Origin: Euzebyales bacterium
GTDB taxonomy: Bacteria; Actinomycetota; Nitriliruptoria; Euzebyales; JAHELV01
Assembly: GCA_036374135.1 (NCBI GenBank)
Contig: DASUUK010000090.1
Span: 1 to 33,734 of the forward strand
Reading direction: 5' to 3'
Length of the DNA: 33,734 bases
Shown: positions 1 to 33,734 of the stretch, one piece after another
How positions within the stretch are numbered: position 1 is the stretch's first letter
Layout of the letters: the number at the start of each line of letters is the position of its first letter
Translations under genes and position numbers: made by a program
Notes under the pieces: generated by a model
Database searches by the model: none
Seen by the model: only the letters and a program-made list of their open reading frames with translations
What the model was told of the DNA's origin: nothing

Positions 1-2808
1 ATCCACCGCCGACGCATCCCCGAACGACACCGTCCCCGGACCAGACACCTTGCTCCACAACGTCGTCACCGCACCCGGCGGAACCGGCAACCCATCATCG
101 GACACCGACCCATCCAACGACGCCGACGCCGGCAACGTCACTGACCGATCCGGACCCGCCGACACCACCGGCGCCACATTCACCGCCGGCGGTGGTCCAC
201 CATCGGTGGTGTACTCGACGCGCAGCAGCGGGGCGCCCGCGGCGTCGCCGTTGAACGCCTCCGCCACCCGCTCACCGGTACCGGTGACGATCACCGCGAG
301 CGGATTGCCGCTCGTCCACCCCGGACGGTCGACGACCTCCTGGATCACCGCCGACATGTCGGGGGTCCGCTGGTCGGCCCCCGCGGCACCAACCGTGGTC
401 CAGGCCGGCGGTGACCACGATGCCGACGCGGCGGTCGTGGGCCGCGATGAGATGCTGTTCGCGGCGGTCGAGAACTCCGACGCGCTGTCGGTGTCCTGTC
501 CGCGGATCGTCAACGACGTCGCAACCGATGTCGTCTCGTCGACCTGGAACTGCACCGACGCGCTCAGGATCGTCGCGCCGTTCGGGACGGTCACATCGGT
601 GAAGCGCATCCCGACGGTCTGCTCGCCTCCACCGTCGGTGACCAGTTCGAGGTCCGAGCTGTCCACCGAGATCGACCCATCGATGTCCTCCTCGGCGTCG
701 TCGAACCGCGCGCCGACCCGGCGCTCGACGGTCACCTCGCCGCCTGCGCCCGCGACCGTGACGGTCAGCTCGTCGCTCGCCGTCTTCTGACCGTCGGACG
801 CGGTCAGGCGCAGCACGTACGACCCGGTCGCTGGGAAGGTCGCCGTCGTGTCGACGGCGGAGGCGTTGCCGAACGTCACCGTGCCCGGCCCGGACACCTC
901 GCTCCACGACGTCGTCAGCGCGCCGGGCGGATCCGGCATTCCGTCATCGGACACCGTCCCGTCCAGGTTGACGGAGTCGGTAGGCAACGTGATCGACTGG
1001 TCCGGGCCGGCGGACACCGTCGGCGCGTCGTTGGGCTCCGGCACGGTGCCGCCGCCGATGTTCGGTGCGGCGAACTCGAAGATCCTGCCGTCGTTCTCGT
1101 TGGAGTTGGCCCCGTTGTCGACCGCACGATCAACGACGTAGAAGTGCATCGCCCCGGACCCCGTGCTCGACGGGGCGACACCGAGTCCCGAGATGTAGGT
1201 GATGCCGCTGCTGGTCGGCACCTGGATGGTGCGCACCAGCGTGCCGTCGTGCGTGATCTCGAAGATCTCCTCGGTCGTGCGGGCGCCCACGTACAGCGTG
1301 CCCCGCTCGCCGTCCGCCGCGAGCCCTTCGAAGTCGCTGGGACCGAGGTGGCTGATGTCGAAGTGGCTCGAGGAGTCGTTGCCGTTGCCGAACACGCCGT
1401 CGACCGGATCGATGCGGTAGATCTCCCGGCCGACACCGTCGAGCACGAAGAGGTCACCGCTGGCCGGGTCGTACTCAGGGTCCTCGGTGTCGGTGCTTCC
1501 GAGCGTCTCGGTGTTCACCGACGACACGACGTCGTCAGCGGTGCCGAAGTCTCCGTCGGGGCCCGGCCTGACCACGAAGACCGCTCCGGCGCTGTCGTCC
1601 GAGACGAACAGCCTGTCGGTCCCCACGTCATGTGACAGGCCGGTGGGCTCCTTGGAGAAGCTGCCGGCGGAACCCGTGCCCCACATCGTGCCCACGTGCG
1701 TCACCGTGCCCGTGCGCGTCGACTGCCACAGGTTGACGTTGTTCCAGCCCGCGCCGGTGGTCTCGTCGACTTCGGAGTCCACGACGACGAGGTCGTCGTC
1801 CGTGGGCAGCCAGACGATGCCCGCAGGGTCGGGCGATGCGGGGTTCCACCCGGAGGTCTGGGTGGTCCGCACGTGGGTGGCCGAGTCGACCGGTGCGGCG
1901 AGCGCTGCCACGGTGGCGAACGACAGCTCGGTGACGCCGCCCGACGTGGTCGCGGTGCCCGAGTCCGCGACGAACAGGTTGAGCTCGTCGGCGTCATCGG
2001 TCGGATCGGTGGTCGGAGCGAACGTCATCGCGACGGGATCCGACAGCTCGGTGGATGCCAGGCTGACACGCGTCCGCACGTTGCCGTCGCTGTCCAGTCC
2101 CTCGAGTGTCTCGGACTGGGCGTCCATCACGTACAGCAGCTCGTCCGCGGAGTTGTAGGCGATGACCGGATCGGCCGTGTCCGCCGACAGCTCGATCGTG
2201 CCGGTGGTCTCGGCGCCAGCGCGGGCGCCTGTTCCGTCGTCGACCACCGAGACGGTCGCGTCCTCGAGCACGAACCAGTCGCCGGTCTGCGGGTCGAAGG
2301 TCGCGCCGTCGGGGGCGTCGAAGTCGAGCGCGGCGATCGGTTCACGGTCGACGCTCGGCGACGACCTCGTCAGGTCATCGCCATCGACGGCGAGCAACTG
2401 GTCGCCGTCGATCGCGGTGAGGTCACCCTCCGACTCGTCGTATGCGAGCGTCTCGGGGTCGTCGAGCTGCGGCAGCTCGAGGCTGCCCAGCCGTTCCTCG
2501 TCCGTGCTCAACCGCACGACGAACGTGCGACGCACATCGTCCCTGGCCACCAGGAACTCATCGTGCTCGGCGTCGTACGCCAGTCCCGCCGGGTCGGCCA
2601 CTCCGAACTCACTGGTCCAGACCGTGCGGACCTCCTGCGCGTCGAGCACCCCCGCTTCGGCTGCGGGTTGCCTGGACCCGCGGTTCTCGGCCGCCGCCGC
2701 GGCTTCGGGCGCCCGCGCGACGACGAACGTCGCCATCAGCATCAGCACCGCGCCGATCAGGATCGCTCGCCGACGCCCGTCGGTCCCGCAGTTTCGATGG
2801 CTCCTCAC
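1..2808 (-). CDS. secreted beta-propeller protein with PKD-like and DNRLRE-like modules (C-terminus beyond window)
   Basis: The minus frame is open from a GTG at 2808 to base 1, giving at least 936 residues; the C-terminus lies outside the window. An in-frame TGA lies a short way upstream, so GTG 2808 is the first usable start; AGGTGG lies just before it. Residues about 12-40 are a signal peptide (arginines, a hydrophobic run, then an alanine-rich site). Residues about 45-575 are NHL/SMP-30-like propeller repeats, with phrases such as DPAGLAYD and EPTGLSHD. About 589-685 is a PKD-like module (SAGPDQSITLP, WSEVSGPGTV). About 689-867 resembles the actinobacterial DNRLRE-type module (DDAEEDIDGS, QEVVDRPGWTSGNPL). 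A second PKD-like module runs off the edge. The propeller part is paralogous to the protein at 11857-14862. An extracellular binding or structural role is likely; no catalytic motif is seen. Confidence 0.85.
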   Translation of the reverse strand, partial: MRSHRNCGTDGRRRAILIGAVLMLMATFVVARAPEAAAAAENRGSRQPAAEAGVLDAQEVRTVWTSEFGVADPAGLAYDAEHDEFLVARDDVRRTFVVRLSTDEERLGSLELPQLDDPETLAYDESEGDLTAIDGDQLLAVDGDDLTRSSPSVDREPIAALDFDAPDGATFDPQTGDWFVLEDATVSVVDDGTGARAGAETTGTIELSADTADPVIAYNSADELLYVMDAQSETLEGLDSDGNVRTRVSLASTELSDPVAMTFAPTTDPTDDADELNLFVADSGTATTSGGVTELSFATVAALAAPVDSATHVRTTQTSGWNPASPDPAGIVWLPTDDDLVVVDSEVDETTGAGWNNVNLWQSTRTGTVTHVGTMWGTGSAGSFSKEPTGLSHDVGTDRLFVSDDSAGAVFVVRPGPDGDFGTADDVVSSVNTETLGSTDTEDPEYDPASGDLFVLDGVGREIYRIDPVDGVFGNGNDSSSHFDISHLGPSDFEGLAADGERGTLYVGARTTEEIFEITHDGTLVRTIQVPTSSGITYISGLGVAPSSTGSGAMHFYVVDRAVDNGANSNENDGRIFEFAAPNIGGGTVPEPNDAPTVSAGPDQSITLPTDSVNLDGTVSDDGMPDPPGALTTSWSEVSGPGTVTFGNASAVDTTATFPATGSYVLRLTASDGQKTASDELTVTVAGAGGEVTVERRVGARFDDAEEDIDGSISVDSSDLELVTDGGGEQTVGMRFTDVTVPNGATILSASVQFQVDETTSVATSLTIRGQDTDSASEFSTAANSISSRPTTAASASWSPPAWTTVGAAGADQRTPDMSAVIQEVVDRPGWTSGNPLAVIVTGTGERVAEAFNGDAAGAPLLRVEYTTDGGPPPAVNVAPVVSAGPDRSVTLPASASLDGSVSDDGLPVPPGAVTTLWSKVSGPGTVSFGDASAVD

Positions 2809-2836
2809 AGCTGCCCACCTGCCGTCCGCCGTGGAG

Positions 2837-2859
2837 GCACCTCTCCCGTCCCGAGGTGC
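2837..2859 (-). promoter_or_regulatory. hairpin in the 5' leader of the propeller gene
   Basis: GCACCTC and GAGGTGC form a 7-bp perfect stem with a 9-base loop. It starts almost at the expected transcription start of the promoter at 2867-2895 and ends 28 bases before the GTG start. It could stabilise the 5' end or modulate translation. A 7-bp stem can arise by chance in DNA this GC-rich. Confidence 0.3.
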
Positions 2860-2866
2860 TCATTCG

Positions 2867-2895
2867 GTTATACGCGGCGGATCGCTGAGTGTCAG
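2867..2895 (-). promoter_or_regulatory. sigma70-type promoter for the propeller gene
   Basis: Read on the minus strand, CTGACA (5 of 6 to consensus) is followed by exactly 17 bases and then TATAAC (5 of 6). It lies in an intergenic stretch that is less GC-rich than its surroundings, about 60 bases upstream of the GTG start at 2808. It is one of the two best promoter matches seen in the window. Confidence 0.6.
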
Positions 2896-3000
2896 CTCAA
2901 ACCTTGATGAAATGTCCTTGCATCCAGAGCCCTAAACCTGATCACGCCTCATCTGGACCGATTATTCGTGAAGCGCTCTTGACAGTGTGCAGTTGGCGCG

Positions 3001-4653
3001 TCATCCGCCCGTTCGTTCGTAAGCACCGATGTCGTACGCCGATCCCTGCGGACGTGCGGTGCCGTCGATGTCGTCGACCACGCCCTCGGACCGCAGGCTG
3101 CGTCCGGCATCGACCGCCGGCGACGCCGACCCGAGCCTGAAATCGTCACCCGACGGGTCGACGAACCCGACGGCGCTGACCGCTCCCGTCAGGTTCGCGC
3201 CGATGTCGACGTTCGCGTCACGATCCACATCGACGCCCCCGGAGCCCACGGCGATGTTGTTGCGGATCTGGTTGTCGGAGCCGACGTCGTTGCTCCATCC
3301 AATGCCGTCACCTCGCGCCCCGACGACGGTGTTGTTGAGCACCCGGACGCTTCCATCCGTGTTCGAGCCGTCGTGGACGGTGATCCCGTCGCCGTCGTCG
3401 TCGCCCGCGCTCACGGCACGCCCCGCGCGGATCACGACGTTGTTGTAGACGTCGTTCGACCCGTTGCCCTGGATGTAGATGCCCCAGCCCGCGGTGTCGG
3501 AGATGACGTTGTCATGGATGTCGCACACCGAGCCCTTGTTGTTCATCACACCGGCGCGATGTGACGACTCCCCGTTGCGGCCAGTGTCGGTCACGACGTT
3601 GTCGTGAATGGCGCAATCCCGGGTCGCCGAGCCGACCTGCAGGCCGTCGCGACCGGTGCGCACGACGAGGTTGTGGCTCAGCCGAACGCCGTGCAGCACG
3701 TGGTAGTCGCCGGTCGCGTAGTCGGAACTGCCGATGTACACCCCTTCGTCCTTGACGTCGTGGAGGTAGTTGTGGTCGAGCACGACGTCGTGTTCGATCC
3801 ACTCGCCGCGACCCATCGAGTTGTCCTTGATGCTGACCGCCGACTGCGACGTGTCGCCCATCTCTACGTGGTCGACGCGGATGTGCTCGGTCTTCACCTT
3901 GCCGGTGAGGCTGCGCGCGGTTCCGAGGATGCTGATGCCACAGCGCTGGGACCCGGCCGCGATGTCGGCCCCGCAGTGACCGCCCGCGCCCGCGCCTGTC
4001 ACGCGGATGTGGTCGCTGTCCTCGATCTCGATGCCTGCGTAGTCACCATCGTCGCCGCGGATCTGGACGGTTCCCCCGCTGTTGACGAACGTGACGGGTC
4101 GACCGTCAGCGCCGTGGAAGTTGCGCAACTCCAGCGGTCCGCGTGTGCCCGACGCGAGGCAGACCGTGTCGCCGGGGCCGACGTCCGAGAAGTTGCCCGC
4201 CCCGTCGGCCTCCTCGACGCCACCGGCCAGCGTGTGGTCGCACGCGAACGACTCCGTCCCGTCCGATGCACCGCCGTCACCGCCGGTCGGGGCGGGTTCC
4301 GTCGTCAGAGAGTCGGCCGGGAGCGGATCCTCCGTGTCGGCCGCGGACGCATCGGGCCCGGTGCCACCGTCACCGGCGGAACCGTCGTCGGCGCTGTCGC
4401 CGCCCGCGTCTGTGACCGTTGGGTCGTCGGCGGCGTCACCGGACTCGTCGTCCTGCCCGCCGGATCCCGTGCGACGGTCGTCACGCGCGTGCTCGCCGGA
4501 CCGGCCGCGGACGTCACCCGCCCCGGGTCCCGTCAACTGGAGCACCGATTCCATGTCACACGCAGTCAGGAACAGGCACATGCTGAACAGTGCCGCCACC
4601 GTGCGCATCGTCCGCGACGCCGCCACTCGCCCACCAATCGCATCGTCCGCCAA
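3001..4653 (-). CDS. lipoprotein with right-handed parallel beta-helix (carbohydrate-active type)
   Basis: The 550-residue protein is predicted to be a membrane-anchored extracellular beta-helix protein. The TTG start at 4653 has GTGGAG just upstream; an internal ATG at 4608 (MRTVAALFSM) is the alternative. A lipobox, LFLTAC, places the lipidated Cys at residue 32. Residues about 35-125 are an acidic Asp/Gly/Thr-rich linker. From about 135 to 480 come repeated Asn-ladder coils typical of PbH1/CASH domains (HDNVVTDTG, YNNVVIRAG, LNNTVVGARGDG, IRNNIAVGSGG). The end carries SPAVDAG and AYDIGAYE, the usual close of such secreted proteins. Known relatives include polysaccharide lyases and uronan C5-epimerases, so action on the locus polymer is plausible but unproven. 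The residues after the lipid Cys (CDMESVLQLTGP) resemble those of the DUF1996 lipoprotein at 30808-31839. Confidence 0.85.
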   Translation of the reverse strand: MADDAIGGRVAASRTMRTVAALFSMCLFLTACDMESVLQLTGPGAGDVRGRSGEHARDDRRTGSGGQDDESGDAADDPTVTDAGGDSADDGSAGDGGTGPDASAADTEDPLPADSLTTEPAPTGGDGGASDGTESFACDHTLAGGVEEADGAGNFSDVGPGDTVCLASGTRGPLELRNFHGADGRPVTFVNSGGTVQIRGDDGDYAGIEIEDSDHIRVTGAGAGGHCGADIAAGSQRCGISILGTARSLTGKVKTEHIRVDHVEMGDTSQSAVSIKDNSMGRGEWIEHDVVLDHNYLHDVKDEGVYIGSSDYATGDYHVLHGVRLSHNLVVRTGRDGLQVGSATRDCAIHDNVVTDTGRNGESSHRAGVMNNKGSVCDIHDNVISDTAGWGIYIQGNGSNDVYNNVVIRAGRAVSAGDDDGDGITVHDGSNTDGSVRVLNNTVVGARGDGIGWSNDVGSDNQIRNNIAVGSGGVDVDRDANVDIGANLTGAVSAVGFVDPSGDDFRLGSASPAVDAGRSLRSEGVVDDIDGTARPQGSAYDIGAYERTGG

Positions 4654-4907
4654 GGCTCCACGTCATCCGGCTCGTCGGGTTGGCGCCGACGTCGCTGGGT
4701 CATGACGACTCTGACGGTATCGACACCCGCCACCTACGTACGAATGCGTACACGTCCGGTGGTGTCAGCCCGCGCCACAATGGCGAGGGAGCCTGACAGA
4801 TCGGCCATGGCGCATCGTCAGTTCAGCCATTGCCCTGATTGCCAGGGTCGTGACGTGACAGCCCCGACGGGCCGCGGGGGCCGTCCGGGACGACGACGAC
4901 CCGAGGA
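4654..4907. other. intergenic region upstream of the beta-helix lipoprotein gene
   Basis: These 254 bases separate the ATP-grasp stop from the lipoprotein start, both on the minus strand. No convincing reading frame was found. A small hairpin, CCCTG-attgc-CAGGG at 4833-4847, could weakly end the ATP-grasp transcript. A promoter for the lipoprotein gene is expected here, but no good -10/-35 pair was seen. Confidence 0.4.
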
Positions 4908-6104
4908 TCAGGGACGGGGCGTCGCCGCCGACTCCGACGTCCCGGCGTCGTGGTGCGCCTGCGATCCGCGCCGCTTCAACACGGCCCAGGCGAGCGCGCC
5001 CGCCGTCGCCCCGGGGTCGTCGAGGTGGAAGGCGCGGCGCGCCTGCGCGTCGATCACGCTCTTCATCCACGTCGTCCGCGGTACACCGGCCTGTCCGGAC
5101 GACGACCAGTCGCCCCAGACCTGTACCCAGCGGACGCCCGCTGTGGCGGGAGGCAGCGGCTGCGTCCGGCCCTCGGTGAGGTGCCGGTACACCGCGGCCG
5201 GCAGGTTGACACCGGCGACGGCCCCCGGGTGGTGCCAGAGGTTGAAACGCGGGTTGATCTCGACGACGACGTGGTCACCCCCGGGCGTCCGCTTCATGTC
5301 GACCTTGGCGACACCGGTGAACCCGAACGCGCGCAGCGCCGCCCGACCGGTCTCCGCCGCACGGTCGTCCCGTGTGATCTCGACGGCGGTGGAGATGCCC
5401 ACCTCCGGGGGGTTGGTGCGGATCTTCCGCCCTGTGAACTGACCCACCACGGTGCCGTCCGCGTCGACGTATGCGTGATAGCTGACGATCGTCGTCGCGT
5501 CGCCCGGGACGTACTCCTGCACCATCGTGCGCACGTCCCGCAGCTCCGGGCGCTGCCACAGACCCCGCAGCTCCGCACTGTCCGACACGGTGAGCGCCTT
5601 CGATCCGCCGGCCACCGCCTGCCAGGTCTGTTGTGGCCGTGAGCGCAGGACGGGCTTGACGACCAGCGGGTACGTCATCCCGGCATCCGGCAACGGGTCG
5701 CGGCCGGCGACACCCGACCGTCCGAGCGGGACCGGGACGCCCAGCGCCTCGGCGCGGGCCTGGAACCGCTCCTTGTCGACCAGATCCTCCACGACCTCAT
5801 GGTCCGGCACGACGAAGCGGTACCACGCACCGAGCTCCTCACGGTCGCGTGAGATCAGCAGGACCGCCGGATCCTTCTGATAGACGAGTACAGGACGGTG
5901 GTCGAGCGTGCGCGCGTAGTCGATCAGCCGCCGGGTCACGGCCTCAGGGTCGTCCCACAGGTCCGGCAGGCTGATCGCGTCCACCGAGTGACGCGACCAG
6001 GCGGTCTCCGGACCGGTCGGCCCGGCCGCCACGCACCGTATGCCCGCCAGCCCGAGTGGCCGCACGAGATCCATGTCCCCAATGACCACGGCGAGGGTGC
6101 TCAC
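4908..6104 (-). CDS. ATP-grasp family ligase-like protein
   Basis: The 398-residue protein has the ATP-grasp layout of carbamoyl-phosphate-synthase-like and D-aspartate-ligase-like enzymes. The N-terminal pre-ATP-grasp fold begins STLAVVIGDMDLVRPLG. The ATP-binding Lys segment is PLVVKPVLRSRPQQ near residue 150. The adenine-binding linker is VQEYVPGDATT near 195. The metal-binding close is VVVEINPRFNLWHHPG near 270-285. Such enzymes join a carboxylate to an amine through an acyl phosphate; the substrates here cannot be read. Its start overlaps the stop of the PHP gene by four bases (ATGA), so the two are translationally coupled and probably act in one pathway. A role in adding an amino-acid or amide group to the polysaccharide, or in making a precursor, is inference. 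Confidence 0.85.
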   Translation of the reverse strand: MSTLAVVIGDMDLVRPLGLAGIRCVAAGPTGPETAWSRHSVDAISLPDLWDDPEAVTRRLIDYARTLDHRPVLVYQKDPAVLLISRDREELGAWYRFVVPDHEVVEDLVDKERFQARAEALGVPVPLGRSGVAGRDPLPDAGMTYPLVVKPVLRSRPQQTWQAVAGGSKALTVSDSAELRGLWQRPELRDVRTMVQEYVPGDATTIVSYHAYVDADGTVVGQFTGRKIRTNPPEVGISTAVEITRDDRAAETGRAALRAFGFTGVAKVDMKRTPGGDHVVVEINPRFNLWHHPGAVAGVNLPAAVYRHLTEGRTQPLPPATAGVRWVQVWGDWSSSGQAGVPRTTWMKSVIDAQARRAFHLDDPGATAGALAWAVLKRRGSQAHHDAGTSESAATPRP

Positions 6105-6826
6105 GGCCGCCCCCTACCCACAGACTCGACCAGCCGGGACCGGGCGTACTGTGCCACGAAGTAGCCGGTGACGAGCGGCCTGCGACGCTTGATCCCGTTG
6201 ATGACCTCGGCGGCCATCCAGTCGCTCTTCGGCGAGCGGGTGGGATGGTGACACCGGGCGTCCTGCAGCAGCGTCTCGATGACCGTCGCGCGACGTTCGT
6301 ACTCCACAACGACCCGATCCAGCTCGCGGGCCCAGTGCGCGTCGACGCCGTACGAGCGGGCTGCGCTCACCGTCTCGGCCAGCGCCACGGACCGGGCGTC
6401 CTGCTCGGCGGTGCACCTGGCGTTGAACACCTCGATGAGGTCGACCTGCCGGGCCAGCTCCTCGACTCCACGGTGGCTGCGGAACGGGTGCGGAAGACCG
6501 ACGAGGCCTCCTGCGGCATGGACCTCGTCGACCATCGCCTCCCAGGACAGGAGTCGGTCGATGGACGGCGGCGTCGAGTCGGGTTCGAAGACGACCAGCG
6601 CGTCACCGCGATCCGTGCGGACCTCGGCAGCGACGGGCACGGTGATCGACAGCCCGCGATCGCGGCAGTGACCCGCGAACTCGATCGCCCCGTCGAAGGA
6701 GTTGTGGTCCGACACGACGGCGAGATCCACGCCGAGCTCGACGAGGCGTTCGCCGAGCTGCGCCGGATGCATGCGGCTGTCCCAGGACCGACGCGTGTGG
6801 ATGTGGGTCACGGCCCTGATCATCAT
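6101..6826 (-). CDS. PHP-domain metal-dependent phosphoesterase
   Basis: The protein is about 241 residues. It carries PHP metal-ligand motifs in order: THIHT near the N-terminus, VVSDHNSFDGA near residue 40, AAEVRT, GLPHPFRS and IEVFNAR. The PHP family hydrolyses phosphate esters using several metals, with histidinol phosphatase and RNase AM-type enzymes as relatives. It is not like the CpsB/Wzb-type PHP tyrosine phosphatases, which begin with a different metal motif. ATG-ATG at 6826/6823 begins MMIRAVTHIHT and puts the first motif where PHP proteins usually have it; a TTG at 6877 would add 17 unconvincing residues. It follows ugd on the same strand and overlaps the ATP-grasp gene by four bases. 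The substrate is unknown. Confidence 0.8.
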   Translation of the reverse strand: MMIRAVTHIHTRRSWDSRMHPAQLGERLVELGVDLAVVSDHNSFDGAIEFAGHCRDRGLSITVPVAAEVRTDRGDALVVFEPDSTPPSIDRLLSWEAMVDEVHAAGGLVGLPHPFRSHRGVEELARQVDLIEVFNARCTAEQDARSVALAETVSAARSYGVDAHWARELDRVVVEYERRATVIETLLQDARCHHPTRSPKSDWMAAEVINGIKRRRPLVTGYFVAQYARSRLVESVGRGRP

Positions 6827-6952
6827 GTCAGGCGTGGAACCCGAGTCGTGCGTGCAACCCCTCAGCGCCGGACGCAACGCGCCCTGAGCGCAGCGGGGTG
6901 CGCGACGGTCTTCCGGTCTCAGCGGTCAGCCGTGTCCGTCGGTTCGACCAGG

Positions 6953-8290
6953 TCACCGAGCCGGCCGCCAGGCCTGCGCGGGTTGTCCGGTGCGGGCGAC
7001 CGTCAGCCCGTGCGCGGCCAGCTCGTCTGACGACCACACGTTGCGTGCATCGACGACGACGGGATAGGCGAGCAGGTCGGCGATCCGCCCGGCGTCGAGA
7101 TCCCGGTACTCTTCCCATTCGGTGCAGACGACCACCGCGTGGGCGTCCCGCAGCGCTTCCTCGGCCTTGTCCACGTAGGTCAGCTCCGGATACATGCGCG
7201 AGACGTGCTCCATCGCCGCCGGATCGTGTGCACGGATCTTTGCCCCCTCGGCCAAGAGCTCCTCGATGACGTGCAGCGCGGGTGCGTCACGGATGTCGTC
7301 AGTTCCGGGCTTGAACGACAGGCCCAGGATGGCGATCGTCTTGTCCTCCAGGTTCCACAGCATCCGTCGCAACTGCTGCACGGGCCACGCGTGCGCCTCA
7401 CGGTTGATGCGCTCGGTCTCGCGGAGCAGACCGAAGTCGTAGCCGAGCTCGTCGGCGATGTGGACGAACGCGCGGACGTCCTTGGGGAAGCAACTGCCGC
7501 CGTACCCGAGCCCGGCGTTGAGGAACGCCCGGCCGATGCGGGCATCGTGACCCATCGCGTCGGCGACCGTCTCGACATCCGCACCCGCCAGCTCGCAGAT
7601 CCGCGCGATCGCGTTGATGAAGCTGATCTTGGTCGCGAGGTACGCGTTGGAGGCGTGCTTGATGAGCTCGGCGGTGCGCACGTCCGTCGCGATGTACGGG
7701 CAGTCGTGCTGCGCCAGCAGGGGCGCGTAGAGGCGCCGCATGACCTCGTGCCCCGCCGCGCTGTCGGCGCCCACCACGACCCGGTCCGGGCGGAGAGTGT
7801 CGGCCACCGCGGTGCCCTCGCGCAGGAACTCCGGGTTGCTCACGACCTCGTGGGTGAACCCGTGGCGGTTCGCGCGCGCCTCCAGCGCGAGTGCTTCGCG
7901 GATCCGCTGTCCCGTCCGCACCGGCACGGTCGACTTCTCGGCGACCACGGTCGATGCAGTGGCGTGCTCGGCGACCGATGCCGCTGCCGCCTGCACGAAC
8001 GACAGGTTCGGCGACCCGTCCTCGCGCGGCGGGGTGCTGACGCAGATGAAGACCACATCTTTGCCCGCGATGGCGTCGCGCGGGTCGGTCGAGTAACGCA
8101 GACGCCCGGACTGCTCCTGATCTTGCAGCAGTTCCGACATGCCGGGCTCGTGGAACGGCATTGTGCCGTCCTGCAGCAGCGCGATCTTGGCCTCGTCGTT
8201 GTCGACGCCGACAACGACGTGGCCGATCGACGCCATGGCCCCGGCCGTCACCAACCCGACGTGGCCTGTTCCGATCACACCGACACGCAC
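6953..8290 (-). CDS. ugd: UDP-glucose 6-dehydrogenase
   Basis: The 445-residue enzyme oxidises UDP-glucose to UDP-glucuronate with NAD, supplying the uronic acid of the polymer. The Rossmann motif is VGVIGTGHVGLV at the very N-terminus. It is followed by CVSTPPREDGSPN, EKSTVPVRTG, SNPEFLREGTAV and SNAYLATKISFINAIA. The catalytic Cys lies in GYGGSCFPKD at about residue 267, and GLSFKPGTDDIRDAPA opens the C-terminal domain. The GTG at 8290 is chosen because it places the Rossmann strand at residue 2 and has GAGGTG upstream; the frame stays open to 8500 but the extra 70 residues look non-coding. PHP and ATP-grasp genes follow on the same strand. UDP-mannose or related dehydrogenase specificity is the main alternative. 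Confidence 0.95.
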   Translation of the reverse strand: MRVGVIGTGHVGLVTAGAMASIGHVVVGVDNDEAKIALLQDGTMPFHEPGMSELLQDQEQSGRLRYSTDPRDAIAGKDVVFICVSTPPREDGSPNLSFVQAAAASVAEHATASTVVAEKSTVPVRTGQRIREALALEARANRHGFTHEVVSNPEFLREGTAVADTLRPDRVVVGADSAAGHEVMRRLYAPLLAQHDCPYIATDVRTAELIKHASNAYLATKISFINAIARICELAGADVETVADAMGHDARIGRAFLNAGLGYGGSCFPKDVRAFVHIADELGYDFGLLRETERINREAHAWPVQQLRRMLWNLEDKTIAILGLSFKPGTDDIRDAPALHVIEELLAEGAKIRAHDPAAMEHVSRMYPELTYVDKAEEALRDAHAVVVCTEWEEYRDLDAGRIADLLAYPVVVDARNVWSSDELAAHGLTVARTGQPAQAWRPAR

Positions 8291-8779
8291 ACCGCACCTC
8301 ACCGATCCCACCCGCAAGAGATTTCCGCTCAAGCCTAGCGCTCGCGATTGCGCCGATGCACCGGCATGCTGCTGGCTCCGGCGGCCGTCGGTTGCCCCCG
8401 CGGCCGCTCGATGAGGTCCCATCCCAGCCGGCCATCGAGGAATCTCGAAGTGCGGCACGTCCCGTCGGACAGGGTCCCTAGTTGCGCCGATATAACGCAC
8501 GGTACATGTGCAGCAAGCGATATGCTACGGAGCGTCACACTGCGGCAGGCCGCGCGGACGATTCAAAACGGCACACGAGCGATCCGTACTACGTGTAACA
8601 GGTGCGTCGCTCATCGTAGCCGATGACCATGGTGGTGACCTGTACTGCCCGTTCCCGATAATGGCGACGCCGAGAAGGGAAGCTGACGCAGCCGTGAACT
8701 CGCGGTTGCGGGTCCTGCTCCTAGAGGGGGGACAGAGGCAGCGCTCGCGAGCGAGGATGACGGACGAAGGATCCAATGA
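8291..8779. other. 489-base divergent control region between ugd and the initiating sugar transferase
   Basis: This is the longest gene-free stretch in the window. Frames crossing it are short, arginine-rich and typical of GC-rich noise. It should hold the promoters of both flanking genes. TATGCT at 8521-8526 on the plus strand is a possible -10 without a good -35, and a minus-strand pair is noted at 8489-8516. CGCTCGCGAGCG at 8742-8753 is a 12-base perfect palindrome just before the transferase ribosome binding site, but such palindromes are expected by chance here. No riboswitch or RNA gene was recognised. Confidence 0.5.
8489..8516 (-). promoter_or_regulatory. possible promoter for ugd operon
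   Basis: On the minus strand, TTGCTG (-35, 4 of 6) and TATATC (-10, 4 of 6) are separated by 16 bases. It would leave a leader of nearly 200 bases before the GTG at 8290, which weakens the call. Confidence 0.25.
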
Positions 8780-9544
8780 ATGTCAGCTGAGACCCTGGAC
8801 GCCGTGTCGCACGGGTATGCGGTGCACAGTCCGCCCGCCGGCAGAGGAGAGGGCGTCGAGCCGACGCTGGTGGCGCTCACGGCCCTCGACGCGCCACGCA
8901 TCATCGCGCCGCGATCGTCGCTGGGTCGCCGGCTCGGCAGTGCCGGCAAGAACGTGCTCGACGCGCTCGTCTCTGCTCTGGCGCTGGCCGTGGTGTTGCC
9001 CGCCATCCTGCTGCTGGTGCTGCTGATCCGACTGGAATCGCCCGGTCGAGCGCTGTTCCGTCAGACCAGGGTCGGCAGAAACGGCCGCCACTTCACCTGC
9101 TTCAAGCTGCGCACCATGTTCGTCGACGCCGACGACCGTCTGCGCGTCCTGCTGCACGACGATGCTGACGTCCGTCACGAGTTCGCCTCTTCGAGGAAGC
9201 TGAAGGCCGACCCCCGCGTGACCAGGGTTGGACGCTTCCTGCGCGCAACCAGCCTCGACGAGCTCCCCCAGCTGTTCAACGTGCTGCGCGGCGACATGAG
9301 CCTGGTGGGTCCGCGACCGCTCGTGCCGGACGAGCTGGTCAAGTACGGCCAGCACATCGACGTGGTTCTTCAGGTCCGTCCCGGCCTCACCGGCATCTGG
9401 CAGGTCTCGGGCCGCAACGACCTGCCGTACGACATGCGGATCGCACTGGACACCGGCTACGCCACCAGCCGGACATTCTGGGGCGACCTGTGGATCATTG
9501 GACGAACCATCCCCGCGTTGGCCCTGCGGCGGGGCGCGTACTAG
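8780..9544 (+). CDS. initiating sugar-phosphate transferase (monotopic phosphoglycosyltransferase, ExoY/WbaP type)
   Basis: The 254-residue enzyme transfers a sugar phosphate from a UDP-sugar to undecaprenyl phosphate, the first step of repeat-unit assembly at the inner face of the membrane. One hydrophobic segment (about 57-84) precedes the catalytic core, as in the short ExoY-like members that lack the extra N-terminal membrane domain. Core motifs are FKLRTM near 108-113, then SLDELPQLFNVLRGDMS with the catalytic Asp160-Glu161 pair, SLVGPRP, and VRPGLTGIWQVSGRND. The ATG start at 8780 has GAAGGA eight bases upstream. The gene stands alone on the plus strand, divergent from ugd and convergent with the sulfotransferase. 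The sugar it loads cannot be told from sequence; galactose or glucose fits the neighbouring galE. Confidence 0.93.
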   Translation: MSAETLDAVSHGYAVHSPPAGRGEGVEPTLVALTALDAPRIIAPRSSLGRRLGSAGKNVLDALVSALALAVVLPAILLLVLLIRLESPGRALFRQTRVGRNGRHFTCFKLRTMFVDADDRLRVLLHDDADVRHEFASSRKLKADPRVTRVGRFLRATSLDELPQLFNVLRGDMSLVGPRPLVPDELVKYGQHIDVVLQVRPGLTGIWQVSGRNDLPYDMRIALDTGYATSRTFWGDLWIIGRTIPALALRRGAY

Positions 9545-9571
9545 CAGCAGCCACCCGCGTGGGGCGCAGCT

Positions 9572-10525
9572 TCACGTCGGCCAGTCGTAGCCGAAGCGGC
9601 GGCTGGCCTCGCCGGCCAGTCGTGCGATCACGTCCAGATCGCTGCTGGTCAGCTGCTCGCGCCAGCGCTCGTCGTGGCGGATGCCGTCGATGCCGCGCAG
9701 ACGCATCGAGTTGCCGATGATGTGGTGCTCCATGGCGCCGAGGTCAAAGGCACCCGATGCCGGCGCGACTCCAATGAAGCGTGCGATGCGGTCCAGCGTC
9801 GCCCGTGGGTCCGCGCACAGATCCTCGTAGCGCACGTGCAACCACGCATCAGATGGGAGGAAGCGGCGGACGCGATCCGCCTCGACGTTGTAGTGCGTCC
9901 ATTGGCGCGCTGCGGCGGCGACGTCGACTCCGGTGTGACGCACGATGCTGGCCACGTTGCCGCGCGGATCGCGGACCAGGTGGATTGCCCGGACATCGAG
10001 CCCCGGCGTCGGCGCCAGATACTTGGGGCGCTGGTGGTCACGCGCGGTGTCGATGAACACGGTCGTGCCGGTGATCTCGAGCACCGCTGTCGCCAGACTC
10101 GCTGTCGACCGCCGCGCCGTATCCAGCGTCCGCCGGACCGGACCGACACAGCCGAGCAGCGCGTCGCGGACGTCGGTCAGCGGCGCGGTGCCCAGCGATC
10201 GCACCAGCACACCGTTGAGCCAGCGGCGCCGCGACATGCGGACGTGGGTGTTCCAGTAGTCGGTGTCGTACACATTGACCGGCGCACCCAGCTCCTCGGT
10301 CCGTGCCGCCACCGCCTTCCAGAAGTGGCACTGGGTGAAGTACTCACCACACGAGCACCGGTAGGTCGCGACGTCGACCCGTGGGGTCAGCCCGGTCGCT
10401 GCGCCGACCGAGACGCAGGCAGGGTGGGCGTTGAGCAGGAATCCGAGCAGGGTCGAGCCGGTGTACGGGCTGCCCGGCATGCACACGTACCGCGCCGCCG
10501 TCGATCCGTCACCCACATCGCTCAT
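9572..10525 (-). CDS. sulfotransferase family protein (first of three)
   Basis: The protein is about 317 residues. The phosphosulfate-binding loop is seen as CMPGSPYTGSTLLG near residues 16-29, a variant of the usual G-x-P-R-S-G-T-T/S loop. The 3'-phosphate-binding segment is HLVRDPRGNVASIVRH near 180-195, followed by VRYEDLCADP, typical of PAPS-dependent sulfotransferases. A Cys cluster, YRCSCGEYFTQCHFW (about 57-71), is unusual and might bind metal or form disulfides. ATG 10525 (MSDVGD) is preferred over the adjacent TTG 10528. It ends 27 bases from the convergent initiating transferase. It probably sulfates a sugar of the repeat unit or a lipid; the acceptor is unknown. It shares little beyond the binding motifs with the other two sulfotransferases. 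Confidence 0.82.
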   Translation of the reverse strand: MSDVGDGSTAARYVCMPGSPYTGSTLLGFLLNAHPACVSVGAATGLTPRVDVATYRCSCGEYFTQCHFWKAVAARTEELGAPVNVYDTDYWNTHVRMSRRRWLNGVLVRSLGTAPLTDVRDALLGCVGPVRRTLDTARRSTASLATAVLEITGTTVFIDTARDHQRPKYLAPTPGLDVRAIHLVRDPRGNVASIVRHTGVDVAAAARQWTHYNVEADRVRRFLPSDAWLHVRYEDLCADPRATLDRIARFIGVAPASGAFDLGAMEHHIIGNSMRLRGIDGIRHDERWREQLTSSDLDVIARLAGEASRRFGYDWPT

Positions 10526-10668
10526 CAACCGCTACCGCCTCGCGAGTACACCAGTCGACGGGCCACGCTAGCGTGCCCGGCACATCGTGCGCGCACTGCC
10601 AGGGCCTGCGATGATGGATTGCCGAGGTCCCCGCGCCACGGGACGGCGCCGACGCGGCGAATGAGCAC

Positions 10669-11739
10669 GTGAGTCGAGAGCAGGGAACCAAGCCACCGCG
10701 CTTCGTCCGCAGCCGGCAGCTGCTCGGCCATCGCGACTCGACCCGCACGGTGCGGGTGCTGGAGGCACTTGCGCAGCGATATCCGAACGATCCCGCCATC
10801 TGGCTGGAGCTGTCACACGCCAGCCGCGCCCGCGGAGAGTCCGACGCCGTTGCCTACGCCCGGTATGCCGACCGGCTCGCCCCCGGCAATCCGCGGGTGC
10901 TGCGCGCATTGGCGTTGGCGCTGGCCGACCAATCGGAAGGCCTCGACGAGGCGCTCGAGGTGATCACGCGTGCCCTCGTCCTGGACGGCGGCGATCCGGC
11001 CACGTGGTCGGCGTTCGGATTGATCAGGCTCGATCGCGGTGAACTCATCGACGCGGCGCTCAAGTGCGAACGCGCCCTGACAATCGATCCGTTGTGTGTG
11101 GACGCGCACCTCGTGCTCGGTCAGACGGCGCTGACGTTGGGCGGGTGGGACGAGGCGACCAAGCGGTTCCGCCTGGCCGAGCAGCTTGCGACCCGCGACG
11201 GCGCAGCCGCGGACGCACTCACCTGGATCGACCAACAGCGGCACGGACTGCGAACTGACCTGCCAGGCAACGCCGAGTCATCGAACAGCGCGAGCCACCG
11301 ACCGCCGGCGTGGTGGAAGGAGCCCTCATCGGGCGCCAACGGCGCTGCGGAACCTCGTCACGGAGACAGCGTGGATCGGCACGTCGTCGACGCCATCGAC
11401 CGGCACATCGACGCGTACAACTGCCGCGACATCGACGCGCTGGCCAACGGCTTCGCTCCGGACGCCGTGCTGATCAGCGACGGCACACGGGTCGCCGGCC
11501 GCGACGACATCGTGGCGTTGTTCGCGACGACATTCACGGCGGCATGGCGCAGCGCACTGCGCGTCACCAGCGCGGTCATCGACGACGGCACCGCCGCGTG
11601 CGAGATGACCGAGACGTTGCACTCCGGGCCACAGCGCCACCGTCGCGAACTCATCGCCATCTTCACCGTCGAGGGCGGGGCGATCGTCCGGGCGCGGGTG
11701 TATCGCGACCACGACGCCCGCGTGGCACACCTGTCGTGA
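10669..11739 (+). CDS. TPR protein with C-terminal SnoaL/NTF2-like domain
   Basis: The 356-residue protein is predicted to be cytoplasmic. Residues about 20-190 form tetratricopeptide-like helical pairs (AIWLELSHASRARGES, PATWSAFGLIRLDRGE, VDAHLVLGQTALTLGG). A polar linker (about 195-235) leads to a SnoaL/NTF2-like cone fold at about 238-355 (IDAYNCRDIDALANGFAPD, ELIAIFTVEGGAIVRARVYRDHD). SnoaL-like domains may be small-molecule enzymes or simple binding pockets; TPRs mediate protein contacts. No signal peptide is present. The GTG start at 10669 lacks a strong ribosome binding site. The gene lies 117 bases before the propeller gene on the same strand and is divergent from the sulfotransferase. 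It could be a scaffold or regulator; its function is unknown. Confidence 0.75.
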   Translation: MSREQGTKPPRFVRSRQLLGHRDSTRTVRVLEALAQRYPNDPAIWLELSHASRARGESDAVAYARYADRLAPGNPRVLRALALALADQSEGLDEALEVITRALVLDGGDPATWSAFGLIRLDRGELIDAALKCERALTIDPLCVDAHLVLGQTALTLGGWDEATKRFRLAEQLATRDGAAADALTWIDQQRHGLRTDLPGNAESSNSASHRPPAWWKEPSSGANGAAEPRHGDSVDRHVVDAIDRHIDAYNCRDIDALANGFAPDAVLISDGTRVAGRDDIVALFATTFTAAWRSALRVTSAVIDDGTAACEMTETLHSGPQRHRRELIAIFTVEGGAIVRARVYRDHDARVAHLS

Positions 11740-11856
11740 CCCACGCCCGCGCCGTGCGCCCTCGAGTCCTCCGCCGATGGCGTATGATGCAGAGGTCCGT
11801 AGCACGCGCACCATCGCGCAATCCATCACGGCGGCCTTGCGGGAGGGCGACCGTTC

Positions 11857-14800
11857 ATGCCTGTGACGATCCGATCCACTGCTGCGAGCGCCGTGTGGCT
11901 CGTCGTGCTGGCGACGTTCGCGACGCTGCACGCGGCGCCGCCCGCGGCTGCCGCACCGCGCGAGGCCTTCATCCGCGACGTGCGGGCGTTCGAACTCGAC
12001 GACCTCAGCATCGACAGCCCCGCCGGCATCGCCTACTCGCCGACGGCCGAGGCGTTCCACGTGATCGAGGCGGCAGCGCCGCACCAGCGTGCCCCGGGTC
12101 GCACGACCATCGTAACGGTGACACCGAACGAGCGGCGGCTGCGCGCTACAAGGATCGCGGCGCAGATCAGCGACCCGATCAACGTCGCGTTCGACCAGCG
12201 CCGGCAGCGGCTGCTCGCCTACGCGCCGGCCGCGGACCGGCTGATCGAGGTCGACGAGTCCAGCGGCGCCCTGGATCCGAGCACACTGGAGCGCCATGGC
12301 GCGCAGCGCCTGGGCATCGACGACCCGCAGGGCATGGCGACCGATCCCGACACCGGCCAGATCTACATACTCGACAGCGCCGCAGCACGGATCGTGCGGG
12401 TCACGCCGAGCCGCACCGGCGACCTCGACACGGTCGACATCGCCGACATCGATCTGGGGTCCAGCGGGATCGGCGACGCCGTCGGGCTGGCGTTGGATCC
12501 GACGACCGGTCACCTGCACGTCGTGGACGCCATTGAGGAGGTGCTCTACGAGCTGACGCCGACCGGAGCGGTGATAGCCACCCGCGACCTGTCGGGCCTG
12601 GAGCTGGTCGATCCGCAGGGGATCGTCTTCGCCGAGTCCGGCGACCTCACCGACGACGCCGATCAACTGAGCCTGTACCTCGCCGACAGCGGCGTGGCGT
12701 CCGACACTGGCGAACGACCGCCGGTCGTGTCGGACGTGGCACCGACCAGCCACGACACCGGCGCCGACCCGTCGACCCCGGTCGCGCAGGCCACCACGAC
12801 CGACGGCACCGGCCAGCTGCTCGAGCTGTCGTTCACCGACGTGCCGGCCGCGCCGACGGCCGGCGCCACGGCCTCGGCGTCAACGCTGGTCCAGACGATC
12901 GAGGCCTTCAACTGGTCACCGCCGAGCCCCGACACCTCCGGTGTGGTGTACCTGCCGGAGTCGAACACCCTGCTCGCCAGCGACGGCGAGGTCAACGAGA
13001 TGCCGCTGTACGCGGGCGCCAACATGTTCGAGGCCAGTCTCAGCGGCAACCTCGTCGATACGTTCACGACGTTGGACTTCGACAACAACGAGCCCACCGG
13101 TGTCACCGTCAATCCCGCGGACGGCCACCTGTTCATCAGCCAGGACACGCCGCCGAAGCAGGTGCACGAGCTCGACCCCGGCGCGGACGGCAGCTACGGC
13201 ACGGCTGATGACGCCGTCACGACGTTCGGCACGACCGACTTCAGCAGTACCGACCCGGAGGGCGTGACCTACGCGCCCGAACTGGACGCGCTGTTCGTCG
13301 CGGACGGGCTCAACAACGAGGTCTACCACCTGGCGCCGGGGGCCAACGGCACGTTCGACGGCGTCGCGCCGAGCGGGGACGATCAGCTCGTCGGTCAGTT
13401 CGACACGCTCGGCCTGGGTCTGGAGGATCCCGAGGGCATCGCCTACAACCGCCGGACCGGCAGCCTCTACCTTGGCGGCAAGACCCGCAACATCGGCACG
13501 TATAACTTCGACACGTTGCTGGAGGTGTCGACCGACGGCGCGCTGATCCGCACGATAGATGTGTCCGACGCCAACCCCGACCGGCAGATCACCAGGCAGA
13601 AGCTGTCCGGGCTCGCGTTCGGGCCGAGCAGCCAGGATGCGAGCTCGCAGGCGATGTACATCGCCGACCGCGGCGAGGACAACAACAGCGACCCCGAGGA
13701 GAACGACGGGCGCATCTACGAGATGACGGTGCCCGGTACCTCGGGGTCGGGTGTGGGGCCGGTGGCGGTCGATGATGCTGCGGTGACCCAGGCGGGGTCG
13801 GCGGTCGTGGTGGATGTGGCGGCCAATGACAGCGATGCGGATGGGGATCTGGACGCGGCGTCGGCCAACAGCGCGTGCGCGAACGGGTCGTCGGGGTGCG
13901 CGGGCGCCAGTGATGGCAGCCTGATCGACAACGGCGACGGCACGATCACCTACACGCCGGACACCGGGTTCGTCGGCGCGGACAGCTTCGTCTACGAGAT
14001 CTGTGACACCACGGCGCGGTGTGACACCGCCACGGTGACGGTCACCGTCGATGACCCGGACGACCCGGGCAACCCGGGTGGGTCCGGTGACGGTGAGCTG
14101 GTGTCGTTCGACATCAACACGACCGTGCCCGGCGTCGGCGGTGTGCGTGACGAGGACATCGTGTCCTATGACGCGGCGGCTGGGACGTGGGCGCTGTACT
14201 TCGACGCCTCGGACGTGGGGATCACCTCCAACGACATCGACGCGTTCCACGTGCGCGGCGACGGGTCGGTGCTGTTGTCGTTCTCGTCGACGATGACCGT
14301 GCCGGGGCTGACGGGCGGACCTGCCGGCGAGTCGGTCGAGGACGCCGACGTGGTGCTGTTCACCCCGACGTCGACGGGCGCGACCACCGCGGGCAGCTTC
14401 TCGTTCCACTTCGACGGCAGCGACGTCGAGCTGGACACCTCGGGCGAGGACATCACCGGGTTGTACGAGTTCGCCGACGGGTCATTGGGGGTCACCACGG
14501 CCGGCACCATCAGCGTGTCGGGCGTGGCCAAGGGCGGCGACGAGGACGTGCACCGGTTCTCCGGGTCGTTCGGGGCGGCGACGTCGGGCGCCTGGTCGCT
14601 GCTGTTCGATGGCAGCGACCTGGGGTTGACCGGCTCGGGTGACGACCTCGACGGTGTGGCGTTCGACGGCGGCAGCGACCTGCTGTTCTCCACCAAGGGC
14701 AGCTACGCGGCCGCCGGCGGCGCCGGCGACGACGAGGACATCTCCCGATTCACCGGCACCCTCGGCCCCACCACCTCCGGCAGCATCACCCTCGAACGCG

Positions 14801-14862
14801 ACCTGTCCGCACTGGGCATCGACCCCGCCGCCGACGTCGACGCCCTCCACCTCGGACGCTGA
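11857..14862 (+). CDS. large secreted beta-propeller protein with Ig/cadherin-like domain and FDGSD repeats
   Basis: The protein has 1001 residues. ATG 11857 is preceded by GGGAGGG. A signal peptide ends near residue 33 (AAPPAAAAP). Residues about 45-625 are NHL/SdiA-regulated-like propeller repeats ([60 protein letters not shown]) ending in ENDGRIYEM. About 632-732 is a cadherin/Big_9-like module ([32 protein letters not shown]). A Gly/Pro linker leads to four imperfect repeats (about 747-1001). No sortase signal or transmembrane anchor follows. A TATGAT at 11783-11788 could be a -10. The propeller half is paralogous to the protein at 1-2808, which carries different C-terminal modules. Codon use changes visibly from about base 13735. 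It is probably an extracellular polymer-associated or adhesive protein. Confidence 0.88.
14101..14862 (+). repeat. four imperfect 55-70 residue coding repeats
   Basis: The C-terminal 255 residues of the propeller protein contain four diverged copies of one unit. Each has an acidic start ([29 protein letters not shown]), then a TSG-type turn, a [YHLE]-[FR]-D-x-S-[DA] strand ([37 protein letters not shown]), and an Asp-rich pair before a hydrophobic strand. The last copy is the most degenerate and ends the protein. I recall similar repeats in other secreted bacterial proteins but cannot name a domain. Confidence 0.7.
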
Positions 14863-14868
14863 GCACAG

Positions 14869-15660
14869 GTGATCGTCGAGCTCATCGGGTGCAGCGGGGC
14901 GGGCAAGACCACGCTGATGCGGGCCGTGCAGCGATGCGCGTCGTCGGTCCCGATCACGTCGGCGTGGGATCTGGTGCTGGATCGTCCGGGACGCCGGTGG
15001 ATCACGAGCCCACACGCGATGAACCTGGTCGCCGACGCCACGGCGGTCGGTCCGTTCGTCGCGAATCTGAGCCGCCACGCCGACTTCGTGCGCTTCGCGT
15101 TCCAGCGGTTGTCGCGCCACGCGCCCTCACGGTTCGCCCACCTCAACTACGCCCGCAACGTCGTGCGGCGGGTCGGCATGCACGAGCTGGCCCGCACGGT
15201 GTCGGACGGTCGCATCGTGCTGACCGACGAGGGCGCGACGTTGATCGCCTACCAGCTGTTCGTCTACAGCCGCGTGCCGCCCACCGCGGCCGAGGTCGAG
15301 CGGTTCGCCAGCCTCGTCCCCATGCCCGACGTGCTGATCCACGTGCGGGCACCGTTGTCGGTGCTGGTCGAGCGGGCGGTGGCGCGCCCCGACGGGCGCC
15401 GCGAGCTGACGGGCGCGGACGCCGCGCAGGTCCGACAGCTGCTCGCGCGCGCCGACGACGTGTTCACCGCCCTCGCAGCCACCCCCGCCCTGCGCGACCG
15501 GGTGCTGGTCGTCGACAACCCCTCAGGATCGCTGGCCGACCAGCGCCTGGTCGGTCGCCGCATAGCGGCGACGCTGTCCGACATCGAGACTGGGCACGGT
15601 GCCCTCCCATCCACCGACCTCAGACACAGAACGGCCGAACGTGCTGCCGAAGACCCGTGA
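14869..15660 (+). CDS. P-loop kinase-like protein (thymidylate-kinase superfamily type)
   Basis: The 263-residue protein opens with a Walker A loop, ELIGCSGAGKTTL, at residues 4-16. RIVLTDEGATLIAYQLF near 125 resembles the acceptor/DR region of nucleotide kinases. MPDVLIHVRAPLSVLVERA near 155-172 is the strand before the lid, followed by an Arg-containing segment (RPDGRRELTG). These are the parts of a small P-loop phosphotransferase, but the substrate is not recognisable. GTG 14869 starts seven bases after the propeller stop. The 3' end overlaps the NTase-kinase fusion gene by 20 or 62 bases depending on start choice, so both are co-transcribed. It shares its plan with the protein at 24970-25761, and is the first of four kinase-like proteins in the locus. 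Confidence 0.78.
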   Translation: MIVELIGCSGAGKTTLMRAVQRCASSVPITSAWDLVLDRPGRRWITSPHAMNLVADATAVGPFVANLSRHADFVRFAFQRLSRHAPSRFAHLNYARNVVRRVGMHELARTVSDGRIVLTDEGATLIAYQLFVYSRVPPTAAEVERFASLVPMPDVLIHVRAPLSVLVERAVARPDGRRELTGADAAQVRQLLARADDVFTALAATPALRDRVLVVDNPSGSLADQRLVGRRIAATLSDIETGHGALPSTDLRHRTAERAAEDP

Positions 15661-17113
15661 CCTGCTCGAGCGGTTGAACGACGCCGGCGTCCGGTACTGC
15701 CACTGGAAGAGCAACTGGAACCTGGCCAGCACGCTCGAAGGCGAGACGGACCTCGACCTGCTGATCCACCGCCGCGACGCCGGCCGGTTCCGCGCCCTGC
15801 TGCGCGACCTCGGGTTCGGGCCCGCCATCGAGGCGGGTGTGCCGGCGCTGCCGGCCGTCGAGCACTACCACGCGCTGGACGAGACGAGCGACGACATCGC
15901 CCACGTCCACGCCTACTACCGGGTCATCACCGGCGAGAGCCTGGCAAAGAACTACCACTTCCCGGTGGAGGAGATGCTGCTGACGCACACGCGTCGCGAG
16001 GGCCTGGTCACGCTCCCCAGCGCAGGTGCCGAGCTGATCGTCTTCGTGCTGCGCATGCTGGTCAAGCACACGACCCCGATCGAGCTGGGGCTGTTCCTGC
16101 GGGACACTGACGCGTTCCGGCGCGAGGTCGCGTGGCTGATGACGCCCACCGCGCGCGACGAGGCGCTCGCCCTGCTGCCCGTCTGGTTGCCGCAGATCGA
16201 TGCGTCGCTGTTCGTGGCGGGGTGCGAGGCGCTGCAGCGTCCGGCGCCGATCACCCGTAGGATCGCGCTCGGCATGCGCGTGCGCGCGCGCCTGCGGACG
16301 CTGACCCGCCACCACCCCACCCGGGCACGGGTGTCGGAGGTGGGCAAGTTCACGACGCGCACGAGCCACCGTCTGGCGGGCACCAAGAAGAAGCTCGCGC
16401 CCGGCAGCGGCGGGTTGGTGATCGCGTTCGTGGGGCCGGAGGCCAGCGGCAAGTCGACCGTGCTCGCCGAGGTCCAGCGCTGGCTGGGCGCCCACTACAC
16501 GGTGCGGCGCGTGCACGCGGGCAAGCCGCCGGCGACGCCGGTGACAGCCGTGCCCCACGTGCTGCTCCCGCTGCTGCGAGGCCTGGCACCCAACCAGCGG
16601 TCGACGCGGGTCATGGCCGGCGCGACGACGGCCGTCGGCGACGAGGCCGCATCGACCGACAGCCATCCCCTCGCGTTCGCGGTGCGCTGCGTGATGTTGG
16701 CCTACGAACGCCGCGCGGTCCTGGCCCGGGCGTTCGCGCGCGCCTCCAACGGCGCGGTGGTGCTGTGCGACCGGTACCCGTCGTCGACGCCCGGGGCGCC
16801 CGACGGTGCGCAACTGGACGCGCGGCCGCGCGCAGACGATCCGCTGCGCCGTTGGCTGTGCGCGCTGGAACGGCGGCTGTACGCCGACATCCCCGCGCCC
16901 GACCTGGTGCTCCAGCTCACCGCTCCGCTCGACGTCACGCTGGCCCGCAACGCCGCACGCACCAAGACCGAACCCGAACCGTACGTCCGCTGGCGCCACA
17001 CGTTGGCCGACAGCGTCGCGTTCGACCGGGCGCCGGTGCACAAGGTGAGCACCGACCGCGACATCGACCAGGTGATCAGCGACGTCAAGCAGGCGATCTG
17101 GGACGCGCTGTGA
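15599..17113 (+). CDS. nucleotidyltransferase-like / thymidylate-kinase-like fusion protein (copy 1)
   Basis: The 504-residue protein has two parts. The N-terminal part has RYCHWKSNWNL followed by ETDLDLLIHRRD (residues about 32-60), resembling the uncharacterised nucleotidyltransferases found near surface-polysaccharide genes. The D-x-D is the likely metal site. The C-terminal part has Walker A FVGPEASGKSTVL near 277, the kinase-type motif LCDRYPSS near 389, and an Arg/Lys lid (RTKTEPEPYVRWR). It has the same length and motif spacing as the paralog at 29191-30705. The GTG at 15599 gives a length equal to that paralog; a GTG at 15641 is the alternative, and neither has a clear ribosome binding site. 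The gene ends tail-to-tail with galE. Transfer or phosphorylation of a sugar or lipid in the same pathway is likely but unproven. Confidence 0.8.
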   Translation: MPSHPPTSDTERPNVLPKTRDLLERLNDAGVRYCHWKSNWNLASTLEGETDLDLLIHRRDAGRFRALLRDLGFGPAIEAGVPALPAVEHYHALDETSDDIAHVHAYYRVITGESLAKNYHFPVEEMLLTHTRREGLVTLPSAGAELIVFVLRMLVKHTTPIELGLFLRDTDAFRREVAWLMTPTARDEALALLPVWLPQIDASLFVAGCEALQRPAPITRRIALGMRVRARLRTLTRHHPTRARVSEVGKFTTRTSHRLAGTKKKLAPGSGGLVIAFVGPEASGKSTVLAEVQRWLGAHYTVRRVHAGKPPATPVTAVPHVLLPLLRGLAPNQRSTRVMAGATTAVGDEAASTDSHPLAFAVRCVMLAYERRAVLARAFARASNGAVVLCDRYPSSTPGAPDGAQLDARPRADDPLRRWLCALERRLYADIPAPDLVLQLTAPLDVTLARNAARTKTEPEPYVRWRHTLADSVAFDRAPVHKVSTDRDIDQVISDVKQAIWDAL

Positions 17114-17137
17114 CCCTCGACGCCCGGCGGAGGGTCA
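17111..17137. terminator. hairpin spanning both stop codons of a convergent gene pair
   Basis: TGACCCTC and GAGGGTCA form a perfect 8-bp stem around an 11-base loop. The left arm contains the TGA of the plus-strand fusion gene and the right arm the stop of galE on the minus strand. No T-tract follows on either side. It may act as a compact bidirectional terminator or RNA-stabilising hairpin. Confidence 0.45.
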
Positions 17138-18121
17138 GGCGTCGGCGTAGCCAGCAGGATGGGCGCGGTGCCACCGCCACGCCGTGCGCACGATCTCGTC
17201 CACGCCGGTGATCTCCGCCTTCCACCCGAGCTCCTCGCGGGCACGACCGGGGTCGGCGACGAGCTCGGGCGGGTCGCCGGGCCGCCGCTCGGCGATCTCG
17301 GTCGGGATGGCGTGACCGGTCACGCGACGTGCCGCCTCCACGATCTGCTGCACGCTGTGACCGTGTCCAGTGCCCAGGTTGACGAACAACCCGCGACCGG
17401 GACCCGTCCGGCGCAGCGCCAGCTCGTGGGCACGCGCGAGGTCGGTGATGTGGATGTAGTCACGGACGCATGTGCCGTCCGGCGTCGGATAGTCGTCACC
17501 GAAGATCATGAACCGGTCGCGTTGACCGAGCGCCACCTGCAGCGCGATCGGGATGGCATGGGTCTCGGGGTCGTGGTCCTCACCGCGTGACCCGTCCTCA
17601 GCCGCTCCGGCCGCGTTGAAGTAGCGCAACGCGACGAAGGACATGCCGTACGCGCGGGCGTGATCGGCCAGCGCGCGCTCGATGATCAGCTTCGTGTAGC
17701 CGTAGGGGTTGACGGGCCGCTGCGGAGCGTGATCGGGGATCGGGACGGTGTCGGGCGTGCCGTAGGTGGCACAGGTGCTCGAGAACACCAGGTGACCCAC
17801 GCCCGCAGCCCGCATGGCGCCGAGCAGCGTCAGGGAGCCGGCCACGTTGTTGTGGTAGTACATCATGGGATCCGCGACCGACTCGGCGACGAGCGCGTAC
17901 GCGGCGAAATGCATCACCGCGTCGATCCGCTCGTCGCCCATGACCGCCCGCATCGCGGCGCCGTCGTGCAGCGACGCCTCGACGAGCGGCAGCCCCGCCA
18001 CCGACCTCGCGTGACCACGTGACAGATCGTCATAGATCACGACCTCGTGGCCGCGGTCGACCAGGTGCCACGCCGCCTCGCTGCCGACGTACCCCGCCCC
18101 GCCCAGCACCAGCACCTTCAC
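17135..18121 (-). CDS. galE: UDP-glucose 4-epimerase
   Basis: This 328-residue extended short-chain dehydrogenase interconverts UDP-glucose and UDP-galactose (or their N-acetyl forms). The NAD-binding motif is LVLGGAGYVGSEAA at residues 4-17. HFAAYALVAESV, FSSTCATYG and the catalytic Y-x-x-x-K in NPYGYTKLIIE follow, then LRYFNAAGA and GTCVRDYIHITDLA, all diagnostic of GalE. The GTG start at 18121 has GGAGG about ten bases upstream. It is the last gene of the long minus-strand run, 37 bases after the Wzz-kinase gene. It supplies a galactose-type donor for the repeat unit. Confidence 0.95.
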   Translation of the reverse strand: MKVLVLGGAGYVGSEAAWHLVDRGHEVVIYDDLSRGHARSVAGLPLVEASLHDGAAMRAVMGDERIDAVMHFAAYALVAESVADPMMYYHNNVAGSLTLLGAMRAAGVGHLVFSSTCATYGTPDTVPIPDHAPQRPVNPYGYTKLIIERALADHARAYGMSFVALRYFNAAGAAEDGSRGEDHDPETHAIPIALQVALGQRDRFMIFGDDYPTPDGTCVRDYIHITDLARAHELALRRTGPGRGLFVNLGTGHGHSVQQIVEAARRVTGHAIPTEIAERRPGDPPELVADPGRAREELGWKAEITGVDEIVRTAWRWHRAHPAGYADA

Positions 18122-18158
18122 CGCAGCACCGCCTCCCTCCGCATCGCGTCGGCGGCCC

Positions 18159-20069
18159 TCACATCGCCGTCTCGGACTGCGGGGCGTGGTGCGGCCCGTC
18201 GCCGTTGCTGCGCGGCACCTGGTCGGCGTCCAACTGCGCGTACTCCACGACGTTCGGCCTCAGCTCGACGCCGGTGTCGACGGGCACCGAGGCGTCGGTG
18301 TAGACGTAGCCGGCAAGCCGGACGCCCATCAGCTCCAGGCGACGGCGCAGCTCGCGAAGGTCGGTCAGGCTGGAGCCGTGCGGCACGACCACGAGCGCCC
18401 TGTCGACCGCCCGGAACGCCGCGGCCTGCGTGATCTCGAGCACCGACGGCAGGTTGATGACCACGAGGTCGTGGTGATCCGCGAACCGGTCGAGCACCGC
18501 TCGGACCTTCGCCGATCCGAAGACGTCGGGTAGCACCGCGTGGTCCGCGCCGACGCTGAGCACCGAGACGGTGGTGCCGTCACGGATCTCGATCCATCCG
18601 GCCACCTCGTCGACGGTCACCGACCCGTCGATCAGGTCGGCGAGGCCCGCGGCGGGATGGTGCCCGTACAGCTCGCTCACCCGCCGGGACACGTCACGTC
18701 CGGTGAGGTCACCGTCGACCAGACCGACGCGCAGGCCGGCCTGGCCGGCGGCGAGTGCGACGTTGACGGCCACGAGCGCGCTGGCATCCCCGCCCGTTGC
18801 CGAGACGCACGCGACGACCGAGGTGGGCTGCGAGGTCGCGCCGTACAGCTGCGAGACGTTGGTACCGGCACGACCATCCACGGGCCGGCGACCGAGCGCG
18901 GCGGCCAGCGTCCGGTAGGCGTTGGCCGACCCGGAACGTGGCTCGTCGAGGACGGGCACCTCCGCAGCCACACCACCGTCGCGTCCGCGACCACCCGGCC
19001 GCCACCGACGTCGGGTGCCGGCATCGCGCACGTCGACGAGCAGCGGAACGCCCAGGACGCCTGCCGCGGTCCGCGGATCTTCGACGCGCCGCGAGCGCTG
19101 ACTCACCACGTACGCCAACGCCGCACCGATCAGTGCGCCCAGCACCGTGGCGACGAGCGTCGCGGAGGTGAAGGGCACGCCCTCGCGGCGCCCCCGCCCT
19201 GCCGGGGCGAAGAACGCGACCGCGTTGCCGTTGAGCTGGGCCTCGACCTCCGCGTCGGTCCGCTGCGCCGTCAGCTCGCCGAGCATCCTCGCGCTGTCCC
19301 GCTGGCGACGGAGCAGCCGCCGGATGGTACCCGTGAGCGGGGCGTCGGAGCTGATGCGCGCGCTCAACCGGGTGCCCAGCTGGTCCGCCCGCTCGGCCAG
19401 CTCCTTGGTCGCCGCCAGCCGCCCGGACCCGCTGTTCTGCGCGCTGGCGCTGTCGCGCAGCCCCGCCAGGTCCGAGACGGTCCTGGCGATCTGCGCGTCG
19501 GTCGCGTGCGGCGCGTCCTCGACGGTGCGGGACCTCGCCACCCGGTTCTGCAGCGAGCGGATCTCGTTGACCGCCGTGGCGATCGCCTTGTCGAGCTGAT
19601 CGATCGTCGCCTCCGCACTGTCGGCGCGGGCCGCGCTGACGACGTCCTCGTAGGCCAGGCGCAGGGCCTCGGCGCCCGTTCGCGCGGTCTCGGCGTCCGC
19701 TGCCGCGAACCGCACCTCGACGAAGTTGCTCTCCGAGCTGGAGGTGATGGTGCGACCTTCGGTGATCTGACCAGCGGTGAGGTCGGCCGGTGGCGTGAGC
19801 GTGGGCGCAAGCTGACTGGCGCGTTCGGCCACGATGTCGGACTGCAGGATGGCGACCTGGTCGGCCACGTAGCGTTCGGGGTCGGTCGACTGGCTCTCGG
19901 CGGCCGTGTCCTGGACGATCAGGCTGGTCTTGGATACGTACCCGGCGGGCCCGGTCAGCGCGTACGCGGCACCGAGCAGGCCGAACACCAGCGCGCACCC
20001 GATCACGAGCAGCGGATGCCGCCGGATCGCGGTCAGCGGATCCGTCTCGGTCGGTTGGTCAGGTGTCAT
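18159..20069 (-). CDS. fused Wzz-type chain-length protein and degenerate bacterial tyrosine kinase (BY-kinase)
   Basis: The 636-residue membrane protein controls polymer length or export in related systems. Residues about 18-40 are the first membrane helix, followed by an extracytoplasmic coiled-coil-rich region (IDQLDKAIATAVNEIRSLQNRVA). A second helix lies near 301-322 (ATLVATVLGALIGAALAYVV). The cytoplasmic part has the MinD/BY-kinase fold, but its key motifs are altered. The Walker A position near residue 420 reads SATGGDASAL instead of GEGKST. The A' motif is VGLVDGDLTGRD. The Walker B position reads LVVINLPS, with Asn for the usual Asp. The C-terminal tail has a single Tyr and no tyrosine cluster. 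ATP-dependent autophosphorylation is therefore doubtful. The start ATG overlaps the flippase stop (ATGA). Confidence 0.87.
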   Translation of the reverse strand: MTPDQPTETDPLTAIRRHPLLVIGCALVFGLLGAAYALTGPAGYVSKTSLIVQDTAAESQSTDPERYVADQVAILQSDIVAERASQLAPTLTPPADLTAGQITEGRTITSSSESNFVEVRFAAADAETARTGAEALRLAYEDVVSAARADSAEATIDQLDKAIATAVNEIRSLQNRVARSRTVEDAPHATDAQIARTVSDLAGLRDSASAQNSGSGRLAATKELAERADQLGTRLSARISSDAPLTGTIRRLLRRQRDSARMLGELTAQRTDAEVEAQLNGNAVAFFAPAGRGRREGVPFTSATLVATVLGALIGAALAYVVSQRSRRVEDPRTAAGVLGVPLLVDVRDAGTRRRWRPGGRGRDGGVAAEVPVLDEPRSGSANAYRTLAAALGRRPVDGRAGTNVSQLYGATSQPTSVVACVSATGGDASALVAVNVALAAGQAGLRVGLVDGDLTGRDVSRRVSELYGHHPAAGLADLIDGSVTVDEVAGWIEIRDGTTVSVLSVGADHAVLPDVFGSAKVRAVLDRFADHHDLVVINLPSVLEITQAAAFRAVDRALVVVPHGSSLTDLRELRRRLELMGVRLAGYVYTDASVPVDTGVELRPNVVEYAQLDADQVPRSNGDGPHHAPQSETAM

Positions 20070-21637
20070 GTCGCCCGGCCCCCTTCGGCCGCCTCGACAG
20101 CCGTGTCAGCGTAGCGCTTCGCCACACCCGTCGGAGCATCGACGTCGTCGCGTCCGCGCGCCGCCGACAGCCCCACGGCCGGCACACGACCCCCCAGGCC
20201 CGGGATCGCGAGCCGTCCCAGCTCCAGCGCCTCGACCGCGGATCGTCGATCCAGGACCCACAGGGCGAGCACGTAGGTCGCCGCGCCGGTCGTGACGAGC
20301 ACGACGACCTGCCACACCAGCCCGACGTCCACCACGACCTGCTTGGTCGCGACGACCGCCCCGACCATCAGCCCGGACGCGACCGCGGGTCCCACCAACT
20401 GGCGCATGACGGCGGTGGGCCGCAGACCGATGAGCTTGTGGACCGCGTAGAACCACGCCGGGCTGACGGCGAACGTGACGACGGCCAGCGCTGTGGCGAC
20501 CGCCAGCACCCCCCACCGGACAGCGACCGCGAACGAGGCGACCTGCGCGACCGCCGTGACGCCCATCAGGACGACGCGCCACGACGGCTTGCCCAGCGCC
20601 TTGAGCACGGTGGGGTTGAGGAACCCGATCGACGTCGCGAGCCCGGCGAGGCCGAGCATGCGCATCACCGGGATGCTCTCGCTCCAGCCCGACCCGAACA
20701 TCAGCCGCGTGGCCTCGGGGGCGATCACCACGAGCCCGAGGAACGTCGGGAACGTCACGAGCGCGGCCAGGCGCATCGTGCGGTAGTACAAGCGACGGAC
20801 CCGCTCGTCGTGGTCCTGCACGCGCGAGAACGTGGGGAACGCGACGGACCCGATGACGGCGGTGCACATGTTGATCAGCAACCGCAGCACCCGGTAGGCG
20901 ACGACGTAGAAGCCCAACTGGGTCGGCCCCAGGAACAGGCCGATCATGAAGTTGTCGCTCTGTGTGTTGGCCAGCCGCAACGCGCGGAACCCGACGATGT
21001 TCGCGCCGAAGGGCAACATCTCCTTGACGTGCGGCCACGAGAACGACAGGCGCGGGCGCCAGTCGCTGGCGACCCACAGCGTGATGACGGCCACCACCTC
21101 GACGGTCAGCGTCTGGACGACGAGGCTCCACACGCCGGCGTCGAGCAGCGCAGCGGCGATGCCCGCGCCGCCGCCGACGACGACCGACACCAGCGACCGC
21201 AGCGTCAGGCTCGCGAAGGCGAACGTGCGGGTCAGCAGCGCGCGCTGGACCGTGCTCAGACCACTGACGGTCAGGGTGAGCGACAACGCCGCCAGGACCG
21301 GGCCGAGCGCCGGGTCACCGAACAGCGTGGCGATCACGGGCGACGCAGCCCCCAGCAGCACCGTGAGCACGACGCCGAGCGTCACGCTCGTCCAGAACGC
21401 GCCGTTGACGTGCTCGTCGTCGATGTCGGGCCGCTGGATGATCGCGTCGGCCATGCCCTGGTCGGCTGCGATCTTCAGAACGCTGGTGAACACCGTGGCC
21501 AGGGCGATGAGACCGAAGGCCTCCGGCGCGACCAACCGCGCCAGGACCGCGAACACGACCAGCGTCGCGATCTGGTAGCCCCAGTTCTCGAGCGCCGTCC
21601 AGTAGACGCCGCGCGCGGCCAGGCGACGGAGGGTCAT
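20066..21637 (-). CDS. lipid-linked repeat-unit flippase (Wzx/TuaB-like, MOP superfamily)
   Basis: The 523-residue polytopic protein would flip the undecaprenyl-linked repeat unit to the outer face of the membrane. It begins TLRRLAARGVYWTALENWG, the typical N-terminus of the TuaB/WzxC-type polysaccharide transporter family. VLARLVAPEAFGLIALATVF, LPFGANIVGFR and LGPTQLGFYVVAYRVLRL also match that family. About a dozen hydrophobic segments are present. ATG 21637 is chosen over a GTG at 21727: it matches the family start and lies 20 bases after the upstream glycosyltransferase stop, whereas the longer form would add an Arg-rich tail inside that gene. The C-terminal 60 residues are charged and Ala/Gly-rich. 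It overlaps the Wzz-kinase gene by four bases. Confidence 0.92.
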   Translation of the reverse strand: MTLRRLAARGVYWTALENWGYQIATLVVFAVLARLVAPEAFGLIALATVFTSVLKIAADQGMADAIIQRPDIDDEHVNGAFWTSVTLGVVLTVLLGAASPVIATLFGDPALGPVLAALSLTLTVSGLSTVQRALLTRTFAFASLTLRSLVSVVVGGGAGIAAALLDAGVWSLVVQTLTVEVVAVITLWVASDWRPRLSFSWPHVKEMLPFGANIVGFRALRLANTQSDNFMIGLFLGPTQLGFYVVAYRVLRLLINMCTAVIGSVAFPTFSRVQDHDERVRRLYYRTMRLAALVTFPTFLGLVVIAPEATRLMFGSGWSESIPVMRMLGLAGLATSIGFLNPTVLKALGKPSWRVVLMGVTAVAQVASFAVAVRWGVLAVATALAVVTFAVSPAWFYAVHKLIGLRPTAVMRQLVGPAVASGLMVGAVVATKQVVVDVGLVWQVVVLVTTGAATYVLALWVLDRRSAVEALELGRLAIPGLGGRVPAVGLSAARGRDDVDAPTGVAKRYADTAVEAAEGGRAT

Positions 21638-21657
21638 GACTGATCGGTCGCTCTCAC

Positions 21658-22845
21658 TCAGCCGCCCACGGCGACGTGGCGGGGACGCCGAGCGGAGCCT
21701 GCCCGCTCCGCGGCGACGGTGGACCACAGCTGCAGCGTCCGCTCCAACGTGGCGTCCAGTCCGAATGCGACGCTGCGGCGACGGGCGGCCTCACCCAGCT
21801 GTCGCCTGCGCTCGACGTCGTCGAGCAGTGTGTCGATCGCGCACGCCAAGGCGTCCACGTCGCCCCGAGGCACGATCATCCCCCCGTCGCCCACCGCATC
21901 GCTGCCGAAGACATCGGTCGCCACGATAGCGGCGCCGCAGGCCATCGCCTCGAGGAGGACCAGCGACATGCCCTCCCAGCGCGACGGTGCGATCACGATG
22001 TCCGCGGCCCGCAGCTGTGGGGCGGTGTCGGCCGCCTTGCCGTGCCACTCGATGCGGTCGGTCACACCGAGGGACCTTGCGAGTGACCGCAGGTGTGCGG
22101 CCTCGCCGACGGGCTGCTCGTCGCCCACCAGCCGCAGGCGCGCATCGGGGGCGCGCAGGCGCGCGAGCGCCCGGATCGCCACGTCCTGGCCCTTCTGCCG
22201 GCTCAGCCGCCCGACGCACACGATCAGGGGGGCCGTGGGGTCGCGCGGTGCGACCGGACCGTCGGGACAGAAGTGGTCGCGGTCGACTCCGTTGGGGACG
22301 ACCGTCATGTGGTCGGTCCGTGCACCCAGCACCGCGCGCCCGTGCGCGGCCTCGTGCTCGGAGACCGCGACGATCGCCTCGCAGCGGTCGCTGAGCCCGC
22401 GCTCGACCAGCCGGTAGAGGCCAGCGAGGCGTCCGCCCACCTGCCACGACCAGGAGTGCGGGGTGAACACGACGGCCGGTCGCCTACGCTTCGGCAGCGA
22501 CGCGATGGCGGCGCGGCCGACCGCGCCCGCCTTCGACGAGTGCAGGTGCACCACGTCGCGGTCCACAGCCAGGCGCCGCAGTGTCGCGACCGCGCGGACG
22601 TCGCGCGGCGCGGGGCGACGGTCGAGCTGTAGCGCGACATGCGACGCCCCGGTCGCTCGCACCCACTCGGCGAGCGGACCCTGGTCGCTGTCCGGGCACG
22701 CGACCACGACGTCATGTCCCGCCGCGACAGCGGCCTCGACCTGCTGGCGCACGCACACCGCGACGCCGTACTCGACGGGTTGCGACACGATCAGCACGTC
22801 GAGGCGCTCGCGCCCGCCGAACGCCTCCTGGACGTCAGTTGTCAT
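21658..22845 (-). CDS. GT4-family glycosyltransferase
   Basis: The 395-residue GT-B enzyme retains the GT4 signatures. The N-terminal acceptor domain has VEYGVAVCVRQQVEAA and VVHLHSSKAGAVG. VVPNGVDRDHF leads into the donor domain, with VGRLSRQKGQDVAIRA and the E-x7-E segment PSRWEGMSLVLLEAMACG near 300-317. It probably adds one sugar to the lipid-linked repeat unit at the cytoplasmic face. ATG 22845 begins TTDVQEAFGGRERLDVLIVS. The gene is separated by 132 bases from the upstream sulfotransferase, so it may have its own promoter, and lies 20 bases from the flippase. Donor and linkage cannot be deduced. Confidence 0.92.
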   Translation of the reverse strand: MTTDVQEAFGGRERLDVLIVSQPVEYGVAVCVRQQVEAAVAAGHDVVVACPDSDQGPLAEWVRATGASHVALQLDRRPAPRDVRAVATLRRLAVDRDVVHLHSSKAGAVGRAAIASLPKRRRPAVVFTPHSWSWQVGGRLAGLYRLVERGLSDRCEAIVAVSEHEAAHGRAVLGARTDHMTVVPNGVDRDHFCPDGPVAPRDPTAPLIVCVGRLSRQKGQDVAIRALARLRAPDARLRLVGDEQPVGEAAHLRSLARSLGVTDRIEWHGKAADTAPQLRAADIVIAPSRWEGMSLVLLEAMACGAAIVATDVFGSDAVGDGGMIVPRGDVDALACAIDTLLDDVERRRQLGEAARRRSVAFGLDATLERTLQLWSTVAAERAGSARRPRHVAVGG

Positions 22846-22977
22846 CGCCCTACCATCACACCTCGGCCGCCCGCATGGCGGTTCCCTGATGGACAGGTGC
22901 GCGTCACCATCCCGTCACACGCCAGTCCCCTTCAGGCGCACTCGGTGTCCGAGCGCGGGCCGGGTCGAACCGCTGGT

Positions 22978-23868
22978 TCAGCTGTCCGACGACAGCCAGT
23001 GCTGCAGGTCGCGCCCGATCAGCGCCTCGGTCCCGGCGATGTCGGCGCGGAAGTGGTCGGTCAGCTGCGCCCGCAGCGGGTCGGGCAGGGCGGGCGGGCG
23101 CTGGAGGTTGGCCGTACGGACCCGCCGTGCCAGGTTGCCGAGCCGCCGGGGGATCCACGGCTCGACCATCCGCTTGATGCGCTTGCTGGTCAGCACACGC
23201 TCGAACGCCATGTTGGCGGGCACACCGCCGACGTTGTGGGGGGTGTCGAGATCCGGCACGAACGTGTCGTCGACGCCCAGCGCGCGGTAGATCGCCTGCA
23301 CCGCCGCGGTGGTGTCCGACCGCAGCTCGTCGAACAGCTGGACGTGGATCTGCTCGGGCCGATAGGCGGCGTAGTAGCGCGTCAGGTGCTGGTGGTACCT
23401 GCCGACCCGCACCCAGTGGGAGTCCGCCTGCGCCCAGGGTGCGTCCACGGTCAGGTCGCGCTCGGGATCGAGGCGCCGGCCGCGCGTGCGCAGGTACATC
23501 TGGTAGTCCGAGTACGCACGGTCGACGGGGTTGCGCAGCACACAGACGATCTGGGCGTCCGGCAGCAGGCCCGCCATCCGCCCGGCGGCCTGCGGACACT
23601 CCAGGTAGATCGGCGAGATCTCACCGACCGCGGTGGCGCCGTCGGCGTCGGCGAACAGCCGCTCGTAGGCGTCCAGGCTGCGGACGGGGAACCGGTGCAG
23701 CTGCGGATCGCCGTAGCGCAGCCGGCCCGCGTCGTCGACGCCGTACGCGAAGAAGTTGGTCTCCTTCAGCGCGCTCATGTGGACCTGCGGGTGCTCGGCG
23801 AGGTACCAGTACAGCGCCGTCGTTCCGGCCTTTGGCGCGCCGATGACCACGAACGTCGGCAGCATCAC
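22978..23868 (-). CDS. sulfotransferase, NodH/heparan-sulfotransferase type (second of three)
   Basis: The 296-residue PAPS-dependent sulfotransferase is the clearest of the three. The 5'-phosphosulfate loop is VIGAPKAGTTALYWYL (about 8-23), followed by the family's KETNFF segment near 36. The 3'-phosphate site is VLRNPVDRAYSDYQMYL near 107-123. GRYHQHLTRYYAAY and IHVQLFDEL follow, as in carbohydrate O- and N-sulfotransferases. GTG 23868 and ATG 23865 overlap the upstream glycosyltransferase stop, so the two are coupled. It lies between two GT4 genes, strongly suggesting that the acceptor is the repeat unit or a precursor. Downstream of its stop, CTCGG-tgt-CCGAG at 22941-22953 may be a weak terminator. 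Confidence 0.92.
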   Translation of the reverse strand: MMLPTFVVIGAPKAGTTALYWYLAEHPQVHMSALKETNFFAYGVDDAGRLRYGDPQLHRFPVRSLDAYERLFADADGATAVGEISPIYLECPQAAGRMAGLLPDAQIVCVLRNPVDRAYSDYQMYLRTRGRRLDPERDLTVDAPWAQADSHWVRVGRYHQHLTRYYAAYRPEQIHVQLFDELRSDTTAAVQAIYRALGVDDTFVPDLDTPHNVGGVPANMAFERVLTSKRIKRMVEPWIPRRLGNLARRVRTANLQRPPALPDPLRAQLTDHFRADIAGTEALIGRDLQHWLSSDS

Positions 23869-24986
23869 ACCGTGTCGGCGGCCGCCCGCGCCTCGCGGTA
23901 CACGGCGTCGATGCCGGCGTGCATCACGGGCAGCGAGTAGCGGGTGAGCACGTGCTCCCTGGCGCGCTTGCCCAGATCACGCAATGCGCTGGGCGACATC
24001 TGGCGGTGCCGCGTGAGCTGCCGGGCCACCTCCGCGGCGTCCCCGACGGGGACCAGCGCGACGAAGTCGGCATCGTCGACCAGTTCGCGGTGCGGGGGGA
24101 TGTCCGACAGGATCACCGGACACCGCGCTGCCATCGCCTCGATCACCGCGACGGGCAGGCCCTCGCCGTGTGACGTCGACACCATCACGTCGGCGGCAGC
24201 GCACCGGACGAACACCTCCTCACGCGGGACCAGCCCGGTGAGCGTGACACGGTCGTCCAGACCCAGCTCACGGATGCGCGCGCGGATGGTCCCCTCGAGC
24301 GCGCCGGCACCGATCAGCACCAGACGGCTGCGGTCGTCAGCCGTCGCCGCGAACGCGTCGAGCAGTGTGGCATGGTCCTTGACCGGTTCGAGTCGGTTGA
24401 CGCACACGACGGTGAACACGCTGTCGTCGCGGGTGACCGGCGTGGCGTCCAGCGCGCGATCGACGCGGTCCATGTCAGCGGCGTTCTGCACGACCCGCCA
24501 GCGGCCACGCACCAGCCGCTTGGCGAGCCGCGGCATGCTGTCATAGGCGGCTCGGCTGCAGAACACCAGGCGGGTGAACCCTGCCAACGCGATCAGCATG
24601 AGCGCCTGGTTGCGCAGTGAGTAGTCGTGGAACGAGTCCTGCACGGTGTACACGAGCGCGGGCCGCAGTCGTCGGTAGCGCAAGGTCGCCAGGAGGGTCA
24701 CGATGACCAGCGCGCCCGTCTGCGGCGCGTGGACGTGCACGACGTCGTATGGTCCGCCGTCCAGCGCCGAGCGCAACGCACGCACGAAGCCCGCGAGCGA
24801 CCCGTCGCCCGGGAACAGCGCGATCGCCGGCGGGGGCGTCAGCTTCGGCTCGAGGTACGTGCAGATCGACAGGTCGCGCACGCCGACCATCGGCAGGCAG
24901 TGCTCGTTGTACTGGCCGTTGGCCTCGCCGAGGTTCAGGATGACGTGCAGGACGCGAAGCTGTCGGTCGTCACCGTCGCGTGTCAC
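23865..24986 (-). CDS. GT4-family glycosyltransferase
   Basis: The protein is about 373 residues. GT4 features are LRVLHVILNLGEANGQ near the N-terminus, YDVVHVHAPQTGAL, VVCVNRLEPVKDHATLLDAF at the start of the donor domain, and the E-x7-E segment STSHGEGLPVAVIEAMAARC. GTG 24986 is chosen because it has GGAG eight bases upstream and leaves only nine residues before the first beta strand; the frame stays open to 25082 but the extra residues are Arg/Pro-rich and unlike the family. It overlaps the upstream P-loop kinase by 17 bases and the downstream sulfotransferase by a few bases, so all three form one translational unit. Donor and acceptor are unknown. Confidence 0.9.
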   Translation of the reverse strand: MTRDGDDRQLRVLHVILNLGEANGQYNEHCLPMVGVRDLSICTYLEPKLTPPPAIALFPGDGSLAGFVRALRSALDGGPYDVVHVHAPQTGALVIVTLLATLRYRRLRPALVYTVQDSFHDYSLRNQALMLIALAGFTRLVFCSRAAYDSMPRLAKRLVRGRWRVVQNAADMDRVDRALDATPVTRDDSVFTVVCVNRLEPVKDHATLLDAFAATADDRSRLVLIGAGALEGTIRARIRELGLDDRVTLTGLVPREEVFVRCAAADVMVSTSHGEGLPVAVIEAMAARCPVILSDIPPHRELVDDADFVALVPVGDAAEVARQLTRHRQMSPSALRDLGKRAREHVLTRYSLPVMHAGIDAVYREARAAADTV

Positions 24987-25761
24987 GGGTGTCTCCGATG
25001 TCCGGGGCCGGACGTGGCCCCTCCTGTATCCATGTCCTGTCGGCGGTGAGCTCGGCCACCAGCTGCGCAACATCCATGGCACTGGTGTCGAAGCGTCGCA
25101 CCGCCGGCGCGCCCGCCGCCGCGATGCGGTCCAGGACCTGGCCGAAGAGCCGGCGGTAGCGGGTGATGAACTGCAGCCCGACCTCGCCGGCGCCCTTGAC
25201 CGTGTGGGCCTGCGGTCGCTGGTCGATGCGCGCTCGCAGCACGGCGTCGGGTGCGTCGAGCCACACCACCGCTGTCAGCGTCCGCAGCCACCGGGACAGC
25301 ATCGTGTCCCACCAGCGTTGGAACGCCCGGGTCGTCGTGACGCCGCGGTCCTGCGCCCTGAGCCGCACGAGGGCGTAGATCGGTCCCTGATCGAGCACGA
25401 CCACGCCGTCGATCCCGGCGTACCGGCGGCGCAGGAACCGGTCCCAGGCCGTGACGTATGCCATGAGCTTGACGTCCGGCCAGCTCAGCCGCGGCCGGCG
25501 CACCACGTTGGCGGCCAGGACCGGCAGCAGACGCGGGAGCCCGCGCAGCGCGTGGGCCAGGTGTGCCGGGCGTCGGGTACGGATGAACGCGCCGCGCCGG
25601 TAGTGGTCGTGAGCGCACAGCGCCGCGGACAGCGTCGACTTGCCGGCCCCGGCGACACCGAGGATCTCGACGAGCTGCGGGGAGCCGGCGGCGCGCCACG
25701 AGGACGCGGGCGTCCGCGCCGGTCGTGCCGCGCGTGGCATCCGCGCTGTCGTCATGGTCAT
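24970..25761 (-). CDS. P-loop kinase-like protein (thymidylate-kinase superfamily type)
   Basis: The 263-residue protein has Walker A VEILGVAGAGKSTLSAAL near residues 31-48 and GVVVLDQGPIYALVRLRAQ near 122-140, the equivalent of the kinase DR region. WLDAPDAVLRARIDQRPQAH near 165-184 includes the lid arginines. Its plan and length match the protein at 14869-15660, though sequence identity is low. The ATG at 25761 has GGGAG five bases upstream and is preferred over a longer GTG form to 25842. TATGCT at 25804-25809 on this strand may be its -10. It heads the seven-gene minus run ending in galE. Phosphorylation of a sugar, lipid or nucleotide in the polysaccharide pathway is inferred from context only. 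Confidence 0.78.
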   Translation of the reverse strand: MTMTTARMPRAARPARTPASSWRAAGSPQLVEILGVAGAGKSTLSAALCAHDHYRRGAFIRTRRPAHLAHALRGLPRLLPVLAANVVRRPRLSWPDVKLMAYVTAWDRFLRRRYAGIDGVVVLDQGPIYALVRLRAQDRGVTTTRAFQRWWDTMLSRWLRTLTAVVWLDAPDAVLRARIDQRPQAHTVKGAGEVGLQFITRYRRLFGQVLDRIAAAGAPAVRRFDTSAMDVAQLVAELTADRTWIQEGPRPAPDIGDTRDTRR

Positions 25762-25972
25762 CGACTCCCGCCCGCTCGTCGCTGCCCCGGCGACGTCCGC
25801 GCAAGCATAGCGGTGGTCGACGGGCCCATCGGCGCGGACCACGTGGCCATGACGACGCGCTACGATGCCACGTCATCGGGTCGTGTCGGGCGGGACGCAG
25901 TGGTCGAGGCGGCCATGAAGCCGGCCAGGATCGGGTCGATCGACCACGGACGACGTCACCGGGGAAGCTCCA

Positions 25973-27073
25973 GTGGAACGCACGCGATATGCGGTCTTCG
26001 CGCCGAACATGGCGGGCGGCGGCGCCGAGCGCGCGGCCGTGCAGCTGGCCTCGGGGCTCGCCCAGCGCGGGTTCCACACCGACCTCGTCCTGGCGTCGGC
26101 GGACGGGCCGCGCATGGCGGAGGTCCCCGACACCGTCGACGTGGTCGACCTCCGGGCGCGCCGGGTCCTGACCAGCGTGCCCGCACTCGTGCGCTACCTG
26201 CGCCGCACGCGCCCAGCGGCCATGGCGTCGGTGCTCGACCATGCCAACGTCGCCGCACTGGTGGCCGCGCGCCTCGCCGGATCCCCGACCCGGCTGGTCG
26301 TCGTGGAGCAGAACAACCTCAGCTCGGCGGCGGGCAACGGCAAGTCCCGGCGCGACCGCATGATGCCCAGGTTCGTGGGACGCTTCTACCCCTGGGCGCA
26401 CTGCGTCGCCGGGGTGTCGGCCGGCGTCATCGACGACCTCCGGTCGCTGATCAACACCGTTCCCGACGAGCGGTACCGCGTCATCCACAACCCGATCGTC
26501 ACGCCCGAGCTGATCGCGAAGGCACAGGCGCCCGCGGCCCATCGCTGGTTCGATCGCGACGAGCCGGTGTTCGTCGCGGCCGGCCGCCTGCGCCCACAGA
26601 AGGACTTCCCGACCCTGATCGACGCGTTCCACCGTGTGCGGTCGACGCGTCACGCACGCCTGATGATCCTCGGCGAGGGCCCGGACCGGACGGCGCTGGA
26701 GGCGCAGATCCGGCGTCTGGGCCTCGACGACGACGTGGAGCTGCACGGGTACACCGACAACCCGTACCGGTTCTTCGCGCGGGCCACGGCGTTCGTGCTG
26801 TCGTCGCGGTGGGAGGGGCTGCCCACCGTGCTGATCGAGGCGCTCAGTTGCGGCGCCCCGGTGGTCGCGACCGACTGTCCCAACGGGCCGGACGAGATCC
26901 TGGCCGGTGGCCGGTACGGGCGGTTGGTGCCGGTGGGGGACACGGCGGCGATCGCGGCAGGGCTCGAGGCCGCACTCGACGGCGAGCTGTCGCGCCCGCC
27001 TGAACACAGCTGGCGTCCGTACACGGTCGACGCGGTCGTCGACGACTACCTCGACGCGTTCGCCGGGAGCTGA
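25973..27073 (+). CDS. GT4-family glycosyltransferase
   Basis: The 366-residue GT-B enzyme has FAPNMAGGGAERAAVQLASG at the N-terminus, a common GT4 opening. VVEQNNLSS, VIHNPIV, VAAGRLRPQKDFPTLIDAF and LMILGEGPDRTALE follow, then the E-x7-E segment SSRWEGLPTVLIEALSCG. TDCPNGPDEIL resembles galactosyl- and GalNAc-type GT4 members such as those in O-antigen loci. The GTG start has GGGGAAG upstream. The stop overlaps the polymerase start (TGATG), so the two are coupled. It is divergent from the P-loop kinase across about 210 bases that should hold both promoters; only weak -10 candidates (TACGAT at 25861) are visible there. Confidence 0.92.
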   Translation: MERTRYAVFAPNMAGGGAERAAVQLASGLAQRGFHTDLVLASADGPRMAEVPDTVDVVDLRARRVLTSVPALVRYLRRTRPAAMASVLDHANVAALVAARLAGSPTRLVVVEQNNLSSAAGNGKSRRDRMMPRFVGRFYPWAHCVAGVSAGVIDDLRSLINTVPDERYRVIHNPIVTPELIAKAQAPAAHRWFDRDEPVFVAAGRLRPQKDFPTLIDAFHRVRSTRHARLMILGEGPDRTALEAQIRRLGLDDDVELHGYTDNPYRFFARATAFVLSSRWEGLPTVLIEALSCGAPVVATDCPNGPDEILAGGRYGRLVPVGDTAAIAAGLEAALDGELSRPPEHSWRPYTVDAVVDDYLDAFAGS

Positions 27074-28338
27074 TGATGCGACGGGCGGCCTACTGGGCGG
27101 CGGTGCTGTTCATCTTCACGGTCCCGTGGGAGGTCGCGATCCGCGTCGGCGCGGTCGGCCGGGTGAGCCGGGCGGTGGGCCTGCTGGTCGCCGGGCTGTG
27201 GGCGCTGTCGGTCATCATGCGCGGTCACAGCCGGCCGCTCGACCGCTTCGTCAAGGCCTACTTCCTGCTGGTGCTGTGGAGCGGCCTGACGATGTTCTGG
27301 ACGATCGACGTGCACGCCACGCTGGGCGGGTTCATCACCTACGTCCAGATCTTGGGCATGGTGCTGGTCGTGCTGGACCTGTTCGAGACGGAACGGCGGG
27401 TCGAGACGGCGCTCCAGGCCTTCGTCCTCGGTGCCTACGTGTCGTGTGTCAGCATCTTCGTCAACTGGGTCAACGCTCCCCCGACGGACTTCCCCGAGCA
27501 CCAGCGCATCAAGGCACTCGGGTTCGAGGTCGACGGCATCGCACTCATCATCGCCGTGGCGCTGCCCGCGGCCTGGTACCTGGCGACCGGCCCGCCCGCG
27601 GACCGGTTGCCGCGCGTCCTGGTCGTGGCCGACATCGCGTACGTCCCGGCGGGGGTCTTCGCGCTGGTGCTGACGGGTACCCGGGGTGCCGCGGTGGCCA
27701 GCCTCCCCACGGTCGTCTTCGTCGCCTGGACGTTGCGCCACGCACGCCGGAACCGCCGGCTGGCCGCCTGGGCGATGGTGGGAGCCGCGATCGTCGGCGT
27801 GGCCTTCTTGGTCCCTCGCGAACCGTTGCAGCGCATCACCGGGACGGTGAGCGACGTCGTCGGCTCCGACAGCCTGAGCGGCCGCAAGGAGATCTGGCAG
27901 GAAGGTGTCGACATCTTCCTCACCCATCCGGTCGGCGGCGTCGGCCTCGATGCGCACCGAGCGGCGGTGTCAGCCGGCAAGGAGGCACACAACACCGCGC
28001 TGTCGGTCCTGGTGGAGACGGGCATCGTCGGCTTCGTGCTTCTGGTCGCAGTGATCGCCGGCGTGGCCGTCCGCGTCCGGCAGCGGCGTGGGTGGGCCGC
28101 GTGGTACTGGGGCGCACAGCTCACGGCCATCCTGCTCGGCGCGATGTCGCTGTCGTTGGAGGACCGCAAGGCCGTCTGGATCATGGGGTCGTTGGCGGTC
28201 GCGAGTGCGACGGCAGCGCGCCGACGCGAGGACGCACGACCACCGCCCTCGGACCTGGATCTGGCGCACGTCGACGACGTGGACGGCGGCTACGCCGTCG
28301 TGCGGTCGGCCGCGCCCGTACCGTCGATCCCGTCGTAG
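27073..28338 (+). CDS. O-antigen polymerase/ligase-like membrane protein (Wzy type)
   Basis: The 421-residue protein has about ten hydrophobic segments and is predicted to polymerise repeat units on the outer face of the membrane. The O-antigen ligase/polymerase family region is seen in SLSGRKEIWQEGVDIFLTHP, VGGVGLDAHRA and AHNTALSVLVETGIVGFVLL. GTRGAAVASLPTVVF also fits, including the conserved TGTRGA arginine loop. The last 50 residues are hydrophilic and acidic (DLDLAHVDDVDGG). It is coupled to the upstream GT4 and converges on a sulfotransferase. In a Gram-positive-type cell a Wzy-like role is more likely than an LPS ligase role. Confidence 0.9.
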   Translation: MMRRAAYWAAVLFIFTVPWEVAIRVGAVGRVSRAVGLLVAGLWALSVIMRGHSRPLDRFVKAYFLLVLWSGLTMFWTIDVHATLGGFITYVQILGMVLVVLDLFETERRVETALQAFVLGAYVSCVSIFVNWVNAPPTDFPEHQRIKALGFEVDGIALIIAVALPAAWYLATGPPADRLPRVLVVADIAYVPAGVFALVLTGTRGAAVASLPTVVFVAWTLRHARRNRRLAAWAMVGAAIVGVAFLVPREPLQRITGTVSDVVGSDSLSGRKEIWQEGVDIFLTHPVGGVGLDAHRAAVSAGKEAHNTALSVLVETGIVGFVLLVAVIAGVAVRVRQRRGWAAWYWGAQLTAILLGAMSLSLEDRKAVWIMGSLAVASATAARRREDARPPPSDLDLAHVDDVDGGYAVVRSAAPVPSIPS

Positions 28339-28356
28339 GACGCGCCCGGACCTACG
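28334..28356. terminator. small hairpin spanning both stop codons of a convergent pair
   Basis: CGTAGG and CCTACG form a 6-bp stem with an 11-base loop. The TAG stops of the polymerase gene (plus) and of the sulfotransferase gene (minus) lie within or against the two arms. The arrangement matches that at 17111-17137, with the same loop length but a shorter stem. No T-tract is present. Confidence 0.3.
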
Positions 28357-29194
28357 TCAGGAGCGTCTCGACGGCCGGTCGCGTGCCCGGACGGCGATAC
28401 AGCGACAGCAGCGGACGGTAGACGCCGTGCTGACGCATCCGGCTGAGCGCGATGTTGCGCCGGTTGAAGCGCTGATCGGCGCGCCGATAGTCGGCGACCG
28501 CGGCGTCCAACCGGGATCCGTACGCCCGCTGCAGCCGCGGGTACAGCTCCTCGGTGACATGGCGGTACAGCACCAGATCCTGCTGGTTGGCCTCGGTCAG
28601 CATCTGCCGGGTGCGCTCGTTGGCCAGCAGGTCGGTCGCGATGGTGGTGCGCTTCGCCACGTTGACGCGTCGGTAGCTGATGTCGAGGTCGCGTGCGCGC
28701 AACGCCTGCAGCAGGATCATCGACTCGTCGAAGCGCTCGGCCAGTCCCACGAACATCTGACGTCGCTCGATCACCCGGATCGCCTCCTGGGCGTCGGCGA
28801 TGCCGGCGATCCGGCGGGTCTGGGCGTCGCGGAACCAGTCGCGTTCGATCCACTCGTCGAACGCGACGTCCTTGCCGCGGTGGTCGATGTGGTACTGGTA
28901 GCGCGATGCGGCGGTCTTCAGCGGGTCGCGCACGAAGGTGAGGTACGCGAGCTCGGTGTCGGCGACGCCCAGGTCGACGTGTCCAAAGATGCGGTGACCG
29001 GCGATGCTGCGCAGGCGCGGGTAGATGGTGCGGACGCGGCGCAGGTCCTCCGCCGAGAACGGTGGATCCCGCCATGCCGCGTGCCACGGCTCGACGTCGC
29101 AGTGCCGAGGTCCGTAGGAGCTGCGCAGCATGTACCGCACGGTGCTGCCGGCGGTCTTGTTGATGTGGACGAAGACGAGCATGCGACGGCTCAT
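28352..29194 (-). CDS. sulfotransferase family 2-like protein (third of three)
   Basis: The 280-residue protein has LVFVHINKTAGSTVRYML at residues 6-23, the binding loop of Golgi-type (family 2) sulfotransferases such as chondroitin and uronosyl 2-O types. Later come FGHVDLGV, YLTFVRDPLKTAASRYQYH (3'-phosphate site) and FDEWIERDWFRDAQTRRIAG. The remaining 130 residues are helical and less conserved, with VGLAERFDESMILLQAL resembling family 2 enzymes. ATG 29194 overlaps the stop of the NTase-kinase fusion (ATGA). The uronosyl-type resemblance fits the nearby ugd, but acceptor specificity is inference. Confidence 0.87.
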   Translation of the reverse strand: MSRRMLVFVHINKTAGSTVRYMLRSSYGPRHCDVEPWHAAWRDPPFSAEDLRRVRTIYPRLRSIAGHRIFGHVDLGVADTELAYLTFVRDPLKTAASRYQYHIDHRGKDVAFDEWIERDWFRDAQTRRIAGIADAQEAIRVIERRQMFVGLAERFDESMILLQALRARDLDISYRRVNVAKRTTIATDLLANERTRQMLTEANQQDLVLYRHVTEELYPRLQRAYGSRLDAAVADYRRADQRFNRRNIALSRMRQHGVYRPLLSLYRRPGTRPAVETLLT

Positions 29195-30705
29195 GCCAGC
29201 GACGCCCAGATCAGCGCCTTGATCTCGGCGACCACCGCCGCGGGCGGCTGGCCAGCGTCGACGACGTGGGCGCCGGTGCCGCTCCAGTCGATGTCGTAGA
29301 TCTCGGTCGCCCTCGCGACGACGTAGTCGTGCGGTTCGTCGATCTTGCGGCGGGCCGCCTCCAGCGGGTCGAGCCGCAGCACGATCGCAAGGTCGGGTGG
29401 CACCACACGCTCGTGGTAGTGCTGTTCGAGGCGGACGAGCCACCGCAGCAGCCGGCCGCGGTCGTCACCGTCGGTCAGGCGGGCGATCTGAGGCACGTCC
29501 GTCTGCCGCAATGCGGGGTGGGGGAACCGGTCCGAGATGACGATGCTGCCGCTGGCGGCCGCACGGCTGGCGCGCCGGTACGTCAGATACCGGTCCCTCG
29601 CCTTGCACGCGAACCACAGCAGCCTCCGGTACTCCGTGGCCGACGGATCGCCGCCATCCCCCGGCCGTGAGCGCGACATCGCTGGTGGACCCGTCAGCGT
29701 GGGGACGGCGACGCCGGCGATCTTCAGACCGCCGCGGACCGCGTAGGTGGTCGCCGACCACGGCGGCTTGCCCAGGTGCACGGTGACGACGTCGAAGTGC
29801 TCCTCCAGCCACGCACCGATCTCGCGCAGCGCCGTCGTCTTGCCAGCGCCGTCGCCGCCGATGATGGCGATGATGGCGCCGCCGCCGTCCAGGCGGTAGC
29901 CCCTGCGACCCAGCGTGCGTCGCCTGACCGACAGCGCGACCCGCCGCCACAGACGCACCACCGCATCGACCGATGGGCTTCGCCGGGCGTGCGCCTGCAG
30001 CCGCGTCTCCATGCGCCGGCCGACCGCTGCGGTGCGCGCCAGCGATGCGGTGCCCGACGCGACGTCCTCCGCGGCGGCGAACAGGTCCCGCCCGACGAAG
30101 CCCAGGTGCCCATCGACGACGGCGTCGACGTCGTCACGCGTGATCAGCTCGCGCAGGTGTGCGTGCTCCTCACGCTCCGACCGGGAGGGGCGTGGTCGGC
30201 TGCGCCTGGCACCGGTCCACACCATCTCGTCGATCACCGCGTACTTGAGCACCATGCGGATGACCAGCAGGACGTACTCGAACGCAGGAGCGGGTGTCGG
30301 CAGCACGCTGGTCTTCGACGCCGAGGCGAGGAACGGTTCCTCGATCGGCAGGCGGTAGTTCTTCGTGCGGTCGTGACCCACGATCAGCTGCCGGTGGGCG
30401 TGCACGTGCACGAAGCGGTCAGCGGCCGCGTCGTACGCGAAGTAGTGCGCCACGCCCGGCGGTGACGTCGCCTGCGGGCGGACGGCGCCGACGAAGCCGC
30501 AGCTGTCGAGCACTCGCCGGAAGTCGCGCACGTGCCGGCGGGAGACCAGCAGGTCCAGATCGGTCTCCGCCAGTTCCGCGCGTCGCAGGAACCGGTTGCT
30601 CTTGAAGTGACAGTACGCAACACCGGCCACGTCCAGTTCCGCCGCGAGCCGCTCGACGAGCGGCGCCGCCGATGCCTGCTCCGGGCGCACAGCCCCCACG
30701 CGCAC
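29191..30705 (-). CDS. nucleotidyltransferase-like / thymidylate-kinase-like fusion protein (copy 2)
   Basis: The 504-residue protein is a paralog of the one at 15599-17113. The N-terminal part has AYCHFKSNRFL and ETDLDLLVSRRH, then HYFAYDAAADRFVHVHAHRQ and KNYRLPIEEPFL, parallel to copy 1. The C-terminal part has Walker A IIGGDGAGKTTALREI near 280, VTVHLGKPPW (copy 1: RRVHAGKPPA), the kinase motif ISDRFPHP near 389, and a lid containing ARRKIDEPHDY. Identical length and spacing with clear sequence divergence indicate an old duplication or separate acquisition. GTG 30705 has an excellent AAGGAG seven bases upstream. The gene is coupled to a sulfotransferase downstream. Confidence 0.82.
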   Translation of the reverse strand: MRVGAVRPEQASAAPLVERLAAELDVAGVAYCHFKSNRFLRRAELAETDLDLLVSRRHVRDFRRVLDSCGFVGAVRPQATSPPGVAHYFAYDAAADRFVHVHAHRQLIVGHDRTKNYRLPIEEPFLASASKTSVLPTPAPAFEYVLLVIRMVLKYAVIDEMVWTGARRSRPRPSRSEREEHAHLRELITRDDVDAVVDGHLGFVGRDLFAAAEDVASGTASLARTAAVGRRMETRLQAHARRSPSVDAVVRLWRRVALSVRRRTLGRRGYRLDGGGAIIAIIGGDGAGKTTALREIGAWLEEHFDVVTVHLGKPPWSATTYAVRGGLKIAGVAVPTLTGPPAMSRSRPGDGGDPSATEYRRLLWFACKARDRYLTYRRASRAAASGSIVISDRFPHPALRQTDVPQIARLTDGDDRGRLLRWLVRLEQHYHERVVPPDLAIVLRLDPLEAARRKIDEPHDYVVARATEIYDIDWSGTGAHVVDAGQPPAAVVAEIKALIWASLA

Positions 30706-30730
30706 GAACGACTCCTTGTCTCCGCCCTCG

Positions 30731-30746
30731 CCCGACGATCGTCGGG
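30731..30746. promoter_or_regulatory. 16-base perfect palindrome upstream of fusion gene copy 2
   Basis: CCCGACGATCGTCGGG is perfectly self-complementary and lies 25 bases before the GTG at 30705. A TAGGCT on the minus strand (about 30751-30756) could be the -10, which would put the palindrome over the transcription start like a repressor operator. It could equally be a 6-bp hairpin with a GATC loop ending the DUF1996 transcript. One or two such palindromes are expected by chance in a window this GC-rich. Confidence 0.3.
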
Positions 30747-30807
30747 ACAGCCTAGCGCGGCTCGTAGCGCCGACCGCTGGCCGATTGGCGAGGGGCGCGT
30801 CGAGACT

Positions 30808-31839
30808 CTAGTCGTGCACGCGTCCACACCGCTTGACGCGGGTGCAGTCGTCGAGCCAACGCTCCAGCTCGCTCTGATCCCAGGTGTTCCAGAAGTCCCC
30901 GTGCGGCACGGTCGTCCCATCCACCAGGGTCCACCCGGCGCCGCCGGAACCCTCGGGATAGTGGACCACGTAGCGGACGTTCGGCAGCTTGACCGGGTGT
31001 GATGCGGGGCATCGGTTCCCCGTGGGGTAGACCACGTGGCTGCGGTGATCGGTCGCGTCGATGTGACTGCCGTCCCAGCAGTTCGGAAAGATGATCGCCG
31101 CGATCAGGTCGGACGTCGTACACCGCGGCGGCGCGTCGTAGCGCACCTCTTCGCTGTCGTCGTCGTGGCAGTTCCACCACACGTGGTCGGGGAACTGACC
31201 CTCGCCGCCGGCGATCATCCGAAAGTCCGGTGGGAACGCCACGGTCGCACTGTAGTCGGCGGGGCGGCTGCGGTAGTAGCTGAACAACGCCACCGGCTCG
31301 ACCGGCGTGCCGTCCGGATCGAGCAGCGCCGGCGTCCAGTAGCCCGCGGTGTCGCCGCCGACGACACAGGTCGTGCCGGCATCGGACATCGACGCGTAGG
31401 TCGAGTTCGAGTCGACTGAGGTGTTGCCGAAGAAGTCGTGCAGGTGTTGCGAGCGCGTACCGGACGGACCCGGGGAGACGATGGGATCGACCTGGTCGCG
31501 GTGCGAGAACGGGCACTTGACCAGGAAGTTGCCCGAGCGCTCATCTGCGTCGGCAGGAGGCTGCACCGCCAGCTCGACCGACTGCGCCGCGCTGGCGGTG
31601 TGGTCCGTATCGACCTCATGGGCGCCCGAATCGCCCGTCTCGGCCTCGTCGGCGTCGGACCCGTGTGCTGCGGACCCGTGCGCTGCGACGCCCGATGATG
31701 CCTCGGCGGACGCCGGCGCGTCGTCGGCGGACTGCGGAGCGCTGACCTGCAGCACGTCCTCGGCTTCGCAGGCCGTCACCATGAGGCCCAGCGCGACGAG
31801 CAGAGCGACGAACCCGGTCGACCGTGTGCGGTGCTGCAC
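30808..31839 (-). CDS. DUF1996-domain lipoprotein
   Basis: The 343-residue lipoprotein has a signal peptide ending in the lipobox LMVTAC (Cys 24). The GTG at 31839 is preferred over a GTG at 31893 because it starts just before the signal peptide and has GGGGGT upstream. An acidic, Ala/Ser-rich linker (about 35-85) leads to a DUF1996 domain (about 95-335). Its hallmarks are HLHDFFGN, GYWTPALLDPDG, FPDHVWWNCH, IFPNCWDG, CPASHPVKLPNVRYVVHYP and HGDFWNTWDQ. The domain is common in fungal and actinobacterial secreted proteins; its function is not established to my knowledge. Residues after the lipid Cys (CEAEDVLQVSAP) resemble those of the beta-helix lipoprotein at 3001-4653, suggesting a shared surface role. 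Confidence 0.88.
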   Translation of the reverse strand: MQHRTRSTGFVALLVALGLMVTACEAEDVLQVSAPQSADDAPASAEASSGVAAHGSAAHGSDADEAETGDSGAHEVDTDHTASAAQSVELAVQPPADADERSGNFLVKCPFSHRDQVDPIVSPGPSGTRSQHLHDFFGNTSVDSNSTYASMSDAGTTCVVGGDTAGYWTPALLDPDGTPVEPVALFSYYRSRPADYSATVAFPPDFRMIAGGEGQFPDHVWWNCHDDDSEEVRYDAPPRCTTSDLIAAIIFPNCWDGSHIDATDHRSHVVYPTGNRCPASHPVKLPNVRYVVHYPEGSGGAGWTLVDGTTVPHGDFWNTWDQSELERWLDDCTRVKRCGRVHD

Positions 31840-32082
31840 GCATGACCCCCAGCAGCGATATCGGAGCGCGGGCGCCGTGGCCCGCTCGAACACGCCCGAG
31901 CGTATGGATCGGCGGCCGGTGACGTACTGGCCAGAGGGTCACGCGAGCACGCGTCATGCGGCACCGGTCACGCTCCGCTGGGCCGACCGGACACGACGCC
32001 GCGTCCAATCGACACAGGTCGGCGTCGGACGTCCGTCCAATGCCCCTGAGCTGAGCTGCACCATGCGGCACGCGCACACGCA

Positions 32083-32114
32083 AACGCCGGCGCACCTACG
32101 GGTGCGCCGGCGTT
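32083..32114 (-). terminator. strong 14-bp intrinsic terminator hairpin after the LAXTG gene
   Basis: AACGCCGGCGCACC and GGTGCGCCGGCGTT pair perfectly over 14 bp with a four-base loop. The hairpin begins 17 bases past the stop codon at 32131. On the minus strand the stem is followed by a short T run (TTTG). On the plus strand the loop would be C-TACG-G, a stable UNCG-type tetraloop, so it could also stop transcription from the other side. This is far beyond chance. Confidence 0.75.
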
Positions 32115-32130
32115 GAGCGTGCGTGCGGGT

Positions 32131-32415
32131 CTAGGCTGCTGCGCGCTTCCGCGACACCGCGACTGCGGCGCCACCCGCGACGACCAGGCCGAAGCCGACC
32201 ATCAGCACGGCGCCAGCGTCGATGCCGGTGGCGGCGAGCGCCTGACCGGCGGTGTCGGCGACGTCCGACACCGGCGTGACGTGCACCGGCGCCTCACCAC
32301 CACCTTCAGGCGGCGCCGCCCCCGACCCGAGCAGATCGCCACCAGCCAAAGCAGGCATCGCGGCGGTCATGAGCAGGACTGCTGTGAGCCCGACAATGAT
32401 CATCAATCTACGCAT
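32131..32415 (-). CDS. small secreted protein with LAXTG-type sortase sorting signal
   Basis: The 94-residue protein has a signal peptide at residues 1-24 (RRLMIIVGLTAVLLM, then PALA). A short Gly/Pro/Ala-rich exposed region (about 25-59) follows. The sorting signal is LAATG at 60-64, then a hydrophobic helix (about 66-87) and a basic tail (SRKRAAA). LAXTG is the known motif of class E sortases in high-GC Gram-positive bacteria. After cleavage only about 38 residues would remain on the cell wall. ATG 32415 has GGAG eight bases upstream. The gene has its own promoter (32461-32489) and strong terminator (32083-32114), implying independent and perhaps high expression. The role is unknown; the size fits a surface coat or anchor peptide. 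Confidence 0.85.
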   Translation of the reverse strand: MRRLMIIVGLTAVLLMTAAMPALAGGDLLGSGAAPPEGGGEAPVHVTPVSDVADTAGQALAATGIDAGAVLMVGFGLVVAGGAAVAVSRKRAAA

Positions 32416-32460
32416 GCGTTATCTCCGAATCTGGTGACGTCTCCCGCCAACGACGATGTG

Positions 32461-32489
32461 ATTATGCATCGCTCGTTGGAGCATAGCAA
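32461..32489 (-). promoter_or_regulatory. sigma70-type promoter for the LAXTG gene
   Basis: On the minus strand, TTGCTA (4 of 6), a 17-base spacer and CATAAT (5 of 6) lie at the very end of the DUF4012 gene. They predict a leader of about 40 bases before ATG 32415. An overlapping second candidate is TTGACC (32501-32506) with TGCTATGCT, an extended -10 (hexamer 32480-32485), spaced 15 bases. The local AT content is clearly higher than in the surroundings. Confidence 0.55.
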
Positions 32490-33733
32490 GTTGCCAGCGC
32501 GGTCAAACCAGCCACCCGGCCCGCGTGGAGGCGACCGCGTTGGCCATCCGTACGACTCTCGTCGGAGACGTAGCCGTCCGGTGGCGTCACCGCGACGGAC
32601 AGTCGGGTCGGGCGGATGGTTGGCTGGGCCGCGTACTCCAGGCGGTAGCACCCGTCGCCATCGGGCTCCCACGCGTCCTCGAGCCGCCACCGCAGCTCGA
32701 TTGTGCGCTTCTCGCCCCGCGGAATCGTGAGCAGCGTCGACGCGACCGTGTGGTCGAGCTCCTGCTCGACGACCATGCCCTTGCGCAGGTTGGCGTTGAC
32801 GAAGCGCGGGTCGGCGCGCGTCGGCGCGCAGCGCCCGCAGAACACGCTGACGAGGCTGAAGTTGTCGCCCTCTCCGAGTCCGAGCGTGCTGTCGGCGGGC
32901 AGCGGCGGGGCGCCGTTGGCGAAGGTGACGCGAAGCCGCGCGGTCGCCGAGCCGTCCGGCCGTAGCCGAACCCGGTAGTCGACCGACCGATCCATGTAGA
33001 AGTCGACCTTGTTGACCGCCGCGTTGTTGACGATGACCGCCATGGTGTCGTGATCGGGATCCGGCAGCGCGCCCGCGAACCCGAGGTCACGCAGCGTCCG
33101 CTCGGTCTCGGGGTCGGTGCTGTACAGCAGCACATGTCGGTCCCGCATCACCGGCCCGAAGGTGTCGAGCAGGTCCGGTGGCTGCCACCCGCCGCCGCGC
33201 AGGAGCCGGCGCAGCGCTGCCCCGGCGATCTGGCCGAGGGTCTCCTTGCGCTCCTCGCCCGTGGCGAACTCGCTGCGCGCCTCGACGCTGATCGCCGGCA
33301 CGACCTCGTCCGGGCCGACGCGCCCGAGCTCGGGGATCTGCACGTCACCGACCAGGCGCAGCAGCGCCTGGAGGACGAACGGATCGACGAGCATGACGCC
33401 GTCGACCTTCTCGTCCTCAGTGCGCTCGTACAGGCGCACCATCGCCGTCGCCGCGGACGGGAAGTCGGGCGTCGCATTGATCGCCTGCCAGAAGCCCGCG
33501 CCGCCCCAGCGGCTGTAGCGCGCAGCGTAGTCGGTGTTGGGCGCGGGCACCTCGTTGTACGGCAGGCTCGTCAGGTCCTGCACAGGTCGGAACGGGCTGA
33601 GGTTGAAGCGTCCGCGGTTGAACGTCGCGACGGCGTACGCGCCGACGAACCCGCCGGTGCCCCGCAGCTCGGCCGGGTTCTGCGCGCCGAACAGATACCG
33701 CTTGCGACCGTTGACGCCGAGGAACGACGACAG
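32462..33733 (-). CDS. DUF4012-domain protein (N-terminus beyond window)
   Basis: The frame is open from the window edge to the stop at 32462, giving about 423 residues; the N-terminus lies outside. The visible start, GRKRYLFGAQNPAELRGTGG, is the hallmark opening of the DUF4012 domain (RYL..xQN.AELR.TGGF). VDGVMLVDPFVLQALLRLVG, FGPVMRDRHVLLYS and MAVIVNNAAVNKVDFYMDR match later parts of that family. A C-terminal beta-rich part has RVTFANGAPPLPADSTLG, with Cys pairs (FCGRCAP). DUF4012 proteins are usually membrane-anchored extracytoplasmic proteins found beside exopolysaccharide genes in actinobacteria and related bacteria; no reaction is known. The missing N-terminus probably carries the transmembrane anchor. 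Confidence 0.87.
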   Translation of the reverse strand: MSSFLGVNGRKRYLFGAQNPAELRGTGGFVGAYAVATFNRGRFNLSPFRPVQDLTSLPYNEVPAPNTDYAARYSRWGGAGFWQAINATPDFPSAATAMVRLYERTEDEKVDGVMLVDPFVLQALLRLVGDVQIPELGRVGPDEVVPAISVEARSEFATGEERKETLGQIAGAALRRLLRGGGWQPPDLLDTFGPVMRDRHVLLYSTDPETERTLRDLGFAGALPDPDHDTMAVIVNNAAVNKVDFYMDRSVDYRVRLRPDGSATARLRVTFANGAPPLPADSTLGLGEGDNFSLVSVFCGRCAPTRADPRFVNANLRKGMVVEQELDHTVASTLLTIPRGEKRTIELRWRLEDAWEPDGDGCYRLEYAAQPTIRPTRLSVAVTPPDGYVSDESRTDGQRGRLHAGRVAGLTALATCYAPTSDA

Positions 33734-33734
33734 C

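Follow-up and report, generated by a model that had tools for sequence, protein, structure and literature searches.

Relatives of the kinase described here include three unstudied proteins of E. coli, YghR, YghS and YghT, whose gene neighbourhood is a sphingolipid region (PMC9386255). Their genes adjoin a flippase-like gene and LptF/LptG, within the yghO/ceramide-gene region. The sphingolipid locus of Caulobacter similarly contains a lipid kinase, a candidate flippase, LptF2/LptG2 and nucleotidyltransferases (PMC11324152). In public records yghS and yghT carry the label dTMP kinase, and in a literature search we found few papers that name any of the three E. coli proteins.

LicD-type phosphocholine transferases have the nucleotidyltransferase (NTase) fold and modify surface glycans by way of phosphate. 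The likely NTase fold and the proposed phosphate-based decoration are the points of likeness to the proteins described below, and neither of the two proteins has a LicD match in Pfam. A precedent is the lasso peptide pseudomycoidin, in which a serine is phosphorylated by the kinase PsmK and the addition of one or two hexoses to that phosphate depends on PsmN, which may be a glycosyltransferase or may nucleotidylate first (PMC9266682, PMC8498205). The resemblance lies in a kinase followed by an NTase-like protein acting on one substrate, with PsmN likened by description and not by sequence; the kinase, however, is of the HPr-kinase type and its substrate is a peptide.

The stretch of DNA analysed here, called the window, comprises 33,734 nucleotides from a Euzebyales bacterium. 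It is a Wzx/Wzy polysaccharide locus, with genes for a Wzz-type co-polymerase that has a P-loop kinase part (positions 18159-20069, minus strand), a Wzx flippase (20066-21727, minus strand; Polysacc_synt_3, E 1e-88) and a Wzy polymerase/O-antigen ligase family protein (27073-28338, plus strand). Three GT4 glycosyltransferases, an initiating sugar transferase, a UDP-glucose dehydrogenase, an epimerase and three sulfotransferases are also encoded.

A first-pass annotation of the window had picked out two paralogous open reading frames, each joining an NTase-like domain to a domain resembling thymidylate kinase. Both are present, at 15599-17113 on the plus strand (copy 1, FUS1) and 29191-30705 on the minus strand (copy 2, FUS2), and they are homologous from end to end, with 31% identity over 511 columns in BLASTP; at 159 bits and E 2e-47, the resemblance is not due to chance. 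All the motifs listed for them (YCH[WF]KSN, ETDLDLL, a Walker A and DR[YF]P) are found in both proteins. The codon-position GC content of both frames fits real genes in a window of 70% GC. Copy 2, for which the annotation named no strand, lies on the minus strand, the plus-strand reading of 29191-30705 having internal stops, and its start GTG (30705) is preceded by AAGGAG. The same annotation gave both proteins as exactly 504 residues long if the longer start of copy 1 is taken; this is correct for copy 2, and for copy 1 it requires the longest start, GTG 15599. The copy 1 frame overlaps PL1, the P-loop gene upstream. In two related loci (L003 and L004) the start of the copy 1 orthologs corresponds to a later GTG, 15641, right where the PL1 gene ends. 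Copy 1 therefore probably has 490 residues, and the equal length is probably a coincidence. Neither protein reached a Pfam or NCBIfam cut-off.

By sequence, the N-terminal half (15641-16384, plus strand, in copy 1; 29908-30705, minus strand, in copy 2) is a divergent relative of the Pfam family NTP_transf_5 (PF14907). The scores are 13.7 bits (E 0.047) for copy 1 and 18.7 bits (E 0.0014) for copy 2, both below the curated Pfam cut-off of 31.2 bits, which is reached exactly by another family member (L124:2095-3408). A search of the window's own genome with PF14907 gave no match, because both copies fall under the search threshold. A profile built from nine N-terminal halves nevertheless matches canonical NTP_transf_5 with a profile-profile probability of 87% (E 4e-6), and the alignment pairs the K-[GS] motif, the DxD strand and the next strand with its conserved histidine, so that the order of motifs is common to the two families. 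The DxD metal-binding pair is retained in 24/24 aligned NTase-like domains, and copy 1 has both the KSN and the DLD motif (D51 and D53). The third acid of the canonical V-[DE]-h-H motif, by contrast, is His in both window copies and His, Asn or Gln in close relatives; a distant Ensifer protein seems to retain the canonical residue. The family differs from NTP_transf_5 in this exchange to His or Asn, in the sub-threshold scores of the window copies and in being joined to a kinase. Because of the altered third acid, nucleotidyl transfer by this domain may be changed or lost, and the exchange may leave room for a weak or regulatory NTase. A structure model of the copy 2 domain (pLDDT 85) gives fold matches mainly to NTases of the pol-beta type, and many of the top hits are NTases (OAS, Cid1, ANT(2'') and LnuA), none of them with an E-value below 0.001; since these values are weak, the NTase fold is likely, not proven. 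The HMM search, the profile comparison and the fold matches together favour the assignment made in the first-pass annotation.

The C-terminal half was likewise named correctly as thymidylate-kinase-like. It extends over 16406-17110 on the plus strand in copy 1 (Walker A GPEASGKST, DRYP) and over 29194-29889 on the minus strand in copy 2 (Walker A GGDGAGKTT, DRFP), and it matches solved thymidylate kinases with E 2e-8 and a TM-score to target of about 0.7. The fold, the Walker A and the DR motif are shared with thymidylate kinase, and A-x-x-R is retained as well. The regions of thymidylate kinase that contact TMP are DRY-S-AYQ and REPGGT; these are not conserved here, DRYP standing at the first and GKPP replacing the second. 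The scores are also far below the curated cut-offs: 12.8 and 19.2 bits against 27 for PF02223, 12.0 and 18.7 against 83.25 for TIGR00041, and 23.9 and 19.5 against 193 for NF005923. The window's genome also has a gene for a canonical thymidylate kinase at another location. The domain thus has the thymidylate kinase fold without the TMP-site motifs, and we reject its identification as a true thymidylate kinase. Its homologs include YghR, YghS and YghT (E about 1e-4 to 1e-31 depending on the method, phmmer among them), all three of which are recovered along the full domain by a profile of the family's kinase domains, with about 220 residues aligned and E-values from 1e-25 to 1e-31. A flippase-like neighbour occurs in both settings. 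The E. coli proteins differ, however, in having no NTase domain and in lying in a sphingolipid region and not in a Wzx/Wzy glycan locus.

The two fusion proteins do not occur alone. PL1 (14869-15660, plus strand) encodes a small P-loop kinase-like protein of 263 residues with a Walker A (GCSGAGKT) and a DEG motif, and is next to copy 1. PL2 (24970-25842, minus strand), with the Walker A GVAGAGKS and a DQG motif, lies between the two copies and is the counterpart of the copy 2 partner. PL1 adjoins the copy 1 orthologs in L003, L004 and L116, while genes of the PL2 type are next to the copy 2-type fusions in L003 and L004 and next to the fusion in three Acidobacteriota loci (L005-L007). The gene order in L003 and L004 is FUS2–PL2–glycosyltransferase–PL1–FUS1, and each fusion therefore has its own PL partner. 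PL1, PL2 and a third type, PL3, are related to one another in profile comparisons, and PL proteins match no named enzymatic family. A PL profile trained on eleven sequences finds the partner (E 1e-15) in 18/19 genomes counted and in 0/72 control loci, nine of the loci found being outside the training set; the count excludes two distant homologs, from Ensifer and Novosphingobium, that likewise had no PL, and a genome with the PL–kinase form only (G299). The one counted genome with no PL partner is G045.

Relatives of the module were found in Actinomycetota, in Acidobacteriota and on an alphaproteobacterial plasmid, in a sample that consists mostly of metagenome-assembled genomes analysed by simple gene calling and includes few from outside two phyla. 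The gene order is Wzx–FUS–PL in L005-L007 and Wzc–FUS–PL–Wzx on the Chelatococcus plasmid (L047). A core glycan-assembly gene lies within 1.5 kb of the fusion in 14/21 loci, two of which (the window and L047) supplied the reference proteins and so match by construction, compared with 3/42 loci with weak kinase hits and 2/30 loci with canonical NTP_transf_5. The fusion is thus tied to surface-glycan loci, as the first-pass annotation had expected, and does not occur mostly outside them. Sulfation is not supported as the module's own role, since no sulfotransferase was detected in L005-L007 or L047.

The fusion had been taken as the unit of interest, a view that turns out to be too narrow. The conserved set is NTase, kinase and small P-loop protein, in changing fusions, and the NTase–kinase fusion itself is not invariant. 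In five loci (L119, L123, L125, L127 and L131) PL1 is fused directly to the kinase and the NTase is absent, and in L129 PL1, NTase and kinase form a single chain of 762 residues. Two genomes (G035 and G045) have the kinase domain joined to a Wzx flippase (Polysacc_synt_3, E 3e-65 and 2e-62), and in them the NTase is encoded separately with a decayed kinase remnant that has no Walker A. Two further fusions involve a PL domain, with a GT4 glycosyltransferase in G035 and with an APH phosphotransferase in G003. Decayed kinase halves (L124, L126 and L129) are found only where the same locus has another, intact kinase domain. Those genomes with a PL–kinase protein for which enough sequence is available (G100, G143, G173 and G289) retain the NTase domain in a second fusion. 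The NTase has been lost from copy 1 in several genomes, and the copy 1 version therefore functions without an NTase of its own.

In trees, the PL1–kinase proteins fall inside the copy 1 clade, whose sister is the triple fusion, and copy 2 lies in a separate clade. Several genomes contain both clades, and each clade comes with a PL partner of its own. The presence of two divergent copies in one locus, to which the first-pass annotation had drawn attention, is therefore both real and old.

The domain identities, the conserved partner, the reshuffling and the linkage to flippase and glycosyltransferase genes can be read from the sequences themselves. On this basis we tentatively suggest, as the best of the readings considered, that the two genes encode parallel versions of a module, made up of an NTase-like domain, a YghR/S/T-type kinase and a P-loop protein, that alters the lipid-linked repeat unit ahead of its flipping by Wzx. 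The substrate, the order of the steps and the product are what we infer. The module would act in the cytoplasm on the lipid-linked Wzx/Wzy repeat unit, just ahead of flipping; it is placed there because kinase and PL domains are fused to flippase and glycosyltransferase. The kinase domain would phosphorylate a hydroxyl of the glycan, or one of the lipid anchor. The NTase-like domain would next move a nucleotidyl or phosphoglycosyl-type group onto that phosphate or onto a sugar hydroxyl, giving a phosphodiester substituent, and the P-loop partner would provide a second phosphotransfer or an ATP-driven step. Consecutive phosphorylation and transfer, as had been proposed for the fusion, is plausible by analogy: the PsmK/PsmN precedent and the settings of YghR/S/T and of the Caulobacter sphingolipid locus may point to phosphorylation followed by transfer, with a phosphodiester-type substituent as the result. 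The altered third acid, the loss of the NTase from copy 1 in several genomes and the weak E-values of the NTase fold matches count against this reading. The literature was searched for the fusion, for the name PF14907 and for thymidylate-kinase-like proteins of Wzx loci, and nothing relevant came up. The module is an unstudied one assembled from known parts.

The same domains could instead form a regulatory module, which would AMPylate or phosphorylate Wzx, Wzz or a glycosyltransferase, or sense NTP, and so gate polysaccharide export. The altered third acid of the NTase, the existence of a Wzx–kinase fusion and P-loop partners that belong to no named enzymatic family would all fit this, but we consider it unlikely, as the kinase retains the Walker A, A-x-x-R and DR motifs typical of small-molecule kinases and the loci already have kinases of the Wzz/Wzc type for regulation. 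More doubtful is a role in salvage, in which the kinase would make a sugar phosphate and the NTase convert it to a nucleotide sugar, as in the bifunctional fucokinase/pyrophosphorylase. The presence of kinase and NTase on one chain in a glycan locus is what such an enzyme would show, whereas a kinase–flippase fusion and the loss of the copy 1 NTase in several genomes are not expected of it; and to our knowledge NTases of the pol-beta type do not make nucleotide sugars. The reshuffling of the domains argues for action on the substrate of the flippase over synthesis of a soluble nucleotide sugar.

A kinase that phosphorylates undecaprenol or another lipid, supplying the carrier for the flippase pathway with the NTase as an accessory, seems slightly less probable again. 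It would account for the flippase fusion and is in keeping with the location of YghR/S/T in a sphingolipid region (PMC9386255), but no predicted membrane part was noted in the kinase domain and the NTase is left unexplained. No polyprenol kinase is known to have the fold of thymidylate kinase. As for a genuine nucleotide kinase, providing dTDP for dTDP-sugars, the fold and the dTMP kinase label of yghS and yghT are in its favour; the very low family scores, the exchanged TMP-contact regions and the canonical enzyme elsewhere in the genome make it highly improbable.

If modification of the repeat unit ahead of Wzx is indeed the role of the module, the uncharacterised family of kinases to which YghR/S/T belong would gain a function. 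A bolder version, which is speculative and in our view improbable, is an as yet undescribed, recombining phospho-decoration system coupled to the flipping of glycans, in which a modified NTase domain works with YghR/S/T-type kinases and a partner P-loop kinase to mark lipid-linked glycans with a phosphate-based group needed by the flippase. The system would act as quality control of Wzx export, would be present in at least three phyla and would have YghR/S/T as relatives in E. coli. Modification ahead of Wzx would predict a phosphate-based step tied to flippase transport, which could be tested in laboratory E. coli; of the complete genomes of this species, 4558/5426 have a largely intact yghQRST region.

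The Wzx/Wzy locus of the window contains three genes of the sulfotransferase family (9572-10528, 22978-23868 and 28352-29443, all on the minus strand), which suggests that the product of this actinobacterial locus is a sulfated polysaccharide. A comparable locus with a sulfotransferase has been described in Actinoplanes (PMC13390465). The locus is flanked by two large proteins (1-2808, minus strand; 11857-14862, plus strand), which carry SdiA-regulated/NHL-type and PKD or bacterial Ig repeats. Relatives of these two proteins likewise flank L003 and L004, which hold fusions of the FUS1 and FUS2 types, and also L119 and L120.

The domains of the fusions and of PL, their small P-loop kinase-like partner, are also found in other combinations. 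In L124 (3421-5763, minus strand) and L126 (10259-12511, minus strand) a Wzx flippase and a kinase domain of the YghR/S/T type form a single chain of about 750-780 residues. A 661-residue protein of L120 (11337-13319, minus strand) joins a PL-type P-loop domain to an APH phosphotransferase domain.

Thymidylate_kin scores above the cut-off in remoter ORFs of L030, L034, L041, L061 and L064, preceded in the first three by a weak NTP_transf_5 match. This architecture may therefore extend beyond the FUS1/FUS2 family.

The E. coli genes yghS and yghT (in the stretches L083 5069-8833 and L134 3844-16814) are kin of the FUS1/FUS2 kinase family and adjoin a flippase-like gene within the sphingolipid region. 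RefSeq labels both as dTMP kinase, which is probably an over-annotation.
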